Part shown: one piece after another, positions 1 to 64,000 of the stretch
Layout of the letters: every line of letters begins with the position of its first letter
Position numbering within the stretch: position 1 is the stretch's first letter
Assembly (NCBI RefSeq): GCF_019739195.1
Contig: NZ_JAHHDS010000003.1
Span: forward strand, 1,736,001-1,800,000
From: Microcella sp.
Lineage (GTDB): Bacteria > Actinomycetota > Actinomycetes > Actinomycetales > Microbacteriaceae
DNA length: 64,000 nucleotides
Direction of reading: 5' to 3'
The notes under the pieces: model-generated
Seen by the model: only the letters and a program-made list of their open reading frames with translations
The model's database searches: none
Told to the model about the DNA's origin: nothing
Translations under genes and position numbers: made by a program

Positions 1-54
1 ATCACGCAGTTCTTCTGCGGCGATCGCCGCCATCTCGTTTCTCGTCCAAGCCAT
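1..54 (-). CDS. 3-oxoacid CoA-transferase subunit B (5' end only)
   Basis: Only the first 18 codons lie inside the window, reading MAWTRNEMAAIAAEELRD. This N-terminus is typical of the B subunit of succinyl-CoA:3-ketoacid (or 3-oxoadipate) CoA-transferases, the subunit that carries the catalytic glutamate. The ATG sits one base after the stop codon of the A subunit gene, so the pair is translated together and would form the usual heteromer that moves CoA from succinyl-CoA to a 3-oxo acid. The rest lies beyond the left edge, so catalytic residues cannot be checked. Confidence 0.8.
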   Translation of the reverse strand, partial: MAWTRNEMAAIAAEELRD

Positions 55-55
55 G

Positions 56-787
56 TCAGCGGGCTCCCGCTTCGACATCCGAAGCATTGCGATGCCTTAC
101 GGTGCGTTGCTCGATAGGCTTCTCGCGAGGTGCGGCGACGACGACATGTTGCACGAAAATGCCAGGTGTATGAATCTCGTCGGGGTCGAGCCAGTCGTTC
201 TCGACTATTTCGGTTTCGGCAACGGTAACGCGCCCGCACATAGCGGCGAGCGGATTGAAGTTGCGTGCTGTCTTGCGGTAGATCAGATTGCCTTCGGGGT
301 CGGCGCGGTATGCCTTGACGAGCGCGACGTCGGCGACGATGCCGCGCTCGAGCAGAAAGTCAATACCGTCGAAAGTTGTGATGGGTTTGCCCTCGGCGAC
401 GAGTGTGCCCACTCCTGTGCGGGTGTAGAAGCCTGCGATGCCAACGCCTCCTGCGCGCATTCGTTCGGCGAGAGTCCCCTGAGGGGAGAACTCGACCTCG
501 AGCTCACCTGAGATGAAATGCTCGGCAAACAACTTGTTCTCGCCGACGTAGCTCGAAATGACCTTGCGCACCTGTCTGCTTTCGATGAGCAACCCGAGGC
601 CGACTCCATCGATCCCCATGTTGTTGCTCACGATCGTGAGGTCACGCACCCCTGTGTCGCGCAGGGCTTCGATCAGGTCGGTCGGGTTTCCGCTCATCCC
701 GAACCCTCCGACTGCGATGGTTTGCCCGTCCATCACGATTGTGCGCAGAACTTCAATGGCTGAATTCCGAACCTTGTAGTTTCCCAC
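56..787 (-). CDS. 3-oxoacid CoA-transferase subunit A
   Basis: This 243-residue protein matches the A subunit of family I CoA-transferases (ScoA/PcaI type). It has the early glycine-rich GGFGMSGNPTDLIEAL motif and the SNNMGIDGVGLGLLI segment that help bind CoA. The enzyme would activate a 3-oxo acid with CoA from succinyl-CoA so that a thiolase can cleave it, which suits the thiolase gene 1.2 kb away and the beta-keto-acid-forming carboxylases further on. The GTG at 787 is chosen because GAGGG lies seven bases upstream; a longer reading to 820 lacks such a site. The exact 3-oxo acid cannot be told from sequence. The gene is transcribed divergently from the IclR gene. Confidence 0.85.
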   Translation of the reverse strand: MGNYKVRNSAIEVLRTIVMDGQTIAVGGFGMSGNPTDLIEALRDTGVRDLTIVSNNMGIDGVGLGLLIESRQVRKVISSYVGENKLFAEHFISGELEVEFSPQGTLAERMRAGGVGIAGFYTRTGVGTLVAEGKPITTFDGIDFLLERGIVADVALVKAYRADPEGNLIYRKTARNFNPLAAMCGRVTVAETEIVENDWLDPDEIHTPGIFVQHVVVAAPREKPIEQRTVRHRNASDVEAGAR

Positions 788-929
788 GGAGCATCCCTCG
801 CTAGTCCCTGACCGCACCAATTAGGTCGACCACATGGCGCATAGGCGTGACGCTAGGCGTAATTGAGTGGACGGATCAAGTTCCGCTCTCTATGTGGCGA
901 GTGGGTTCGAATGCGTTCATAATGTGGAC

Positions 930-1712
930 ATGAAGGGTGACAATGCTCGCGCTGGAACTCAGGTGGTCGCTCGAATCAGCACCCTTTTGCGAGCCGTGAG
1001 TTCCCACGCTCCGAAGGCCCTGTCGACAACCGAGCTCGCGGCGACGACTGGTCTTACGCGCCCGACGACATATCGCCTTCTGGCCGCGCTAGCTGATGAA
1101 GGCTTTCTCGATAGACAGGGCATGGCGTGGGTACCGGGACCCGAACTGTACCTTCTTGGGACTGTCGCCACCGAACGGTATGACATCACTGAGTTGGCCC
1201 GCGAACACGTGCGTGACCTCGCCAGGTTGACAGGGGAGAGCGCCTTCTTTTCAGCGCGGAGAGGCTACGAGACAGTGTGCCTATTGCGCGAAGAGGGTAG
1301 TTTCCCGATTCGATCATTCGTATTGCATGAGGGGATCCGCCTCCCCTTGGGTGTCGCGAGCGCGGGTCTGGCGATTCTCGCTTTCATGACCGCAAGCGAG
1401 CGCCAAGCCTACCTTGATGGCATCGATCTCACTTCGGAGTGGGGCGAAGAACATGGACGCGAGGCTCTAGTGGCTCGGCTGAGGAAGGTTCGGGAGAGCG
1501 GGTGGTCGCTGAACCCTGGGCTTGTTGTCGAAGGTAGCTGGGGCATGGGAGCGGCCGTATTCGACAAGCGAGGTGAACCGGCGTGGGCGCTATCGCTGAC
1601 GGGAATACAGCCGCGGTTTCGCCCTGACCGGCAGCGTGATCTTGGCAACGCTTTGCTGCAGCATGCTCATGCCCTCAGCCAAGCAGTCCGGGCGCGCAGA
1701 GTCCAAGCGTGA
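930..1712 (+). CDS. IclR family transcriptional regulator
   Basis: The 260-residue protein has an N-terminal winged helix-turn-helix (ALSTTELAATTGLTRPTTYRLLAAL) followed by an IclR effector domain with the usual ETVCLLREEGSFPIRSF and LPLGVASAGLAILAF stretches. IclR proteins normally control nearby catabolic operons in response to a small carboxylate or aromatic effector. The ATG at 930 is preferred because CATAAT ends six bases before it, which fits a leaderless transcript; an upstream start at 867 has no ribosome site. It is divergent from the CoA-transferase operon, the most likely target. It is one of two local regulators, the other being the MarR protein at 26952-27482. Confidence 0.85.
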   Translation: MKGDNARAGTQVVARISTLLRAVSSHAPKALSTTELAATTGLTRPTTYRLLAALADEGFLDRQGMAWVPGPELYLLGTVATERYDITELAREHVRDLARLTGESAFFSARRGYETVCLLREEGSFPIRSFVLHEGIRLPLGVASAGLAILAFMTASERQAYLDGIDLTSEWGEEHGREALVARLRKVRESGWSLNPGLVVEGSWGMGAAVFDKRGEPAWALSLTGIQPRFRPDRQRDLGNALLQHAHALSQAVRARRVQA

Positions 1713-1857
1713 AATCCGAAGACTTCTCGTTTGATGACGTGAGTACGGTCACCCATACCCTGCCGAAGGGTCTCGATGAATCGAACGGCAACAATGTTCC
1801 GTAAGGCCACACCTAGAACTCGATATTCAACGACTGGTGGATGGCGGGGACGTGCAG
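1713..1857. other. Intergenic gap before thiolase promoter
   Basis: This 145-base stretch between the IclR stop codon and the thiolase promoter holds no reading frame or repeat that I recognise. Confidence 0.5.
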
Positions 1858-1902
1858 TTGTGTCTGGGAGAGGAGCGGGCTAAGCTATTTCAATGTTGAA
1901 AT
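1858..1902 (+). promoter_or_regulatory. Thiolase promoter with MarR-type operator
   Basis: A -35 box TTGTGT (1858-1863) is followed after 17 bases by a -10 box TAAGCT (1881-1886). Directly after it lies ATTTCAATGTTGAAAT (1887-1902), whose seven-base arms are perfectly inverted around TG. This palindrome would cover the transcription start, a classic place for repression. Related palindromes recur at other operon heads of the island. The binding protein is inferred to be the MarR regulator, because a copy overlaps that gene's own start. Confidence 0.65.
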
Positions 1903-1964
1903 GAAATTTGACGACGCGGGAAAGCGGCGAGCCACGGAATGCCCACAATATGGAGGGGCCCCTT

Positions 1965-3179
1965 ATGACGGAGCTTCGAGACGTCGTATTCTGTTCGCCG
2001 GTGCGAACACCAGTCGGACGTTTCGGTGGCGCGTTGGCGACCCTTGATGCCCGAGCGCTGGCACGCACCGCGCTTACCGCGCTCGTCGAGCGTTCCGGTC
2101 TCGATGTCGATGCGGTCGACGGTGTCGTTATGGCCCAGAGCTACCCAACGATGGAGGCCCCGGCCATAGGGCGAGTTGCTGCTCTGGATGCCGGACTACC
2201 GGTCACCACAGCTGGTTATCAGCTCGACAGGAGGTGCGGATCGGGTCTTCAGGCCGTGTTGAACGCCGCGATGGAAATCCAGACCGGCGTGAGCGAGGTC
2301 GTCATTGCTGCAGGTGTGGAATCCATGAGCAACGCGCCTCTATACAGCGAACAGGGGCGACGGGGGGTAACCGGTCCTGGAATAATGCTCCATGACGCAC
2401 TCGTGCGTGGACGGTTGACGGCAGGCGGCGAGAATTTTCCTACGCCTGATGGCAATATCGGAGGGGCTGAAGTTCTGCGGCGACTGTACGGCATAACTCG
2501 CGACTCGCAGGACGAATTCGCCCTTCGGTCACACCAGCGCGCCGTGTCAGCTCAATCCTCCGGTGCGTTCGCAGCGGAAATCATCCCCGTGACGGTGCCC
2601 GGACGGCGCGGCGACACGGTCGTCGATAGGGACGAGAACCCGCGCGCGGACGCCTCGCTGGAGGCACTCGAAGCGCTCACTCCGATCATGCGAAACAAAG
2701 AGCCTGACGCCACAGTGACGGCCGGGAATTCGAGCGCACAGAACGATGCCGCCGCCGCTGTCATCGTCACCACGCCCGCACGCGCCCTCGAGTTGGGTCT
2801 CGTTCCCATGCTCCGACTTCGATCGTGGGCGGTCAGTGGAGTTGAACCTGAGCTGTTTGGAATCGGTCCCGTCGCTGCGACGCGGCAGGCGCTACAGCGT
2901 GCAGGCGCCCGACTTGTTGACCTGGATATCATCGAACTAAATGAGGCCTTCGCGGTGCAGGCAATCGCTTGTCTGCAGGACTGGAATGTGGACGCTGAGG
3001 ACCCACGGGTCAACCCACGTGGAAGCGGCATCTCCATCGGACATCCGATCGGCGCGACCGGAGTGCGAATCCTCGTCACACTCGCGCACGAAATGCGTGC
3101 ACTGGATGCGACTCTCGCAGTCGAAACGATGTGTATCGGCGGCGGTCAGGGCTTGGCGGCAGTCTTCGAAAGGGTGTAG
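1965..3179 (+). CDS. Acetyl-CoA acyltransferase (thiolase)
   Basis: This 404-residue protein is a full-length degradative thiolase. The nucleophilic cysteine lies in DRRCGSGLQAV (Cys91), the base histidine in GHPIGATG (His360) and the second cysteine in CIGGGQG (Cys390). It would cleave a 3-oxoacyl-CoA with CoA to acetyl-CoA (or propionyl-CoA) and a shortened acyl-CoA, or act in reverse. The ATG at 1965 follows GGAGGGG with suitable spacing. The gene stands alone under a promoter whose start region holds a MarR-type palindrome, so it is probably co-induced with the distant operons of the island. Chain-length preference is not visible. Confidence 0.92.
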   Translation: MTELRDVVFCSPVRTPVGRFGGALATLDARALARTALTALVERSGLDVDAVDGVVMAQSYPTMEAPAIGRVAALDAGLPVTTAGYQLDRRCGSGLQAVLNAAMEIQTGVSEVVIAAGVESMSNAPLYSEQGRRGVTGPGIMLHDALVRGRLTAGGENFPTPDGNIGGAEVLRRLYGITRDSQDEFALRSHQRAVSAQSSGAFAAEIIPVTVPGRRGDTVVDRDENPRADASLEALEALTPIMRNKEPDATVTAGNSSAQNDAAAAVIVTTPARALELGLVPMLRLRSWAVSGVEPELFGIGPVAATRQALQRAGARLVDLDIIELNEAFAVQAIACLQDWNVDAEDPRVNPRGSGISIGHPIGATGVRILVTLAHEMRALDATLAVETMCIGGGQGLAAVFERV

Positions 3180-3561
3180 CGAGAAGAGTGAGTCGGAATC
3201 GCCCTCCGGAGATTCTTGTCGGCCGTATGGCGACCGAGTTAGTGGTGGTCTTGTGAACGATTCACTCCCAACGGTTCAATTGGCTGCTGCGTCGCCCTTC
3301 CCGGGCGGAGCTGGACAAGAGCCCTTGACTCTGTCAGGGCTGATGAGCGCCGCACGCGGCATAGTGCAGATAATCGCCTTTGCACGCTTGAGTTAGCGCG
3401 TTGCAGCAGAGTGACTCGAGACTGGATCTCACCAAACTCAGAGTCAGACACGGCACCGGGTCCACCCCGAGCATCGATCGGGAGTCGCCTCTCCACGTTC
3501 ATTCGGCTCGCCCTGCAATGCACGCGAGCATTCTCCCGTTCTGAGGCACCGCAGTGAAGGC
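3180..3561. other. Intergenic stretch between convergent genes, no gene seen
   Basis: These 382 bases separate the convergent thiolase and 3-hydroxyacyl-CoA dehydrogenase genes. Frames through it have no family resemblance and appear to be chance. A weak five-base inverted repeat (GAATC/GATTC at the start of the gap) is the only structure seen; I could not find a convincing terminator. Confidence 0.5.
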
Positions 3562-4461
3562 TCAGTCCGCCCAGCGGTAGAAGCCGCGACCGGACTTGCG
3601 GCCGAGGTGACCCTGCGCGACCAGCGAACGTAACAGCGCTGGTGGCTCGAATCGCGGGCCCAGAGTGCGCTCGAGGTACTCGGCGATCTCCAGCCGGACG
3701 TCGAGCCCCACAATGTCGGTGAGCCGTAGTGGCCCGACGGGAAATCCGTACCCGAGCACCATTCCGCGATCGATGTCTTCGGCGCTGGCGACCTTCTGCT
3801 CCAACATCCGAATCGCCTCGAGACCGATGGCGACCCCAAGGCGGCTGGTCGCAAACCCGGGTGCATCGGCCGCGATGACTTCCTGCTTTCCGAGCGCGAG
3901 CACCCAAGTCCGCGCCAACTCGATTGTGCGGTCGTCGGTGTGTTCACCTCGGATGAGCTCGACGAGTTTGCTGACCGGTACGGGGTTGAAAAAGTGCATA
4001 CCAAGAAATCGTGTTGGCTCGCAGACCGCGTCCGCGAGTTCCGCGATGCTGATGCTGCTGGTGTTGGTCGCAACAACAGTTGTCGTCGGCACGCCGGCGG
4101 TTGCGTCGGCGAGAACCGAACGCTTCAGATCGATGTTCTCAGGTACCGCTTCAATGACTAGGTCGACAGCGCCGATTGCAGAGGCCCCGACCATCGTTGC
4201 GAGGCGAGCAAGCACGAGCGAAGGCGACTCCCGTAGCGTGTTCCGCTCGTGAGCAACCGACACAGACCGGACGACCGTGTCGACGCCGCGTTGCGTGGCC
4301 GCAGTGTCGACATCGCACAGAGTGACCGTCGAGCCGCTCACGAGAAATGCGTGCGCGATACCCGCACCCATTCGGCCAGCGCCGATGACCGCGACGCTCG
4401 GCGCCGACGTGGCCGATCGCTTGTCCTTAGCCGATGGTGTGGGCGACGCGAATTCGCTCAT
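3562..4461 (-). CDS. 3-hydroxyacyl-CoA dehydrogenase (3-hydroxybutyryl-CoA dehydrogenase type)
   Basis: The 299-residue protein has the NAD-binding motif GAGRMGAGIA at residues 27-36, the TNTSSISI loop and the catalytic histidine in FLGMHFFNPVP (His156), followed by the C-terminal helical domain (DAPGFATSRL, GLDVRLEIAEYL). It oxidises a 3-hydroxyacyl-CoA to the 3-oxoacyl-CoA with NAD or NADP, the third step of beta-oxidation. About 20 extra residues precede the Rossmann fold. AAGGGGGA lies just upstream of the ATG. It is the second gene after a binding lipoprotein, from which it is separated by a strong hairpin. Confidence 0.92.
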   Translation of the reverse strand: MSEFASPTPSAKDKRSATSAPSVAVIGAGRMGAGIAHAFLVSGSTVTLCDVDTAATQRGVDTVVRSVSVAHERNTLRESPSLVLARLATMVGASAIGAVDLVIEAVPENIDLKRSVLADATAGVPTTTVVATNTSSISIAELADAVCEPTRFLGMHFFNPVPVSKLVELIRGEHTDDRTIELARTWVLALGKQEVIAADAPGFATSRLGVAIGLEAIRMLEQKVASAEDIDRGMVLGYGFPVGPLRLTDIVGLDVRLEIAEYLERTLGPRFEPPALLRSLVAQGHLGRKSGRGFYRWAD

Positions 4462-4485
4462 CCCGGTTCCCCCTTTCAGAAGACC

Positions 4486-4522
4486 GGAATGCCCTCGCGC
4501 GCTTCGCCCGCGAGGGCATTCC
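4486..4522 (-). terminator. Strong intercistronic hairpin after binding-protein gene
   Basis: GGAATGCCCTCGCG (4486-4499) pairs perfectly with CGCGAGGGCATTCC (4509-4522) around a nine-base loop. It lies between the stop codon of the lipoprotein gene and the start of the dehydrogenase gene on the minus strand. The following bases are only partly T-rich, so it may be a leaky terminator or a 3'-protecting stem that makes the binding protein more abundant than the dehydrogenase. Confidence 0.7.
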
Positions 4523-4538
4523 GTGTGGTGCAGTGGGC

Positions 4539-5693
4539 CTAGAAGGTGACGATCTCGCCATTCTCGACTCGGTAAAGCTGAAGCGTCGAGCTCATCTGTC
4601 CCTTGTCATCGAACGAGACCTCTCCGAACGCGGTGTTGTCGAACGAATTGCCCTTGATCTCTGCGGCGACCGCGGAGCGCTCGAGGTTGCCTGCTGCTTC
4701 GGCAGCTGCGGCCCAGACGAGCACGGCGGTATAAGCGAACGCCACCTCGTGGGTGGGCGGGTCGTCCGAAAACGCCTTGTATGCCTCGACGAGTCGCTGC
4801 GTACCGGGGTAGCTGACGAACGGCTCCTGGTCGAAAATGTACGCCTGCGTCGAGATTCCACCGTCAGCGGCACCGCCAGCTAGTTCAATAGCGGTCGGGG
4901 TGAGGGTCGTCGGCGCCATCGTGAAGGGCCCGTCGTATCCAGCGCTTCGCAACTGCGAAAGCATAGCCGGACCGCCCGTGTCAGACGAAGCGTTGACGAT
5001 CAACACAAGGTCGGGGTCGGCGGCAATGACCTGCTCCATTTCGACTCTGAAGTCGGTCTGCTTCGGGTCGAACCGAATGATCAGCGAGGGTTCATTATCG
5101 AGCGCCGCGATGGTCGCCCCACCCTGGCTGTCGCCGTATACATCGTTTTGTTGCAGTACAACGACGTTCTCGTAGCCCTCGGCGTTGATGTAGTCAGCGA
5201 TCGACTGCGCGGTGAGGTCATTATCTGCGTTGAGCCTGACGGCGTCGGGATTCACCGTGCCGGCCAGGATGTCCGGAGCGGCGGCGGTGATGGTGACGTC
5301 CATGACCCCTGCGCGGGCAAAGATCGGCTGCGAGGCGAGCGACACTGTGCTCAGGACCCCTTCGAAGACGACATCAATGTCCTCAGCGACGAGTTCCTGA
5401 GCCCGGTTGACCGCGACCGCCGCCGTTCCCTCGTCGTCGGCACTGATGAGTTCGATCTGGCGCCCGAGCACGCCACCCGAAGCGTTAACTTCGTCGATGC
5501 CGATTTGAACGCCAGCGAGAATGCGCTCTCCGGTGGGGCCGAGCGGGCCCGTCATCGAGAAGAGTGCTCCCGCGATGATCGGGTCTGCGTCGCCATTCGG
5601 CTCGGCAGGCGTTGCGTCGCTTGAGCAGCCGGCGATCAGCAGAGTAAAGGCCAGGGCTACTCCGAGCCCGACCTTGGTGTTTGAGGTTTTCAC
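4539..5693 (-). CDS. ABC transporter substrate-binding lipoprotein (Liv type)
   Basis: This 384-residue protein starts with a lipoprotein signal ending in LLIAGC (Cys23), then a type I periplasmic binding fold (AGALFSMTGPLGPTGERILAGVQIGIDEVNASGGVLGRQIEL) of the branched-chain amino acid family. It would bind the growth substrate outside the membrane and deliver it to a Liv permease. No permease gene is adjacent; the LivGFHM set at 23490-26951 lacks a binding protein and is the natural partner. The GTG at 5693 has GGAG five bases upstream; a GTG at 5699 would overlap that site. Such family members in degradation clusters often bind aromatic or alicyclic acids, but the ligand is unknown. Confidence 0.88.
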   Translation of the reverse strand: MKTSNTKVGLGVALAFTLLIAGCSSDATPAEPNGDADPIIAGALFSMTGPLGPTGERILAGVQIGIDEVNASGGVLGRQIELISADDEGTAAVAVNRAQELVAEDIDVVFEGVLSTVSLASQPIFARAGVMDVTITAAAPDILAGTVNPDAVRLNADNDLTAQSIADYINAEGYENVVVLQQNDVYGDSQGGATIAALDNEPSLIIRFDPKQTDFRVEMEQVIAADPDLVLIVNASSDTGGPAMLSQLRSAGYDGPFTMAPTTLTPTAIELAGGAADGGISTQAYIFDQEPFVSYPGTQRLVEAYKAFSDDPPTHEVAFAYTAVLVWAAAAEAAGNLERSAVAAEIKGNSFDNTAFGEVSFDDKGQMSSTLQLYRVENGEIVTF

Positions 5694-5827
5694 GGACACT
5701 CCTTCGTGTTGAGCGTGATGTGATTGCAGGTCTGGCCGTGCGCCAGATTGGTAGCATCATCCACCTGTTCGAAAGAAAGTTCAAGTGCAAAGTTTCTCAA
5801 CTGAGGCCCCGATACATCATTGTTACC

Positions 5828-5857
5828 TTGCCTCTGGGTCTACATAGGTCGTACTCT
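5828..5857 (+). promoter_or_regulatory. Possible promoter of prpD-like operon
   Basis: TTGCCT (5828-5833) and TACTCT (5852-5857) are spaced by 18 bases and lie 33 bases before the start of the PrpD-like gene. The divergent intergenic region also holds TTCAAGTGCAAA (5780-5791), a poor match (7 of 12) to the island's operator consensus. Assignment is tentative. Confidence 0.35.
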
Positions 5858-5890
5858 TCGAAAAACAGTTAGATGGTGAAAGGATGCGCA

Positions 5891-7234
5891 ATGGCGAGAA
5901 TTCAGTCGGCCGCAGACGTCGCGGACATTGTCGAAGAGATCCGTTGGCAGGGCCTGTCGCCCGCCACCAAAGATGCAACAGTGCGCAGCACCCTGCATGT
6001 ACTGGGCACGACTTTTCTCGGCCTCGATCGCGACATCAGTCAACGCGTGATGGCGTACGCCCGGCACTCGGCGCCCGGGAAGGCGACCATGATCGCTAGT
6101 GGTGCCACCATCGCACCGGGCGATGCCGCGATGGCGAACGCGACAGTGTGCCACGCAGACTTCCGCGACGATGCTCACGTCGACAGCCAATCGCATCCCG
6201 GCGTCACCGTCATCCCCGCGGCGCTGGCCGCGTTCGAGATGCTCGGTGAGCCTCTCCCCGCTGGACGGTTCGGCGAAGCCGTCGTCGCTGGCTATCAGGT
6301 GATCGGCCGGCTCGGCCGACTGGGTGCCAACTCCTCCACTCCGCGGGGTTTTCGGGCAAGCGCGATCTACACCGTCTTCGGGGCAGCGGTCGCGGCCGCA
6401 AAGATTCTCGGTCTTGACCGAGCCCAGCTTGAATCTGCGATCACGCTGTCAACGCACCTAGCGGCCGGATTGAACCAGCCCTATCTCGACGGCACGGACG
6501 ACTGGATACTGCTTCCGGGGTTCGCCGCGAAGAACGGGCTCCTTGCTTCGCTTCTCGCGCGCGAGGGAATCGTGGGCGCGCCCCGCCTTCTCGAAGGCGA
6601 GATCGGCTTCTATCGTGCATACGGTGGGGTCGATCTCGCGGCCATCGTCGATCCCGATGAACCCGACTGGGAGATCGAGACGACACGACTTAAGACGGTC
6701 CTGACCTGCGGGTGGAATCAGGCAGCTGCGAACGCTCTGCTCCAAGCGGGTGTCGACTTCTCTAGCGTCGACACCATCGACATTTCGGTCAGCCCTGAGG
6801 CATTCGCGTTTCCCGGGGTTCACAACCAAGGCCCGTACGGGACGTATACAGCGGCGGTGCTGTCGATGGAGTTCGGGGTCGGTTCGCTGCTGCACGATGG
6901 GCGACTCGACGTGACGAGTTACCGCGACCTCGCGAATCCTGCACGCGTGGATGCGGCACACCGCGTCAACTTGAGCGCGTCTCCCGCGAATCGGGCCTAC
7001 GACACTGTCATCGATGTTCACCATCGAAACGGTTCTGTGCAATCGCTGACCTCGACGGGCACCGAGGCGCGGTGGCTCCTGACTGTGCCCGAGGTCATCG
7101 AGTCCTTGAGGGGCAAGTTCGCCGTGAGCGGCCTTGACCCAGCGATCATCGATGAACTCGTCAACGTGATTCCGCCGGCGCTCGAAGGCACCGACCTCAG
7201 TTCGATCCTAGAAATCTTGGGGCGACCCTTGTGA
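5891..7234 (+). CDS. MmgE/PrpD family protein
   Basis: This 447-residue protein belongs to the MmgE/PrpD family (2-methylcitrate dehydratase, cis-aconitate decarboxylase, iminodisuccinate epimerase). The typical active-site stretch is NATVCHADFRDDAHVDSQSHPGVTV, followed by FRASAIYTVFGAA and the TCGWNQ segment. Members dehydrate, epimerise or decarboxylate hydroxy- or polycarboxylates, so it may act on a carboxylated intermediate. GAAAGGA precedes the ATG at 5891; an upstream ATG at 5873 lacks a site. It overlaps the next gene by four bases (GTGA). A clear paralogue lies at 8012-9379 on the other strand. The substrate is unknown. Confidence 0.85.
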   Translation: MARIQSAADVADIVEEIRWQGLSPATKDATVRSTLHVLGTTFLGLDRDISQRVMAYARHSAPGKATMIASGATIAPGDAAMANATVCHADFRDDAHVDSQSHPGVTVIPAALAAFEMLGEPLPAGRFGEAVVAGYQVIGRLGRLGANSSTPRGFRASAIYTVFGAAVAAAKILGLDRAQLESAITLSTHLAAGLNQPYLDGTDDWILLPGFAAKNGLLASLLAREGIVGAPRLLEGEIGFYRAYGGVDLAAIVDPDEPDWEIETTRLKTVLTCGWNQAAANALLQAGVDFSSVDTIDISVSPEAFAFPGVHNQGPYGTYTAAVLSMEFGVGSLLHDGRLDVTSYRDLANPARVDAAHRVNLSASPANRAYDTVIDVHHRNGSVQSLTSTGTEARWLLTVPEVIESLRGKFAVSGLDPAIIDELVNVIPPALEGTDLSSILEILGRPL

Positions 7235-8004
7235 GCATGTCCAGCGCTGCGGTACTGACGAGCACTCACGAGGGGGTGCTCACGATCACCATCAATCGGC
7301 CCGAGGTGCGCAACGCGATCGATTCTGCAGCAGCGGTAGGGATCGCCGCGGCGCTTGATCAGCTCGACCAGCGCGATGAGCTTCTCGTCGGCATCGTGAC
7401 CGGTGCTGGCGGCACCTTTAGTGCTGGTGCCGATCTCGGCGCAAAGCTACGCGGTGAGTCGCCACGTGTACCGGGGCGGGGTTTCGCAGGGATCGTGCAG
7501 CGAAGCTCGCCGAAGCCGCTCATCGCGGCGGTCGAAGGGTATGCACTCGCCGGCGGGTTCGAGATCGCGCTCGCCTGCGACATCATCGTCGCTGCGCGGG
7601 GGGCGAAGTTCGGCCTGCCCGAGGTGAAGAGAGGGCTCGTGGCAACGGGAGGCGGTCTGTTGACGCTCGCTGAGCGAATTCCCTACCACGTGGCGATGCG
7701 CCTCGCGCTCACAGGCGACGTGATTGATGCGTCGCGTGCGGCCGACCTCGGCATCGTCTCCGACCTGACCGACGACGGTGCGGCACTGGAGGCCTCCCTC
7801 GATATCGCCCGTCAGATCGCGCGCAATGCGCCGCTCTCTGTTCGTGCGAGCAAGCACATCATGGTCGAAGCGAGAGACTGGCCCAAAGCGGAGGCGTTTG
7901 CGCGTCAGTTCGAGATTGCCGATGCGATCGCGCACAGCTACGACGCACGCGAGGGTGCCGCGGCATTCAAAGAGAAGCGCGAACCTCGATGGACCGGACG
8001 GTGA
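7231..8004 (+). CDS. Enoyl-CoA hydratase/isomerase (crotonase), catalytic glutamates present
   Basis: The 257-residue protein is a standard crotonase: NRPEVRNAIDS at the N-terminus, the oxyanion region GAGGTFSAGADL, EGYALAGGFEIALACD with the first catalytic glutamate and FGLPEVKRG with the second. It is therefore expected to add water across an enoyl-CoA double bond, or isomerise it. It is translationally coupled to the PrpD-like gene (GTG overlaps its TGA). The intact active site contrasts with the two other crotonases of the island, at 15952 and 29464, which have lost both glutamates. Confidence 0.9.
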   Translation: MSMSSAAVLTSTHEGVLTITINRPEVRNAIDSAAAVGIAAALDQLDQRDELLVGIVTGAGGTFSAGADLGAKLRGESPRVPGRGFAGIVQRSSPKPLIAAVEGYALAGGFEIALACDIIVAARGAKFGLPEVKRGLVATGGGLLTLAERIPYHVAMRLALTGDVIDASRAADLGIVSDLTDDGAALEASLDIARQIARNAPLSVRASKHIMVEARDWPKAEAFARQFEIADAIAHSYDAREGAAAFKEKREPRWTGR

Positions 8005-8011
8005 GGGTCCG

Positions 8012-9379
8012 CTAGTCCGCTTCGCCGATCGCGGCGGCGAGGTTCGCTGTACTGCCCGTCTCGAGAAGGTTGGTCATGGCTGCGTCGAGAACGTCGACTC
8101 GAGATTCGTCCAACCCCGATGACGCGTAATTGCGGTGAAGTGCCTCCAGCACTCGCCCCCTGGTGTCTAGTGAGAACGCTGGATTGTCGTTGCCGTCGGC
8201 CGAGAAACGAGTCGTTCCATCGGTGAGGTCGATCGCGACTTCCGTGGCGTAGCCAGGCAGGTCGCCGGTCGGTGTCACATCGACACGGCGTGCGACCTCG
8301 AGCAACTCGGGGTCTTCGAGGTCGTCGTATCCGCTGTGGTCGAGTGACCCTCGCACAAGTTGCAGTGCGGCTGCCCACGGCGCGCTCAGCAATGCGGCAG
8401 ACCGGGAGGGAAACGGCCCGGCGCTTGCGACCCCCGGGTACTCTCCAGCGATCGTGCTCAGGCGAACACGTACGGCACTGACGTGGTCGGCCCGAACATT
8501 GAATTCACGAAGCTGGTGCACGAGCGACTGATTCCACCCGCAGGTGAGGGCCGCCTTCAGACGGGCTCGTTCGATCTCGAAACCACCATGTCCTGCAGGC
8601 CGGAGGTCCACTGGCAGAGTCTCGCCCGCGAAGGCGACGAAGACGCCCTCGGGCCCCTCCAACGCAAAGCGTGAACCCTCGACACCCTCAGCCGCGAGCA
8701 TCGCCGACATGACCGCGTGGCGCGCGGCAAGCGCGGGGGCGAGAAACCATTCATCCGACCCGGCTAGGAACGGATGGGTTATGCCGGATGCTCCCTGCGC
8801 AGCGATCGCCAGGGCATGAACTTGCTGTTCTTGCGTCAGGCCCATGGCTAGTGCGGCCGCCAGAGTGCCTCCGAAAACGGTGTACACAGAGGGTGGACGG
8901 AAGCCGCGCGCGGTTGTTCGCTCGGCTGCGGGCCCACCGAGTCGTCCGATGAGCTCGTGACCGGCCACGACAGCTTCCGCATAACGACCGGGTGGAAGCG
9001 TACCTCCCATCGCCTCGGCCACAGCGAACACGGCCGGGATCACCACGACCCCGGGATGGGAGGAGCTCCCCGCATGGGTGTCTTCTCGAAAGTCAGAGTG
9101 TGCAGCAACCGCATTCGCAAACGCCGCACCCGCACAAGTGCCCGATCGCTTGCCATGCGCCACGATGGTCGCGGCGCTTCCCGATTCCCACTTCGCTGTG
9201 TACTCGACGGAGTCTCGCCCTATTGGGTTCTGCAGTCCCAGCCTCATGACTCCGAATACCTGGAGAGAGTTTCGCGCCACGGAGTCTCGCGTGGAGTCGG
9301 GGAGGCTTTTCGCCGAGATGTCGGCGAGGAGCTCCACCAACACTTCGGCGAGCGAATCAGACTTCGGTGCTCGTGTCAT
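8012..9379 (-). CDS. MmgE/PrpD family protein (paralogue)
   Basis: This 455-residue protein is a second MmgE/PrpD member. The same signature regions appear: NAVAAHSDFREDTHAGSSSHPGV, FRPPSVYTVFGGT and LTCGWNQS. It resembles the protein at 5891-7234 along its whole length, so the two arose by duplication or form a hetero-oligomer. AAGGAG lies eight bases before the ATG. It is convergent with the crotonase gene (seven-base gap) and divergent from the large carboxylase operon. The actual reaction, for instance dehydration or epimerisation of a carboxylic acid, cannot be assigned. Confidence 0.85.
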   Translation of the reverse strand: MTRAPKSDSLAEVLVELLADISAKSLPDSTRDSVARNSLQVFGVMRLGLQNPIGRDSVEYTAKWESGSAATIVAHGKRSGTCAGAAFANAVAAHSDFREDTHAGSSSHPGVVVIPAVFAVAEAMGGTLPPGRYAEAVVAGHELIGRLGGPAAERTTARGFRPPSVYTVFGGTLAAALAMGLTQEQQVHALAIAAQGASGITHPFLAGSDEWFLAPALAARHAVMSAMLAAEGVEGSRFALEGPEGVFVAFAGETLPVDLRPAGHGGFEIERARLKAALTCGWNQSLVHQLREFNVRADHVSAVRVRLSTIAGEYPGVASAGPFPSRSAALLSAPWAAALQLVRGSLDHSGYDDLEDPELLEVARRVDVTPTGDLPGYATEVAIDLTDGTTRFSADGNDNPAFSLDTRGRVLEALHRNYASSGLDESRVDVLDAAMTNLLETGSTANLAAAIGEAD

Positions 9380-9466
9380 CGTGATCTCCTTCAGCGACGG
9401 TCGCCATCGACTCGTCTGAGAGATAGTTTAGGGGCAAATCGAGTTCGCAGTCATGGAAAGACATGC

Positions 9467-9518
9467 TGTTCAAATGCCTGCCTTGACAGCGATGCGTGCA
9501 CTCCTTTACCTTTGAACA
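9467..9518 (+). promoter_or_regulatory. Promoter of carboxylase operon flanked by inverted arms
   Basis: TTGACA (9483-9488) and TACCTT (9507-9512) are spaced by 18 bases. The core is bracketed by perfectly inverted eight-base arms, TGTTCAAA (9467-9474) and TTTGAACA (9511-9518), 36 bases apart. One arm lies upstream of the -35 box and the other overlaps the -10 box and start, a layout fitting a dimeric or looping regulator. The arms differ from the island's usual operator, so the IclR protein is one candidate. Confidence 0.5.
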
Positions 9519-9553
9519 ATTCTGACTACGTGGTCGATCGAGGAAGGCGAGCA

Positions 9554-10708
9554 ATGCCTCTACAGCTGACCGGTCGCCAGCTAGCCTTTCGCGAAGAGCT
9601 TCGCGCCTTCTACACCGACAAGGTCGAGCCTGGCTGGCGCGAGCGATATGACTCGTTCGAGGACCTGGGCGCGTATCTTCGCGACTGGGAGCAGGTGCTC
9701 GCCTCGAGAGACTGGGCCGTCCCCACGTGGCCAGAAGAGTACGGTGGCCGTGGTGCCGACGCGGTCGAGCGGGCGATCTTCACTGAAGAAACTGCGCGGT
9801 TTGACGCGCCCGAGGGACTGAATCGTCTCGGAAAGAGGCTTGTCGCTCCGGTGCTGTGGCAGTTCGGCACCCCTGAGCAACAACAGCACCTCGCGCGCAT
9901 CCGCACGGGTGACGAACTGTGGTGTCAGGGCTTCTCAGAACCGTCAGCCGGATCCGACCTCGTGAACATCCGCACGACAGCACAGCGCGTTTCGGACGAG
10001 TGGGTCATCAATGGCCGAAAGATCTGGACGAGCTTCGCACAGTTCGCCGACTGGATTATCTTGCTTGTCCGCACGGGGCCTGCAGACTCGCGCGCAGACG
10101 GAATCTCCGTGCTGCTCGTCGACCTTCTCACCCCAGGCATTGAGATCAGCCCGATCATCACCATGTCGGGCCATGCCGAGTTCAACGAGGTTTCCTTCAA
10201 CGACGTCAGGGTCCCTGCCGCCAATCTCGTGGGTGAAGAAAACGCGGGTTGGTCCATCGTCCGGAGCGTCTTGCAGGACGAGAGGGGGGCCGATTACTGC
10301 TTGGCACGGTATTCCGACATTCGGCGCATCTTTGACGATGTCGTCTCGACGGCACGCGAGCTCCCGGCGGAGCACCGTGCAGTCGCGCACCTTGGCGCAG
10401 ATTACGCACGCGTGTACGCCATTCAAGTGCTTGCATCCGACTTGCTCGAGCGTGGTCAGAATCGCACCGCTCCTGAAGGACTCGAGTCTCTCGTGAAGCT
10501 CTACACCACCGAGACGTGGCGCACGATGGGTGATGACCAGCTGCGTTGGTGGGGTGCACCCTACTTCACCGAGGGTCCCAAAGAACGCCTGCACGATCAG
10601 GCAGAATCTCGCCACTTCACCATTTCGGCTGGCACGAGTGAGATCCAGCGCAACTTGATCGCCAGTCGACTGCTCGAGTTGCCCAGCGGTCGCAAGAAGG
10701 TGGCGTGA
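9554..10708 (+). CDS. Acyl-CoA dehydrogenase, FadE29/ChsE2-like subunit
   Basis: The 384-residue protein is an acyl-CoA dehydrogenase with WCQGFSEPSAGSDLVNIRTTA, WIINGRKIWTS-type beta domain and ISAGTSEIQRNLIASRLL near the C-terminus. The glutamate that usually precedes GT in the C-terminal motif is replaced by alanine, as seen in subunits of heteromeric dehydrogenases of steroid side-chain breakdown. The next gene encodes a shorter partner, so an alpha2beta2 enzyme is inferred. It would desaturate an acyl-CoA, probably branched or ring-linked, passing electrons to the ETF encoded at 27589-29336. GGAAGG precedes the ATG at 9554; the frame continues far upstream only as antisense of the PrpD-like gene. 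Confidence 0.88.
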   Translation: MPLQLTGRQLAFREELRAFYTDKVEPGWRERYDSFEDLGAYLRDWEQVLASRDWAVPTWPEEYGGRGADAVERAIFTEETARFDAPEGLNRLGKRLVAPVLWQFGTPEQQQHLARIRTGDELWCQGFSEPSAGSDLVNIRTTAQRVSDEWVINGRKIWTSFAQFADWIILLVRTGPADSRADGISVLLVDLLTPGIEISPIITMSGHAEFNEVSFNDVRVPAANLVGEENAGWSIVRSVLQDERGADYCLARYSDIRRIFDDVVSTARELPAEHRAVAHLGADYARVYAIQVLASDLLERGQNRTAPEGLESLVKLYTTETWRTMGDDQLRWWGAPYFTEGPKERLHDQAESRHFTISAGTSEIQRNLIASRLLELPSGRKKVA

Positions 10709-10709
10709 C

Positions 10710-11789
10710 ATGCTCCTCACGACCTTGCTTGACGACCATCTCGATGCTGAGGCGGCAGACGTGCTCGGCTACTGGTCCGACTTGCTCGAGGAGATCGGTG
10801 GTCCTCGTCTTGGACCAGACGAAACGCCCGAGTTTCTCACGATGAGCCAGACACTTGCAGTCATTCGAGACCAAGGTTGGCTGGATTTCGCCCTCGACGG
10901 CGACACCCAATCCTTACTGTACTTCGAGGCCATCAAGCGACTTCACCGCCGCGACCTGCCCCTGCCCGTTCCGATCGTTGAGATCTGGAGCGCCATGCGG
11001 TTGCTCCGTCGACTCAATACCCCCCAGGCGAATGAAATCCTCGAGTCGTGTGTCGTCGGTGAGAGCATTCCGGTACTGGCAGTCGCCTCTGCGTTCGAGC
11101 CGGGAGACAGCGGCTGGGTTCCCTTCGGTGCCGATGTCACGGTGATTCTGGCGATCGACAGCCGTGACGGCCTCGACTTCGAAGCGATCAGGCCGGGCGT
11201 GGGTGACCGAGTGCCGGCCAACGACCCAGACCCCACTCTGGCGGCTGTAAAGGTCACCGGTGCTGGCGAATCGCTCGGAGGACTCGACGGACCGGAGAGC
11301 GATCGGTTCCGCGCCGAACTCCTTGTCGCACAGTCCGCTGCGATCGCTGGACAGTCACAAGCGTTGCTCGAGTCGACGATGGCCTACGTCAGCGCGCGAG
11401 AGCAGTTCGGGGTGCCAGTCGGCTCGTTCCAGGCACTTCGACACCGGTCCGCAGACCTCGCGACCGATGTCTATGCCGCCCAGCAGATGAGTATCCATGC
11501 CGCTGATCAACTCCCCACTCATGGCGAGCCGTCTGCGCTCGGCCACTTGGCGAAAGCCTTTGTGGGAAGCGCCGGACTGCGCATGGGGAGTGAAGCGATT
11601 CAGCTCCATGGCGGTATGGGATTCACCTGGGAAGGCGGGGTGCACTTCGGATTCAAGCGAATCCAGCATCATGCGATGACCGGACCCACGGTCGGCCAGT
11701 GCGAAGAATGGCTTGGTCGGTGGGCAGTGGATGCCCCCGCCACTCTGTGGGCAGGCGGCCTCGATGAGGCAGAAGGCGATGCAAGATGA
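10710..11789 (+). CDS. Acyl-CoA dehydrogenase, FadE28/ChsE1-like partner subunit
   Basis: This 359-residue protein has a weakly conserved N-terminal half and a clear C-terminal acyl-CoA dehydrogenase domain (YVSAREQFGVPVGSFQALRHRSADLATD, AIQLHGGMGFTWEGGVHFGFKRIQHH). It lacks the GTxEIQR motif at the end, as the smaller subunit of heteromeric dehydrogenases does. Starting one base after the upstream subunit's stop, it should be the obligate partner completing the FAD sites. It overlaps the BCCP gene by four bases. A second such pair is split between 17594-18694 and 21374-22594. Confidence 0.82.
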   Translation: MLLTTLLDDHLDAEAADVLGYWSDLLEEIGGPRLGPDETPEFLTMSQTLAVIRDQGWLDFALDGDTQSLLYFEAIKRLHRRDLPLPVPIVEIWSAMRLLRRLNTPQANEILESCVVGESIPVLAVASAFEPGDSGWVPFGADVTVILAIDSRDGLDFEAIRPGVGDRVPANDPDPTLAAVKVTGAGESLGGLDGPESDRFRAELLVAQSAAIAGQSQALLESTMAYVSAREQFGVPVGSFQALRHRSADLATDVYAAQQMSIHAADQLPTHGEPSALGHLAKAFVGSAGLRMGSEAIQLHGGMGFTWEGGVHFGFKRIQHHAMTGPTVGQCEEWLGRWAVDAPATLWAGGLDEAEGDAR

Positions 11790-12289
11790 ACGAACAGGAA
11801 GACCACTCCTTGAACAACAGTATTGAGTTGAGCGACATCACGGCAATTATCGACCTGTTGAAAGCATCGGGCTGGCGTGAGGCGCGATTGCGGTTCGGCG
11901 ACTTCGAGTTGCAGCTCTCGGATTCCGGAGTCGGGCTGGGCGTTGCGCAATCTGCCCCCGCACCAGTAGCGTCGACGACTCCCGCCGCTGTCTCTCCACC
12001 GACCGTCTCAGAGTCGTCGACGGCCGCCCCGATCACTGCTTCGGCACATGAGCACATCGTGCGGGCGAAGTCTCTTGGAGTGTTCTGGAGAGCTCCGCAG
12101 CCGGGGGCTCCCTCGTTCGTCGAGGTCGGGGACGAGGTTGAGCCCGACTCTCCACTGGCGATCGTTGAAGTCATGAAGATGATGACTCGCGTCGAGCCCG
12201 GCGTTCGGGGTACTGTCACCGGAATCCACGTCGAAAACGGCCAGGTCGTGGAATTCGATCAGCCGCTCCTCACTATTGCGATGCTCTGA
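11786..12289 (+). CDS. Biotin carboxyl carrier protein
   Basis: The 167-residue protein has an acetyl-CoA-carboxylase-type N-terminal part (DITAIIDLLKASGWREARLRFGDFELQLS), an alanine/proline/serine linker and a C-terminal biotinyl domain with the EVMKMM motif, where Lys131 carries biotin. It shuttles CO2 between the biotin carboxylase (12301-13674) and the carboxyltransferase (13667-15121). Its ATG overlaps the end of the upstream dehydrogenase gene. That it is dedicated to this operon, rather than to fatty-acid synthesis, is inferred from the context. Local biotin need is matched by bioY at 33029-33619. Confidence 0.92.
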   Translation: MNEQEDHSLNNSIELSDITAIIDLLKASGWREARLRFGDFELQLSDSGVGLGVAQSAPAPVASTTPAAVSPPTVSESSTAAPITASAHEHIVRAKSLGVFWRAPQPGAPSFVEVGDEVEPDSPLAIVEVMKMMTRVEPGVRGTVTGIHVENGQVVEFDQPLLTIAML

Positions 12290-12300
12290 GCGACTCAGTA

Positions 12301-13674
12301 ATGACCCCCATCCATCGCCTACTTGTGGCCAACCGCGGCGAGATCGCTGTGCGAATCATCCGTGCGGCGTTCGACGAAGGAATCGAGACCGTCGCCGTCA
12401 TCAGCGATGCCGATCGCGACTCGCTCGCGGCCAAAATGGCTGACCGCGCGGTCGTGATCGGACCAGCTCAAGCCAGTGCGAGCTACCTCTCTGTCGAAGC
12501 TGTCGTCAATGCGGCTATCGCGACTGGCTGCGACGCAGTTCACCCCGGATACGGTTTTTTGAGCGAGCGCCCAGAGCTGGCGCTCGCTTGTGACGAGAAC
12601 GGGCTCACATGGGTCGGTCCCTCTGTCGATAGCTTGCGAAGGGGCGGTGACAAGTCCACCGCTCGCACCCTCGCAAAGTCACTCGGTATCCCAGTGGCCG
12701 AAGGCGTCGAGCCGTCCTCCGATGCAGAGGGACTGCTGGAACACGTGCGTGCGATCGGTTACCCGGTGCTTATCAAGGCATCGGCCGGGGGCGGAGGACG
12801 CGGCATGCGTCTCGTCGCTGATGAAGCCGCCCTTCTGAGCGCAATCGAGCAGGGCGGCAGAGAAGCGCAGGAGGCATTCGGCGACGGGCGGGTGTTCGTC
12901 GAGCGATTTGTCGAGCGTGGCCGACATGTCGAAGTGCAGATATTGGGCGACGGGCGAGGCGGTGTGATCCATCTCGGAGAACGTGACTGCTCCGTTCAGC
13001 GTCGCTATCAGAAGATCGTTGAGGAAGCACCTGCGTTCGGCCTGAGCGACGAGCTGCGCAACGGGCTTCACGCCAGCGCTGTAGCGCTGGGGCGCGAATT
13101 GAACTACCTCGGCGCCGGTACCGTGGAATTCCTCGTCGATGTCGTGCGCGGCGACTACTTCTTCCTGGAGATCAACACCCGGGTGCAGGTTGAGCATCCG
13201 GTGACCGAGATGGTCACTGGGATCGACATCGTTCGTCAGCAGTTGCGTCTTGCCCAAGGAGCGGAACTGCCTGACCAAGAAGACATCGTGGTGAGAGGTC
13301 ACGCTATCGAGTGTCGCCTGACGTCAGAAGACCCCGCCCGGGACTTCATGCCCACGCCGGGGCGCGTGACCGAGTGGGTCGCTCCACAGGGCACCGATGT
13401 TCGGGTTGACACCCATTTGTTCCCCGGCTACATCGTGCCTCCGTACTACGACTCGCTGTTGGCCAAGATCATCGTGCGCGGCGCGAATCGTGAAGAGGCG
13501 ATCGCGACGACTTCTCGCGCCCTTCAGCGAGTGCGGGTTGACGGAATCAGCACGAACCTTTCGCTTCTCGAAGCCGTAGTGACTGATCCGGCATTCGCGG
13601 CAATGGGAGTCACGACCCGTTGGCTCGAAGCGGACTTTATGCCTAAGTGGTCAGATGGGGGCTCACATGGCTGA
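12301..13674 (+). CDS. Biotin carboxylase subunit
   Basis: The 457-residue protein is a full biotin carboxylase: LLVANRGEIAVRIIRA at the start, HPGYGFLSER, the ATP-grasp glycine loop KASAGGGGRGMR, ERDCSVQRRYQKIVEEAPA and the active-site EINTRVQVEHPVTEM. It uses ATP and bicarbonate to carboxylate biotin on the carrier protein. The last eight bases overlap the carboxyltransferase gene, so the three parts form one split enzyme. The final residues (GGSHG) are shaped by that overlap. No ribosome site is obvious before the ATG, eleven bases after the BCCP stop. Confidence 0.93.
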   Translation: MTPIHRLLVANRGEIAVRIIRAAFDEGIETVAVISDADRDSLAAKMADRAVVIGPAQASASYLSVEAVVNAAIATGCDAVHPGYGFLSERPELALACDENGLTWVGPSVDSLRRGGDKSTARTLAKSLGIPVAEGVEPSSDAEGLLEHVRAIGYPVLIKASAGGGGRGMRLVADEAALLSAIEQGGREAQEAFGDGRVFVERFVERGRHVEVQILGDGRGGVIHLGERDCSVQRRYQKIVEEAPAFGLSDELRNGLHASAVALGRELNYLGAGTVEFLVDVVRGDYFFLEINTRVQVEHPVTEMVTGIDIVRQQLRLAQGAELPDQEDIVVRGHAIECRLTSEDPARDFMPTPGRVTEWVAPQGTDVRVDTHLFPGYIVPPYYDSLLAKIIVRGANREEAIATTSRALQRVRVDGISTNLSLLEAVVTDPAFAAMGVTTRWLEADFMPKWSDGGSHG

Positions 13675-15121
13675 GATCGAGTTTCTTGATCAGACCCTGC
13701 GAGACGGACAACAGAGTCTGTGGGGAATGAAGATGCGCGCGGCGCATATCTTGCCCGTTGCCGACGAGTTCCCCAAAGCGGGCTTCCTCTCCGCCGAGCT
13801 GACCGGCACGACGATTCAGTCGCTGCTCGTGCGCGACTTCAAAGAGAACCCATACGAGGGACTCGACTTAGTGACGAGTCGAATGCCCGGCATGGTGTTG
13901 CGCGCGGGCATGCGACCCGACACGGCCAACTTCAGCCTGCAGCCCTACTCCGTGATTGATCTCTCGGTCAGCGTCATGATGAAACACGGCATCAACAGCT
14001 TCTGGTTCTTCGACTGCCTCTACAACATCGACAAGATGGAGCGCCTAGGCGAGGTCGTCTCGAGCTTGGGTGCGGAGTCGGTCCCGACCGCGACGTATGC
14101 GGAGAGCCCTGTTCACACAGACGAGTTCTTCGCCGACAAGATCCGTGAGTTTGCCAGTTGGAGGCACACCGATGCGATCATGCTGGCTGACGAGGCCGGT
14201 GTGCTCACTCCCGATCGCGCTCGGACTCTTCTGCCAGCCATCATCGAAGCGGCGAACGGTGTTCCGATCGAGCTGCATGTTCACAACACCACCGGCCTAG
14301 CCCCGCTTATCTACTTGATGGGAATCGAACTCGGCATCACGAGAATTCACACGGCTTCGCGTCCACTGGCTAACGGTTCCTCGCTTCCCTCGACAGAAGT
14401 TATGCATGAGAACGTGACGGAACTCGGCCACACAACGCGCCTAGACCTCACGGCGATCGATCGCATCTCTGAACACTTTGAATACGTCGGCAAGCGCGAG
14501 GGATACCGGCTCGGAGCTGTCGAGGAGTTCCGCGTAAAGACATTCACCGAGCAGATGCCGGGCGGCATGATGGGCACACTGAGGGCTCAGCTCAGCACTC
14601 ACGGAATGGAGCATCGGCTTCAGGAAGTGCTCGACGAAGGGGCGCGGGTGCGCGCGGAGTTTGGCTATCCGGTCATGGCGACGCCATTCTCGCAGTTCAT
14701 CGGCACACAGTCCGTGCTCAACATCACAACCGGTGAACGCTACGGACTCGTCACCGATGAAGTCATCTTGTACGCGCTAGGCCGCTTTGGTACCCCGCCA
14801 GCGCCGATGGACGAGAACGCGCGAGACAAGATTCTCGGCCACAAGAGAGCGAAAGAGCTTGCCGCTTGGGAGTTGCCTCAGCCGAGTCTCAAGGAGCTTC
14901 GTCAGCAGCACGGAATCCACCTCACTGACGAGGAACTGCTGTTGCGCATTCTCGTTCCCGGTCCTGCGGTCGATGCGATGATCGCGGCTGGGCCCGTGCA
15001 GACTGCGTATCCGAAGCGCGACGAGCATCCGCTCATCCTTGCCCTTCGCGACGCCGCGGCATCTCGCGCACAGTCGGTTCACGTGCGTAAAGGCGAACTC
15101 GACATCCAGCTTCATCGATAG
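13667..15121 (+). CDS. Divergent pyruvate-carboxylase/OADA-type carboxyltransferase
   Basis: The 484-residue protein has the TIM barrel of the pyruvate carboxylase/oxaloacetate decarboxylase alpha family: FLDQTLRDGQQSLWGMKMR (Asp13, Gln16), the metal pair ELHVHNTTG (His204, His206), EQMPGGMMGTL and TPFSQFIGTQSVLN. The lysine that is carboxylated and binds the metal in true pyruvate carboxylases (IKDMAG) is alanine here (MLADEAG, Ala174), and the HTHD aspartate is asparagine. These changes suggest a different substrate from pyruvate, although family chemistry (carboxylation next to a keto group, giving a beta-keto acid) probably holds. The ATG at 13667 follows GGGG. The next gene encodes a beta-keto acid cleavage enzyme. 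Confidence 0.82.
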   Translation: MAEIEFLDQTLRDGQQSLWGMKMRAAHILPVADEFPKAGFLSAELTGTTIQSLLVRDFKENPYEGLDLVTSRMPGMVLRAGMRPDTANFSLQPYSVIDLSVSVMMKHGINSFWFFDCLYNIDKMERLGEVVSSLGAESVPTATYAESPVHTDEFFADKIREFASWRHTDAIMLADEAGVLTPDRARTLLPAIIEAANGVPIELHVHNTTGLAPLIYLMGIELGITRIHTASRPLANGSSLPSTEVMHENVTELGHTTRLDLTAIDRISEHFEYVGKREGYRLGAVEEFRVKTFTEQMPGGMMGTLRAQLSTHGMEHRLQEVLDEGARVRAEFGYPVMATPFSQFIGTQSVLNITTGERYGLVTDEVILYALGRFGTPPAPMDENARDKILGHKRAKELAAWELPQPSLKELRQQHGIHLTDEELLLRILVPGPAVDAMIAAGPVQTAYPKRDEHPLILALRDAAASRAQSVHVRKGELDIQLHR

Positions 15122-15130
15122 GGGACACCC

Positions 15131-15955
15131 ATGCAACCGCTCATCATCAATGCTGCAATCTCGGGCTCGCTCAATAAAGATGCCATGCCAAACCTTCCGA
15201 AAGACCCGGAAGACATCGGAAGGATGGCGATCGAGGTCTGGCAAGCAGGCGCGTCGATCGTGCACATTCACGCCAAGGACGACAACGGCGTGCATTCGGG
15301 CGACGTTCAGTACTTCAAGCGTGCGGTCGACTACATCAAGGAGCACGACAGCGACATACTGATCAATCTCACGACCAGTTTCACTGGCTCCAACGTCGAC
15401 GATTGGGAGACGCGATTCTCGCCCCTTACCCTGTCGCCCGACATCGCTTCCTATGACGCAGGAACGATGAACTTCAACGAGCACGTGTTCTACAACAAGC
15501 CCGAGTTCCTTCGGGAGCTGGCGAAGAAGATGCAGCAGCACGGAGTGAAGCCGGAGATCGAAATCTTCGACACCGGACAGATCGGCAACGCTGTGCGATA
15601 CGCCGAAGAGGGATTGATTGATGACCCCTTGTACATGCAGTTCGTTCTCGGCGTGAATGGGGGAGCCCCGGCGACGGCGAAGCATCTCGTGCACTTGGTC
15701 GAGAGTCTGCCGAAGGGTGCGATTTGGTCTGTGGCGGGAATCGGCCGGCACCAGTTGCCGATGGATGTGCTGGCCATCCTCATGGGTGGTCATGCGCGCA
15801 CGGGTCTAGAAGACAACTGGTACTACGAAAAGGGCGTCTTGGCGACAAACAAGCAGCTCGTCGAGCGTCTCGCCGGACTTGCGAAGACATTCGGGCGAGA
15901 GGTCGCAACCCCGTCGCAAGCACGTGAGATTCTCGGCCTCCCGGCGAGCTCATGA
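15131..15955 (+). CDS. Beta-keto acid cleavage enzyme (BKACE, DUF849)
   Basis: The 274-residue protein belongs to the family of 3-keto-5-aminohexanoate cleavage enzyme. Visible are VHIHAKD with zinc ligands His45 and His47, GIGRHQLPM (Arg206) and GGHARTGLEDN with Glu227. The family splits a beta-keto acid with acetyl-CoA into acetoacetate and a new acyl-CoA. It follows the carboxyltransferase gene by nine bases with an AGGGG ribosome site and overlaps the next crotonase gene. The pairing with a carboxylase that should make a beta-keto acid is the main clue to its job. The substrate side chain is unknown; carnitine-type and other substrates occur in the family. Confidence 0.88.
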   Translation: MQPLIINAAISGSLNKDAMPNLPKDPEDIGRMAIEVWQAGASIVHIHAKDDNGVHSGDVQYFKRAVDYIKEHDSDILINLTTSFTGSNVDDWETRFSPLTLSPDIASYDAGTMNFNEHVFYNKPEFLRELAKKMQQHGVKPEIEIFDTGQIGNAVRYAEEGLIDDPLYMQFVLGVNGGAPATAKHLVHLVESLPKGAIWSVAGIGRHQLPMDVLAILMGGHARTGLEDNWYYEKGVLATNKQLVERLAGLAKTFGREVATPSQAREILGLPASS

Positions 15956-16728
15956 ACACCTTCTCAACCCATCTGCGTGAGGGCGTTCTCACTGGACTGA
16001 TGAATCGCCCGAGGGTGCACAACGCCCTCGACAGCGAACTTCGCGCGGCGCTCGCCGGTTTCTGGGATCGAGTCCGCGAAGACGATGAGGTGAAAGTCGC
16101 CGTCATCGCAGGAGTCCCTGGTTCATCCTTCAGTTCTGGTCGCGACATGAAAGAAACCGCCGAAGCGTACCAACAAGCTCAGACGGGTCCTGACTGGGAG
16201 CTCGGTGGTCGTACAGGCTATCCCGTCGATACCCCCCCGGGTAAGCCAGTTATTGCGGCGATCGACGGATACTGCATGGGTGCGGGTCTCAAGATGGCGG
16301 CTGAGTGCGACCTGAGGATAGCGGCGACGAGCGCCATCTTCGGCAGTCCGCAGGCAAAGGTGGGCAGGGCAACCGAGAGTCCGCTGTATCTGCGACGCAT
16401 CGGGGTGCCGGCGGCGGTTGCACTGGACATGGTTTTCACCGGTCGCAGACTAGACGCTCAGGAAGCCCTGCACTACGGCCTCGTCAGTCGCGTCGTGGGG
16501 CCGAACAGCTTGCTCGATGAGGCTTACGCGATGGCCAGCATCATCGCCGCGTTCTCTCCGACTGTTGTGGCCGGGCTGAAGCGCGGGCTTGACAGCGGAC
16601 TGGGCGACCTGCCGTCGGCTGTCGCCTCACCGCTGTGGAAGTCGGTGACGGCAATGTACGGTGACACCCCAGATGCCCGCAAGGGCGCGGAAGCATTCGT
16701 CAATCGTCCGCGCGGTCAAGAGGACTAG
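15952..16728 (+). CDS. Crotonase-fold protein lacking both hydratase glutamates
   Basis: The 258-residue protein has the crotonase fold (NRPRVHNALDS, GSSFSSGRDM, DGYCMGAGLKMAAECD, FGSPQAKVG). At the two positions held by catalytic glutamates in enoyl-CoA hydratases it has Lys114 and Gln134. It is therefore unlikely to be a normal hydratase; crotonase relatives with altered residues act as decarboxylases, hydrolases or C-C hydrolases. Its ATG overlaps the BKACE stop, so it belongs to the same step sequence. It ends convergently with the SMP-30 gene, the two stop codons sharing CTAG. The reaction is unassigned. Confidence 0.82.
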   Translation: MNTFSTHLREGVLTGLMNRPRVHNALDSELRAALAGFWDRVREDDEVKVAVIAGVPGSSFSSGRDMKETAEAYQQAQTGPDWELGGRTGYPVDTPPGKPVIAAIDGYCMGAGLKMAAECDLRIAATSAIFGSPQAKVGRATESPLYLRRIGVPAAVALDMVFTGRRLDAQEALHYGLVSRVVGPNSLLDEAYAMASIIAAFSPTVVAGLKRGLDSGLGDLPSAVASPLWKSVTAMYGDTPDARKGAEAFVNRPRGQED

Positions 16729-17594
16729 GGCGCGCCGAAGAGTGGCACGCCCGGGGCGACCGCGTCTCGCGCAATAACCCGGCCTCCGCGTGCCGCAGTC
16801 ACCACCAACGTGGTGAGCTCATCTCCGGCGAAACACAGATTCGTGGGGAACGAGTCGCCGAGGTCGATGAAGCTCCAAGACCCGTCTGTCTCAAGCACGC
16901 AGATACCTTCGGATGTGGTGGCGGCGATCCAGAGTCGGCCTTCGAGGTCGAATGCCATGCCGTCAGGTTGTCCGTGGGGTAGCACGGAGACCTCACGACC
17001 GCGGCGTACGCCTGCGCCGTCGACATCGAACGCCACGACGGAGCAATCCTTGGTGTCTGTGACGTAGAGTTCCGAACCATCTGCGCTGAACGCGAGGCCG
17101 TTCGGGTGTGGCAGGCCTTCTGCAATCAACTCGAACTCGCCGTCAGAGGGGTTGAAAGCCCACACTCGACCTTGTGGGCCGTCGACCGGCGGGAGCAGCC
17201 GACCGTATGGATCAGTGAACCAGAGTCGACCATCAGGACCGAAGGCACAGTCGTTCGGGGCGTGCAGATCTGAACGTAGCCACGCGCTGACCGATCCGTC
17301 GAGACCGATTCTCTGGATTCCCGGATCGGTGGTGATTTCCGACTTACCGTCCATCACGCGGCCACCGTTGTTGACGACCCAGAGCCCGGACGCGTCGGCC
17401 GCTGCCCCGTTTGGGCCGCCTCCGAGTTCGCGGAGCTTGGTCGCCCCGGTTCCGTCAAGAGCAGCGCGGTACACCACTCCACGGTTCACTGACACGAAAT
17501 CCACGAGGTTGCCGCGGGCAACAGGCCCCTCGACGAATCCGTAGCCCTCCGCAAGCATCCGCCAGCCCGACGGTGTCGTCGTCAAATCCGCCAT
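16725..17594 (-). CDS. SMP-30/gluconolactonase family lactonase
   Basis: This 289-residue six-bladed beta-propeller has the metal-site residues of SMP-30/gluconolactonases: VEGPV, HAPNDCAFGPDG, HPNGLAFSADG and QPDGMAFDLEG. Members hydrolyse lactones with one divalent metal ion. In this cluster it could open a lactone formed from a hydroxy or keto acid intermediate. The start ATG overlaps the stop codon of the upstream acyl-CoA dehydrogenase gene (TGATG), so the two are translated together. No signal peptide is seen, so it is cytoplasmic. The lactone is unknown. Confidence 0.83.
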   Translation of the reverse strand: MADLTTTPSGWRMLAEGYGFVEGPVARGNLVDFVSVNRGVVYRAALDGTGATKLRELGGGPNGAAADASGLWVVNNGGRVMDGKSEITTDPGIQRIGLDGSVSAWLRSDLHAPNDCAFGPDGRLWFTDPYGRLLPPVDGPQGRVWAFNPSDGEFELIAEGLPHPNGLAFSADGSELYVTDTKDCSVVAFDVDGAGVRRGREVSVLPHGQPDGMAFDLEGRLWIAATTSEGICVLETDGSWSFIDLGDSFPTNLCFAGDELTTLVVTAARGGRVIARDAVAPGVPLFGAP

Positions 17595-18694
17595 CACAGA
17601 CCGAGCGACTCGGCGAGCAATGCGCGGTGGAAAGCGGGCGAGCCGTAGAGCAAATCAGCGGAACGAGCTCGCCTGAAGTAAAGGTGCTCCGGGTATTCCC
17701 AGGTGAATCCGTTGCCTCCGTGAAGGTGGAGGTTCTCCGCTGCCGCGTAGTTGAGCGCGTCGGAGCATGCCACTTTCGCAACGGAAATCGCGTCTTGCCA
17801 GCCCTCTATGCGCGATTCCGTCGCCCCGAGCGCATAGAGCAGTACGCTTCGAGCATTCTCGATCTCGACGAGAATGTCGGCGCAGCGGTGTTGCACGGCT
17901 TGGAACTCGGCGATGAGCTGCCCGAACTGCTCCCGAACATTGGCGTAGCCGACCGCGGCTCCTAGGCATCGTTGCGCGGCTCCGATCTGCTCGGCTGCAA
18001 GTGCGAGCGCACAGAACGCCAAAGATTCGTTGACGATTCGTGCCCCGTCACCTGCACTGCCCACTCTCTCGCCGGGTACATCTCTCAAGGTGACGCGCGT
18101 GAGCTTGCGAGTTTGGTCAAGAGTCTCTGAAGGGCTCACTGTCACGCCGCTGGCGCTGCTCGAGACTGCGTACAAGCTCACACCGGAATCGTCTCGTGCC
18201 GTCACCAAGAACTCGTCGGCGGCAAGGCCATCGACGACGAAGTGCTTCTCTCCGGTGAGGCGAACCTCATCCCTGTTCGCGGTGGCAGTCGTCTCAACCG
18301 ATGATGCGCGCCAGTCGCCATCGGCCTCGACGGTCGCCAGTGTCGCCAGGTGTGCGCCGGAGGCGAGCGCCTCGACGCGCTCCATGTCTCCCGCGGCCAG
18401 AACTGCGCTTGTCGCGCCAACTGAACTGGCGAGAAACGGAGTGGTGAACAGGGTACGGCCGAACTCCTCGAGCACGATGCCCGCCTCGACGATGCCGAGC
18501 CCGAGCCCGCCGTGTTCTTCAGGTACGAGCACGCCGGGGAGTCCCAGGTCGACAACCTGTTTCCAGATGGCATCGCTGTAACCACGTTCGGTCGCCATCT
18601 GGCGGCGCACCTCAGACTCGCTCCAGCGACGGTCCAGGAACTCGCGGACCATCTCACGCAGATCTCGCTGATCTTCGGTCTCGTCGAAATCCAT
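17594..18694 (-). CDS. Acyl-CoA dehydrogenase, FadE28/ChsE1-like subunit
   Basis: The 366-residue protein is an acyl-CoA dehydrogenase (MDFDETEDQRDLREMVREFLDRR; GGLGLGIVEAGIVLEEFGR; YANVREQFGQLIAEFQAVQHRCADI; LHLHGGNGFTWEYPEHLYFRRA). It ends without the GTxEIQR motif and so resembles the smaller subunit of heteromeric enzymes. The probable partner is the 406-residue dehydrogenase at 21374-22594, encoded on the divergent operon. GGGAG precedes the ATG at 18694; an upstream start at 18784 would run into the promoter region. It shares a divergent promoter region with the MaoC operon that contains a MarR-type palindrome. Confidence 0.87.
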   Translation of the reverse strand: MDFDETEDQRDLREMVREFLDRRWSESEVRRQMATERGYSDAIWKQVVDLGLPGVLVPEEHGGLGLGIVEAGIVLEEFGRTLFTTPFLASSVGATSAVLAAGDMERVEALASGAHLATLATVEADGDWRASSVETTATANRDEVRLTGEKHFVVDGLAADEFLVTARDDSGVSLYAVSSSASGVTVSPSETLDQTRKLTRVTLRDVPGERVGSAGDGARIVNESLAFCALALAAEQIGAAQRCLGAAVGYANVREQFGQLIAEFQAVQHRCADILVEIENARSVLLYALGATESRIEGWQDAISVAKVACSDALNYAAAENLHLHGGNGFTWEYPEHLYFRRARSADLLYGSPAFHRALLAESLGL

Positions 18695-18817
18695 AGTGCT
18701 CCCGATTCGTCGTGCGGGGCGAGCGCGCCGTCGCTGCCGCTTGTCATATGCTACAGCATTGAAGTAGATGAGCGACACTGCCACCTAGGGGCAGAATGCG
18801 CAATGACACCAGTTTGA

Positions 18818-18853
18818 TTCAATATTGAAATCTCTGGACTAATCCCGTACAGT
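18818..18853 (+). promoter_or_regulatory. MaoC-operon promoter with perfect MarR-type operator
   Basis: TTCAATATTGAA (18818-18829) is a perfect 12-base palindrome and best represents the island consensus. It overlaps a -35 box TTGAAA (18825-18830), which is spaced 17 bases from the -10 box TACAGT (18848-18853). Seven bases later comes the ATG at 18861, so the nine-gene transcript is probably leaderless. A repressor on the palindrome would block polymerase; the same site could also serve the divergent dehydrogenase gene. Confidence 0.7.
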
Positions 18854-18860
18854 CACAACA

Positions 18861-19718
18861 ATGGCGCAGATGCTGGTCAATGATGACTTCGAGATTGGAC
18901 TTGTGAGTCGGTGGACTCCCGAGGCCGAATCCGTCGTGCGCCATGAAGCCATCGTCGCGTACTCAGAGGCGATTGGTGAGACCGACGAGCGTATGCTCCG
19001 CGGAGAAGTATCGCCCTTGATGTACGGCGTCGTTCCGTCCTGGCGTCACATCGTTGACCAGTTCAACGCGGTGATTCCGCCATCCGGCCATGGGCGACAA
19101 GTGCATGGCGAACACGTGATCACTTCCCCTCGGCCGCTCCGCCCCGGAGACATACTTCAGACGCGCGCCCGCCTCGTCGGCGTCAAGCCGACATCCAAGG
19201 GGTCAGTGGTGGCTATCGAGGCGGAGTCCCGTTCGACTCAGGGTGAACTTCTCGTTCACCAGGTCAGCACTGCCTTCGTGATCGGCGTCATCGCGAACGC
19301 GGGCGTTGGAGAACTGCCAACGAATCCGGCGGCTTTTCGCTCGTCCCGAACCCAGGTCGTCGAGATGCCGACGGACCTCGGCCTCCCCGCGCGGTACGCG
19401 TCTGCATCGGGAGACGACTCCCCGATACACCTCGACGATGACGCAGCGAAGGCGATCGGGCTCCCCGGCGTGATACTGCACGGCATGTGCTCGCTCGCGC
19501 TCGCTGGTCGTGCGGTTGTGAGCGCGGTCGGGGGAGGTGACCCGACGCAGCTGCGCCGGCTCGGCTGTCGCTTCACGGGCGTTGCGTTTCCTGGGGATCC
19601 GATCGTGGTCGAGGTCAGTGGGAGCGGGCAGGTGGCGCGGTTCTCGGCGGCTGACGCAGATGGACGTCAGGTTCTTTCGTCAGGACAAGCTTCCATCGGC
19701 GCGCCAGCGGCGGGATAG
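18861..19718 (+). CDS. MaoC-like enoyl-CoA hydratase (double hot-dog)
   Basis: The 285-residue protein carries an N-terminal FAS1-type dehydratase half (FEIGLVSRWTPE, HGEHVITSPRPLRPGDIL) and a C-terminal MaoC half with the catalytic pattern ASGDDSPIHLDDDAAKAIGLPGVILHG. It should hydrate an enoyl-CoA to a 3-hydroxyacyl-CoA. It opens an operon with a thiolase-like protein and a DUF35 protein, the same trio used for retro-aldol cleavage in steroid side-chain degradation, so a branched enoyl-CoA giving a tertiary alcohol is plausible. The ATG lies seven bases after the -10 box, so no ribosome site is expected. Confidence 0.86.
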   Translation: MAQMLVNDDFEIGLVSRWTPEAESVVRHEAIVAYSEAIGETDERMLRGEVSPLMYGVVPSWRHIVDQFNAVIPPSGHGRQVHGEHVITSPRPLRPGDILQTRARLVGVKPTSKGSVVAIEAESRSTQGELLVHQVSTAFVIGVIANAGVGELPTNPAAFRSSRTQVVEMPTDLGLPARYASASGDDSPIHLDDDAAKAIGLPGVILHGMCSLALAGRAVVSAVGGGDPTQLRRLGCRFTGVAFPGDPIVVEVSGSGQVARFSAADADGRQVLSSGQASIGAPAAG

Positions 19719-19728
19719 GAGAGACCTC

Positions 19729-20937
19729 ATGCGCGGAGCCTTGCAGCGAGAAGTCGCGATAGCCGGAATCGGACTCAGCGACTATCCCGTGGCACCCGGA
19801 ATGACGAGCGAGCAGCACGCCGCACTTGCATTCCGGCGTGCCCTCGACGACAGCGGACTCACGAAAGCAGACGTGGACGGCTTCTTCAGCGCCGGCGACG
19901 CGCTTCCTCACTTCGAAGACGCAGAAAACCTCGCTGAGTATCTCGGTATCCAGCCTCGATACTTCGACAGTACCTTCACCGGCGGATCGGCCTTCGAGGT
20001 ACTTCTCCAGCACGCGGCTCTGGCGATCGCGGCCGGCGAGTGCGAAGTGGCACTGATCGTCTACGGATCGGATGCACGCAGTCGTCATAAGCGCGGGCTC
20101 GGCGCCAAAGGCCTCGCACCAACCACGTACCTGTTTGATCAGCCGCAGTCCGGGCCGAGGCGGCAAGGAAACGCTGCGGCTTTCGAAGCTCCCTGGGGCA
20201 GCTCGATCATCAGTTCATACGCGCTTGCGGCTCAGCGGCACATGTATGAGTACGGAACGACGAGTGCCCAACTCGCTGAAATCGCGGTGGCAATGCGCTA
20301 CAACGCTCAGTTCAATCCGAATGCAATGTACCGAGACCCGCTGAGCGTGGAGGAAGTACTCGCTTCTCCCATGCTGGCTGACCCGTTGCATCGCTGGGAT
20401 TGTTGTGTGGTGTCAGACGGTGGAGGTGCGGTCATCATGACGAGCGGCGAGCGCGCGCGCGATCTCAAGACGACGCCGGTCTACGTGCTGGCTGCCAAGA
20501 ACGCCGCGACGCACTACAACATCGCGCAGATGCCCGACTACACCCAAACCGCCGCGGCGATGGTGGCCGACGACGTGTTCCGTGCTGCAGATGTCACCCG
20601 CGACGACATCGACACCCTGCAGATCTACGACAGTTTCACCATCACCGTCCTGCTCCAACTGGAAGATCTCGGGTTCGCCCCCAAGGGCGAGGGCGGGGCC
20701 TGGGTCTCTGACGGCAAGCTCAAGGTCGGTGGAGCATTGCCGACTAACACCGACGGGGGCGGCCTCAGCGCATGCCATCCCGGCATGCGCGGCATTTTCC
20801 TCATCATTGAGGCAACCCGGCAGCTGCGTCACGATGCGGGCGACGCGCAGACTCCCAATGCGCAGCTCGCACTCGTTTCTGGCAGCGGAGGAATCCTGTC
20901 CCATATCGGCGTCGCGATCCTCGGGAGGCAACCGTGA
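19729..20937 (+). CDS. Thiolase-like lipid-transfer (Ltp2-type) protein, probable retro-aldolase
   Basis: This 402-residue protein has the thiolase fold but no nucleophilic cysteine: the CxSG region reads STFTGGSAFE, with threonine at the cysteine position (Thr84). The IYDSFTITVLLQLEDLG segment and GGGLSACHPGMRG remain. Such proteins (SCP-x/Ltp2 type) partner with DUF35 proteins; Ltp2 of steroid-degrading actinobacteria is a retro-aldolase that splits a 3-hydroxyacyl-CoA into a ketone and an acyl-CoA. The neighbouring MaoC and DUF35 genes fit this role. ATAGGAGAG precedes the ATG at 19729; the longer upstream frame is out of phase with the MaoC gene and is rejected. Confidence 0.8.
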   Translation: MRGALQREVAIAGIGLSDYPVAPGMTSEQHAALAFRRALDDSGLTKADVDGFFSAGDALPHFEDAENLAEYLGIQPRYFDSTFTGGSAFEVLLQHAALAIAAGECEVALIVYGSDARSRHKRGLGAKGLAPTTYLFDQPQSGPRRQGNAAAFEAPWGSSIISSYALAAQRHMYEYGTTSAQLAEIAVAMRYNAQFNPNAMYRDPLSVEEVLASPMLADPLHRWDCCVVSDGGGAVIMTSGERARDLKTTPVYVLAAKNAATHYNIAQMPDYTQTAAAMVADDVFRAADVTRDDIDTLQIYDSFTITVLLQLEDLGFAPKGEGGAWVSDGKLKVGGALPTNTDGGGLSACHPGMRGIFLIIEATRQLRHDAGDAQTPNAQLALVSGSGGILSHIGVAILGRQP

Positions 20938-21377
20938 TGGGCAAGGAAGCGAACACCTCTGTGGAATTGAGGGCGTCCGACCGGGTTCTCCCGATGCCCG
21001 ATTCTGACAGCGCCGAGTATTGGGAGGGTCTTGCGCGCGGCGAACTTCGTCTGCAGCGGTGCACCGCTTGTGGCATCGCACAGTTCTATCCGCGCTCACT
21101 CTGCGCCACGTGCGGGGGCAGCGTTGAGTGGTTTGCCGCCACAGGAAAAGGCACGGTGCACACCTTCACGGTGGTGAGGACACATGGGGCAGAGCCGTTC
21201 CGCTCACTGGTGCCCTTCACGCTGGCCATCGTTGAACTCGAAGAGGGACCACGCATGATGACGAACCTTACGGGCATTGATCCCGACGACGTTCGGATCG
21301 ACCTCCCGGTCGAACTCGAACCCGTATCGGCAGGCGATATCACTCTGCCGTTCTTCACTCCGCGGGCAGACTCGTGA
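20934..21377 (+). CDS. DUF35/OB-fold zinc-ribbon partner of thiolase-like protein
   Basis: The 147-residue protein has a rubredoxin-like zinc ribbon (LQRCTACG, then LCATCGG) followed by an OB-fold (GTVHTFTVVRTHG, VPFTLAIVELEEGPRMMTNLTG). DUF35 proteins bind acyl-CoA and form complexes with thiolase-like partners; in Ltp2-type retro-aldolases the DUF35 part is required for activity. The start may be GTG 20934 or ATG 20937, both after GGGAGG and overlapping the upstream stop. Its own stop overlaps the start of the dehydrogenase gene. Confidence 0.87.
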   Translation: MMGKEANTSVELRASDRVLPMPDSDSAEYWEGLARGELRLQRCTACGIAQFYPRSLCATCGGSVEWFAATGKGTVHTFTVVRTHGAEPFRSLVPFTLAIVELEEGPRMMTNLTGIDPDDVRIDLPVELEPVSAGDITLPFFTPRADS

Positions 21378-22594
21378 ATCTCACCGATACCCCCGCAGAG
21401 GCCGCGTTCCGTGCGCGTGTTCGGCTTTGGCTTCAGTCCAACGCTCCCGAGAAAGGCTCACCAGAGGACTTCTCTCACGGATACGGTGCGCTCGAAGGCG
21501 AGGCCGAGGAACGCTTTCTTCGTCAGTCCCGTGACTGGCAGGCGAAGCTTGCCGACGCGGGATTCGCAGGCTTGAGTTGGCCGAAGGAGTACGGCGGACA
21601 GGGGCTGTCGACCACGGAAGAAATCATCTTCGCGGAGGAGCAGTCGAAGTTCGGAGTGACCACCGCTGTGTTTGACGTGGCGATTCGCATGATCGGGCCG
21701 ACGATCATTGCGCACGCTACGGAAGAGCAGAAGCAACGTTTCCTGCCGCCGATGCTGCGCGGCGAGGAGATTTGGTGCCAGTTCTACAGTGAGCCGCTGG
21801 CCGGCTCTGATCTGGCCAGCGTCCGCACCACAGCGGTGCGAGATGGCGATGGCTGGGTGGTGAACGGACAGAAGGTCTGGACTTCGGGCGCCACCTACTG
21901 CCAATGGGCGATGCTCTTGGCTCGAACTGATGCGGAGGTGCCGAAGCACAAAGGCCTCACCTGCTTTTTCGTGGATATGGCGTTACCAGGGATCGACATT
22001 CGCCCCTTGCGGCAGATGACCGGGTCATCGCACTTCAACGAGGAGTTCTTCGACGACCTTCGGCTTCCTGGCGGCAGCGAGTTCGGCGCAGTGGGAAACG
22101 GTTGGCGCGTCGTGCTTACGACGCTCACTTACGAACGCGCCATTATGGGCGGCGGCCATAAGGGCCCGTCTTTCGACGAACTCAGGGGGCTCGCGCTTGC
22201 GGCACCCGACCAGCCGGGGTCCGACCGCCGCCGAGAACTCATCGATGTGTACATCGGCGAGCGAATGCTCGATCTTCTCGATGCCAGAGTGCAGTCTGCG
22301 CTGGCACACGGAAGGGACCCGGAGATGGAGAGCTCAGTCAAGAAGATCCATCACGGTCGGCACATCAGCCGCACTACAAGACTCGGTCTCGATCTGCAGG
22401 GAGCGGCGGGAATGGTGACCGACGGTCCAATGGGTGACCACTGGGCCTATGAGGCGCTCAACTCGCCGATGTACCGGATCGCCGGCGGCACCGATGAGAT
22501 TCAACGCAATATCCTCGCGGGCCGCATCCTTGGTGTGCCCGCCGCAGCCAAAAGGACTAGCACCATCACTCACGCAAGGGAAGGGCAGAGCTGA
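21374..22594 (+). CDS. Acyl-CoA dehydrogenase, FadE29/ChsE2-like subunit
   Basis: The 406-residue protein is an acyl-CoA dehydrogenase with FAGLSWPKEYGGQGLSTTEEIIFAEEQ, WCQFYSEPLAGSDLASVRTTA, VNGQKVWTSGA and GGTDEIQRNILAGRILGVPA. The residue before GT is glycine, not the base glutamate of medium-chain enzymes, as in the larger subunit of heteromeric dehydrogenases. The likely partner is the protein at 17594-18694 across the divergent promoter. It starts at GTG 21374 overlapping the DUF35 stop and overlaps the SDR gene (TGATG), so the operon is tightly coupled. Confidence 0.88.
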   Translation: MNLTDTPAEAAFRARVRLWLQSNAPEKGSPEDFSHGYGALEGEAEERFLRQSRDWQAKLADAGFAGLSWPKEYGGQGLSTTEEIIFAEEQSKFGVTTAVFDVAIRMIGPTIIAHATEEQKQRFLPPMLRGEEIWCQFYSEPLAGSDLASVRTTAVRDGDGWVVNGQKVWTSGATYCQWAMLLARTDAEVPKHKGLTCFFVDMALPGIDIRPLRQMTGSSHFNEEFFDDLRLPGGSEFGAVGNGWRVVLTTLTYERAIMGGGHKGPSFDELRGLALAAPDQPGSDRRRELIDVYIGERMLDLLDARVQSALAHGRDPEMESSVKKIHHGRHISRTTRLGLDLQGAAGMVTDGPMGDHWAYEALNSPMYRIAGGTDEIQRNILAGRILGVPAAAKRTSTITHAREGQS

Positions 22595-23493
22595 TGCAAC
22601 TCGGAGGAGACGTCGTCATTGTCACGGGCGCGGGGGCTGGCATGGGCCGTGAACACGCCCTGCTGCTCGGCTCACTCGGTGCGCGAGTCGTCGTGAACGA
22701 CGTCGGAGTCGGCCTGCAAGGGCAGGATCTCGGCGAACGGCCGGCTGACGAGGTCGTGAGGCTCATCGTCGAGGCGGGCGGTGAGGCAGTTGCTGATGAG
22801 AACTCAGTCGCAACCGAGGAGGGTGCGGATCGGCTAGTTCGTACAGCGCTCGACACCTTTGGACGTGTCGACGCAGTGGTGAACAACGCCGGAATTCTGC
22901 GTGACCGGACCTTCGGAAAAATGAGCATGGACGAGTTGCGAGCAGTGCTTGAGGTGCATCTCGTCGGATCGTTCCTCGTGACCCAGAAGGCGTGGCCGCA
23001 CTTCCGCAGTCAAGGTTACGGGCGAGTGGTGATGACGACATCCGGCGCTGGGCTATACGGCAACTTCGGTCAGGCAAACTACGCCGCCGCGAAGATGGGC
23101 ATGGTCGGCTTGGCTCGCACTCTCGCGGTAGAGGGTGCACGCGATGGGATCAAAGCCAACTCACTCTCGCCGGCGGCGCGCACCCGCATGTCGAACGACA
23201 CCCTGGAAGAGGAGTTCGCTCAGGCGCTCGACCCGGCCTTGGTGAGCCCCGTGGTTGCACTCATGGTGAGTCGCGAGTGCCCGTGGACCGGTCAGACCAT
23301 TGCCGCAGGAGGAGGGCGCGTAGCTCTCGTGAATATCTCCGAGACACCTGGCTACGTGAATACTCGCCTGACGGTCGACGATCTCATCGCGAACTTGGAC
23401 AAGGTTCACGACGAGGCCGGGTCATTCACCCCAGACGGAGTTCCGGCGCAAGCCGACTTCCTCCTCGCGCAGATCAAGGCAGGTGCAGCATGA
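22594..23493 (+). CDS. SDR family dehydrogenase (MFE-2/HSD17B4-like)
   Basis: The 299-residue protein has the SDR cofactor motif TGAGAGMGR, NNAG, and the active site SGAGLYGNFGQANYAAAK with serine, tyrosine and lysine. The insert after the first strand (NDVGVGLQGQ) and the long C-terminal tail resemble the (3R)-hydroxyacyl-CoA dehydrogenase part of peroxisomal multifunctional enzyme 2. It should oxidise a 3-hydroxyacyl-CoA made by the MaoC hydratase. It sits between the dehydrogenase and the ABC transporter genes with overlapping codons on both sides. Confidence 0.87.
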   Translation: MQLGGDVVIVTGAGAGMGREHALLLGSLGARVVVNDVGVGLQGQDLGERPADEVVRLIVEAGGEAVADENSVATEEGADRLVRTALDTFGRVDAVVNNAGILRDRTFGKMSMDELRAVLEVHLVGSFLVTQKAWPHFRSQGYGRVVMTTSGAGLYGNFGQANYAAAKMGMVGLARTLAVEGARDGIKANSLSPAARTRMSNDTLEEEFAQALDPALVSPVVALMVSRECPWTGQTIAAGGGRVALVNISETPGYVNTRLTVDDLIANLDKVHDEAGSFTPDGVPAQADFLLAQIKAGAA

Positions 23494-24338
23494 AAGACGA
23501 GTCGCTCGGCCTCAGTGAAACGGACGTTCAGGCCGCGGTCACTGACAAGTCCGTCGCGGCGGCGGCGGTCATTGAGAACGGCGCCTTGGAAGTGCGTGGG
23601 CTCGGCGTGAAGTACGGGGGATTCGTGGCTCTCGACGATGTCTCGTGGTCGGTCGCTCCGGGAGAGATCCTCGGCATCATCGGTCCCAACGGCGCCGGAA
23701 AGAGCACCTGCATGGCGGCGATCACCAACAGTGTCAAGCACGTCGGCGCTGTTCTTCTCGATGGTCAGGATGTGACTGGGGTTCCGACCGACAGGCTCTC
23801 GCGACTCGGGCTCCGACGCACATTTCAACAGAACGCCTTCTACAACGAGCTCTCCGTGATTGAGAACGCTTCGAGTGCACTACTTCAGCATGAAGGCACT
23901 CCGCTCTGGGCGTCGGTACTTCTTCCGAGGAGAGAGACCCGGCAGACGCGGCGTCGTCTGGCGATGGCTGGAGAGCTTCTGACCGAGTTCGGTGTGCCTT
24001 CTGAGCTCTTCGGCAACTTGCCCAGCGAGATTCCTTACGGCACGCAGCGAATGCTGTCGGTGGCCCTCGCATTCGGCTCTGGCGCTAAGGCTTTGCTGGT
24101 CGATGAGCCAGCCGCCGGCGTGGGTGGGTCTGATATGCGCGACTTGGCCGAGACGCTCCAGAGGATCGCGAAGACAGGCACCGCACTCGTTGTGATCGAG
24201 CACCATATGGACCTGATCATGTCGGTGGCAGACCGAATAGTAGTGCTCGATCGGGGCGCGATGCTCGCTGCAGGGACCCCCCACGAGATTCGCACCAATG
24301 AGAAGGTTCTCGAGGCCTACTTGGGGCGGGCAGCATGA
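23490..24338 (+). CDS. ABC transporter ATP-binding protein (LivG type)
   Basis: The 282-residue protein has Walker A GPNGAGKST, the Q-loop in RRTFQQNAFYNELSV, a LivG-style signature PYGTQRML instead of LSGGQ, Walker B ALLVDEP and the switch histidine in VVIEHHMD. It powers uptake through LivH (25051-25905) and LivM (25902-26951). About 45 residues precede the conserved start of the domain, longer than usual. The ATG at 23490 overlaps the SDR stop. The four Liv genes here lack a binding protein; the lipoprotein at 4539-5693 is the likely donor. Confidence 0.92.
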   Translation: MKDESLGLSETDVQAAVTDKSVAAAAVIENGALEVRGLGVKYGGFVALDDVSWSVAPGEILGIIGPNGAGKSTCMAAITNSVKHVGAVLLDGQDVTGVPTDRLSRLGLRRTFQQNAFYNELSVIENASSALLQHEGTPLWASVLLPRRETRQTRRRLAMAGELLTEFGVPSELFGNLPSEIPYGTQRMLSVALAFGSGAKALLVDEPAAGVGGSDMRDLAETLQRIAKTGTALVVIEHHMDLIMSVADRIVVLDRGAMLAAGTPHEIRTNEKVLEAYLGRAA

Positions 24339-25054
24339 GCGCCATCTTGACCACGAAGGGGCTCACGGTTCGCTATGGCGGCAATGTTGCGCTGCAGCCA
24401 CTCGACCTTGAGATACCTGAAGCAAGTCTGATTACCGTGGTGGGATCGAATGGGGCCGGCAAGTCGACCCTCCTCAGCGCGATAGCAGGATGGTCGCGAG
24501 GCAAGGCGATCCAGACCGGTGACGTATTCCTGCGCGAGGAAGACATCAGCAAGAGGTCGACGGTGTATCGCGCTAACGCAGGCGTGACACTGGTGCCTGA
24601 GTCGCATTCGATCTTCTATTCGCTCACTGTGGAGGAGAACCTCACACTTCATCGTGAGAGCCATCGCGAAGGGCAACGTAGCCTCGAAGAAATCTACGAG
24701 CTCCTTCCTCGGCTTGCGGAACGGAAGAAGCAGCAGGCGGGTTCGTTGTCCGGAGGGCAGCGGCAGATGCTCGCAATCGGACGTGCGCTCATCGCCAACC
24801 CGACTCTGCTCATGCTTGACGAGCCCTCGATCGGCCTGGCCCCTCAGGTCATCGTCGAGATTCTGCAGTTCGTACGCAACCTCGTCGACTCCGGCATGAG
24901 TGTCCTTCTGTCTGAACAGAACGTCACTGCGGTGCTCGGTGTCTCGGACGAGTTGATCCTCTTGGAGCGCGGTTCGGTGCTTACGAGAGGGACTCCGGAC
25001 GAACTCAAGGACGACCCACGCCTCATCGACGCCTATCTCGGGACCGAATCATGA
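24335..25054 (+). CDS. ABC transporter ATP-binding protein (LivF type)
   Basis: The 239-residue protein has Walker A GSNGAGKST, VPESHSIFYSLTVEENL, the signature SLSGGQRQMLAIGRAL and Walker B MLDEPSIGLAP, the usual LivF pattern. It forms the ATPase pair with the LivG-type protein and energises import of the growth substrate. It overlaps both neighbours by four bases, so subunit ratios are probably set by coupling. Confidence 0.93.
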   Translation: MSAILTTKGLTVRYGGNVALQPLDLEIPEASLITVVGSNGAGKSTLLSAIAGWSRGKAIQTGDVFLREEDISKRSTVYRANAGVTLVPESHSIFYSLTVEENLTLHRESHREGQRSLEEIYELLPRLAERKKQQAGSLSGGQRQMLAIGRALIANPTLLMLDEPSIGLAPQVIVEILQFVRNLVDSGMSVLLSEQNVTAVLGVSDELILLERGSVLTRGTPDELKDDPRLIDAYLGTES

Positions 25055-25905
25055 TCACTATCGCTCAAATCATCAACGGAGTCGTGATTGGCTCGGGGTA
25101 TGCGCTGCTCGCGCTCGGCTGGACACTGCTGCTCGGTGCCGCACGGGTGGTCAACTTTGCGCACGGGCAGTTCTACATGATTGGCGCGTTCGTCACCTGG
25201 TGGTTCATGACCATGACCGGTGCTCCGTATCTCGTGAGTCTCGTAGTCGCCCTCGTGGTTGCGGGTCTCGTGGGAATGCTCATGCAGCGGGTGATTCTCG
25301 GGATGACGATCGAGCACGACCTCGTGCGGATCATGATCGTCACGCTCGGATTCAGCTATGTGCTCTCCTCGCTCGCGACACTGATTTTTGGCGGAAACGC
25401 GCAGAGGGTCATATCGCCGTTCCAAGAGATCTATGTCGACGTTGCGGGTGTGCGCCTCAGCGTTCAGGACATCATCGTCGTCGTGCTGGCGCTCGTGCTC
25501 TTCACCGTGACCTATTTCGTAGTGCAAGGTACAAGGCTCGGGCGCGTGATTCGGGCGGTGGCGGAAGACCCGAAGTTGGCCGAGCTGGGCGGTTTGCGCC
25601 CAGCTCAGGTATACATCACGGTGTTCGCTTTCTCCACGGTTCTGGCTGCCCTCGCGGGGGCTCTCTTGACCGCTCGCAGCCCAGTGTTCACCACCGTCGG
25701 AGGTGAACAGGTCTTGCTGACCTTCGTCATCGTCGTGCTCGGCGGTGTTGGCCGCATTTGGGGCAATCTGCTCGCGGCACTCGGGGTCGGTCTCTTCACA
25801 TCGATCTTCGGCGCACTCGTTTCGCCCGCCTACACGACTGGCGTGTTGTTCGCGATCGTATTGCTGCTATTCATCATTCGTCCGCGAGGAGTGCAGGTGC
25901 AATGA
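25051..25905 (+). CDS. Branched-chain-type ABC permease (LivH)
   Basis: The 284-residue membrane protein has about eight hydrophobic segments and the LivH features GSGYALLALGWTLLLGAARVVNFAHGQFYMIGAF near the N-terminus and RAVAEDPKLAELGG in the cytoplasmic loop that contacts the ATPases. With LivM it forms the channel for a carboxylate or amino acid. It is inside the MaoC-LivM operon, so transport and breakdown are switched on together. Confidence 0.92.
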   Translation: MITIAQIINGVVIGSGYALLALGWTLLLGAARVVNFAHGQFYMIGAFVTWWFMTMTGAPYLVSLVVALVVAGLVGMLMQRVILGMTIEHDLVRIMIVTLGFSYVLSSLATLIFGGNAQRVISPFQEIYVDVAGVRLSVQDIIVVVLALVLFTVTYFVVQGTRLGRVIRAVAEDPKLAELGGLRPAQVYITVFAFSTVLAALAGALLTARSPVFTTVGGEQVLLTFVIVVLGGVGRIWGNLLAALGVGLFTSIFGALVSPAYTTGVLFAIVLLLFIIRPRGVQVQ

Positions 25906-26951
25906 CCATGAACAAGCAAACAGGCGCCCCCCCGTCGCAGTTCTCAATTCCGGGGATCCGTCCATACTCGACTCGCGAGCGCGTCATCAGGTGGGCGGGA
26001 GTGCCCGCGGTGATCGTCGCCTTCTTCTTTCTGCCTGTGGCGCTGGGAGGGGGCATTCGGATCTATGACACGCTCGTCGTGATCGCGATCTTCGCGCTGA
26101 TGGTCTACGGGGTCGACATGCTGTTGTCGTACCTCGGAGACATCAGTCTTGGTCATACCGCATTTTGGGCGGCTGGTGCCTACGTGACCGCGGCGAGCGC
26201 AACTCGGTTCGGCTGGAACAGCTGGATGACGCTAGTAGCGTCGATCGTGCTCTGCCTCGCACTCGCAGCAGTGCTGGGAGGGGCGGTCTACAAGTCCCGA
26301 GCCTTCATCTTCACGCTGTCGACCTACGCGGCCGCGGTAGTGCTGAGCAACATCGCGCACAACTGGGAGTTCGTGGGCGGCTCCGACGGTGTTGTGGGCG
26401 TGCCATTTCTCGACCTCAGCATCGGACCGATCCAAATCGCGACTAACTCGGTTCAAGACATGTGGCCGGTCGTCTATGTGGTGCTGGTGCTGGTGATTCT
26501 CGGCATCTCGAGATTCCGCCATTCGAAGCTCGCACGTACCTCCTTGATGGCCTACATGAACCCTGACTTGGCGACCACCATGGGAGTCAACGTGTCGCGG
26601 GCCCGATTCCTGCTTCTCGTGATTTCCTCGGTTCCCCCCGCACTTGCCGGGTGGCTGTACGCCTACTACCGAAGCTATGTGAGTCCCGATCTCTTCGAGA
26701 TGTACTTTCTCATCATCATGCTCACGGCCGCCGCGATCGTCGGACGCCGAGTGCTGCTCGGCCCAGTCATTGGCGTCGCTTTGATCATCACCCAGCAGAA
26801 CCTATTCAGTCTGGGCGGAAGCGTCGACAAGCTCATTCTTGGACTCGTACTCGTCGTCGTACTCACAGTGTGGCCTTCGGGCCTGTTGGGGCTGTGGCAC
26901 CTGTTGCGCGACACCGGAAAGCGACTCTTGGCTCGGCGCCACCGGGTGTAA
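25902..26951 (+). CDS. Branched-chain-type ABC permease (LivM)
   Basis: The 349-residue membrane protein starts with about 30 hydrophilic residues, then has multiple hydrophobic helices, the LivM motif YLGDISLGHTAFWAAGAYVTA and the loop NPDLATTMGVNVSRARF. It pairs with the LivH protein. The ATG at 25902 overlaps the LivH stop (ATGA). It is the last gene of the nine-gene operon and its stop abuts that of the convergent MarR gene with no spacer. Confidence 0.91.
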   Translation: MTMNKQTGAPPSQFSIPGIRPYSTRERVIRWAGVPAVIVAFFFLPVALGGGIRIYDTLVVIAIFALMVYGVDMLLSYLGDISLGHTAFWAAGAYVTAASATRFGWNSWMTLVASIVLCLALAAVLGGAVYKSRAFIFTLSTYAAAVVLSNIAHNWEFVGGSDGVVGVPFLDLSIGPIQIATNSVQDMWPVVYVVLVLVILGISRFRHSKLARTSLMAYMNPDLATTMGVNVSRARFLLLVISSVPPALAGWLYAYYRSYVSPDLFEMYFLIIMLTAAAIVGRRVLLGPVIGVALIITQQNLFSLGGSVDKLILGLVLVVVLTVWPSGLLGLWHLLRDTGKRLLARRHRV

Positions 26952-27482
26952 TCAACTGCTGGGGGCGCTGAGCCTCTTCTGACTTCGCCGTTGCGCGGAG
27001 GAGTCGAGCACTGACATGAGTCCTCTCATCGAGGAGTGGAGGTCACGTCTGTCTTCGACGCTGAGGGAGTTGAGGATCGACGAGCACGTGTCTACGATCC
27101 GATCGAAGGCGGGTTCGAAGAGTCTGAGACCATTCGCAGACAGGGATACCAGTTGAACTCGTCCGTCTTCGTGATGGGCGCGGCGCGCGATCAGCCCACG
27201 GCGCTCGAGTGTCGACAAACGGGCGGTGACTGCCCCCGGCGTAATGATGAGCGATCGGGTGAGTTCCGTCGGGCGAGTTTCGTACGGCGCGCCCAAGCGG
27301 ACAAGCGCCGAGAGCACCTCAAACTCCGACATATTGAGGTCGCACTCCTCGAGGACTTGCGAAAGCGCCTTCTCGAAGAGATGCGCTGAACGCTTCAGGC
27401 GCCCCCATGCTTCAATAGGTTCGACATCAAGTCCCGGGCGCTCCGCGATCCACTGCGCACTGAAAAGGTCCACTGCATCCAT
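26952..27482 (-). CDS. MarR family transcriptional regulator, probable island repressor
   Basis: The 176-residue protein has the MarR winged helix: MSEFEVLSALVRLGAPYETRPTELTRSLIITPGAVTARLSTLERRGLIARRAHHEDGRVQLVSLSANG, flanked by dimerisation helices. MarR proteins of degradation clusters usually repress until an acyl-CoA or aromatic ligand binds. TAATGT (27489-27494) ends exactly six bases before the ATG, so the mRNA is probably leaderless, and an operator-like sequence overlaps the start codon. The same motif stands at many operon heads of the island, so this protein is the best candidate for their common repressor. Confidence 0.88.
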   Translation of the reverse strand: MDAVDLFSAQWIAERPGLDVEPIEAWGRLKRSAHLFEKALSQVLEECDLNMSEFEVLSALVRLGAPYETRPTELTRSLIITPGAVTARLSTLERRGLIARRAHHEDGRVQLVSLSANGLRLFEPAFDRIVDTCSSILNSLSVEDRRDLHSSMRGLMSVLDSSAQRRSQKRLSAPSS

Positions 27483-27494
27483 ATTGAAACATTA
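27477..27494 (-). promoter_or_regulatory. Leaderless MarR promoter with overlapping operator
   Basis: On the minus strand TAATGT is followed by TTCAAT and then the ATG. The plus-strand sequence ATCCATATTGAA (27477-27488) matches the island consensus TTCAATATTGAA at 10 of 12 positions and spans the start codon and the initiation point. Binding here would shut off the regulator's own gene. Confidence 0.6.
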
Positions 27495-27521
27495 GCCTGG
27501 AATCTCGCCCGACATGCCAGG

Positions 27522-27542
27522 AAGCCCTCAGCTTTTGGGCTT
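27522..27542 (-). terminator. Weak hairpin downstream of etfA
   Basis: AAGCCC (27522-27527) and GGGCTT (27537-27542) form a six-base stem with a nine-base loop, 47 bases after the etfA stop on the minus strand. There is no clear T-run, so termination is only possible. Confidence 0.3.
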
Positions 27543-27551
27543 GAGCTTGTA

Positions 27552-27565
27552 TTTCACATGTGAAA
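27552..27565. promoter_or_regulatory. Perfect palindrome upstream of marR
   Basis: TTTCACATGTGAAA is a perfect 14-base palindrome lying 70 bases upstream of the MarR start and 24 bases downstream of the etfA stop. It shares the outer TTTCA/TGAAA arms with the island operator but has CATG in the centre. It may be a second site for the MarR protein or a site for another dimeric regulator. Confidence 0.5.
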
Positions 27566-27588
27566 GACATTCCATTTGGCGAGCATCC

Positions 27589-28548
27589 TCAGCGCCGATT
27601 GATGGCCTCGATCAGTTGGGGCACCACCGTGAACACATCGCCGACGACACTGAGGTCTGCGATGTCGAAAATTGGCGCATTCTCATCTTTGTTGATGGCG
27701 ATGATTGTCTTGGCCGTCTGCATGCCCGCCAGGTGCTGAATGGCACCGGAGATACCTAGGGCGACATAGAGCTGTGGTGACACGATGGTGCCGGTTTGGC
27801 CGACCTGATACGACTGAGGAACGAAGCCGGCATCGACCGCGGCTCGTGACGCGCCCACCGCCGCTCCGAGAGAATTAGCGAGTTCCTCAACAAGAGCAAA
27901 ATTCTCGGCAGAGCCGATGCCACGGCCACCCGCCACCACCCGCGGCGCGCTGCGCAGGTCGGGGCGATTCGTGGTGGAGGGCAACTCGGAAACACCGTCG
28001 ATCACGCCAGCTGGCGACTGTTCGGTGACAGCCATTCGAACAACTTCTGCAGACGTGGCTGGTGCCTCTGAGTCAATGCTACCGATCCGCACGGTGGCGA
28101 CTACCAGGCCGCCCTCGACCGTCGATTCGACGTCGAACGCACCGCCGAACACCGAGTGAGCAAGCCTGATCCGCTCACCGCCCTGCACGCCGACCACATC
28201 CACAGCCAGCGCGCCACCCGTCCGCACCGCCAGGCGCGCCGCCGCTTCGCGACCATCCGTCGAGTTCGGCGCGAAGACGGCTGCCGGTGAGTAGCGCTCA
28301 GTGGCAGCGGCGAGGGCTGCGAGTGCTGGGGTTGTAACGGTGGATAGAGCACTGTCTATCTCTGCTATGAACACCACTCGAGCGCCGAGGCTGCCGAGCT
28401 CGTCGGCCAGCTCGTCACCGGCACCCGGCCGCAAGGCGATCACCGCGACGGGATCCCCTACGGCTGCGGCGGCTCTGAGCGTGGTCGAGGCCGAGGGGGC
28501 GATCGCCCCGGACGGCAGGGTCTCAATGAGAGCGAGGGCGTGAGCCAT
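27589..28548 (-). CDS. etfA: Electron transfer flavoprotein alpha subunit
   Basis: The 319-residue protein shows the ETF-alpha pattern, with the FAD-binding C-terminal domain RSAPRVVAGGRGIGSAENFALVEELANSLGAAVGASRAAVDAGFVPQSYQVGQTG and QLYVALGISGAIQHLAGMQTAKTIIAINKDENAPIFDIADL. With EtfB it takes electrons from the acyl-CoA dehydrogenases of the cluster and passes them to an ETF:quinone oxidoreductase, which is not in the window. It follows etfB by 17 bases. Confidence 0.94.
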   Translation of the reverse strand: MAHALALIETLPSGAIAPSASTTLRAAAAVGDPVAVIALRPGAGDELADELGSLGARVVFIAEIDSALSTVTTPALAALAAATERYSPAAVFAPNSTDGREAAARLAVRTGGALAVDVVGVQGGERIRLAHSVFGGAFDVESTVEGGLVVATVRIGSIDSEAPATSAEVVRMAVTEQSPAGVIDGVSELPSTTNRPDLRSAPRVVAGGRGIGSAENFALVEELANSLGAAVGASRAAVDAGFVPQSYQVGQTGTIVSPQLYVALGISGAIQHLAGMQTAKTIIAINKDENAPIFDIADLSVVGDVFTVVPQLIEAINRR

Positions 28549-28565
28549 GTGACAAACCTCCAGCG

Positions 28566-29336
28566 TCAGATCAGCTTGGTTTCGACGAGGAAATCCGCAA
28601 TCTGCTGACCGGCGGTGCCATCGTCTACGATCTTGCGGCCAGAGTCGCGTGCTGGCCGCTCTGCCGTATTCAGAATCACCGAGACGGCCCGAGCGGTCTC
28701 GTTCAGGCCGAGGTCGGCGAGGTGTCGAACTTCGAGAGGCTTCTTCTTGGCTTGCATGATTCCCCGGAAGCTTGGGAACCGAGCCTCCGGTGCTCGCTCA
28801 GTGACGGAGATCACAGCGGGGAGGGCGGCGTGCACGTCAGCCGTTCCGTACTCCGTCGCCCGTTCCCCACGAACCTCGAGGTCAGAGAGTTCGGCAACAT
28901 TCAGGTACCCAAGACCGGCGACCCCCAGCCGCTCCGCGAGCATTGCCGGAATGACACCGCCGCGCCCGTCTGTTGATTCGTTACCAGCGATGACGAGATC
29001 GAAACCTTCTCGCTTGATCGCGGTGGCCAGCACCAATGAGGTCCAGCTGAGGTCTGAGCCAGCCAGGGCATCATCCAGGATGTGCACGGCGCGGTCGGCG
29101 CCCATGGCCAGACCCTTGCGCAGGACATCAGCAGCTTGTCGAGGTCCCATCGTCATGACGGTGATCTCTGCGGCGTTCTTGGCATCGCGGTATGCCAGCG
29201 CCAACTCGAGCGCGCGCTCGCCCGACTCATCGATGACTGCCTCACTGGCGGCACGATCGAGCCATCCCGTCTCGAGGTCGAGTCGGCGTTCGCCCCAGGT
29301 GTCGGGTACCTGTTTGAGAAGGACGACGATCTTCAC
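28566..29336 (-). CDS. etfB: Electron transfer flavoprotein beta subunit
   Basis: The 256-residue protein starts MKIVVLLKQVPDTW and has the ETF-beta signature region (VIAGNESTDGRGGVIPAMLAERLGVAGLGYLNV, VTERAPEARFPSFRGIMQAKKKPLEV). It forms the heterodimer with EtfA and receives electrons from the island's several acyl-CoA dehydrogenases. The GTG start has AAGGGG seven bases upstream. Its promoter carries a MarR-type operator, so this ETF is likely dedicated to the island and not the housekeeping copy. Confidence 0.94.
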   Translation of the reverse strand: MKIVVLLKQVPDTWGERRLDLETGWLDRAASEAVIDESGERALELALAYRDAKNAAEITVMTMGPRQAADVLRKGLAMGADRAVHILDDALAGSDLSWTSLVLATAIKREGFDLVIAGNESTDGRGGVIPAMLAERLGVAGLGYLNVAELSDLEVRGERATEYGTADVHAALPAVISVTERAPEARFPSFRGIMQAKKKPLEVRHLADLGLNETARAVSVILNTAERPARDSGRKIVDDGTAGQQIADFLVETKLI

Positions 29337-29362
29337 GGATTCACCCCTTTGCAGCTAAGTAT

Positions 29363-29397
29363 TTCAATACTGTAACAACTCCTGATGATGATGACAA
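29363..29397 (-). promoter_or_regulatory. etfBA promoter with MarR-type operator
   Basis: On the minus strand TTGTCA (29397-29392) is 17 bases from TACAGT (29374-29369). The plus-strand sequence TTCAATACTGTA (29363-29374) matches the island consensus at 10 of 12 positions and overlaps the -10 box and the start of transcription, a repressor-type position. Confidence 0.6.
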
Positions 29398-29422
29398 GTT
29401 CAATTCTACAGAGAGGAGACGC

Positions 29423-29451
29423 TAGGCTAGGACAGAAGATTCAACAGTAAA
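29423..29451 (+). promoter_or_regulatory. Possible promoter and operator of crotonase-synthetase operon
   Basis: A TAGGCT -10-like box (29423-29428) is followed by TTCAACAGTAAA (29440-29451), which matches the island consensus at 9 of 12 positions. No good -35 box was found. The site lies just before the GTG start at 29464. Confidence 0.35.
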
Positions 29452-29463
29452 GGAAAATGTATC

Positions 29464-30264
29464 GTGTCCGAGTATCGCGCCATCTCGATCGCACGCACTG
29501 GCGGGGTTGCCACGGTGAGAATGAAGCCGCTCCGCGTATCAATGAATCTCGTGCCATACGCCGAAATCCACCACGAGATGGGCAGAGCGCTCTCGGAGTT
29601 GCGACTCGATGACGACATTCGCATCGTCGTGCTGACCGGAGAAGAGGACGGCGAGTTTCTTGTTCCTCCTCCCACCGACAACTATCGGAGCGGATCACAG
29701 AACGGCCGACTCGGAAGCCCGAGAGGCGAGTGGGAGCGCTTTACTGGCATCATCCGTGCCCACCAGGCCGTCGCCGAGATGGAGAAAGTTGTCATCTCAA
29801 AGGTCAACGGCGATGCGATGGGATTCGGCCAGAGCCTCATGTTCAACTCCGACCTCGTGGTTGCTCGCGAGGACGCGAAGATCTGTGACATGCACCTCGC
29901 GCTCGGGGAAACGATGCCCACCCACGGGAACGAGCCGGTGGGGCCGCACTACAGTCTCGTACCGGGCGATGGCGCGCTCTCTTTCGTTTCTCAGTTCATG
30001 TCGCCGCCGAAGGTGAAGGAGTACTTCTTCTTGTCTGAGGAGTACACAGGTGCCGAGCTCGCGGCGACAGGCATGATCAACACCGCCGTGCCACTCGCAG
30101 AGCTGGATGCCGCCGTCGATGACCTCATCGCGCGTCTACTCAGGCGATCAGCCGACGTCCTTGCGTTCACGAAGCGTGTCTTGAACCGGCGCGTCGTGAC
30201 CGACATGAACGCAACTCTCGACCCCGCTGTCGCGTACCAGCTCTTCGACTTCCGCCGGCAATGA
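29464..30264 (+). CDS. Crotonase-fold protein lacking both hydratase glutamates
   Basis: The 266-residue protein has the crotonase core (IVVLTGEEDGEFLVPPPTDNY, KVNGDAMGFGQSLMFNSDLVVA). The catalytic glutamate positions are Ser124 and His144 (CDMHLALGETMPTHG), and the usual GGGT loop is replaced by a longer GNEPVGPHY segment. It is probably not an ordinary enoyl-CoA hydratase. The GTG at 29464 follows AGGA by nine bases, while a nearby ATG is out of frame. The gene overlaps the ADP-forming synthetase gene, so the two act in one pathway. The reaction is unknown. Confidence 0.78.
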   Translation: MSEYRAISIARTGGVATVRMKPLRVSMNLVPYAEIHHEMGRALSELRLDDDIRIVVLTGEEDGEFLVPPPTDNYRSGSQNGRLGSPRGEWERFTGIIRAHQAVAEMEKVVISKVNGDAMGFGQSLMFNSDLVVAREDAKICDMHLALGETMPTHGNEPVGPHYSLVPGDGALSFVSQFMSPPKVKEYFFLSEEYTGAELAATGMINTAVPLAELDAAVDDLIARLLRRSADVLAFTKRVLNRRVVTDMNATLDPAVAYQLFDFRRQ

Positions 30265-32246
30265 CCATTCCTGAGCGCCCGGCGCAGCGACAGGGGCTCG
30301 CGGCGCTGCGCTCGCCGTCTGCTGTCACCATCGTCGGCGCATCCCCCGAGTCCTTCTTCGCCGATGCGCTACTGACCAACCTGACTTCTGGCGCATTTCG
30401 GTTCGGTAAGCCCATTCATCTAGTAAGCCATTCGCGAACTGAGGTGAGGGGTCGACCCACGGCGCGTTCCCTCGATCTCGTCGATGAACCAGGAATGGTC
30501 TACATGGCGATTCCGGCGCGTCATTGCGTGCCGGTTCTCGAAAGCACGCGGGCGCCCATCGAAGCAGTGGTCGTCATCAGTTCGGACTTCTCGCCCGACG
30601 AAGAAGAGGCTCTTCGTGCTTGGTCCACGAGCACAGAGGTGCCAGTTCTCGGCCCGAACTGCATGGGACTGATGTCGCTCGAGGACGGGTTTTTCGGGTA
30701 CGCCGGTCCGCTGCCCTCTGTCTCACGTGGACCGGTGGGGTTGGTCATGCAAAGCGGCGGCATGCTGTCCGGTGTGGTTGCCGCTCTGGCGGCACGCGAC
30801 ATCGGTGTGTCGACCGCGGTGTCGTACGGCAACGGGGCTGTGCTCGGGTATCCGGACTTGGTCGCAGGGCTTCTCGAGGACAGCCGAATCGAGACGGTGC
30901 TCTTGTATGCCGAGTCGATCGCAGATGTCCGGCTGCTCCGCGTCGCCGGTTCCGACGCGGCGTCGCGGGGCAAGAACTTGGTGTTGGTTCAGGGCGGTCA
31001 ATCAGAAGCAGGTTCTTCTGCCGCGGCTTCGCACACCGGATCGCTCGCGACACCTGCACGCATCGTGGAGGGCGTTGCACGACAGGCTGGCATCTTGGCT
31101 TGTCGAGACCTTGAGGAAGCGGTGTGGGCGATAGAAGCGCTGACGACGCCAGGTCTCCCTATTCCCCAGCCTGGGGGCGTCGCTGTCTTGACGACTTCGG
31201 GCGGCGGAGCCGTCGCGATGGCAGATGCCGCCCAACGGGGCGGGCTCGCGCTCGAAACTCCCTCGAAGGCAACAGAAACCGCCGTTCCTCATGCCGGGAA
31301 TCCCCACGACCTCGGTGCGGCGGTGATGAACGACGCCGCCGCCTTCGCGGACATCGTGACGTCTTATGCGACGGACAGCTGCTACTCAGTGCTTGTTCAT
31401 GTCGCGGGAGTGGGGCTCCCTCGTGCCGAGCTGCCGCAGCACACCGCGGTCGCGCGTTCATTCGTCGACATCGCTCAGGGCCACGGTCGCGCAGTCGTCC
31501 TGTCCGCGATCGTAGGGGCTCCGCCAATCGAACGGTGGGACGGTGTTGTCACGGCGACCAGTGCGCGTGAAGGTGTCGCGAAAGCTCGTGCGCTTGCGGC
31601 ACGGTTCAGGCGCACGTCCCCCGCGCTCAGTCCGGATCACACTGATCTGCAACGTGGGCCTGTGCGGCTCATCACCGGGGCCGAGTCGCGTGCTGTTCTT
31701 GAGGGCGTCCGAGTCGAATGGCCTCGTTCGATGGACGTGGAGACGGACATCGACGCTCTGGTGATGGAGATCGGTCTTCCGTTGGTACTGAAGGCGGAGT
31801 CCCTCGCGCACCGAGCCGCCGCCGGAGGTGTGATCCGCGACATCAACAGTCGCGCCGAGCTCGATGCAGCCTTGGCATTCCTGCACAGCCGGTTTCCCGG
31901 CGCACCAGTGAGCGCGCATGAACAGATCGAGCACGAAACCGAGCTGATCGTCGGATTCGTGCGCAGTCGCGAGCATGGTCCGCTTGTGTCGTTCGGTATC
32001 GGGGGAACCCACGTCGGCGATGCGGTGGACTTCGCCAGCGCGCCGCTCGGGCCAGAAGACATTCATTCACTGGTCGCCTCACACGTCGTCGGTCCGTCGG
32101 CTCGAGCGGTGCAGGACTTGGTCGCGGACGTCGCTGACCTGTCGTTACGTCGTCCCGATATCGCGACTCTCGATCTGAATCCCGTCTGCATCACGGCAGA
32201 CGGCGAAATCTACGCCCTGGACTCGAAACTAGAGGTGGTCGGATGA
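30261..32246 (+). CDS. Acyl-CoA synthetase, ADP-forming (single-chain alpha-beta)
   Basis: The 661-residue protein joins a CoA-binding domain ([11 protein letters not shown]), two succinyl-CoA-ligase-like domains ([21 protein letters not shown], the phospho-histidine in [10 protein letters not shown] at His258, [17 protein letters not shown]) and a C-terminal ATP-grasp part ([29 protein letters not shown]). Enzymes of this family form an acyl-CoA from an acid, ATP and CoA with release of ADP, or run in reverse to save ATP. It overlaps both neighbours by four bases. The acid is not known; acetate, propionate or an aryl acid are options. Confidence 0.88.
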
Positions 32247-33013
32247 CGATGACAATGACGATGCACGGCGAAAAGGTTCTCGTGACCGGAGCGGGCTCGG
32301 GCATCGGCGCGGGCATCGCGCGTGCCCTCGCAGCAGCTGGGGTGGCGGTGGCAGTAAATGATATCGACGGCCCCAGAGCACAGGCTGTCGCCGCGGAGAT
32401 CGGAGGCTTCGCGGTGCCCGGCGACATTTCCGAGCGCGCGACCGCCGAGATCGTCGTGAATAGGACTGTCGATCACTTCGGCGGACTCACCGGTCTCGTG
32501 AACAACGCGGGCCTTTATCGCACCGCGACGCTCACCGACATGACTCTCGATGAGTGGAAGCTTGCCATGGACGTTAATCTTCTCGCCATGCTGCATTGCG
32601 CGCGCGCCGCCCGGCCTCACTTACGCGGCGGTGGATCGATAGTCAATGTGGCGTCGATTGCAGCCCAATTCCCATTTGCCGGGCTCGGAGCGTACAGCGT
32701 TTCGAAGGCGGGCGTGGTGTCGCTCACCCAGCAACTCGCGAGCGAGTGGGGTCAGATGGGGATTCGAGTCAATGCTGTGTCGCCGGGATTGGTCAGCGGA
32801 ACTGGTATCCGCGGATCCGGGGCCAAGATCGACACGGAAGCCGTTCAAGCTAGACGGCGCAAGGTAGTGCCACTCGGGCGCACGGGCACTGCTGACGACG
32901 TTGCAGGACCTGTGCTCTTTCTGCTGTCCGCACTCGCAGGCTATGTGACCGGGCACGTGCTCGTGGTGGATGGCGGGCTCACCGCTAGCTTTGCCGGGCT
33001 CATCCCGAGCTGA
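32243..33013 (+). CDS. SDR family oxidoreductase (FabG-like)
   Basis: The 256-residue protein is a classical [25 protein letters not shown], the active site [20 protein letters not shown] with serine, tyrosine and lysine, and [12 protein letters not shown] at the end. It would oxidise or reduce a hydroxyl/keto group with NAD(P). Its start is ambiguous because ATGACG repeats occur at the N-terminus (MTMTMTM); the first ATG overlaps the synthetase stop. It is the last gene of a three-gene operon and ends 15 bases before the convergent bioY. Confidence 0.88.
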
Positions 33014-33028
33014 GAAGCGGCGCGTCGG

Positions 33029-33619
33029 TCACGAGGAGGCTCTGCGGTCAGCGAGCGTCCAGGCGCCTCGAATGAGACCGGCAGCGATGACGGCCTTGAT
33101 GGCGCCGCCGATCAAGAACGGAAAGAGACCAGCCTGGAGAGTCTGCTCGAGGTTCAAGCCGAGACTGAACGCGAGCCAGGGGAGTCCGAAGGCGAACACC
33201 ACGACGGTTCCTGCGCTCAACGACACCAGAGCGCCGAACCACCGCCGGTCCCAGCGACGTTCCGCGAGCCAGCCCGTGAGCGCGGCCGCTGCGATGAAGC
33301 CGAGAATGTAACCTCCGGTGGGCCCCACGATGACTCCCCATCCGCCCGTCTGGTCGCTGAACCACGGCACGCCCGCCATGCCCAGGAGCGCGTACACCGC
33401 GAGGGAGAGGGATCCCCGCGCTGCGCCGAGGGATGTTCCGACCAGCAGCACCGCCAGGGTCTGCCCGGTGATAGGTACGGGCCAGAGAGGCACCGAGACT
33501 TGAGCGAGTATCCCGGTAAATGCAGCGCCACCGACCACCAGGAGCGCGTTAGTGAGCACTGCTCGGCGGACGGCCCAGTCTGCGAGTGTGGCGGGAGCGG
33601 GGGCGGAAAGTGCGGTCAT
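33029..33619 (-). CDS. bioY: Biotin transporter BioY (ECF S-component)
   Basis: The 196-residue membrane protein has the BioY features: the early conserved VPLWPVPITGQTLAVLLVG, GMAGVPWFSDQTGGWGVIVGPTGGYILGF and a C-terminal FPFLIGGAIKAVIAAGL helix. BioY imports biotin alone or with an ECF energising module. AAAGGA lies before the ATG, which also overlaps the stop of the acyl-CoA ligase gene, so biotin uptake is tied to the catabolic operon. This fits the need of the biotin-dependent carboxylase at 11786-15121 for extra biotin. No bioMN genes are adjacent. Confidence 0.93.
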   Translation of the reverse strand: MTALSAPAPATLADWAVRRAVLTNALLVVGGAAFTGILAQVSVPLWPVPITGQTLAVLLVGTSLGAARGSLSLAVYALLGMAGVPWFSDQTGGWGVIVGPTGGYILGFIAAAALTGWLAERRWDRRWFGALVSLSAGTVVVFAFGLPWLAFSLGLNLEQTLQAGLFPFLIGGAIKAVIAAGLIRGAWTLADRRASS

Positions 33620-35202
33620 GACGATTCCTTTCGGTCTTCGTGGAGGATGCTGCGAATGGCGACCTTGTCGATCTTGCCGGTGGAGGTTTTGGGAAGTGTG
33701 TCGAGATAGGCAAGGCGCACGGGGATCTTCTGCGGGGCCAGATGGGTGCGGCAGAAGGCGAGCAAGTCTTCCTCGCGGTCTTCCGGCCAATCCACGACCA
33801 GGTACGCCATGACGATCTCACCCCAGTGTTCGTCCGGATAGCCGACAACAGCAGCCTCCCGAACACCGGGAAACTCGAACAGGACGCTCTCAATGTCGAT
33901 CGGGTAGATGTTCTCCCCACCACGAATGAGGAGGTCCTTCTTGCGGCCCATCAGATAGAGGTAGCCGTCGTCGTCACGACGAGCCATGTCTCCGCTACGA
34001 AACCAGCCATCGATCATCACCCGAGCCGTCTCGACCGGCAGGTCCATGTAGCCCGACATGTTCACATCTCCGCGCGACACTATCTCTCCGATCTCGCCAG
34101 GAGGCACATCGTTCATGTCGTCGTCGCACAGTCTTACCTCCGTGTCGAAGGCCGCTTTTCCGATGGAAGCCAAGAGCCAGTGCTCGCCTGCGACGGCACG
34201 ACGGTGCTCTTCCCAGCCGAGTACCGTCTGGCTTCCACATTCGCTGGCTCCGAACAACTGAAGGAAGTCGCACCCGAACACATCCATGGCCCGACGCAGC
34301 AGCGCGGGGGGCATAGGGGCAGCGCCGTAGCCGAATGACCTGACCTGCGAGTAGTCGCGGCCTTCAATGTCGGGGGTCGTGAGAAGGCTACTCACCATCG
34401 TCGGCACAAGAAATACGTCGGTGAGCCCTCCGTCGCTCAGCCAGTCTAAGAGCTCCGATGGCTTGAACGCGGGCATCAGAAGTATGCGGAAGCCGACGGC
34501 AACCGCCGCCAAGAGGTGCGAGAAACCCGACACGTGAAAAAGGGGAGAACCGTTGTAGTGAAATGTGCGACGGGTGAACTCTCGATCGATCGAGCATTGG
34601 ATCGCGAGTCGCTTGAGCATCAGATGACTCTGAAGCACGCCCTTCGGTGTGCCAGTCGTACCGCTCGTGAATGACAGTCGCAGAATGTCGGAGTCCTCGA
34701 TGTCAGGCCACTCATGGCCGTTAGGTGCCTCGGCGAGCAGGGCGTCATAAGAGAAGTCGGCGCCGCCTGGCTCTGGACGGAGCGGAGAGTCTGGGTCAAA
34801 GGCGACGATCGCTCCAATACAGCCGAGGACGTCGGCGATATCGTGCACATTCTCAAGGCTACGAGCGTCAGCGAAGAGCAAACGCGCCTCCGACTTTGCG
34901 AGAAAAGTCTCGACTTCGCGTCGCACTGCTCTCGGATTGATGGGCACGATCGTGGCACCCATGCTCATCGTCGCGAGCAGGAGTTCAGCAAACCGATAAT
35001 TGTCGACAGAGATCGCTCCGACCCGGTCGCCCTTCCGCACACCCAGTTCGTGGAGCGCAGACGCCAATCTGCGCACGCGGCCGTAGACCTCGCCGTAGGT
35101 GAGTGTGCGATCGTTCCCTGCGTCGACGAGCAGGACGTCATTCGGCCTCTCGGTGGCGTGGGTGCGCAACCGGTCGCCGATCGTGAATGCTGAGCTCACC
35201 AT
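33616..35202 (-). CDS. AMP-dependent acyl-CoA ligase
   Basis: The 528-residue protein is an ANL-superfamily ligase: LSFTSGTTGTPKGV (residues 176-189) binds ATP, followed by QLFGASECGSQTV, GWFRSGDMARRDDDGYLYLMGRKKD, and the catalytic lysine in PKTSTGKIDK. It activates an acid to its acyl-CoA via an acyl-adenylate. In this setting it may activate the entering acid or a beta-keto acid made by a carboxylase. The ATG at 35202 is chosen because the domain starts there; a TTG at 35316 would overlap the operator region. No strong ribosome site is seen. The stop overlaps the bioY start. Confidence 0.88.
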   Translation of the reverse strand: MVSSAFTIGDRLRTHATERPNDVLLVDAGNDRTLTYGEVYGRVRRLASALHELGVRKGDRVGAISVDNYRFAELLLATMSMGATIVPINPRAVRREVETFLAKSEARLLFADARSLENVHDIADVLGCIGAIVAFDPDSPLRPEPGGADFSYDALLAEAPNGHEWPDIEDSDILRLSFTSGTTGTPKGVLQSHLMLKRLAIQCSIDREFTRRTFHYNGSPLFHVSGFSHLLAAVAVGFRILLMPAFKPSELLDWLSDGGLTDVFLVPTMVSSLLTTPDIEGRDYSQVRSFGYGAAPMPPALLRRAMDVFGCDFLQLFGASECGSQTVLGWEEHRRAVAGEHWLLASIGKAAFDTEVRLCDDDMNDVPPGEIGEIVSRGDVNMSGYMDLPVETARVMIDGWFRSGDMARRDDDGYLYLMGRKKDLLIRGGENIYPIDIESVLFEFPGVREAAVVGYPDEHWGEIVMAYLVVDWPEDREEDLLAFCRTHLAPQKIPVRLAYLDTLPKTSTGKIDKVAIRSILHEDRKESS

Positions 35203-35321
35203 TGAAGCCCGACCACGTGGCCAGTGCGAAAGATCGTCACGAAAACTCCTTTGTTTCGCGTCACGCAGGCCGACCGGATGGCCTAGCGACACACCTGATT
35301 CTGCACTGAGAGGCAAAGCAT

Positions 35322-35337
35322 TTCAAGTCTGAACTTA
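35322..35337 (-). promoter_or_regulatory. Ligase-bioY promoter region with MarR-type operator
   Basis: TTCAAGTCTGAA (35322-35333) matches the island consensus at 9 of 12 positions. On the minus strand it follows a -10-like TAAGTT (35337-35332) whose end it overlaps. It lies between the divergent ligase and SDR genes and could serve both. Confidence 0.45.
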
Positions 35338-35449
35338 ATGCTCAACTGGTCTTTTCGCCCACTAGAGATAGGGAAGAAGACTTATCTCATGAAGAACTTG
35401 CCTCGATGGTTTGAATCTAAATGACAGGGCACTACCGTACCATCGTGGC

Positions 35450-36256
35450 ATGGCAAATCTAGAAGGCAAGATCGCGCTCGTCATGGGAGCGGCCACGGGA
35501 ATTGGCGCGGCGAGCGCTGCAACCCTCGCCCGACTGGGCGCGAGCGTTCTGCTTGCAGACATTGCGGCAGAGACAGTCGAGAGGCGGGCAGAGGAGATCA
35601 GAGAGGCTGGTGGAGACGCCCTTTCGATTGGGTGCGACGTGCGCGACGAAGCACAAGTCTCCGCTGCAGTCGCCGCCGCTCTCGCCCGATGGGGCGGCCT
35701 CGACATCATGCACAATAATGCGGCTGCCATGCATCTGGTGCGCGACGACGGCTCCGTGACACGCGCAGACTCTCGTCACTGGGACGACACCTTCGAGGTC
35801 AACCTTCGCGGGCAGATGTTCGGTTGCAAGCATGCAATCCCCGCCATGGTTCACCGAGGGGGTGGCAGCATCATCAACACCGCGTCGGCGTCGGGACTTC
35901 TCGGCGACCTCGGTCTCACTGCATATGGCGCAGCCAAGGCTGCCGTCGTTCAACTCACTAAGTCCGTGGCCACTCAATATGGCCGACAATCCATTCGCTG
36001 CAATGCCATCATCCCTGGGCTCATCGATGTCAATCGCGCCGCCGGCACGGGGCTACCCCCCGCGAAGCGAGAGCTCTTGACACGGCACCAATTGCTTCCG
36101 CTTCACGCTGGCCCGCAAGAGGTTGCCGACGTGGTCGCATTCTTGGCGAGTGATGCCGCACGCTTCATAACAGGCCATGCGCTCGTCGTGGACGGCGGGC
36201 TCACAGCGCATATGCCGACCTATGCAGATGCCCTGCGCTTTGAAGGGGGGCAGTAG
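35450..36256 (+). CDS. SDR family oxidoreductase
   Basis: The 268-residue protein is a classical SDR with MGAATGIGAASAATLA, DIMHNNAAA, the active site TASASGLLGDLGLTAYGAAKAAV and [12 protein letters not shown]. It would interconvert an alcohol and ketone of a pathway intermediate with NAD(P). The ATG at 35450 lies six bases after TACCAT (35438-35443), which fits a leaderless message; TTGAAT (35411-35416) might serve as -35 but the spacing is long. A TTG start at 35411 is possible but less likely. It is divergent from the ligase gene. Confidence 0.86.
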   Translation: MANLEGKIALVMGAATGIGAASAATLARLGASVLLADIAAETVERRAEEIREAGGDALSIGCDVRDEAQVSAAVAAALARWGGLDIMHNNAAAMHLVRDDGSVTRADSRHWDDTFEVNLRGQMFGCKHAIPAMVHRGGGSIINTASASGLLGDLGLTAYGAAKAAVVQLTKSVATQYGRQSIRCNAIIPGLIDVNRAAGTGLPPAKRELLTRHQLLPLHAGPQEVADVVAFLASDAARFITGHALVVDGGLTAHMPTYADALRFEGGQ

Positions 36257-36274
36257 CGCAATCTTCGCTCTGTC

Positions 36275-37204
36275 CTATCGCTTGGTGACTTGCCCACCGA
36301 GCAACGCGACCGGTCGCAGAAGCATCGGGCGCAAGAGTAACCAGCACGTCGCCATGATCATGAGTGAGCCTGCGAAGATCAGCGCGCCCACCCACGAGAC
36401 CTCGTCACGACTGGCGTACATGTGATTGAGATTGCGGAGAGCCCCCGTCGCGAGCACGAGGGTGACGTGAGCCACCGTGAAAGCCACAAAGTAGAGCATG
36501 ACCGGAAAGTGCACGACCCGCGCGAGCGTCACCGGGTAGATGCGTTCTAGCGCTCGAAAACGAGGACTCCAGGCGGGCGACATGCGAACGCCGGTGACGA
36601 TGGCGAGCGGCGCCGCAACGAAAATCGTGACGAAGTAGGCGAGGACCTGGAGCGAGTTGTAGTTGATCCAACCGTTTTCTGACGGCCAATCGAACGATGC
36701 GTACTGCAGCGCCACCGAGATCGAGTGCGGGAAAACCTCCCAGCTGGTGGGAATCACCCGCGCCCAATGCCCACTGACCAGCAACAGCACGATGTAGACG
36801 ATTCCGTTGGTGATCCACAGCACATCCAGCACGAGGTGGGTCCACAGGGTCAAGGAGATCTTGGTCGGTGGGTACTTCGTGCGCAGCGGACCAGCGTTGT
36901 TTCGGGTCCAGTACGAGTCGGGTTTCGCCCCGGTGCGGATTTGCCAACCGGTCCGGATGATGAGCAACATGAACAGCATGTTCACGAAGTGAGTGATGCC
37001 GACCCACGGGGGGATGCCTTCACGGGTGCCCTCGGGCAACTCTAGTTCTCCGGGGTACCGAAGGATAAACGACTCTACTGCGGGGATCTCGCGAACGAGC
37101 GTGGCGAGCCATACGACAGCGCCAGCCACGATGACGGCGATCGGCATGAGCACGACTACCATCAGCAGCCGTTGAGAGGGGGAGCGGTCGTCGAGAAACT
37201 TCAT
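36275..37204 (-). CDS. Di-haem cytochrome b561-type membrane protein
   Basis: The 309-residue protein has about five to six hydrophobic helices with histidines placed as in the cytochrome b subunits of formate dehydrogenase or thiosulfate reductase: His72 (GITHFVNMLF), His123 (LWTHLVLDVLW), and His232/His246 (VVHFPVMLYFVAFTVAHVTLVLATG). Such subunits pass electrons between the quinone pool and a partner enzyme. No catalytic partner is encoded next to it, so its role is unclear. GGAGGG lies five bases before the ATG at 37204. A MarR-type palindrome in its promoter links it to the island. Confidence 0.75.
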   Translation of the reverse strand: MKFLDDRSPSQRLLMVVVLMPIAVIVAGAVVWLATLVREIPAVESFILRYPGELELPEGTREGIPPWVGITHFVNMLFMLLIIRTGWQIRTGAKPDSYWTRNNAGPLRTKYPPTKISLTLWTHLVLDVLWITNGIVYIVLLLVSGHWARVIPTSWEVFPHSISVALQYASFDWPSENGWINYNSLQVLAYFVTIFVAAPLAIVTGVRMSPAWSPRFRALERIYPVTLARVVHFPVMLYFVAFTVAHVTLVLATGALRNLNHMYASRDEVSWVGALIFAGSLMIMATCWLLLRPMLLRPVALLGGQVTKR

Positions 37205-37266
37205 GGGTCCCTCCATCGGTCGTGGGCACGCTGTGACGACGGTCGTCTCGCCCTATGCTGGCGCTT

Positions 37267-37285
37267 ACTGTACTTCAAGGTTGAA
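37267..37285 (-). promoter_or_regulatory. Cytochrome b promoter with MarR-type operator
   Basis: TTCAAGGTTGAA (37274-37285) has perfect five-base inverted arms around GG. On the minus strand it sits just upstream of a -10 box TACAGT (37272-37267), that is within the -35/-10 spacer. The -35 box is weak (TTCGCT, 37295-37290). Confidence 0.6.
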
Positions 37286-37625
37286 TAAAAGCGAACCGAT
37301 GGGCTGAGTCCTTGTGAGACTGCCCCTCACGCCCGCTCACTGCACGCCACTTCCCGACCCCGCACGATTGTCTACCGCTCGAGGGGGCCGACGAGGGACT
37401 CGGTGCCGCCGAACTGCGAGAGAAGTCATCGTCCGCTTCACGGCGATGAGAAGAATGCGGTGAGCTCGACGCACTGCAGTGCGGGCCCGATGCGCCTTTG
37501 GCCCTCCCTCGACAGCCCTCACTGCCTCGCGACATCACCAGCCTAGGGTCCGGTTTGTCGACCATCGATTCGAACTCGCAATCGCTTCAAGCACAAACGA
37601 CCGATCACATTTTCGGCGCTAGTCC
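37286..37625. other. Long divergent intergenic region, no gene seen
   Basis: About 340 bases lie between the two divergent promoters of the cytochrome b and the second transport operon. Short frames exist but look like chance, with no initiation signal or family resemblance. I see no repeat or hairpin of note. Confidence 0.5.
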
Positions 37626-37664
37626 TTGACAATCAGTGTCTGAAGTATATGGTTCAGGATTAAA
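37626..37664 (+). promoter_or_regulatory. Promoter of second transport/carboxylase operon
   Basis: TTGACA (37626-37631) and TATGGT (37648-37653) are spaced by 16 bases, one of the best -35 boxes in the window. TTCAGGATTAAA (37653-37664), a 9 of 12 match to the island consensus, covers the expected start. The leader to the ATG at 37793 is about 130 bases and includes an ATG at 37691 with its own GGAGAGG site. Confidence 0.55.
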
Positions 37665-37792
37665 AGAATCTCCACTCCCGGAGAGGATCAATGTCGATTC
37701 AGAGCCCGTGTACGGCGGCGCGACGCGCGCGCCGAATGTTGGCTCCACAGCTGGCGGCCGTTCATTCAGCCGACCGGAAAGGTGAGTGTGAA

Positions 37793-38953
37793 ATGAAGCG
37801 TTGGACCCGCACTGCGGCTGTCGGACTGGCCGTCACTGCAATGACTTTGCCCCTTGCTGCCTGCAACCAGAGTGTCAGCACTGAAGGGGACGGCGAGCTA
37901 ATGCCGCTTCAGATTGGTGTGGTTGCGCCGCTGACTGGCCCGACTGCGTCCATCGGACAAGCACAGGCGTGTGGCGCACTGGTCGCTCGCGACGCTTTGA
38001 ACGCTCTGGCTACCAACCCTGGTGAGGAGGTCGAGCTCTTCATCGAAGACAGCAAGGCCGATCCCGCTGAAGCTGCGCGTGTCGCAGGTGAACTGACCAG
38101 TGAAGGCATCGTCTTCTTCCAAGGTGGTCCGACGACCTCGGAGGTCGCCGCCCAGCTGCCCATTTTCGCCGATGCCGGCGCGATCACGACTGCAGGCACC
38201 TCGCAGGCGCTGTCAATTCTCACGAGCGGCGCGCGGGTGGCTCGACTGCAGCCCGACACCTCCGTTGCAGGTGCGTTTGCGGCACAGTTCTTGCTCGACG
38301 AGTTCGACGTCTCGAAGGTAGCGATGCTCACGCAAGACATTGAGTACTCGCAAGAGATGGCGAAGGGAGCGACCGACGCTCTCGGTACTGACGTCGAGGT
38401 GTCAGTCCAGTCCGTGCCGTTCGACGAGGTCACGTTCGCCTCGCAGATTGACGCGTTGCTCGCGACCGACCCCGACGCGTTCTTCTTGCCGATCGCGGGA
38501 TTCGACAAGCAGCTCGCGTTTATCCGTGAGTACACGCGGACCGGAACGGATGTTCCGCTTGCTCTCGGACTCTCCATTCTGAACGCGCCGCTCGTGGATG
38601 CCGGCGGTGCGGATCTCGAAGGCGTATACGGGTTTGACTCGTGGAACATGTCTGTGCAGAACGACGCGTCGACGCAGATGCGCGAGGACTTCGAGGCCTA
38701 CGCACCGGATCATGCAGAGTGCGTCGACACGAACGTTTCGATCCAAGGACTCATCGAGTACAGCTCTGTGAAGCTTTACCACGCTGCGGCCGCGATGGCT
38801 GGTACGCGCGACGCTGGCGAGGTTTACCAGGCGATTCTCGAGAACGACTGGGACATGCCGCAGGGTGTCATCTCGTTTTCTGCTAGCGGCCAAGCGGTCG
38901 CTCCGCAGATCGCGGTGCAGGTGGTGGGCGGCGAGATCGTGTCGGTCGAGTGA
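37793..38953 (+). CDS. ABC transporter substrate-binding lipoprotein (Liv type)
   Basis: The 386-residue protein starts with a lipoprotein signal ending LPLAAC (Cys24), then a type I binding fold (IGVVAPLTGPTASIGQAQACGALVARDALN, LFIEDSKADPAEAARVAGEL). It is only distantly like the lipoprotein at 4539-5693, so the two systems may take up different compounds. The start at 37793 gives a normal signal peptide and follows AAAGGTGAG. An in-frame ATG at 37691 with GGAGAGG would add 34 residues and bury the signal, so it may instead be a leader peptide or unused. It begins an eight-gene operon with Liv permease and ketone-carboxylase-like genes. Confidence 0.88.
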   Translation: MKRWTRTAAVGLAVTAMTLPLAACNQSVSTEGDGELMPLQIGVVAPLTGPTASIGQAQACGALVARDALNALATNPGEEVELFIEDSKADPAEAARVAGELTSEGIVFFQGGPTTSEVAAQLPIFADAGAITTAGTSQALSILTSGARVARLQPDTSVAGAFAAQFLLDEFDVSKVAMLTQDIEYSQEMAKGATDALGTDVEVSVQSVPFDEVTFASQIDALLATDPDAFFLPIAGFDKQLAFIREYTRTGTDVPLALGLSILNAPLVDAGGADLEGVYGFDSWNMSVQNDASTQMREDFEAYAPDHAECVDTNVSIQGLIEYSSVKLYHAAAAMAGTRDAGEVYQAILENDWDMPQGVISFSASGQAVAPQIAVQVVGGEIVSVE

Positions 38954-39813
38954 CTGGTCAGCTGCTGCAGGGTCTGATCGTCGGGGGGGCTTACGCCCTC
39001 GCGGCGGTCGGGCTCACCTACACCATCGGTATTTCGAGAATCATCAACTTCTCGTACGGAACGATGTACATGCTCGGCGCGATGATCGTCGCGTCGTTCG
39101 GAGGACTCAATGCCTCGCTGGCCGGCAATTCGCTTGCCGTAGTGGTGGCTGTTCTGTTGGTCGGGGTCATCGGGTTCATCATCGCTCGGTTCGTGATCAT
39201 ACGGTTGGTGGCCGATCCAGACGCGGTCATCATCGGTACGCTCGCGATTGACGTGATCCTGGTCAATCTTGGCCTCATGTATTTCGGCACCAATCCGGTA
39301 CTCGTCGATACGCCTCTTTCGCAGACCGTATTGCGGCTTCTCGGAACCCATGTGACCCTGCAGCAGCTGCTCATCGTCGTGCTTGCTCCGCTTGTGACCC
39401 TCGCCCTCGTGCTCTTCATGAAGCGGACGAGGCGGGGCGCGGAGATTCGAGCGGTTGCCCAGGAGCCAAACCTTGCGGGCGTCTCAGGAGTCAACGTGAG
39501 GGGCACGTACATCGTCGCTGTACTCGTCGGTGTCGTCATCGCCGCGGCGATAGGCGCTCTCGTCGCCGCGAACATTGTTCCCACTGTTTTCGCTGGCCAG
39601 CACTTCTTCCTCAAGGCATTCGCGATCGCGGCGCTCGCCGGTCTCGGGCAACTCTGGGGAGCTCTCATCGTCGGCTTCGTCATCGGGATCTCAGAAGTGC
39701 TCTTGAGCGTCAACCTCACGGGCGCGTATACCCCGGCAGTGATCTACGTGCTCCTCATCGTGGCGCTCGTGTTCTTCCCGCGTGGCCTGTTCAACACAAG
39801 GACCTCAGCATGA
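38950..39813 (+). CDS. Branched-chain-type ABC permease (LivH)
   Basis: The 287-residue membrane protein has the LivH motif GLTYTIGISRIINFSYGTMYMLGAM, about eight hydrophobic helices and the cytoplasmic loop RRGAEIRAVAQEPNLAGVSGVN. With the adjacent LivM it forms the channel of the second importer. The GTG at 38950 overlaps the lipoprotein stop (GTGA). Confidence 0.92.
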   Translation: MTGQLLQGLIVGGAYALAAVGLTYTIGISRIINFSYGTMYMLGAMIVASFGGLNASLAGNSLAVVVAVLLVGVIGFIIARFVIIRLVADPDAVIIGTLAIDVILVNLGLMYFGTNPVLVDTPLSQTVLRLLGTHVTLQQLLIVVLAPLVTLALVLFMKRTRRGAEIRAVAQEPNLAGVSGVNVRGTYIVAVLVGVVIAAAIGALVAANIVPTVFAGQHFFLKAFAIAALAGLGQLWGALIVGFVIGISEVLLSVNLTGAYTPAVIYVLLIVALVFFPRGLFNTRTSA

Positions 39814-40814
39814 GAAATCTGACCGTGCGCATTCCCGTCCTCGCGGTCGTTGGCTTGGGCCTCGTTGTCACCCTGGCGTTCACCGCGCCTGCGTCGCTCC
39901 TTCCGACCTTGCAGTTCGCGCTCATCATGGGCGCGCTGGCTGTGTCGTTCCAGGTCGTTTTCGGCCTCCTCGGTGAACTGAGTCTCGGACACGCGGCACT
40001 CTTTGGCGCGGGGGGTTACACGTATGCCGTGCTGACGAGTGCGGGCACCAACTGGCTCGTCGCGACGCTGGGGGCGATCGCATTAGGGGGCATCGTTGCT
40101 GCCGTCATGGCCCTCCTCACGTTTCGGCTTTCTGGGATCTACTTCTCGGTCGTGACGTTCGCATTCACCATGATTCTCGCTGTCATCGTGCGGGCGAACG
40201 CGCAGCTCGGAGGTACCGCGGGCATCCCGGGGGTAGAAGGGTGGCCGGTCATTCCCGACATTCTGCGCTTCTCGACGCAGACGATCTACGCCGGCACCAT
40301 CTTCGTGCTGCTGCTTGTGGCCTACTCCTTGCTGAAGTCTTCGACGCCTGGGGTGGTCCTTGAACTGGCGCGGGAAGACCGGGAACTTGCTCTCGTGAGT
40401 GGTGTCAACGTGCGTCGGCTTCGGCTGGTCGTCACCGTCGTCTCCGGGCTCATGGCGGGTCTCGTCGGTGCATTCTTCGCGCAGTCCACCCGGTTCATCA
40501 GCCCTGACGTCTTCGGATTCCAATACCTCATTATTCCGCTGTCGATTGTGATCGTCGGGGGGATGCGCACTCGTACCGGCACCGTAGTCGGGGTTCTGAT
40601 CGTCGCGGTCATTCCTGCCTTCTTCAACCTCTCGGCGGTCGTAGACCAGATCGTCGCGGGCGCGCTCCTGTTGCTCGCCATCCTTGTCGCTCCCTTTGGG
40701 ATCGTGCCGGAGATAGCCAAACTCATGCGACGCATGTATCCGGGAAAACGGGCCACGCAGCCTCCCACCTCTGATGCCCCCGTGCCCGACGCCGCGAAGG
40801 AGGCACAGAAATGA
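39810..40814 (+). CDS. Branched-chain-type ABC permease (LivM)
   Basis: The 334-residue membrane protein shows the LivM motif LLGELSLGHAALFGAGGYTYAVL, the loop REDRELALVSGVNVRRLRL and several hydrophobic helices, then a hydrophilic C-terminal tail of about 30 residues. It pairs with LivH and overlaps both neighbouring genes by four bases. Confidence 0.92.
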   Translation: MRNLTVRIPVLAVVGLGLVVTLAFTAPASLLPTLQFALIMGALAVSFQVVFGLLGELSLGHAALFGAGGYTYAVLTSAGTNWLVATLGAIALGGIVAAVMALLTFRLSGIYFSVVTFAFTMILAVIVRANAQLGGTAGIPGVEGWPVIPDILRFSTQTIYAGTIFVLLLVAYSLLKSSTPGVVLELAREDRELALVSGVNVRRLRLVVTVVSGLMAGLVGAFFAQSTRFISPDVFGFQYLIIPLSIVIVGGMRTRTGTVVGVLIVAVIPAFFNLSAVVDQIVAGALLLLAILVAPFGIVPEIAKLMRRMYPGKRATQPPTSDAPVPDAAKEAQK

Positions 40815-41548
40815 ACTTGCCGTCGACGATCGCACCAGTCCTCAGCATTCAGAACATCACAGTGACCTTCGGTGGAACGAAGGCTGTTAACGACTTCAGT
40901 GGTCATGTGAACCCGGGTGAGATCGTCGGCCTGATCGGACCCAACGGGGCCGGCAAGTCGACCGTCATCAACGCCGTGTCGGGTTTCGTGCCGCAGTCCG
41001 GGGGCGCGATCCTGCTCGACGGCATCGACCTCACGCGCGAAACAATCTTCGGGCGGTCGCGAATGGGACTGGGTAGGGCGTTTCAGCGAGTCGCCTTCGC
41101 GACGGGAATCACTGCGCGCGAGCATCTCAGCGTCGCCGCGCTCCACGGCAAGCTCTTGCGTCGACGCGTGCTCGAGCCTGTGCACATGCAGCTCGTTCGG
41201 TCGGCCGGCCTCGAAGAGCACCTTGATGTTCCCGTCGACCAACTGAGCTTTCTCTACCGCCGGCTCGTCGGCATTGTGATGGCCGTCATCGGCGGTGACC
41301 GCGTTGTCATGCTTGATGAAGCGACCGCAGGTCTCACCGACGGCGAGCGCAGGCGCATCGGCGACATGATCATGGCATGGGCAGTTGAGCACAACCGTGG
41401 GTTCCTTGTCGTCGAGCACGACCTGGAATTCGTGCGCCAAATCTCGACTCGCACGATCGTGATGGATAAAGGTGCCGTACTCGCCGACGGTGAGACAGAC
41501 GCCGTGTTGCGCGACCCGGCCGTCGTGACCGCGTACATGGGGAATTGA
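40811..41548 (+). CDS. ABC transporter ATP-binding protein (LivG type), degenerate signature
   Basis: The 245-residue protein has Walker A GPNGAGKST, the Q-loop in GRAFQRVAFATGIT, Walker B VVMLDEATAGL and switch histidine VVEHDLEF. The ABC signature is unusual, QLSFLYRRLVGIVMAV in place of LSGGQ or LPYGQQR, so hydrolysis may rely mainly on the LivF partner's signature. It lies within the second Liv set. Confidence 0.89.
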   Translation: MNLPSTIAPVLSIQNITVTFGGTKAVNDFSGHVNPGEIVGLIGPNGAGKSTVINAVSGFVPQSGGAILLDGIDLTRETIFGRSRMGLGRAFQRVAFATGITAREHLSVAALHGKLLRRRVLEPVHMQLVRSAGLEEHLDVPVDQLSFLYRRLVGIVMAVIGGDRVVMLDEATAGLTDGERRRIGDMIMAWAVEHNRGFLVVEHDLEFVRQISTRTIVMDKGAVLADGETDAVLRDPAVVTAYMGN

Positions 41549-41555
41549 GGATCGC

Positions 41556-42254
41556 ATGCCGTTGGAAATCAACAACGTCACAGTGAGCTACGGCCCGATC
41601 ACTGCGGTGCGTGGGGTGAGCTTGGTGGTGAAACCCGGCGAGATCATCTCAGTGATCGGCCCCAATGGAGCGGGCAAGACGAGCCTTATGTCGGCAATCC
41701 TTGGTCTCATCTCGCATGGCGGTGACGTCGTTGTCGATGGCACCCGCTGTACTCACTCGTCGTCTCATGTGCGAGCCCGCCGGGGCATCAGCTTCGTGCC
41801 AGATGCGCGGGGAGTGTTCCCCGAACTCACTGTGCGTGAACAGGTGCTCCTCGGAACAAAGAAGTCCGACAAAGGCGTCTACGACGAGCTCGCAGAGAGC
41901 TTCCCGTTGCTCGCCGATTTCGCCGACCGTGAGGGAGGATCACTCTCCGGAGGGCAGAAGCAACTCGTGAGCATGGCGCGGGCCATCGCTGCCCGACCTC
42001 GCTACTTGCTGATGGATGAGCCTTCGATCGGCCTGTCACCTGTCGCCATTCGTGGAGTGATCGATGTCGTGCGTCGCTTGGGACACATGGGCATCGGAGT
42101 ACTCATGACTGAGCAGAACGTGAAGATTGCGATGACTGAGAGCAGTGAAGTGCACGTCATGGTGCGCGGTGGAGTCGAGCTCAGTGGCACGCCCAGCGCC
42201 CTGCAGGACGACCCCCTGATCGAAGATCTCTATCTAGGCCGAAGTGCGCACTAG
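41556..42254 (+). CDS. ABC transporter ATP-binding protein (LivF type)
   Basis: The 232-residue protein has Walker A GPNGAGKTS, the signature SLSGGQKQLVSMARAI, Walker B LLMDEPSIGLSP and the LivF-like MTEQNVKIAM in place of the switch region. It pairs with the preceding LivG-type protein. It starts seven bases after that gene and ends 42 bases before the carboxylase-like genes, which are read in the same direction. Confidence 0.92.
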   Translation: MPLEINNVTVSYGPITAVRGVSLVVKPGEIISVIGPNGAGKTSLMSAILGLISHGGDVVVDGTRCTHSSSHVRARRGISFVPDARGVFPELTVREQVLLGTKKSDKGVYDELAESFPLLADFADREGGSLSGGQKQLVSMARAIAARPRYLLMDEPSIGLSPVAIRGVIDVVRRLGHMGIGVLMTEQNVKIAMTESSEVHVMVRGGVELSGTPSALQDDPLIEDLYLGRSAH

Positions 42255-42296
42255 TCCTGCACACGCACACCATTCGTGAACGAGAGGAAATCACCC

Positions 42297-44417
42297 GTGC
42301 AGGAACGATTCTGTACGCCGGTCCAGATTGGCATCGACGTCGGAGGCACCCACACTGATGTTGCCGCCGCGGTGGACGGCCGCGTCGTGCGGGGCAAGGC
42401 ACTCACGACATACGACGACTTCGGCAAAGGTGTGCTCGAAGCGGTCGGTGTCGTCGCCGAGGTTGTCGGGGTTCCGAGCGCTGAGTTTCTTGCGGCGACC
42501 ACTGAGTTCACGGTGTCGACCACAGTGGTCACTAACTCTCTCATGACCCTTCGCGGTGCGCGCGTCGGCGTGCTCGTGACCAGCGGATTCAAAGACACAT
42601 TCCGTATCGGCGACTCACACCGCAGCGCGGTACGGGACGACCACCTTCAGGAGAATGCCCCTGACATGGTCGATCGGCGGTGGATCGTCGAGATCGACGA
42701 GCGCACAGACGGTGACGGAAGCGTGTTGCTCGCCCCCGACCCTTCGGTAATCGTTGCCGCTGCTCGTCGACTTGTCGATGAATTCGGGGTGGTCAGCGTC
42801 GCGATCTGCTTCGTGAACAGCTACCTGAATCCTGACAACGAGCTGCGTGCGGCGCAGGCCGTTCGCGATGCAGGAATCGGGACGTTCGTCGTCCAGTCGC
42901 ACCAAATGTCGCCGGTCATCGGGGAGAACCGTCGTTGGACGACTGCGGTGCTTAGCGCATTCGTGCAGAGCGAAGCCACTCGTTTCGTCGCGTCGCTCAG
43001 GGACCGCCTCGACGAGGGCGGATTCACGGGCAATCTCTCGTTCTTCCAAGGTTTGGGCGGCCGTATGTCGAGCGAGGCTGCCTCCGAACAGCCTCTGGCT
43101 CTCTATGGCAGCGGCCCCGCGGGTGGCGCTGTCGGCGCCAAGGCGCTTGCCGAGCGGATGCAGACTCCCCATGTCCTGCTCGGCGATATGGGGGGTACGA
43201 GCTTTGACACGGGCATTATCACCGACTATGAGCCGCACATAGCGGGCGATGTGCAAGTGGGTCCGCTGCGCACGACGGTGAACATCGTCGACATCGACTC
43301 GGTCGGTGCCGGCGGTGGCTCGATCGCCTGGATCAGTGAACGCGGTGTGCCTCGAGTCGGCCCCCAGAGCGCGCGCTCTGAGCCGGGACCCGCCGCTTAC
43401 GGCCGCGGTGGTACCGAGCCGACCGTGACCGACGCGATGATCGTTCTCGGGGTTATGGACCCCGAGAACTACCTCGGCGGCCGCTTGAAGTTGCGGCCCG
43501 ACCTCGCTGAGAACGCTCTGGACAGGGTCATCGCAACTCCTCTTGGTTCTGACATCGAGAACTCCGCGGCCGCGGTGCACGATCTGGTCGTCGCCCACAT
43601 GGCGAGCGCCATGCGCGAGGTAACAGTCGCCAAGGGGTATGACCCGCGCGCTTTCGCCTTCGTCGCCTACGGGGGCACGCTCCCGATGTTTGCAGCGGAG
43701 ATCGCACGGAGACTCACGATCGAGCGGGTGATCATCCCGCACAACAGTTCGGTCTTCTGTGCGGTGGGGGTCTTGAGTTCCGACTACATGGTGCGCCTGA
43801 CGCGCACCATCGGCGACGAGCTCGATTCGATCGACGAGGATGCGATGGGCGCAATAGCCGAGGAGATGCTTGGGCAAGCGCGTGAACTGCTTCAGGCTCA
43901 AGGCTTCAGCGCGGACGATATCGCGCTCGAGTACAGCGGCGAGTTCCGCTTCACAGGACAGCACCACGAACTGCCGATGGCGCTCGACACCGCGACGATT
44001 TCAGCGTCGGATGCCCCGCAGTTATCTGAACAGTTCTTCAGACTCTACGAGCGAACCTACGGCGCAGGGACTGCCTGGAAGGACTCCACCGTTCGGCTTG
44101 TCAACTACGTCGTCACCGCTCGCGCAAGCCGAGACAAAGCACAACTCACCCCGGCCGCGCTCAGCGCGACTGCGCCGAACAAGATTCAGACCGGATCGCG
44201 TGCGGTCTTCCTGCCTTCGAAGCGGTCCCGGGAGAACATCCCGCTCTATGCCGATGACAAGTTCACCCCGGGCAGTTCGGTGAACGGCCCGGCGATCATC
44301 GATGCGTCTGACACGACGATCTTCGTGCCGCCCGGCTTCAGAGCGTCGCGCGATGAGTTTCTGAACTACGTACTCACCGACACAGAGGTGACCACGACAA
44401 CGGAAGAGATCTCATGA
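42297..44417 (+). CDS. HyuA-type subunit of a probable ketone carboxylase
   Basis: The 706-residue protein has the hydantoinase A/5-oxoprolinase fold: GIDVGGTHTDVAAAV (phosphate-binding), TTVVTNSLM, LLGDMGGTSFDTGII, VDIDSVGAGGGSIAWI and VAYGGTLPMFAAEIA. Members use ATP on lactams or, in acetone and acetophenone carboxylases, to phosphorylate a ketone enol and bicarbonate. The next gene encodes the B subunit with an added zinc-ribbon tail as in acetone carboxylase gamma, so ketone carboxylation is preferred over hydantoin hydrolysis. The GTG at 42297 follows AGAGGAAA by eight bases; a GTG at 42276 would be upstream of that site. Confidence 0.82.
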   Translation: MQERFCTPVQIGIDVGGTHTDVAAAVDGRVVRGKALTTYDDFGKGVLEAVGVVAEVVGVPSAEFLAATTEFTVSTTVVTNSLMTLRGARVGVLVTSGFKDTFRIGDSHRSAVRDDHLQENAPDMVDRRWIVEIDERTDGDGSVLLAPDPSVIVAAARRLVDEFGVVSVAICFVNSYLNPDNELRAAQAVRDAGIGTFVVQSHQMSPVIGENRRWTTAVLSAFVQSEATRFVASLRDRLDEGGFTGNLSFFQGLGGRMSSEAASEQPLALYGSGPAGGAVGAKALAERMQTPHVLLGDMGGTSFDTGIITDYEPHIAGDVQVGPLRTTVNIVDIDSVGAGGGSIAWISERGVPRVGPQSARSEPGPAAYGRGGTEPTVTDAMIVLGVMDPENYLGGRLKLRPDLAENALDRVIATPLGSDIENSAAAVHDLVVAHMASAMREVTVAKGYDPRAFAFVAYGGTLPMFAAEIARRLTIERVIIPHNSSVFCAVGVLSSDYMVRLTRTIGDELDSIDEDAMGAIAEEMLGQARELLQAQGFSADDIALEYSGEFRFTGQHHELPMALDTATISASDAPQLSEQFFRLYERTYGAGTAWKDSTVRLVNYVVTARASRDKAQLTPAALSATAPNKIQTGSRAVFLPSKRSRENIPLYADDKFTPGSSVNGPAIIDASDTTIFVPPGFRASRDEFLNYVLTDTEVTTTTEEIS

Positions 44418-46597
44418 GTGCCATCAACGACACCTTGGCTGCAGAGGTTCACCGTCGCGCGCTGGAGAACATCACCAACGAAATGGCGATCACACTCCGT
44501 CGCACCTCGGGCTCTCCGGTCGTCACCGAGGCTTCTGACTTCCAGGCTTGCGTATTCGACGCGATCCCCGAGCACCTCGGCTCGGCAGCGTTCGTTCAGG
44601 CGCATCTTGGGTCGTCTCTCGTCGGAACGCAGGCAGTCGCGGCAACAGCGGCTGAGCTCGGCGATCTTGCCCCGGGCGATGGCTGGATCGTCAACGACCC
44701 GCACGTGGGAGGCGCGCTTCATCAGGCAGACGTCGGAATCATCATGCCGGTCTTCACGGGCGACACCCACCAGGGCTGGACCTTCACCAATATTCATGTA
44801 CTCGACATCGGCGGTTCGGGAGTCTCGGGAATTGCACCTGGTGCCCTCAACATCTTCGGAGAAGGCTTGCGGTTCCCACCGATCCGCGTCATTCGAGGTG
44901 GGTTGCTCGACCCAGAATGGGAAAAGTTCATTGCGGCCAACGTTCGCGCCCCACGGCCGGTGATCAACGATATCCGGAGCATGATCGCCGCGAGTCACGT
45001 CGGTGCGTCCAAACTCAACGAGGTGATCGAGCGGTTCGGTATCGACGCGCATCTCGCCTACTCGGAGCACAACAAAGACCTCACTGAGAAGACCTTTCGA
45101 GAACGTATCTCCAGCATGCCCGACGGTGTCTACGAGGCTGTGGACTGGGTGGAGTGGGACGGTCGCGCCGACCCTGACGTCATGCTCCCCATTCAGGGAC
45201 GGCTCGCGATCGATGGGTCTGATCTCGTGTTCTCTTTCGAGGGCTTCCCGCAGATCGAGGCCTACGTGAACGCTGGTCGAGGGGCGATGATTGGGTCGAT
45301 CGCAGCTCCGCTTGTGGTGCTCTTGGGGTACGGCGACTTTCCGATCAACGGAGGAATGTGGCGGCCGCTTTCGTTCGACTTCGGCGAGCCGGGAACCAAT
45401 GTCAACCCCACGATGCCTGCGGCAGTGAGCTTTGGGCACGTAGAGACGGGATTCGCGGTGCGCAAGCTCACCGCGAGTCTGCTCATCCAAGCGTGCTCGC
45501 TTTCTGACGATCCCGTGCTTCGTAGTCGGGTCGCAGGTATCGCCCACAACGGGCACTCGTCAAACGCACTTTCGGGTACTCATGATGCAGGCCACCAGTC
45601 GACGATCTTCTACATGGACGATGCGATCGGAACCGGAGGTGGCGCACAGACCAACCACGATGGGCAGGATGTGCACGGCGGCACGGGGCAACTCGCGGCG
45701 CGCATCCCCGAGCTCGAGGTCTACGAACACGACGGACCCACGCGGTTTCTGTGGAAGAGAATTGCGCCGAACTCGGGCGGACCTGGGGCCATGCGCGGTG
45801 GGCAGGGTATGGAAGAGGCCTACGAGATCGCGCACGCAGAGAAGCTCCGCGGTCCCGCATGGAATAACGTCGCCCACCAGCCCGCGTGCGGTCCCGGCGG
45901 GGGGTTTCCCGGCGCGGCGAGCGCTGCGCGCGTCATTCGGAGCGCTGGCGTCAGGGAACTCCTGGATCACGGCATCGCGCCGAGCGAGGAAGCCCGCCTG
46001 ACCGGAGAGACCGAGTACTACCGCAAGAAGATGTCTGATCTCGTAGTCGAACGCGGAGACGTGGTCATCCATGCAGGCGGCGGCGGGAGCGGTCTCGGCG
46101 ACCCTCTGCTGCGGAGTCCGGAGATAGTCGCGGAAGATGTGCAGGCTGGCTGGATAACGCGCAAACACGCGGAGGCAGCGTACGCCGTAATTCTCACGGA
46201 GACCGGAATGGTCGATCCGGACGCGACAGCCAGCGCTCGTGAGGAGCTGCGTCGCAGGCGCATTGGCGCAGAGCCCCGGGCGGAATTACGGGCACCGAGC
46301 AATATCGGAATCTCGATCGGTGTCGCGGATGGCACGTGGCGTTGCGAGTCCTGTCTCCAGGTCTTGGGACCGATCTCCCGCAATTGGCGAGATGGAGCGA
46401 CGATGCAGGTACAGGAGATTGCGGCTCGATACGAAGAACTTGACATGGCCGTGGCCCCTCGCACGACGTCACCTGAGGTTCTCATGAGGGAGTACTACTG
46501 CCCCTCCTGCGCTGCGGCGCTCGAAGTGGACGTCGTGACGGCTGACTGGCCGACGTTGGCGGCGCCCGTGCTGACCAGCGAGGAGCGTGTGGCATGA
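44414..46597 (+). CDS. HyuB-type subunit fused to a zinc-ribbon (acetone carboxylase gamma-like) tail
   Basis: The 727-residue protein has a HyuB domain over about residues 1-610 (ITNEMAITLRRTSGSPVVTEASDFQACVFDA, VNDPHVGGALHQADVGII, RIAPNSGGPGAMRGGQGMEEAYEI). A further tail holds two CxxC pairs, Cys644/Cys647 (WRCESCLQVLG) and Cys696/Cys699 (YYCPSCAAALEVDV), separated by an NW-containing segment. This resembles the small zinc-binding gamma subunit of acetone carboxylase, here fused to HyuB. The pair would carboxylate a ketone to a beta-keto acid with ATP and bicarbonate. ATGA overlap couples it to the HyuA gene. Confidence 0.8.
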   Translation: MSAINDTLAAEVHRRALENITNEMAITLRRTSGSPVVTEASDFQACVFDAIPEHLGSAAFVQAHLGSSLVGTQAVAATAAELGDLAPGDGWIVNDPHVGGALHQADVGIIMPVFTGDTHQGWTFTNIHVLDIGGSGVSGIAPGALNIFGEGLRFPPIRVIRGGLLDPEWEKFIAANVRAPRPVINDIRSMIAASHVGASKLNEVIERFGIDAHLAYSEHNKDLTEKTFRERISSMPDGVYEAVDWVEWDGRADPDVMLPIQGRLAIDGSDLVFSFEGFPQIEAYVNAGRGAMIGSIAAPLVVLLGYGDFPINGGMWRPLSFDFGEPGTNVNPTMPAAVSFGHVETGFAVRKLTASLLIQACSLSDDPVLRSRVAGIAHNGHSSNALSGTHDAGHQSTIFYMDDAIGTGGGAQTNHDGQDVHGGTGQLAARIPELEVYEHDGPTRFLWKRIAPNSGGPGAMRGGQGMEEAYEIAHAEKLRGPAWNNVAHQPACGPGGGFPGAASAARVIRSAGVRELLDHGIAPSEEARLTGETEYYRKKMSDLVVERGDVVIHAGGGGSGLGDPLLRSPEIVAEDVQAGWITRKHAEAAYAVILTETGMVDPDATASAREELRRRRIGAEPRAELRAPSNIGISIGVADGTWRCESCLQVLGPISRNWRDGATMQVQEIAARYEELDMAVAPRTTSPEVLMREYYCPSCAAALEVDVVTADWPTLAAPVLTSEERVA

Positions 46598-47565
46598 CCG
46601 GCACGGTTGCGACAGTGCGCGGCGAAGTCGCAGTGAAGGACCTCGGCGCTACTCTCATGCACGAGCACCTCTTCATCAGAAACCCCGAGTTGGAGGAGAA
46701 CTACCCAACGGGTGAATGGGATGAGGATGTCATGCACGCAGCAGCGTTGGCGCGGATGCGTGCGCTTGCCGCAGCGGGCATCTCGACCCTTGTTGATCTC
46801 ACGGTCATGGGTCTCGGCCGATCGATTCCGCGCATTCAACGGTTGGCGGCCGAGAGTCCTGTCAACATTGTTGTGGCGACTGGCTTCTACACACAGCGTG
46901 ATCTTCCGACCTACTTCTCAACGCACTCCCGCGGGGGGTACATCGATGAGGATCCGTTGGCGGAGATGTTCATCGGTGACATCCGGGAAGGCATCGCCGG
47001 TACGGGGGTGAAGGCGGCGATCATCAAAGTCTCGAGCGATCGGTTCGGTATCACCGACGATGTCGCCCGCGTATTCGCCGCGGCTGCAGCCGCGCACCAA
47101 CAGACCGGCGTGCCGATTGCGACGCACTCGAACCCTCATGTGCTCGGCGGGCTCGATCAGCAGGCGCGCTTCACAGAACTGGGAATCGACTTGCAGCACG
47201 TCGTGATCGGACACAGCGGAGACACAACGGACATCACGTACTTGCGACGCCTTCTGGATGCGGGTTCAACGGTGGGGTTGGACCGATTCGGAATGACGAT
47301 TACGGGAGTGGATACGGAACGGGTCGACACTCTTCACCAGCTGATTGAACTCGGGTACGCGGAACAACTCGTTGTCTCGCATGACTCGTCGCTCTACAGC
47401 GTGAACATGGCTCCGACTCACAAGGACCGCATCATGCCCGAATGGACCCATCTCATCGTCTCTGAGCAGGTTCTTCCGGAGCTGAGGCGCCGCGGTGTCT
47501 CGGAAGAAACGATCGATCAGATCATCGTGGGAAACCCTGCACGAATCCTCGCTGGCAGCCACTAG
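46594..47565 (+). CDS. Phosphotriesterase-family metal hydrolase
   Basis: The 323-residue protein is an amidohydrolase of the phosphotriesterase/PLL type with a full binuclear metal site: His23 and His25 (LMHEHLF), Lys145 (IIKVSS), His178 (ATHSN), His207 (GHSGD) and Asp264 (SHDSS). Natural members are mostly lactonases or carboxylesterases. Overlapping the HyuB stop, it may open a lactone or hydrolyse an ester of the transported compound, or recycle a product of the carboxylase. No signal peptide is seen. The substrate is unknown. Confidence 0.87.
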   Translation: MTGTVATVRGEVAVKDLGATLMHEHLFIRNPELEENYPTGEWDEDVMHAAALARMRALAAAGISTLVDLTVMGLGRSIPRIQRLAAESPVNIVVATGFYTQRDLPTYFSTHSRGGYIDEDPLAEMFIGDIREGIAGTGVKAAIIKVSSDRFGITDDVARVFAAAAAAHQQTGVPIATHSNPHVLGGLDQQARFTELGIDLQHVVIGHSGDTTDITYLRRLLDAGSTVGLDRFGMTITGVDTERVDTLHQLIELGYAEQLVVSHDSSLYSVNMAPTHKDRIMPEWTHLIVSEQVLPELRRRGVSEETIDQIIVGNPARILAGSH

Positions 47566-47610
47566 CTGGTTGCTGGTGCATTGTGCAGACCGGGGCGACT
47601 GCTGCGAAAC

Positions 47611-47633
47611 AAGCCCGCCGCTGGGGGCGGCTT
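47611..47633 (-). terminator. Terminator between convergent operons
   Basis: AAGCCCGCC (47611-47619) pairs with GGCGGCTT (47626-47633) with one bulged C. On the minus strand the stem is followed by TTGTTT, which suits termination of the SnoaL operon; on the plus strand the tail is poor. Confidence 0.5.
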
Positions 47634-47659
47634 CGTGAGAAGCTCCGGAATCGGCGCAA

Positions 47660-48061
47660 CTAGCCTGCCGTGCGGTCGTATACCGTGTCGACAGAAAGGC
47701 GTTTGGTGGGTGTCTTCCAGTAGATCTCGATGTTGTCGATGAGGTCATTGTCATCGACGGTGATGACATATGCCATTCGATAGCCCAACTCTTCGCCGTT
47801 CTCGACGTAGCGACTCGTGACCTCAATGAGGCCCACCTTTCCGTTCTCCGTTGAGGCGATTCGGTGGACGTCGTACCCAAACCCTTCGATGGGGGTCATT
47901 ACACGGTCAAGAAACTGGATGTAGTTGTCGCGTCCATCGGTTGAGTCTTGCGGTCCGTCGTAGCCTTCGCGATGGACACCAGCGGCTAGCGTGGCCGTAA
48001 CCTGGTCCCAGTCGCGGTCGATGATGCCTTGCAGGTAAGACTGAAAGACTTCTAGAGACAT
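47660..48061 (-). CDS. SnoaL-like (NTF2-fold) protein, copy 2
   Basis: The 133-residue protein has the pattern of a SnoaL-like NTF2-fold domain: VFQSYLQGIIDRDWDQVTATLAAGVHREGYDGPQDSTDGRDNYIQFLDRVMTPIEGFGYDVHRI and EIYWKTPTKRLSVDTVYDR. Such proteins act as small isomerases, cyclases, hydratases or binding proteins. It is clearly a paralogue of the gene immediately upstream (four-base gap), with the same length and end. GGAG precedes the ATG at 48061. The two may form a heterodimer. The role is unknown. Confidence 0.78.
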   Translation of the reverse strand: MSLEVFQSYLQGIIDRDWDQVTATLAAGVHREGYDGPQDSTDGRDNYIQFLDRVMTPIEGFGYDVHRIASTENGKVGLIEVTSRYVENGEELGYRMAYVITVDDNDLIDNIEIYWKTPTKRLSVDTVYDRTAG

Positions 48062-48065
48062 GAGT

Positions 48066-48470
48066 TCACTCCGAGCTGCGGTCGTAGACGGTTTCTTGCT
48101 TGAGGCGATGCTCAGGGGTCTTCCAATAGATCTCGACGTTCTCGATCCGTTCCTCACCAGCGCGCTTCGTGAGGACGAAGGCCATGCGATAGCCGAAACT
48201 CACGCTGTCTTCAAGGTAGCGGCTGGTGACTTCGACAAGCCCGACCTGTCCATCGTCGGTCGAGACTATGCGATGCACGTCGTATCCGAAGCTCTCAATC
48301 GGATCCATAACACGCGCTAGGTATTCGAGGTACTCAGCGCGGCTGAATGTTGAGTCTCGTGGCCCGTCGAATCCCTCTCTTCGCACGTCTTCGGTGAGGG
48401 TTGTCTCGAGTCTCGCCCAGTCACGATCGATCAGTGCGTGGACATACTCTTCGTACAGGGCCTGAGACAT
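48066..48470 (-). CDS. SnoaL-like (NTF2-fold) protein, copy 1
   Basis: The 134-residue protein (YEEYVHALIDRDWARLETTLTEDVRREGFDGPRDSTFSRAEYLEYLARVMDPIESFGYDVHRI; EIYWKTPEHRLKQETVYDR) is an NTF2-fold protein of SnoaL type and a tandem duplicate of the next gene. Shared residues include the RREG/HREG, DGPxDST, FGYDVHRI and EIYWKTP stretches. AGGA lies ten bases before the ATG. A MarR-type site stands 24 bases upstream of the start, so the pair is likely induced with the island. No enzymatic function can be assigned. Confidence 0.78.
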   Translation of the reverse strand: MSQALYEEYVHALIDRDWARLETTLTEDVRREGFDGPRDSTFSRAEYLEYLARVMDPIESFGYDVHRIVSTDDGQVGLVEVTSRYLEDSVSFGYRMAFVLTKRAGEERIENVEIYWKTPEHRLKQETVYDRSSE

Positions 48471-48493
48471 AGAGATCCATTCCTGGGAATTAT

Positions 48494-48505
48494 TTCAACA
48501 TAGTA
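48494..48505 (-). promoter_or_regulatory. SnoaL operon promoter with MarR-type operator
   Basis: TTCAACATAGTA matches the island consensus at 9 of 12 positions. Read on the minus strand, TACTAT (48505-48500) is a good -10 box and the site overlaps it and the start of transcription. A T-rich tract lies upstream in place of a clear -35 box. Confidence 0.45.
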
Positions 48506-48510
48506 GCAAA

Positions 48511-49132
48511 TTTTTGGACCTGAAAAAAATACGTTACAGAGGCAATGAAGCGCTCCTGCTTTAAGCCTAAACAAGAGCGCATTGGGTTAGAAGTTGTCGG
48601 CTGTCCGACATGGAGTTCACGCGTAGCGCTGATCTCAACAGCGAACGTGTGACGCTCGCGGAAGCCAATGGGGGAGTGTGCTTCGGCATCGGTGGATTGC
48701 GATCGTGCGCGGCTCCGACTGCGGGCGACGCATTGATCCATTCGCAGCCCTCTTGACCTGCGGCCAACTTTCGCTCTCTTCGACGTAGACCAGCGGCCTC
48801 ACTCCGGCGTATTTGGCTGAATGACTGCATTCGGTTGCCCAGGAAAATGGGCATCGACCGACGAGATGCTCGCACAGGCTGACGACCCGCGGCTCGTGCT
48901 CGTACTGCGGAACCTGAGCTTGGCGCTCCTCGAAGCGCACCTGTCCATGTGCGACTCCGTCGCTGCAGCCGGTCGCGTGCTCCACCAGCTGCCAGTGCGT
49001 GCTCTCTGCTCGCTGAGCGAGTGCACGCGTGTGCCCAGGCTGCGCCTATGTATCAGCACAAGCACACTGAAGCACGCCAATCTACTGCACTCCGTGATCG
49101 AGGGCCGCGAGACAGCCTTCGCCAAGTCTGCC
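48511..49132. other. Degraded stretch, no intact gene
   Basis: No frame here shows family resemblance, and both strands give overlapping chance frames. A six-base stem TGTCGG/CCGACA with a CTGT loop occurs at 48595-48610, and GCGCTC/GAGCGC at 48550-48580. The region looks like decayed DNA at the border between the catabolic island and the housekeeping genes. Confidence 0.5.
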
Positions 49133-49249
49133 AATCGCGTCGCGCTCGTCGTCAACGTGGCTTCACGCTGTGGTGCCGTTCCGCCGTACGAGCAGCTGGA
49201 GCAACTGCGGAAGACCTCCGACCACCGCGGTTTCGCGGCCTTGGGGTTA
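49133..49249 (+). pseudogene. Glutathione peroxidase remnant
   Basis: The frame reads NRVALVVNVASRCGAVPPYE and then QLEQLRKTSDHRGFAALGL. This is the recognisable N-terminal core of glutathione peroxidases (consensus-like LIVNVASKCGFTPQYEGLE, then the RGFVVLGFPCNQF stretch), with the active cysteine at the SRCG position. Homology stops after GFAALG; the expected PCNQFGxQEPG is missing and the catalytic Gln/Trp parts are not found. The N-terminal start is also absent. It is therefore a fragment of about 39 codons and not a working gene. Confidence 0.6.
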
Positions 49250-49575
49250 CTTAGAACTGGTTCCTGCACGAGCTATCGAGCGAGTAGAAGACCACCGTCT
49301 ACTGCGGTACGACCTGGGGCAGTACCACTCCGATGACCAGGAAGGTCACGGTTGGCGGCCGCAACCGGCACTCGCTCTGTGCCCACTTGGTCGAAACGAA
49401 AGATGCGCTTGGCCTTGCGGGCTCGATCACCGGGGACGTTGAGAAGGATGTCGTTCTGCAGAGCGGCGATAAGCACCGCTGCCGCCCGGAAGTGCGACCG
49501 GACGCTCCCGAGACCGCGGCCCTCAAAGATACGAACTTGCCGCACGGAGCACCTGTCTACCTTGTGACCGCGCGC
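49250..49575. other. Intergenic stretch after peroxidase remnant
   Basis: This 326-base stretch has open frames on both strands but none resembles a known protein and none has a good start. It probably continues the degraded border region. Confidence 0.45.
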
Positions 49576-49587
49576 TAGGCTTCGAAC
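49576..49587 (+). promoter_or_regulatory. Leaderless -10 box of metallo-hydrolase gene
   Basis: TAGGCT (49576-49581) is followed by six bases and then GTG at 49588. This spacing is what a leaderless transcript needs and supports GTG 49588 as the start. Confidence 0.5.
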
Positions 49588-50643
49588 GTGCGCGAGGGCC
49601 CCGTGGTGCGACCCCTCGACCAGTGCGTGGCGCAGCGTGAGTCGTGGAGGCACGGTCGGGTGGCCGAGCCAACCCGCATTGCTGAGGGAATATGGGCGAT
49701 CGCTACGCGTACTCCAGTTCCGGGTTTGCCTTTCACCTTGTGCTACGTGCTCGTCTCGCCCCGGGGCGACCTGCATGTCATCGACCCGGGTTGGGCTGGC
49801 ATCGGCTCATACGAGCAACTGTCTCGATCGTTCGAGAACATTGGTCTTCGCATTCACGACGTGCGCACAGTCTTGGCCACTCACTTTCACCGCGACCACC
49901 TGGGGCTGAGCGCCGAACTGCGGGAGCGCACGGGCGCCCGTCTGCTCTTGTCGACGGTGGAATGTGACGTGATTGCTCGATCAGAGGCCGGTGAGCCGAG
50001 CACTCTTCAGGCCCGTGAAGCGCAATGGGAGACCTGGGGTGTTCCGCAAGATCGTCGCGACGATCTGACCGTTCCCACCGAGCAGAAGGACGACGATCGA
50101 CCGGTTCATGCAGACGGCACAGTCGACGACGGTGAGATCCTGCCGTTCGAAGGGCATTCACTCGAAGTGGTCGCCACGCCCGGTCACACGCAGGGGCATT
50201 TGTGCCTGGCCGACCGTGATCGTCAGGTCGTCTACACAGGCGACCATGTGCTTCCGCAGATCTTCTCCGGTATCGGCATCGGTTCTCTTCCGGGGCATGA
50301 TCCCGTTCATGACTTCTTGACATCGCTCGAGAAGCTTTCTGCGTTCGACGCATTCGACGTGCTTCCGGGCCATGAGTACGGCTTCACGAAACTCGGAAAG
50401 AGGAGACGGCAGATTGCCTATCACCACGTGCGTCGTGCCCGAGAAGTGTCGGAGCTTCTCGGTGAACTCGGTTCCGCGTCGATCTGGCAGTACGCCCGGC
50501 GAGTTTCGTGGACACGAGGATGGGCCGCGCTGAGGGGGTATGCGCTCGAATCAGCCCTGCGTCAGACGGCCCTGCATCGCGAGTTCGTCGAGAGCGGAAA
50601 CGCAACCGAGTGGTTCGAGCGCTACCCGACCGCGCGACCCTGA
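49588..50643 (+). CDS. MBL-fold metallo-hydrolase
   Basis: The 351-residue protein is a metallo-beta-lactamase-fold hydrolase with THFHRDHLG (His99, His101, Asp103, His104), GHTQGHLCLAD and VYTGDHVLP, then LPGHEYGF. A C-terminal alpha-helical part (QIAYHHVRRAREVSELL) as in LACTB2-type members follows. It may hydrolyse a thioester, lactone or phosphoester. The GTG at 49588 fits the -10 box spacing; GTG at 49603 after GAGGG is another option. Its base composition is more like the island than the genes after 50.7 kb. The substrate is unknown. Confidence 0.83.
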   Translation: MREGPVVRPLDQCVAQRESWRHGRVAEPTRIAEGIWAIATRTPVPGLPFTLCYVLVSPRGDLHVIDPGWAGIGSYEQLSRSFENIGLRIHDVRTVLATHFHRDHLGLSAELRERTGARLLLSTVECDVIARSEAGEPSTLQAREAQWETWGVPQDRRDDLTVPTEQKDDDRPVHADGTVDDGEILPFEGHSLEVVATPGHTQGHLCLADRDRQVVYTGDHVLPQIFSGIGIGSLPGHDPVHDFLTSLEKLSAFDAFDVLPGHEYGFTKLGKRRRQIAYHHVRRAREVSELLGELGSASIWQYARRVSWTRGWAALRGYALESALRQTALHREFVESGNATEWFERYPTARP

Positions 50644-50728
50644 GGCGGGCGTCGACGGCTGCCGCATGACCGACGGGTGTCGGCCAGCACAGCGGTCGAT
50701 GTCGGTCGTGCCTGCCCTCTTTCGCGCG

Positions 50729-51370
50729 TCAGCGGGCCAACCACTCCTTCGCGAACTGCAGCTCGCCGGCCTCGATGCCGTGGCCGCCGGGGCGGCGGTG
50801 CCGGGTGACGGATGCCCCCCTCGCGCTCGCGAACGCTTCGAGCCGGTCGACGCTCGTCGCCGGCGCCATCGGGTCGTGGTCGCCGCCCAGCAGCAGCAGC
50901 TCGAGTCCTGGTGACGAGCCGCCGGGCTCGCGGTCGCCGAACGGGTACATGCCGCTGAACGCGACGACGCGGGATACCACGTCGGGATGCAGCAGCGCCG
51001 TCGCGAGGGCGATGTTGGCGCCGTTCGAGAAGCCCGCCGCGATCAGCTCGCGTCCCTCGAGCGCATACCGCGACCGCGCGGCGACCACGAAGGCGGCGAG
51101 CTCTGCGGCCCGCACGATGACGTCGTCGACGTCGAAGACGCCCTCGCCGAGGCGCCGGAACCATCGGTTCGCGAGGCCCTCGCGAACCCGGCCGCGCGGC
51201 GAGAGCACGGCGGCTCCCGGTGCGACGGCCTCGCCGAGTGCGACGATCTCGCGCTCGTCACCGCCGGTACCGTGCAGCGTGAGCACGACCGGCGCAACGG
51301 CCGAAGCGCCCTCGATGAAGAGGTGGGGCCACTCGTCGAGGTCGACCGTCGGTAGAGCATCCGGGCTCAT
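50729..51370 (-). CDS. Carboxylesterase/phospholipase (MhqD-like alpha/beta hydrolase)
   Basis: The 213-residue protein is an alpha/beta hydrolase with LTLHGTGGDE (oxyanion), the nucleophile GFSNGAN, GGDHDPMAP carrying the acid and HRRPGGHGI carrying the histidine. It resembles B. subtilis MhqD, which protects against quinones together with MhqO-type dioxygenases. It overlaps the stop of exactly such a gene (ATGA). A longer in-frame reading up to 52363 runs antiphase through the dioxygenase gene and is rejected. Codon use is typical of the GC-rich part of the window. Confidence 0.86.
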   Translation of the reverse strand: MSPDALPTVDLDEWPHLFIEGASAVAPVVLTLHGTGGDEREIVALGEAVAPGAAVLSPRGRVREGLANRWFRRLGEGVFDVDDVIVRAAELAAFVVAARSRYALEGRELIAAGFSNGANIALATALLHPDVVSRVVAFSGMYPFGDREPGGSSPGLELLLLGGDHDPMAPATSVDRLEAFASARGASVTRHRRPGGHGIEAGELQFAKEWLAR

Positions 51371-52335
51371 GCCGCCACCTCGGGGTTGTTCTCTGCCGGC
51401 AGCGTGATCGGAATCACGGCGTGCTCGATCTGCTCGCGCGAGGGCTCGAGCCACGGCGGCAGCTTGAGTGAGCGGCCGAGTTCGAGCAGCGGCTCGTCGA
51501 CGTCGAAGCCGGGGGTGTCGGTCGCGATCTCGAACAGCACGCCGCCGGGCTCTCGGAAGTAGATGCTCGTGAAGTACTGCCGGTCGAGAATCTCGGTGAC
51601 CCGGTGGCCGCGCGAGGCGAGCTCGTCGCGCCACTGCTGCTGCGTCGCCTGGTCGGGCACGCGGAAGGCGATGTGGTGCACCGTGCCGCCCGCCGTGAGT
51701 CCTGGCTGCACGAGGTTCGAGCCGTGCACGTCGACGAGTGCGCCCGGCAGACCCACGCCCGAGGCGAGGCGCGTGCGGTTGCCCTCCTGCTCGACGACCC
51801 GCATGCCGAGATCGTTCACCATGAGGGCGATCGTCTGCTCCGCGTCGCGCACCGTGAGAACGCTCGAGTGCTGGCCGCGAATCGCGTGCTCGGCAGGAAC
51901 GCTCGCCGAGTCCCACGGGTCGCGCGGGTCGTGCTCGTGCGTCGCGACGAGCTCGATCTGCAGGCCGTCGGGGTCGTGCACGAGCAGCCGCTCTTCGCTC
52001 GAGCTCGTCGAAGTGATGCGGGCCTGGGCACCGACCGAGGCGAAGTGGTCGACCCACCAGCCGAGCGAGCCCGCGGGCACCGAGAAGGCGGTCGAGGTCG
52101 GCTGGCCAGCGCCGATGCGCCCCTGCTGAATGCCCCGCCACGGAAAGAAGGTCATGAGGCTGCCGGGCCGGCCCGACTCGTCGCCGTAGTAGAGGTGGTA
52201 CGTGCCGGGGTCGTCGAAGTTGACGGTCTTCTTCACGAGCCTCAGGCCGAGCCCGGTGATGTAGAAGTCGATGTTCTTCTGCGGGTCGCCGGCGATCGCG
52301 GTGACATGGTGCAGGCCTTCGGGGGCGACGGTCAT
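51367..52335 (-). CDS. Ring-cleaving dioxygenase (MhqO-like, VOC family)
   Basis: The 322-residue protein has two vicinal-oxygen-chelate modules. Metal ligands are expected in GLHHVTAIAGDP, HHIAFRVPDQ and LFEIATDTPGF. It matches the MhqA/MhqE/MhqO family, putative extradiol dioxygenases that act on hydroquinones or catechols during quinone stress. It is followed by the MhqD-like hydrolase, an arrangement known from mhq operons. This detoxification role is inferred from the family; a link to the upstream catabolic island is not indicated. Confidence 0.87.
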   Translation of the reverse strand: MTVAPEGLHHVTAIAGDPQKNIDFYITGLGLRLVKKTVNFDDPGTYHLYYGDESGRPGSLMTFFPWRGIQQGRIGAGQPTSTAFSVPAGSLGWWVDHFASVGAQARITSTSSSEERLLVHDPDGLQIELVATHEHDPRDPWDSASVPAEHAIRGQHSSVLTVRDAEQTIALMVNDLGMRVVEQEGNRTRLASGVGLPGALVDVHGSNLVQPGLTAGGTVHHIAFRVPDQATQQQWRDELASRGHRVTEILDRQYFTSIYFREPGGVLFEIATDTPGFDVDEPLLELGRSLKLPPWLEPSREQIEHAVIPITLPAENNPEVAA

Positions 52336-52443
52336 GGTGGGCTCCTTGTCGTGCTCGCCTCAATAGTATTCATGCAAACGCATAGAGTGACAGGGGTATT
52401 CCCACCCCGGCGCGCATTCAGAATCGCCGCCTAGCGTTGCCTC

Positions 52444-52803
52444 ATGCTCGACCCCTTGCGGCAACTGCTGCGCCGCCCCGACCAGCCGGCGGAATACTGC
52501 GCCACGATCGTGGTCATGAGCGCCGTGACCAAGCTGGATGCTCTCGCCATCGTCGCCCTCGCCGTCGACCGTCCCGTCGAGAGGCAGCGCACCATGCGCC
52601 CCTTCGTGCCGCTCGACGAAGCGCGCGACGGCCGCGGCGCCTGGGTCGAGATCGAGATTCCGAAGTTCGGCGAGCCCCCGCCCCTGGCGATTGACGTCTA
52701 CTCGACGGTGAGCGACGACCACGCGCGACTGCAGGCGCTGACCCTCATGGCCCAGCTCGAGCAGTACACCGGCTGGAGCATCCGCCCCGATTTCACCGTC
52801 TGA
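52444..52803 (+). CDS. Hypothetical actinobacterial protein
   Basis: This 119-residue protein is not recognised. It is soluble, has no signal or motif, and ends in LMAQLEQYTGWSIRPDFTV. It is accepted as a gene because codon bias in this frame matches its neighbours and because TAGCGT (52432-52437) lies exactly six bases before the ATG, as in other leaderless genes of the window. The opposite-strand frame at 52360-52722 is judged to be a shadow. Confidence 0.6.
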   Translation: MLDPLRQLLRRPDQPAEYCATIVVMSAVTKLDALAIVALAVDRPVERQRTMRPFVPLDEARDGRGAWVEIEIPKFGEPPPLAIDVYSTVSDDHARLQALTLMAQLEQYTGWSIRPDFTV

Positions 52804-52892
52804 ATCTCTGACGCCTCTGGCGCGATGCGAGATAGCGAAATAGCATCACGACAGAGGCGGCACCCGAGGCCGCCCGCAGACGGGAGAGACCG

Positions 52893-53072
52893 ATGAAGTT
52901 CGAGATCGTCAAAGGCAAGAGCGCGACCCAGCCGTACTTCTGGCGCATCGTGTCGTCGAATGGCCAGACCCTCGCGGTGAGCGAGAACTACAAGGCGAAG
53001 GCCTCGGCAAAGAGTGCGGTCGAGTCGGTCATGAAGCACGCGGCCGGAGCCACGGTCGTCGACCTGACCTAG
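52893..53072 (+). CDS. YegP/DUF1508 family small protein
   Basis: This 59-residue protein reads MKFEIVKGKSATQPYFWRIV and continues SSNGQTLAVSENYKAKASAK. It has a single DUF1508 repeat (FxWRIVxxNGQxLAxSExYxxKxxA), found singly in many actinobacteria and in tandem in E. coli YegP. The function is unknown; family members are small, stress-linked and highly expressed. GGGAGAG precedes the ATG. It is too short for many gene callers. Confidence 0.85.
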   Translation: MKFEIVKGKSATQPYFWRIVSSNGQTLAVSENYKAKASAKSAVESVMKHAAGATVVDLT

Positions 53073-53091
53073 CCGCTGCCTGACCTGACCT

Positions 53092-54432
53092 CTACGGCAG
53101 CAGGCGCGTCGGGCCGCGGAACAGGTAGGTCGTCTCGCGGATCGAGCCGAGGCCCAGCATGAGCATGAGCACGCGCGCGAGGCCCATACCGAAACCGCCG
53201 TGCGGCGGCACGCCGTAGCGGAAGAAGTCGAGGTAGAACTCGAGTTCTTCGGGCTCGAGTCCCTTCTCTTTCGCCTGCTCGATGAGCACGTCGATGCGGT
53301 GCTCACGCTGCGCGCCGGTCGAGATCTCGACGCCGTTGTAGAGCAGGTCGTAGCTGTTCGTGATGCTCGGGTCGCCCTCGCGGCGCATGTGGTAGAACGG
53401 CCGGATTCCGGTCGCGTAGTCGGTCACGAACACGAAGTCGTGACCGTGGTTGGCCTTCACCCACGCACTCAGTCGGCGCTCGCCCTCGGGGTCGAGATCG
53501 CCGTCGGCGCGCGGAATCTCGTAGCCCCCGTCGGCCACGATCTGGCGCGCCTCGGCGAGCGGGATGCGCGGGAACGGCGCGGTCGGCACGCTCAGCTCGA
53601 CGCCGAACGCTGCCTCGATCGCGGCCCCGTGCTTCTCGACGACTGCGCCGAACGCCGCGGCCAGCAGCTGCTCGTGCATGGCCATGACGTCGTCGTGCGA
53701 GTCGATCCAGCTGATCTCAGCGTCGATCGAGGTGAACTCGGTCGCGTGGCGCGAGGTGAACGAGGGGTCGGCGCGGAAGGCCGGAGCGATCTCGAAGACC
53801 TTTCCGAAGCCGGCGGGCTGCGCCATCTGCTTGAAGAACTGCGGGCTCTGCGCGAGGTAAGCCTTCGTCTCGAAGTACTCCATCTCGAACAGCTCGGCGC
53901 GACTCTCTGACGCGCTCGCCATGAGCTTGGGGGTATGCAGCTCGATGAAGTCGCGCTCGACCCACCAGGTGCGCAGGGCGTGCTCGAACGTCGTCTGAAC
54001 TTTGAAGATCAGCGAGGCCTCGGGGCGACGCAAGTCGAGAAAACGCCAGTCGAGCCGCTTGTCGAGGCTGGAGTCGTCGGCGATCGGCGTCTCGGCGAGG
54101 GCCTCGCTCACGACCTCTAGCGCGGCGATCTTCACCTCGATGCCGCCGAGCTTGACGCGCTCGTCGTGCTTGAGCTCGCCCGTGACGCGCACCATCGTGC
54201 CGTGCGCGAGCCCGCCGATGGTCTCGGTGAGCGCGGCGGCGGCGAGCTCCTCGGCCGAGGCACCGTCTTCGAGATCTCTCGTGGCCGGGTTGACCAGCTG
54301 CACGGCTCCCGACTCGTCGCGCAGAATGACGAACTGCACCTTCTTCTGATCACGCACGGTCTCGACCCATCCGGCGACGGTTACAGGGCCGTCGGGCAGG
54401 GGGGCGAGGTGCGCGATCACGGTGCGAGTCAT
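53092..54432 (-). CDS. aspS: Aspartyl-tRNA synthetase, short (archaeal-type, probably non-discriminating)
   Basis: The 446-residue protein has an N-terminal OB anticodon-binding domain (VTVAGWVETVRDQKKVQFVILRDESGAVQLV) and a class II catalytic core with FKQMAQPAGFGKVFEIAPAFRADPSFTSRHATEFTSID (motif 2) and GGFGMGLARVLMLML (motif 3). It lacks the GAD insertion that brings most bacterial AspRS to about 590 residues, so it belongs to the archaeal/eukaryal-like short form, often non-discriminating (charging tRNA-Asp and tRNA-Asn, then amidated by GatCAB). TAGGCT stands eight bases before the ATG. Confidence 0.9.
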   Translation of the reverse strand: MTRTVIAHLAPLPDGPVTVAGWVETVRDQKKVQFVILRDESGAVQLVNPATRDLEDGASAEELAAAALTETIGGLAHGTMVRVTGELKHDERVKLGGIEVKIAALEVVSEALAETPIADDSSLDKRLDWRFLDLRRPEASLIFKVQTTFEHALRTWWVERDFIELHTPKLMASASESRAELFEMEYFETKAYLAQSPQFFKQMAQPAGFGKVFEIAPAFRADPSFTSRHATEFTSIDAEISWIDSHDDVMAMHEQLLAAAFGAVVEKHGAAIEAAFGVELSVPTAPFPRIPLAEARQIVADGGYEIPRADGDLDPEGERRLSAWVKANHGHDFVFVTDYATGIRPFYHMRREGDPSITNSYDLLYNGVEISTGAQREHRIDVLIEQAKEKGLEPEELEFYLDFFRYGVPPHGGFGMGLARVLMLMLGLGSIRETTYLFRGPTRLLP

Positions 54433-54466
54433 GAGGCCCAAGCCTACCGGCGGGGCAGGGGATGCC

Positions 54467-54520
54467 CGCCGCCGCTCTCGGCGGCGACGCTGTGCTGCTG
54501 TGGCCGCCGCTCCCGGCGGC
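54467..54520. repeat. Two tandem GC-rich hairpins
   Basis: CGCCGCCG-CTCT-CGGCGGCG (54467-54486) and GCCGCCG-CTCC-CGGCGGC (54503-54520) are near-identical stem-loops with tetraloops, 16 bases apart, in the divergent promoter region of aspS and the phosphatase gene. A local duplication or a pair of protein or RNA structural sites is possible. Confidence 0.55.
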
Positions 54521-54550
54521 GACCAAGCCTGCGAACTCTAGACTGAAAGC

Positions 54551-55183
54551 ATGCCCGCCGACCTGGTTCACCTCGTGCGCCACGGCGAGGTGCACAACCC
54601 CGATCGTGTGCTCTACGGGCGACTGCCGCACTTCGGGCTCAGTGACCTCGGGCACCGCATGGCTGCCGCGTCTGTGTCGCTGCTGGCGGGGCATCCGGTC
54701 ACCGCGCTCTATGCCAGCCCGCTGCAGCGCGCGCAGGAATCGGCGGCGCCCTGGGCGGAGGGTTTCGGGCTCGACGTGCGCACCGAACCGCGCATCATCG
54801 AGCCGACCAACCGCTTCGAGGGCAAGCGCATGAACGGCCGCACTCTCTCTGACCCTCGCAACTGGCACTTGCTGCGCAACCCGCGGCTGCCGAGCTGGGG
54901 CGAGCCCTTCGCCGACATCGCAGCACGGATGCTCTCCGCCATGACCGATGCCCGCGCGTCTGTCGACTCGGGTGAGGTGGTCATGGTCAGCCACCAGTTG
55001 CCCATCTGGATGGCGCACCGCGCTCTCGCCGGAGAGCCCCTGCATCACGACCCCCGCAAGCGCCGTTGCTCGCTCTCGAGCGTCACGAGCTTCACCTGGG
55101 CCGACGGCCGCTTCACTGAGACCGACTATCAGCAGCCGAGTGCAGACTTGATCGCAGAGTCGACCGACCTGGGAGCAGTGTGA
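54551..55183 (+). CDS. Histidine phosphatase family protein
   Basis: The 210-residue protein has the phosphohistidine motif LVRHGEVHNPDRVLYGR at its start and SHQLPIWMAHRAL with the second histidine. It is a phosphoglycerate-mutase-like phosphatase with unknown substrate. TAGACT (54539-54544) ends six bases before the ATG, a leaderless arrangement. Its stop overlaps the TlpA-like gene, so it is the first gene of the cytochrome c maturation operon, an order seen in many actinobacteria. Confidence 0.88.
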   Translation: MPADLVHLVRHGEVHNPDRVLYGRLPHFGLSDLGHRMAAASVSLLAGHPVTALYASPLQRAQESAAPWAEGFGLDVRTEPRIIEPTNRFEGKRMNGRTLSDPRNWHLLRNPRLPSWGEPFADIAARMLSAMTDARASVDSGEVVMVSHQLPIWMAHRALAGEPLHHDPRKRRCSLSSVTSFTWADGRFTETDYQQPSADLIAESTDLGAV

Positions 55184-55788
55184 ACCACCGAACCGCCGTG
55201 CGCCGCGCGAGCGCCCTCGCCCTCGCCGCGGCCGTGATCGTTCTCGCCGGCTGCACCTCGAGCGATCCGCTCGCGCAGCAGTATCGCGACGGCACCGGCC
55301 AGGGCTACATCTCGGGCGACGGCGCCTACACCGTCATCGCCGCGGCCGACCGGGGTGAGCCCGTCGAGTTCGCGGGGCTCATCGAGAACGGCGACTCGGT
55401 CTCGAGCGACGACTATCTCGGCGACGTGCTCGTCGTGAACTTCTGGTACGCCGGATGCCCTCCGTGCCGCCTCGAAGCCGCCGACCTCGAAGAGCTCTCG
55501 CAGCGGTTCGCCGCCGACGGCGTTAGCTTTCTCGGAGTCAACATCTACGACCAGGCGCCGACCGCCCTGTCATTCGCCAACGAGTTCGGCGTGACCTACC
55601 CCTCGATCCTCGACGTCAATGACGGGTCTGTGCGCCTCGCCTTCGCGGGCCAGGTCGCACCCAACGCCGTGCCGACGACTCTCGTGCTCGACCAGCAGGG
55701 CAGGGTTGCCGCGCGCATCTCGGGGCTGCTCACAGAGCCGAGCGTGTTGCGGTCGATGATCACCGACGTGCTCGCCGAAGCGCAGTGA
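55180..55788 (+). CDS. TlpA/ResA-like thioredoxin lipoprotein
   Basis: The 202-residue protein has a lipoprotein signal ending VLAGC (Cys25) and a thioredoxin fold with NFWYAGCPPCRLEAADL as redox site and VPTTLVLD as the cis-proline loop. It should reduce the haem-binding cysteines of apocytochrome c outside the membrane, re-reduced by CcdA. GTG 55180 overlaps the phosphatase stop and follows GGGAG. Confidence 0.9.
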   Translation: MNHRTAVRRASALALAAAVIVLAGCTSSDPLAQQYRDGTGQGYISGDGAYTVIAAADRGEPVEFAGLIENGDSVSSDDYLGDVLVVNFWYAGCPPCRLEAADLEELSQRFAADGVSFLGVNIYDQAPTALSFANEFGVTYPSILDVNDGSVRLAFAGQVAPNAVPTTLVLDQQGRVAARISGLLTEPSVLRSMITDVLAEAQ

Positions 55789-56549
55789 TCACGCTCGCGG
55801 CCGCCGTCAACCCGATCGGTGAGATCGTGCTGAGTGGCAACCTGCTGCTCGCGTTGCCGATCGCGCTCGCCGCGGGGTTTCTCGCGTTCGCCTCGCCGTG
55901 CGTGCTGCCGCTCGTTCCGGGCTACCTCGCCTACATCGGCGGTTTCACGCGTGCTGAAGAATTCGAGAAGGGCCGCGGCCGGCTGTTGCTCGGGGTTGCG
56001 CTCTTCGTGCTCGGGTTCACCGCGGTCTTCGTCAGCTTCTCGATCGTCTTCGCCACGGCCGGTCTGCTGCTGCTGCCGTGGCTCGACCTCATCACGCGCA
56101 TCGCGGGCGTCATCGTCATCGTCATGGGGCTCGTCTTCATCGGGCAGGTGAGCTTTCTGCAGCGCACGCTCACGCCGAGCATCACGACGACCACGGGTCT
56201 CGCCGGGGCACCTCTGCTCGGCATCGTCTTCGGCCTCGGCTGGGCGCCGTGCATCGGCCCGACGCTCATCGCGGTGAACGCGCTTGTGCTCGGCGAGGGC
56301 GACCTCGGGCGGGCGGCCCTCATCGGCACGGCCTACAGCCTCGGTCTCGGCGTGCCGTTCTTGCTCGTCGCCCTCGGCTTCCGGTGGGTCGCCGGGGCGA
56401 CGGCGTGGCTCAAGCGCAATATTCGCGTCATCAACATCATCGGCGGCGCGCTTCTCATCGTCATCGGCCTCATGATGGTGACCGGTCTCTGGCAACTGTT
56501 CGTCTCGAGCCTTTCGGCGGTGATCGGTGGAACCGTTACGCCCCTCTGA
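55785..56549 (+). CDS. ccdA: Cytochrome c biogenesis protein CcdA
   Basis: The 254-residue protein has six hydrophobic helices with the paired cysteines in FASPCVLPLVPGYLAYIGGF and GLGWAPCIGPTLIAVN. It carries electrons from cytoplasmic thioredoxin to the extracellular TlpA-like protein. The GTG overlaps the upstream stop, and the next gene (ResB) starts 23 bases before its end. Confidence 0.93.
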   Translation: MITLAAAVNPIGEIVLSGNLLLALPIALAAGFLAFASPCVLPLVPGYLAYIGGFTRAEEFEKGRGRLLLGVALFVLGFTAVFVSFSIVFATAGLLLLPWLDLITRIAGVIVIVMGLVFIGQVSFLQRTLTPSITTTTGLAGAPLLGIVFGLGWAPCIGPTLIAVNALVLGEGDLGRAALIGTAYSLGLGVPFLLVALGFRWVAGATAWLKRNIRVINIIGGALLIVIGLMMVTGLWQLFVSSLSAVIGGTVTPL

Positions 56550-58146
56550 CTTTCACGACAGCACTGAGCCTGACAAGAACGAGCCCGCGACGCGCTCGAC
56601 GATCGCCCAGCCGAAGCTCGATGCGGCGGGCTGGTTGCGCTTCGCCTGGCGCCAACTCACGAGCATGCGCACAGCGCTCGTGCTACTGCTGCTGCTCGCG
56701 GTCGCCGCGATTCCCGGCTCGCTCGTGCCGCAGCGCTCGGCCGACCCCAATGGCGTCGTGCAGTTCGAGCGCGACAACCCCGACCTCTTCCCGGTGCTCG
56801 ACGCCCTGCAGGTCTTCGACACCTACACCTCGGTGTGGTTCTCGTCGATCTACCTGCTGCTGTTCGTGTCGCTCATCGGCTGCATCATCCCGCGTACTCA
56901 GCATCACGCGAAGGCGCTGCGCGCGCGACCCCCGGCCACTCCGGCACGCCTCGACCGGCTCGTCGGGCACACCGAGCGGAGAGCATCCGTCGATATCGAG
57001 ACGGCGCTCGCCGAAGCGCGCACGCTGCTGCGTAAACAGCGCTTCCGCGTCGAGCGCTACGGCGACTCTCTCAGCGCCGAGCGCGGCTACCTGCGCGAGA
57101 CCGGCAACCTGGTTTTTCACATGGCGCTCGTCGGCATTCTCGCCACGATCGGTCTCGCGGGTGGATTCGGCTACAACGGCCAGCGCGTCATCGTGCAGGG
57201 GCAGACGTTCACGAACCAGCTCACGAGCTACGACTCGTTCAGCCCCGGCCGCTTCTTCGACGAGACCCGGCTCGACCCGTTCTCGCTCAGACTCGACGAC
57301 TTCGAGGCGGTCTACGACCTCGACACCACGACCGGGCGACCGATTCCGCTCGACTTCACCGCGTCGGTGACGGTCACCGAGAACGGCGAATCCCGTGCCG
57401 AGACCGTGCGGGTGAATGAGCCGCTACCGGTCGGCGCCACGAACGCCTACCTGCTCGGCAACGGATTCGCGCCCTGGATCACCGTCTTCGATGGCGAGGG
57501 CACAGCGGTGTTCAGTCAGCCCGTGCCGTTCTTGCCGCAAGACGCCAACCTGACGAGTCTGGGCGTCGTCAAGGTGCCCGACGGGCTCGACGAGCAGCTC
57601 GGCATGATCGGCTTCTTCTACCCTTCAGCCGTCGCGCTCGACTCGGGGGCCCTGAGCTCGATCTTTCCCGAGCCCGACAACCCCGTGCTGACGCTCAACG
57701 TCTTCGAAGGCGACCTCGGCCTCGACGAGGGGGTGCCGCGCAACGCCTACTCGCTCAACACCGACGACCTCGACCAGATCACCGGAGGCGACACGGGCGT
57801 CGACTCGATCGTGCTGCAGCTCGGCGAGAGCGCCGAGCTGCCTGACGGGCGGGGCAGCGTCGAGTTCACGCGCCTGCCGCGCTTCGTGAGCCTCGATATC
57901 CACCATGACCCGACGCAGGCGGGCGTGCTCATCTCGTCGCTGCTCGTGCTCGCCGGGCTGCTGACGAGCCTGTTCGTGCCGCGGCGTCGACTGTGGGTCG
58001 TGGCAACGGCCGACGGCGAAGGGGTGCGGTTGCAGTACGCGGGCCTCGCGCGTGGTGATGATGCCGGGCTCGAGCGCGCGGTGGGCGAACTCGCCGACCG
58101 GCACGTCGAGCTGCTCGCCCGACCGCAGCAGCCGGCGACTCGCTAG
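56527..58146 (+). CDS. resB: Cytochrome c biogenesis protein ResB
   Basis: The 539-residue protein has the ResB/Ccs1 layout: hydrophobic helices near residues 45-65 (TALVLLLLLAVAAIPGSLVPQ) and 105-120, a large external domain and a final helix (GVLISSLLVLAGLLTSLFVP). With CcsB it forms the System II haem lyase. The GTG start overlaps ccdA by 23 bases. ResB and CcsB are separated here by a convergent DsbA-like gene. Confidence 0.92.
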   Translation: MEPLRPSDFHDSTEPDKNEPATRSTIAQPKLDAAGWLRFAWRQLTSMRTALVLLLLLAVAAIPGSLVPQRSADPNGVVQFERDNPDLFPVLDALQVFDTYTSVWFSSIYLLLFVSLIGCIIPRTQHHAKALRARPPATPARLDRLVGHTERRASVDIETALAEARTLLRKQRFRVERYGDSLSAERGYLRETGNLVFHMALVGILATIGLAGGFGYNGQRVIVQGQTFTNQLTSYDSFSPGRFFDETRLDPFSLRLDDFEAVYDLDTTTGRPIPLDFTASVTVTENGESRAETVRVNEPLPVGATNAYLLGNGFAPWITVFDGEGTAVFSQPVPFLPQDANLTSLGVVKVPDGLDEQLGMIGFFYPSAVALDSGALSSIFPEPDNPVLTLNVFEGDLGLDEGVPRNAYSLNTDDLDQITGGDTGVDSIVLQLGESAELPDGRGSVEFTRLPRFVSLDIHHDPTQAGVLISSLLVLAGLLTSLFVPRRRLWVVATADGEGVRLQYAGLARGDDAGLERAVGELADRHVELLARPQQPATR

Positions 58147-58150
58147 CCGT

Positions 58151-58166
58151 CGGTCGCCCGCGACCG
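58151..58166. terminator. Small hairpin between convergent resB and DsbA-like genes
   Basis: CGGTCGC (58151-58157) pairs with GCGACCG (58160-58166) across a two-base gap, just after the resB stop. It may terminate one or both convergent transcripts but has no T-run. Confidence 0.35.
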
Positions 58167-58178
58167 CTCTTGGCTGGT

Positions 58179-58910
58179 CTACTCGCCGAGAGCCTGAGCG
58201 ACCAGAGCGGCCAGGTCGTCGAGCGAGGCGATCGCCGCCTGCTCTCCGTCGATGAAGAAGCTCGGGGTGCCCTGCAAGCCCAGGCCCATTGCGTCGGCGT
58301 TGTCGCGCGACACGCGCTCGAGCGTGGCCGGGTCGGCGACCGCGGCGTCGTACGCCGCCATGTCAAGACCGAGGTCTTCTGCCAGGCCGCGGAACACGTC
58401 GGCTTGCGAGCCGCTGCCGGGGCTCCACTGCTGCTGCGTCGCGAAGAGGGCCCGGTACATCTCGGCGGCAGCACCCTGGGCAGCGGCGGCTTCGAAGGCC
58501 ACGGCCGAGTCGACGGCGTGGGGGTGGATGCTCGTGAGCGGGAAGTTGCGAATGACCACGGCCACGTCGTCACCGTAGGTGTCGATGATCGAGCCGACGC
58601 TGCCCGCCGCAACGGCGCACGCGGGGCACTGGAAGTCGAGGAACTCGACGATGGTCACCGCAGAATCGGCTGAGCCGTTGATGTAGTGCGAATCGGCGCG
58701 CTGCACCTCGGCCTGACCCTCGGGGGTGACGTCAGGAAGAGCATCCGTCTGCGCGCCTCCGCCGAGGCTCGTGACGACGATGAGGGCGATCGCCGCGACG
58801 AAAGCGAGGGCGACGCCGATGGCGATGAACTGTGCCGTGCGGGGCGACATCGGCTTCTTGACGGGCTTCTTCTTGGACGACGGCGCACTGGGCGCGGCAG
58901 AACGACTCAT
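58179..58910 (-). CDS. Membrane-anchored DsbA-like thiol oxidoreductase
   Basis: The 243-residue protein has a lysine-rich N-terminus, one membrane helix at about residues 27-49 and an external DSBA-like thioredoxin fold with DFQCPACAVAAG as active site and GTPSFFIDG with the cis-proline. It probably forms or rearranges disulfides in exported proteins, including cytochrome c maturation substrates, given its place between resB and ccsB. It is convergent with resB and divergent from ccsB. Confidence 0.9.
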   Translation of the reverse strand: MSRSAAPSAPSSKKKPVKKPMSPRTAQFIAIGVALAFVAAIALIVVTSLGGGAQTDALPDVTPEGQAEVQRADSHYINGSADSAVTIVEFLDFQCPACAVAAGSVGSIIDTYGDDVAVVIRNFPLTSIHPHAVDSAVAFEAAAAQGAAAEMYRALFATQQQWSPGSGSQADVFRGLAEDLGLDMAAYDAAVADPATLERVSRDNADAMGLGLQGTPSFFIDGEQAAIASLDDLAALVAQALGE

Positions 58911-59017
58911 GGTTCCATTCTGACCCGGTCTGCTCGGCGCACCCCAGGGTCGAAGGGCCCGACTGTCGCTGAGGGGCGAGCCGCGCTCTCAGATTTCGAC
59001 CGTACGATGAAGGCCTG

Positions 59018-59980
59018 ATGGAAAACCTCGTCTCACTCTCGCTCGTCGCCGTCTACTCGGCCATGGGCGTGTACACGGTCTCGTTCATTCTCTTCACGCT
59101 CGATCTCGCGAAGCGTTCGGCCGAACGACCCGTGCCCGCGGCTGTCGTGCAGACGTCGGCCGCCGCTGGCGGGGGCGCGACCACCGCCGTGCTCGAGGCA
59201 CCCGAGGTCGCACCGGCAGAGCCGTCGAACGGCGCCACGCGATACCAGCGGGCCGCCTTCGCCCTCGCCGTTCTGGGCTTCGCCCTGCACCTCGGCGCCA
59301 CGGTCTTGCGCGGCGTCGCCGCCGAGCGAGTGCCGTGGGCCAACATGTTCGAGTTCGGCCTCACCGCCACGGCCATGGGCATGGGCGTCTTCTTGCTCGT
59401 GCAGTTCTGGAAAGACGTGCGCTACCTCGGCGCCTACATCACGGGCTTCACCCTTCTGTCGCTCGGCATCGTGACCGTCAACTTCTACGTCGACGTCGTG
59501 CCGCTGCCGCCCGCTCTGCAGTCGGCCTGGCTCGTCATCCACGTGCTCGTCGCGACTCTTGCTACCGCGTTCTTCGCGATCGGCGCGGGGCTCTCGATCA
59601 TGCAGCTGCTGCGCTCGCAGCGCGAGGTGCGCAAGGTCAACGGCCTGCGCTTTCTCGACACGCTGCCCGGCGCTGCGACGCTCGAGTCGCTCGCCTACCG
59701 GCTCAACGTCGTGGGCTTCGTGTTCTGGACCTTCACGCTCATCGCCGGAGCCATCTGGGCTGAGCGCGCCTGGGGCCGCTATTGGGGCTGGGACACCAAG
59801 GAGGTCTGGACCTTCATCATCTGGACCCTCTTCGCCGGCTACATCCACGCTCGTGCGACGCGCGGTTGGCGCGGCGACCGCTCGGCGTGGCTGGCGATCA
59901 TCGGGTTCTCGGCCGTCATCTTCAACTACACGATCGTCAACATCGCCTTCACCGGGTTGCACTCCTATTCGGGCCTGTAG
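59018..59980 (+). CDS. ccsB: Cytochrome c biogenesis protein CcsB/ResC
   Basis: The 320-residue protein has several membrane helices and the tryptophan-rich haem-handling motif WGRYWGWDTKEVW, followed by the final helices with conserved histidines (GYIHARATRGWRGDRSAWLAIIGF, FTGLHSYSGL). It carries and presents haem for attachment to apocytochrome c, together with ResB. It has its own promoter region opposite the DsbA-like gene. Confidence 0.93.
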   Translation: MENLVSLSLVAVYSAMGVYTVSFILFTLDLAKRSAERPVPAAVVQTSAAAGGGATTAVLEAPEVAPAEPSNGATRYQRAAFALAVLGFALHLGATVLRGVAAERVPWANMFEFGLTATAMGMGVFLLVQFWKDVRYLGAYITGFTLLSLGIVTVNFYVDVVPLPPALQSAWLVIHVLVATLATAFFAIGAGLSIMQLLRSQREVRKVNGLRFLDTLPGAATLESLAYRLNVVGFVFWTFTLIAGAIWAERAWGRYWGWDTKEVWTFIIWTLFAGYIHARATRGWRGDRSAWLAIIGFSAVIFNYTIVNIAFTGLHSYSGL

Positions 59981-60094
59981 CGCAAGGCGCGAGACCCTCT
60001 CACCTCGTTGCACCGTTGTGCTACCGTGACGCCACGATGCCCGGAGTCATCGTCGACCATGGCAATGCGCGGGCCCGACATCGAGGAGTAGTCC

Positions 60095-60535
60095 ATGGCG
60101 AAGATCGACGACGACGAGGCGGCCAAGAAGGCCCGTAGCGACGCGGCCCGCAAGGCGGGCATCCAGGCTCGCAATGACAAGGCGTTCGCCGAGGCGAAAG
60201 CGGCCCGCGAGAAGAAGGCCGAAGCTGCCGAGAAGGCTGAAGCAGCAGCGACGTCTGCCGCCAGCGCCCCCAAGGCGTCGCTCGTCGTGGACGGCGAGTG
60301 GGGCCCGGCGACGACGAAGGCGCTGCAGACCGTGCTCGGCGTGACCGTCGATGGCAAGTTCGGCCCCGCCTCGACCAAGGCCCTGCAGAAGAAGCTCGGC
60401 GTCACCGCCGACGGCGTCTTCGGCCCGCAGAGCAAGAAGGCGCTGCAGACGCACCTCAAGGTCACGGCCGATGGCGCGGTCGGTCCGCAGACCGTCAAGG
60501 CGCTGCAGACGCGACTGAACGCCGGCACCTTCTAG
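60095..60535 (+). CDS. Peptidoglycan-binding-like repeat protein without export signal
   Basis: The 146-residue protein starts with about 60 residues rich in Lys/Ala/Glu, probably a long charged helix, followed by four tandem repeats of about 20 residues (VDGEWGPATTKALQTVLGVT; VDGKFGPASTKALQKKLGVT; ADGVFGPQSKKALQTHLKVT; ADGAVGPQTVKALQTRLN). Each matches the core of the PG_binding_1 fold, which is normally about 60 residues long, so the repeats may be a short circularly linked form. No signal peptide is seen, which is odd for a wall-binding protein. AGGAG precedes the ATG. Confidence 0.78.
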   Translation: MAKIDDDEAAKKARSDAARKAGIQARNDKAFAEAKAAREKKAEAAEKAEAAATSAASAPKASLVVDGEWGPATTKALQTVLGVTVDGKFGPASTKALQKKLGVTADGVFGPQSKKALQTHLKVTADGAVGPQTVKALQTRLNAGTF

Positions 60536-60552
60536 GCGCGACCCACGGCTCT

Positions 60553-60590
60553 CGACGGCGGCGCTCCCCACCTCGGGGGCGCCGCCGTCG
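60553..60590 (+). terminator. Strong terminator-like hairpin after repeat protein
   Basis: CGACGGCGGCGC (60553-60564) pairs with GCGCCGCCGTCG (60579-60590), with an inner CCCC/GGGG stem and one bulged T. It lies 18 bases after the stop codon and is followed by GTGTT. Confidence 0.65.
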
Positions 60591-60670
60591 ACGTGTTCCT
60601 CCGCCGCCTCGGGCTCCACCCCGGGAAGGACAGTGCTGGCGAAGCGGCAGAAGTCTGGGGGCGCCCGGCG

Positions 60671-61273
60671 TCAGCCCGCGCGGGCGAGCACGATGGGCGT
60701 GCGGCCCGTCGCCGTCTCGAACTGCAGCACCGGGGCATCGGGGTCGCTGCAGTCGTAGGGGGTGTCGTTGATGGGGTCGCTCGAGATGAACGATCCGAGA
60801 ATGTCTGAGCCGTCTTGCACCGCGCCGTTGATCGTGAGGGTTGCCGCGAGGTTGTTGTCACCCACGGTTGTCGTGATCACACCTTCTGACGCCGTGTAGG
60901 TGCCGCCGAGTGTTCCGGTGGTGACGCCCTGGCCTTCCAGACCCGCGACCTCGAGACTCAACGTGAACTCCGGGGTCCAGCGGTAGTCGGTCGCGGTGAA
61001 GCTCAGGCCGGCCTGGCCTTCGGCGGTGAACGTGATGCCCTCGGTCTCTGACGCGACCGCGTCGTAGAAGCTCTGCATCTGCTCTTGCGTCAGCACCCAG
61101 TCGCCGATCAGGCACGCGGGGTCGAGCGGGTCGGCCGGAGGCGCCTCGGTCTCGACACCTTCGCCAGAGCTGGAGGCATCGGGGTCGACGTCAGCCTCGG
61201 TGCTGCCGCCCGTCGAGCAGCCGGCGAGAACGAGCAGGGCGACAGCGGTGAGGGCGAGTGATGCGCGGCGCAT
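60671..61273 (-). CDS. Lipoprotein of unknown function
   Basis: The 200-residue protein has a lipoprotein signal ending LVLAGC (Cys19), a serine/acid-rich linker and a folded part with DPACLIGDWVLTQEQMQSFYDAV and many beta-prone stretches, possibly a lipocalin-like barrel. AAGGAG precedes the ATG at 61273. It is anchored on the outside of the membrane. I do not recognise the family. Confidence 0.75.
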   Translation of the reverse strand: MRRASLALTAVALLVLAGCSTGGSTEADVDPDASSSGEGVETEAPPADPLDPACLIGDWVLTQEQMQSFYDAVASETEGITFTAEGQAGLSFTATDYRWTPEFTLSLEVAGLEGQGVTTGTLGGTYTASEGVITTTVGDNNLAATLTINGAVQDGSDILGSFISSDPINDTPYDCSDPDAPVLQFETATGRTPIVLARAG

Positions 61274-61353
61274 GGTGGCTCCTTCGACGGGCGAGCGGGC
61301 GAACACTTCGAGGGTATCGCCGCCTCCGGGTCGCGCGCGTGAGCAGTTTCTGC

Positions 61354-62358
61354 CTAGTCCGCTTCTGCCGAGTCGGCGAGCAGGGCCAGGCATCGAGCAA
61401 GCCGCGCACGCCACCACGCTGTGCGTTCGGCGTCGGCGGAGAGCCTCGTGAGAGCATCCGCATCGGCGGCGACGCGGCTGACCGCGATCGCACCGTCGAC
61501 GGGTCGCAGCGGCCGGGCGACGACGTCGTCGGCGAGCAATGCGGCCGTGCCGAGCCCGCAGTCGAAGTCGAGAGTCGGCAGGCGTGCGGCGAGCTCGGCG
61601 CCCATCGCGAGGCCGATGCTCGTGTCGAGGGCGCTGGAGACCACCGCGGGCAGGCCCGATTCGGCCACGATCGTGAGCGCGCGGTCGATGCCGCCGAGCG
61701 GAGCGACCTTGATGACGAGCAGGTCGGCGGCCCCCGCACGCGCGACGGCGAGGGGGTCTGCGGCCTTGCGCACGCTCTCGTCGGCGGCGACGAGCACATC
61801 AATGCGGTGGATGCGCCGCCGCAGTTCGGCGAGCTCGGGCACACTCGCGCACGGCTGCTCGACGTACTCGAGGTCGAACTGCTCGAGGGCGCGCACGGCG
61901 TGCTCAGCCTCGTCGACGGTCCACGCGCCGTTCGCGTCGAGTCGGATGCGGCCGGCAGGCCCGAGCAGGCGCCGGGTCTCGCGCACGCGGGCGATGTCGT
62001 CGGCGAGCGTCTCGCCCGGTTCGCCCACCTTGATCTTCACGGTGCGGCAGTCGCCGAACAGGCTGAGGGTGTGCGCGATGCGGTCGAGCGGAACGGCTGG
62101 CAGTGTTGCATTGACAGGGATGCTCGCTCTCACGGCGGGCACCGTCGAGTCGCGCCAGCCGAAGTCGAGGGCCGCGGCAAGCCAGGTGCTGGCTTCGTCA
62201 TCGGCGTATTCGACGAAAGGACTGAACTCGCTCCATCCGCTCGGGCCGTCGAGCAGCACAGCCTCGCGGCGGTCCACGCCGCGGAACCGCGTCACGAGCG
62301 GAACACTCACCACGTGGGCGCGGCCCAGCACGTCGTCGAGCTCGGGCAGAGCATCCAT
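61354..62358 (-). CDS. menC: o-Succinylbenzoate synthase
   Basis: The 334-residue enolase-superfamily protein has VKIKVG with the catalytic KxK lysines, the metal ligands in RLDANGAW, EYVEQPC and AADES, and the second catalytic lysine in VIKVAPLGG. It dehydrates SHCHC to o-succinylbenzoate in menaquinone synthesis. It is transcribed divergently from menB, and both genes have a matching 13-base element upstream. CAGACT lies six bases before the ATG, fitting a leaderless start. Confidence 0.92.
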   Translation of the reverse strand: MDALPELDDVLGRAHVVSVPLVTRFRGVDRREAVLLDGPSGWSEFSPFVEYADDEASTWLAAALDFGWRDSTVPAVRASIPVNATLPAVPLDRIAHTLSLFGDCRTVKIKVGEPGETLADDIARVRETRRLLGPAGRIRLDANGAWTVDEAEHAVRALEQFDLEYVEQPCASVPELAELRRRIHRIDVLVAADESVRKAADPLAVARAGAADLLVIKVAPLGGIDRALTIVAESGLPAVVSSALDTSIGLAMGAELAARLPTLDFDCGLGTAALLADDVVARPLRPVDGAIAVSRVAADADALTRLSADAERTAWWRARLARCLALLADSAEAD

Positions 62359-62364
62359 GCCCCC

Positions 62365-62473
62365 AGTCTGTCGGTTCTTGTTCGCAACTCATGCGGAACC
62401 GACCGATGTGCGGTGTTTTTCGCGCACAACTCCCGCGACAGCCTGAGTTGCGAACAGGGCGCGCGCGTAGGCT
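62365..62473. promoter_or_regulatory. Divergent menC/menB promoter region with mirrored elements
   Basis: TGAGTTGCGAACA occurs at 62444-62456 towards menB and in exact inverse at 62379-62391 towards menC, 52 bases apart. Each copy lies at a similar distance from its start codon (23 and 20 bases). TAGGCT (62468-62473) and minus-strand CAGACT (62370-62365) each lie six bases before an ATG. The layout suggests two leaderless promoters sharing a regulator or activator element. Confidence 0.6.
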
Positions 62474-62479
62474 GGCGGC

Positions 62480-63394
62480 ATGGCCGAGCCGTTTGTGTCT
62501 GAGACCTTTGACGCCGCACGCTGGGTGGTCGCGCCCGGCTTCGAGAATCTCACCGACCTCACGTACCACCTCGACACGAGTGGCCGGATCGCCCGCATCG
62601 CGTTCGATCGGCCCGAGGTGCGCAACGCCTTCCGTCCGCACACGGTCGATGAGCTGTACCGGGCGCTCGATGACGCGCGCCAGAACCCGCAGGTGGGCGT
62701 CGTGCTGCTGACAGGCAATGGCCCGAGCGCGAAAGACGGCGGGTGGGCGTTCTGTTCGGGGGGCGATCAGCGCATCCGGGGGCGCGGCGGGTACCAGTAC
62801 GCGGAAGGGGAGACGGCCGAGACGGTCGAGCCGGGGCGCGCGAGTCGCCTCCACATCCTCGAGGTTCAGCGCCTTATCCGCTTCATGCCGAAGGTCGTGA
62901 TCGCCGTCGTTCCCGGCTGGGCGGCCGGCGGCGGGCACTCGCTGCACGTCGTGTGCGACCTGACGATCGCGAGCCGCGAGCACGCGCGCTTCAAGCAGAC
63001 CGACGCCGACGTGGGCTCGTTCGACGCGGGTTACGGCAGCGCCTACCTCGCGAAGCAGGTCGGGCAGAAGGTGGCGCGCGAGATCTTCTTTCTCGCCCGT
63101 GAGTACGACGCGCAGCGCGCCTACGAGATGGGCACGGTCAACGCCGTCGTGCCGCACGATTCGCTCGAGTCGACGGCGCTCGACTGGGCCGAGACGATTC
63201 TCACGAAGAGCCCGACGGCCATTCGCATGCTCAAGTACGCCATGAACCTGACCGACGACGGAATGGTCGGCCAGCAGCTCTTCGCGGGCGAGGCCACGCG
63301 GCTCGCCTATGGCACTGACGAGGCCGTCGAGGGTCGCGACAGCTTCCTCGAGAAGCGCGCGCCCGACTGGTCGCCGTTTCCCTGGCAGTACTGA
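62480..63394 (+). CDS. menB: 1,4-Dihydroxy-2-naphthoyl-CoA synthase
   Basis: The 304-residue crotonase-family protein has the MenB features GNGPSAKDGGWAFCSGGDQRIRGRGGYQYAEG, WAAGGGHSLHVVCDLTIAS and FKQTDADVGSFDAGYGSAYLAKQVG. It closes the second ring of menaquinone from o-succinylbenzoyl-CoA. Length matches the long actinobacterial form. It is divergent from menC and its start is six bases after a -10 box. Confidence 0.95.
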   Translation: MAEPFVSETFDAARWVVAPGFENLTDLTYHLDTSGRIARIAFDRPEVRNAFRPHTVDELYRALDDARQNPQVGVVLLTGNGPSAKDGGWAFCSGGDQRIRGRGGYQYAEGETAETVEPGRASRLHILEVQRLIRFMPKVVIAVVPGWAAGGGHSLHVVCDLTIASREHARFKQTDADVGSFDAGYGSAYLAKQVGQKVAREIFFLAREYDAQRAYEMGTVNAVVPHDSLESTALDWAETILTKSPTAIRMLKYAMNLTDDGMVGQQLFAGEATRLAYGTDEAVEGRDSFLEKRAPDWSPFPWQY

Positions 63395-63471
63395 GCGGGG
63401 GATGCTGACCTCCGGTCTGACCAGTTCCAGATTCGCTCCAAAAGGGCTGAACAGTGAAGCCTGAACGCCGG

Positions 63472-63493
63472 TTTGCCCCAGATCTGGGGCAAA
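63472..63493. repeat. Perfect 22-base palindrome between menB and TetR gene
   Basis: The sequence starts TTTGCCCCAGA at 63472 and is mirrored exactly to 63493. It stands between the 3' ends of the convergent menB and TetR genes. It has no loop and no T-run on either strand, so it may be a bidirectional transcript end or a dimeric protein site. Confidence 0.6.
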
Positions 63494-63499
63494 ATGGCG

Positions 63500-64000
63500 C
63501 TAGGCCTCGAGGCCTGCGCCCACGCGGTCGAGCACCCCGGCGATGAGCATCTCGCGCGCGGCGGGGTCGGGCACGAAATCGCGCAGGATTACCGCGAGGC
63601 CGTGCGCACTCGCCTGCGCGAGCATCATGCGGCTCGCCACGCGGCTCTCGTCGACTGCGCCAGGCGGCTCGAGTTCGAGCACGATGTCGCGCACGAGGTC
63701 GGCCGCATTCGGGTCGTCGGGCCGATCGGGCGGTGTCGTCATGGGCATCGACACGAGCGAGAACAGCTGCGGCTCTGCGAGCGCGAAGGCGATGTACGAC
63801 TCTCCGACCTCGCGCAGCCGGTCGATCGGCGGGTGCCCGACAGCCGCGGCGAGCCGGGCGAACATGTCGCGCGCCATGATCTCGCGCGCCCGCTGGGCGA
63901 CGGCCGCGATGAGGTGATCGCCGCTCGGAAAGTGCCGGTAGACGGCCGCCGCGCTCACGCCGCACGCTGCCGCGATGCGCCGCACCGTGACGCCTTCGAG
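63500..64000 (-). CDS. TetR family regulator (5' end cut by window edge)
   Basis: The visible 166 residues begin inside the helix-turn-helix: LEGVTVRRIAAACGVSAAAVYRHFPSGDHLIAAVAQR, typical of TetR, followed by an all-helical ligand domain. The frame stays open to the right edge, so the true start lies outside. It is convergent with menB. The effector and targets are unknown. Confidence 0.88.
   Translation of the reverse strand, partial: LEGVTVRRIAAACGVSAAAVYRHFPSGDHLIAAVAQRAREIMARDMFARLAAAVGHPPIDRLREVGESYIAFALAEPQLFSLVSMPMTTPPDRPDDPNAADLVRDIVLELEPPGAVDESRVASRMMLAQASAHGLAVILRDFVPDPAAREMLIAGVLDRVGAGLEA

Follow-up and report, generated by a model that had tools for sequence, protein, structure and literature searches.

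A biotin-dependent carboxyltransferase lacking the carboxylated lysine adjoins a beta-keto acid cleavage enzyme in a Microcella operon: a candidate ketone carboxylation-cleavage route

Introduction

HpeCBA of Rhodococcus rhodochrous GD02 carries out a biotin-dependent, ATP-driven carboxylation of the acetyl group of aryl ketones; its substrates are 4-phospho-acetovanillone and 4-phospho-acetophenone, and its relatives include acvABCDEF of Sphingobium SYK-6 and XccBCA of Aromatoleum EbN1 (PMC9618137). The ketone is phosphorylated first, and the cluster has a kinase (HpeHI type) and a phosphatase (HpeD type); the carboxylation product then goes to a CoA ligase and a hydrolase in the Hpe case or to VceA/VceB in SYK-6 (PMC9618137). 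The acetone and acetophenone carboxylases (Acx, Apc) perform the same conversion of a ketone to a beta-keto acid, but they belong to different protein families and are not biotin enzymes (PMC5214803, PMC5543143). A relative of Acx/Apc lies elsewhere in the window (the whole 64,000-nucleotide stretch of Microcella sp. DNA analysed here), at 42276-46597.

Beta-keto acids can also be opened by the beta-keto acid cleavage enzymes (BKACE), whose chemistry has been described (PMC11961710, PMC6365646). A literature search of open-licence papers found, among the matches listed, no paper on the pairing of a biotin carboxylase with a BKACE.

The operon and its parts

At positions 9554-16728 of the window, whose host genome comprises 2.88 Mb in 4 contigs, open reading frame and Pfam analysis reveals one tight plus-strand operon with the order ACAD-ACAD-BCCP-BC-CT-BKACE-ECH:

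9554..10708, plus strand: acyl-CoA dehydrogenase (ACAD; Pfam ACAD), within an open reading frame listed as 8957-10708
10710..11789, plus strand: second ACAD-like protein, with a Pfam match to the C-terminal domain only
11786..12289, plus strand: BCCP (Biotin_lipoyl, 3.8e-17)
12301..13674, plus strand: biotin carboxylase (BC) subunit (Biotin_carb_N; CPSase_L_D2, 1.2e-71; Biotin_carb_C)
13655..15121, plus strand: carboxyltransferase (CT) of PYC/OadA/5S type (PYC_OADA, 5.8e-28; HMGL-like, 4.1e-11)
15131..15955, plus strand: BKACE (Pfam BKACE, PF05853, 6.9e-94)
15952..16728, plus strand: enoyl-CoA hydratase/isomerase family protein (ECH; ECH_1, 3.1e-38)

Spacing between neighbours among the seven genes ranges from a 20-base overlap to an 11-base gap, and the sequence-only reading that BCCP, BC, a PYC-type CT and BKACE are consecutive and overlapping or nearly so is thereby borne out. 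The biotinylation motif MKM occupies BCCP residues 130-132. The best NCBIfam match of the first ACAD is the pimeloyl-CoA dehydrogenase large subunit, well under its cut-off; those of the second are IpdE2 and PimD, both likewise under their cut-offs.

The locus has in common with Hpe, Acv and Xcc a three-part biotin-dependent enzyme. It differs from Hpe in having no kinase or phosphatase near the CT, which is adjoined by BKACE in place of a ligase and a hydrolase. The neighbour search within 8 kb of the CT gave no match to an HpeHI-type kinase or an HpeD-type phosphatase, and BLAST with seeds from an Hpe-like cluster in another genome of the same family (L025) gave none in the window. The L025 cluster comprises BCCP, BC, CT, HAD phosphatase, PEP-utiliser, PPDK_N, AMP-binding and amidohydrolase genes, a content resembling the published hpe table. 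Membership of the Hpe/Acv group was not accepted for the window locus, given that neither kinase nor phosphatase is nearby.

The carboxyltransferase active site

An HMGL-like TIM barrel and a PYC_OADA domain are both present in the window CT, as seen by Pfam and in a structure model (pLDDT 87.1, pTM 0.86), to which the closest solved carboxyltransferases are 5ks8, 1rqh/1rqb and 2nx9. Geranyl/methylcrotonyl-type acyl-CoA carboxylases have a crotonase-fold CT; a geranyl-CoA-type carboxylase was ruled out because Pfam and structure matches make the window CT a PYC type.

In the pyruvate carboxylase of Lactococcus (LlPC), the metal ligands are His732, His734, Arg533, Asp534 and carboxylysine 703, Arg606 contacts pyruvate, and Thr867 and Ser870 are located at the substrate and biotin (PMC9581989). 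The window CT keeps R16, D17, Q20, R87, H208, H210, T343 and S346 in the alignment, among them the metal-binding Asp and HxH (D17, H208, H210). The equivalents of Arg606, Thr867 and Ser870 are R87, T343 and S346, mapped by distances along the pyruvate carboxylase-like enzyme of the same genome, with Arg606 falling exactly at R87 and the other residues offset by one throughout. A loss of the catalytic Thr had been suspected from the PGGMMGT stretch and was dropped, as the LlPC distances place Thr867/Ser870 at T343/S346.

The window CT is thus like pyruvate carboxylase, OadA and transcarboxylase 5S in fold, in the Asp-His-His metal residues and in the substrate Arg, the Thr and the Ser. It departs from them in overall sequence, at 22-29% identity, and at the carboxylated, metal-ligating lysine, which is absent: KDMAG has become ADEAG, with A178 at the lysine position and E180, two residues on, replacing Met. 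The sole other CT match in the same genome, 25% identical, is the pyruvate carboxylase-like open reading frame, which has KDMAG.

A lysine-free clade

How widespread is the loss of this lysine? Relatives were gathered by an alignment scan of species genomes, from which the nearest 79 of 500 loci were taken, together with loci from other genomes; removal of 9 duplicates from 111 rows left 102 distinct CTs for the tree. The lysine is missing in 94 of the 102 and present in 8, and the two sets are divided by a branch with an SH-aLRT value of 100 in a quick tree that carried long-branch warnings. In the same quick tree the CTs of pyruvate carboxylase, 5S-like and Hpe-like type all fall outside the lysine-free clade, the Hpe-like type being represented by the L025 sequence, and the window CT pairs with that of a Rhodoglobus MAG (L044) with a support of 100. 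At the lysine position the 94 have Tyr (51), Glu (32), Gly (9) or Ala (2, the window and L044). The second metal His is replaced by Asn in all 51 Tyr-type (YDT) CTs and in no other row; the window branch retains Asp-His-His, with a Glu close to the lost lysine. The catalytic Thr is kept in 94/94 and the biotin-contact Ser in 92/94. No paper on lysine-free CTs was found among the matches listed in a literature search of open-licence papers, and we know of no activity for any of them.

R87 is kept in all 94 lysine-free CTs. The Hpe-like CT of L025, which shares 37% identity with that of the window, still has the lysine and carries Thr in place of R87. The retention of R87 in the clade, set against this Thr, somewhat favours a substrate that bears an acid group. 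Could the CT then carboxylate a 2-oxo acid, as the pyruvate and 2-oxoglutarate carboxylases do, with BKACE cleaving an oxalo-type beta-keto acid or serving elsewhere? The alignment of R16, D17, Q20, R87, T343 and S346 with active-site residues of pyruvate carboxylase (LlPC; PMC9581989) speaks for such an enzyme. However, the carboxylated lysine is gone from the whole clade, a separate lysine-bearing pyruvate carboxylase-like protein is encoded in the same genome, and the neighbouring genes are those of acyl-CoA and beta-keto acid metabolism, so that we regard this explanation as unlikely.

Neighbours of the carboxyltransferase in relatives

Gene neighbourhoods within 8 kb of the CT were counted in the 60 of 94 lysine-free loci flanked on each side by 4 kb or more (34 with a shorter flank were left out). 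Neighbours were labelled by phmmer similarity to single seeds, and Pfam was applied to two samples: in L027 it found a ligase, a thiolase and an acetoacetate-decarboxylase-like gene, in L095 a ligase, a thiolase and a PPDK-like kinase. A ligase-type gene is near the CT in 53/60 loci, a thiolase in 35/60 and both in 33/60; the latter figure is made up of 22/31 Tyr-type, 7/7 Gly-type, 4/20 Glu-type and 0/2 Ala-type loci, and compares with 0/5 for the lysine-bearing CT loci, which are the sole control. Catabolic regions often contain acyl-CoA ligases and thiolases. The pair is missing in 27/60 loci, mostly of the Glu type (16/20), where a cyclase is found in 9/20 and ECH-type genes in 9/20.

An acyl-CoA ligase and a thiolase together amount to a two-step opening of a beta-keto acid, and many relatives of the CT seem to use these two enzymes instead of BKACE. 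Neither a ligase nor a thiolase lies within 8 kb of the CT in the window or in L044; the nearest in the window are a thiolase at 1908-3179 and an AMP-binding ligase at 33616-35316. On our reading BKACE would stand in for the pair in the window branch; the tree, however, does not place the window as sister to the Gly-type group.

Of the 60 full-flank loci, 53 have a BCCP gene near the CT and 52 have one for BC. These counts bear on a further explanation, that a lysine-free CT works in the direction of decarboxylation or has lost its activity, as might be suspected of a protein without one of the metal ligands of pyruvate carboxylase (PMC9581989). The presence of BC implies an ATP-driven carboxylation, and together with the conserved Thr and Ser described above it makes this explanation highly improbable.

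A PPDK-like kinase is present in 30/31 Tyr-type loci and absent within 8 kb of the window CT, and a search of the window's own genome with one such kinase as query turned up no full-length match. The loss of the second metal ligand in the YDT type, together with the nearby kinase, could mean that a phosphorylated ketone or enol phosphate takes the place of metal-assisted enolisation in those enzymes.

BKACE and its pairing with the carboxyltransferase

The window BKACE is matched by PF05853 over its full length. It falls below all four NCBIfam cut-offs, the nearest being KCE (314.6 of 382) and the 3-oxoadipate enzyme (232.3 of 350). With KCE and the 3-oxoadipate:acetyl-CoA enzyme it shares the family domain and the zinc-site and catalytic residues. 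By alignment, KCE His46, His48, Arg226 and Glu230, which we take to be the zinc-site and catalytic residues, correspond to H45, H47, R223 and E227. The position of KCE Glu14, presumably the residue tied to the substrate amino group, is Leu14 in the window protein, which argues against an amino-group substrate. The enzyme is predicted from its sequence to perform an acetyl-CoA-dependent cleavage, a one-step equivalent of ligase plus thiolase.

BKACE directly follows CT in both Ala-type loci, those of the window and L044, and these are the only 2 adjacent pairs in 94. In Chelatococcus (L109), a BKACE near the CT is on the opposite strand and passes the cut-off of the 3,5-dioxohexanoate enzyme model.

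The window and L044 share 74% identity in CT, about 68-69% in BKACE and 54% in the second ACAD. The likeness runs from MmgE1 to SDR, a set of 15 genes of the window that occur in the same order in L044 with 50-76% identity; the shared order indicates that the arrangement in the window is more than chance. Upstream of the operon it includes:

5873..7234, plus strand: MmgE/PrpD family protein, 60% identical to its L044 counterpart
8012..9379, minus strand: second MmgE/PrpD family protein, 58% identical to its L044 counterpart

L044 has two extra genes between ECH0 and MmgE2 (one SDR, one 278-aa open reading frame), and its counterpart of the binding-protein gene (PBP), 57% identical, lies in another place and on the other strand, after ECH1. 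HyuB was not found in the L044 genome in a search run without a positive control.

Both genes are otherwise rare. The CT is found at E <= 1e-40 in 4/60 genomes, at 1e-50 in 11/394 genomes of the class and at 1e-90 in 4/398 of the family, the window's own genome being included each time, and at E <= 1e-40 it is absent from 25 other genomes of the same genus. BKACE at 1e-60 is found in 3/396 genomes of the phylum, a figure that again counts the window's genome. The BKACEs of the other two are more distant (41 and 45%) and lie on short contigs, of 9.7 and 8.0 kb, that carry no CT. A search of 60 relatives of L044's genome found a BKACE in L044 itself and in no other. The sequence-only reading would be contradicted by an absence of the gene pairing in relatives, and this turned out half true: the pairing is absent from the 25 genomes of the same genus and, as adjacent genes, from 92 of 94 CT loci, but present with shared gene order in L044.

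It is possible that CT and BKACE serve separate steps of one catabolic operon, the beta-keto acid for BKACE coming from another source. A dehydrogenase can precede BKACE, as it does in the deoxyribonate pathway (PMC6365646), and the operon carries several acyl-CoA enzymes. Against this, the two genes directly adjoin each other in both of the loci with the pair, and a ligase and a thiolase are near the CT in many relatives; such a division seems improbable to us.

Proposed route and candidate ketone source

The best-supported reading, to which we give a probability of roughly 55%, is that the CT is a ketone (or keto-acid) carboxylase that feeds BKACE. That the CT makes and BKACE opens a beta-keto acid is favoured because so many CT relatives lie near both a ligase and a thiolase. 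Substrate, direction and the hand-over from enzyme to enzyme are our interpretation of the gene order, domains, residues and neighbourhoods described above. Using bicarbonate and ATP, BC would load CO2 onto BCCP, and CT would move the CO2 onto the carbon beside the carbonyl of R-CO-CH3 (where R may bear an acid group), yielding R-CO-CH2-COO-. BKACE would then convert this and acetyl-CoA to R-CO-CoA and acetoacetate, so that no separate acyl-CoA ligase or thiolase would be needed for the beta-keto acid step, and R-CO-CoA could enter beta-oxidation via the ACADs and ECH.

The ketone itself may come from a pair of genes downstream, which is preceded by a possible upstream step:

18861..19718, plus strand: MaoC-type hydratase (Pfam), possible upstream step
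19732..20937 (start provisional), plus strand: SCP2-thiolase-like protein, Ltp2/Sal-related, with a YDSF motif
20934..21377, plus strand: DUF35-type partner (zinc ribbon and OB domain of ChsH2)

The thiolase-like/DUF35 pair lies 4.6 kb downstream of CT, has counterparts in L044 (76% and 62% identical) and has solved relatives that include 6ok1 (Ltp2-ChsH2) and 9myr. Catalytic residues of the Ltp2 type are a Tyr base in a YDHF/YDCY motif, a general acid and Tyr344 (PMC12329534). The YDSF motif of the window keeps the Tyr base, with Ser in place of His/Cys, and the alignment places no Tyr at the Tyr344 position. It is possible, judging from these features, that the pair is a retro-aldolase releasing the ketone.

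Implications

The sequence-only reading had proposed a new module for the carboxylation and cleavage of a ketone or 2-oxo acid. Its chemistry is probably right, in view of the ligase and thiolase genes around the relatives; between a ketone and a 2-oxo acid, the kept R87 and the lost lysine pull in opposite directions. Its novelty does not extend to the principle, as biotin-dependent ketone carboxylation is already published for Hpe, Acv and Xcc (PMC9618137); what appears new, going by the open-licence papers searched, is a CT that lacks the lysine and is paired with BKACE.

A broader proposal, offered tentatively and with more doubt than conviction, is that CTs without the lysine form a class of their own among biotin-dependent carboxyltransferases, acting on ketones. 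The YDT type would use an enol phosphate made with ATP, or another phosphorylated ketone, in place of metal-assisted enolisation, and the window branch would combine a kinase-free, ligase-free retro-aldol release with carboxylation and BKACE cleavage.

If the CT does feed BKACE, the use of methyl ketones or keto acids would call for no oxygenase, the beta-keto acid would need no ligase and thiolase of its own, and a widespread class of CT would be defined whose active site dispenses with the carboxylated lysine of pyruvate carboxylase.

YDT-type carboxyltransferases and their gene neighbourhood

The YDT-type carboxyltransferases (CTs), which carry Tyr at the place of the carboxylated lysine of pyruvate carboxylase, also have Asn at the place of the second metal His in all 51 distinct rows, a replacement seen in none of the other lysine-free rows. 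Given the loss of this ligand, these enzymes may work independently of the metal. One example is:

L095 10001-11455, YDT-type CT

In L083, L095 and others of the loci encoding them, a recurring set of genes specifies a PEP-utiliser (346 aa), a 518 aa protein, an AMP ligase, a 201 aa protein, a PPDK-like kinase, BCCP, biotin carboxylase, CT and a thiolase. The kinase lies close to the CT in 30 of 31 full-flank YDT loci. Searches of Pfam and NCBIfam with the 518 and 201 aa proteins gave no matches. Four loci (L029, L053, L059 and L060), from Nanopelagicales and other actinobacterial MAGs, each hold two divergently oriented CTs, of the GDEAG and YDTAG types, each CT with its own AMP ligase.

The CTs of L073, L082, L088 and L114 come from MAGs titled Klebsiella pneumoniae, a possible misassignment, and cluster with those of other gammaproteobacterial MAGs.

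Relatives of the window genes

The thiolase-like/DUF35 pair of the window has a counterpart in one further locus, at 46% and 40% identity:

L038 5260-12208, CT with KDSGG and adjoining acetaldehyde dehydrogenase, DmpG-type aldolase and thiolase-like/DUF35 pair

Domain matches identified a relative of acetone/acetophenone carboxylase in the window itself, followed by a PTE-family gene:

window 42276-46597, Hydantoinase_A gene, then Hydantoinase_B fused to an Acetone_carb_G domain

Judged by these domains, the window encodes a predicted second type of ketone carboxylase, unrelated to the biotin-dependent CT.
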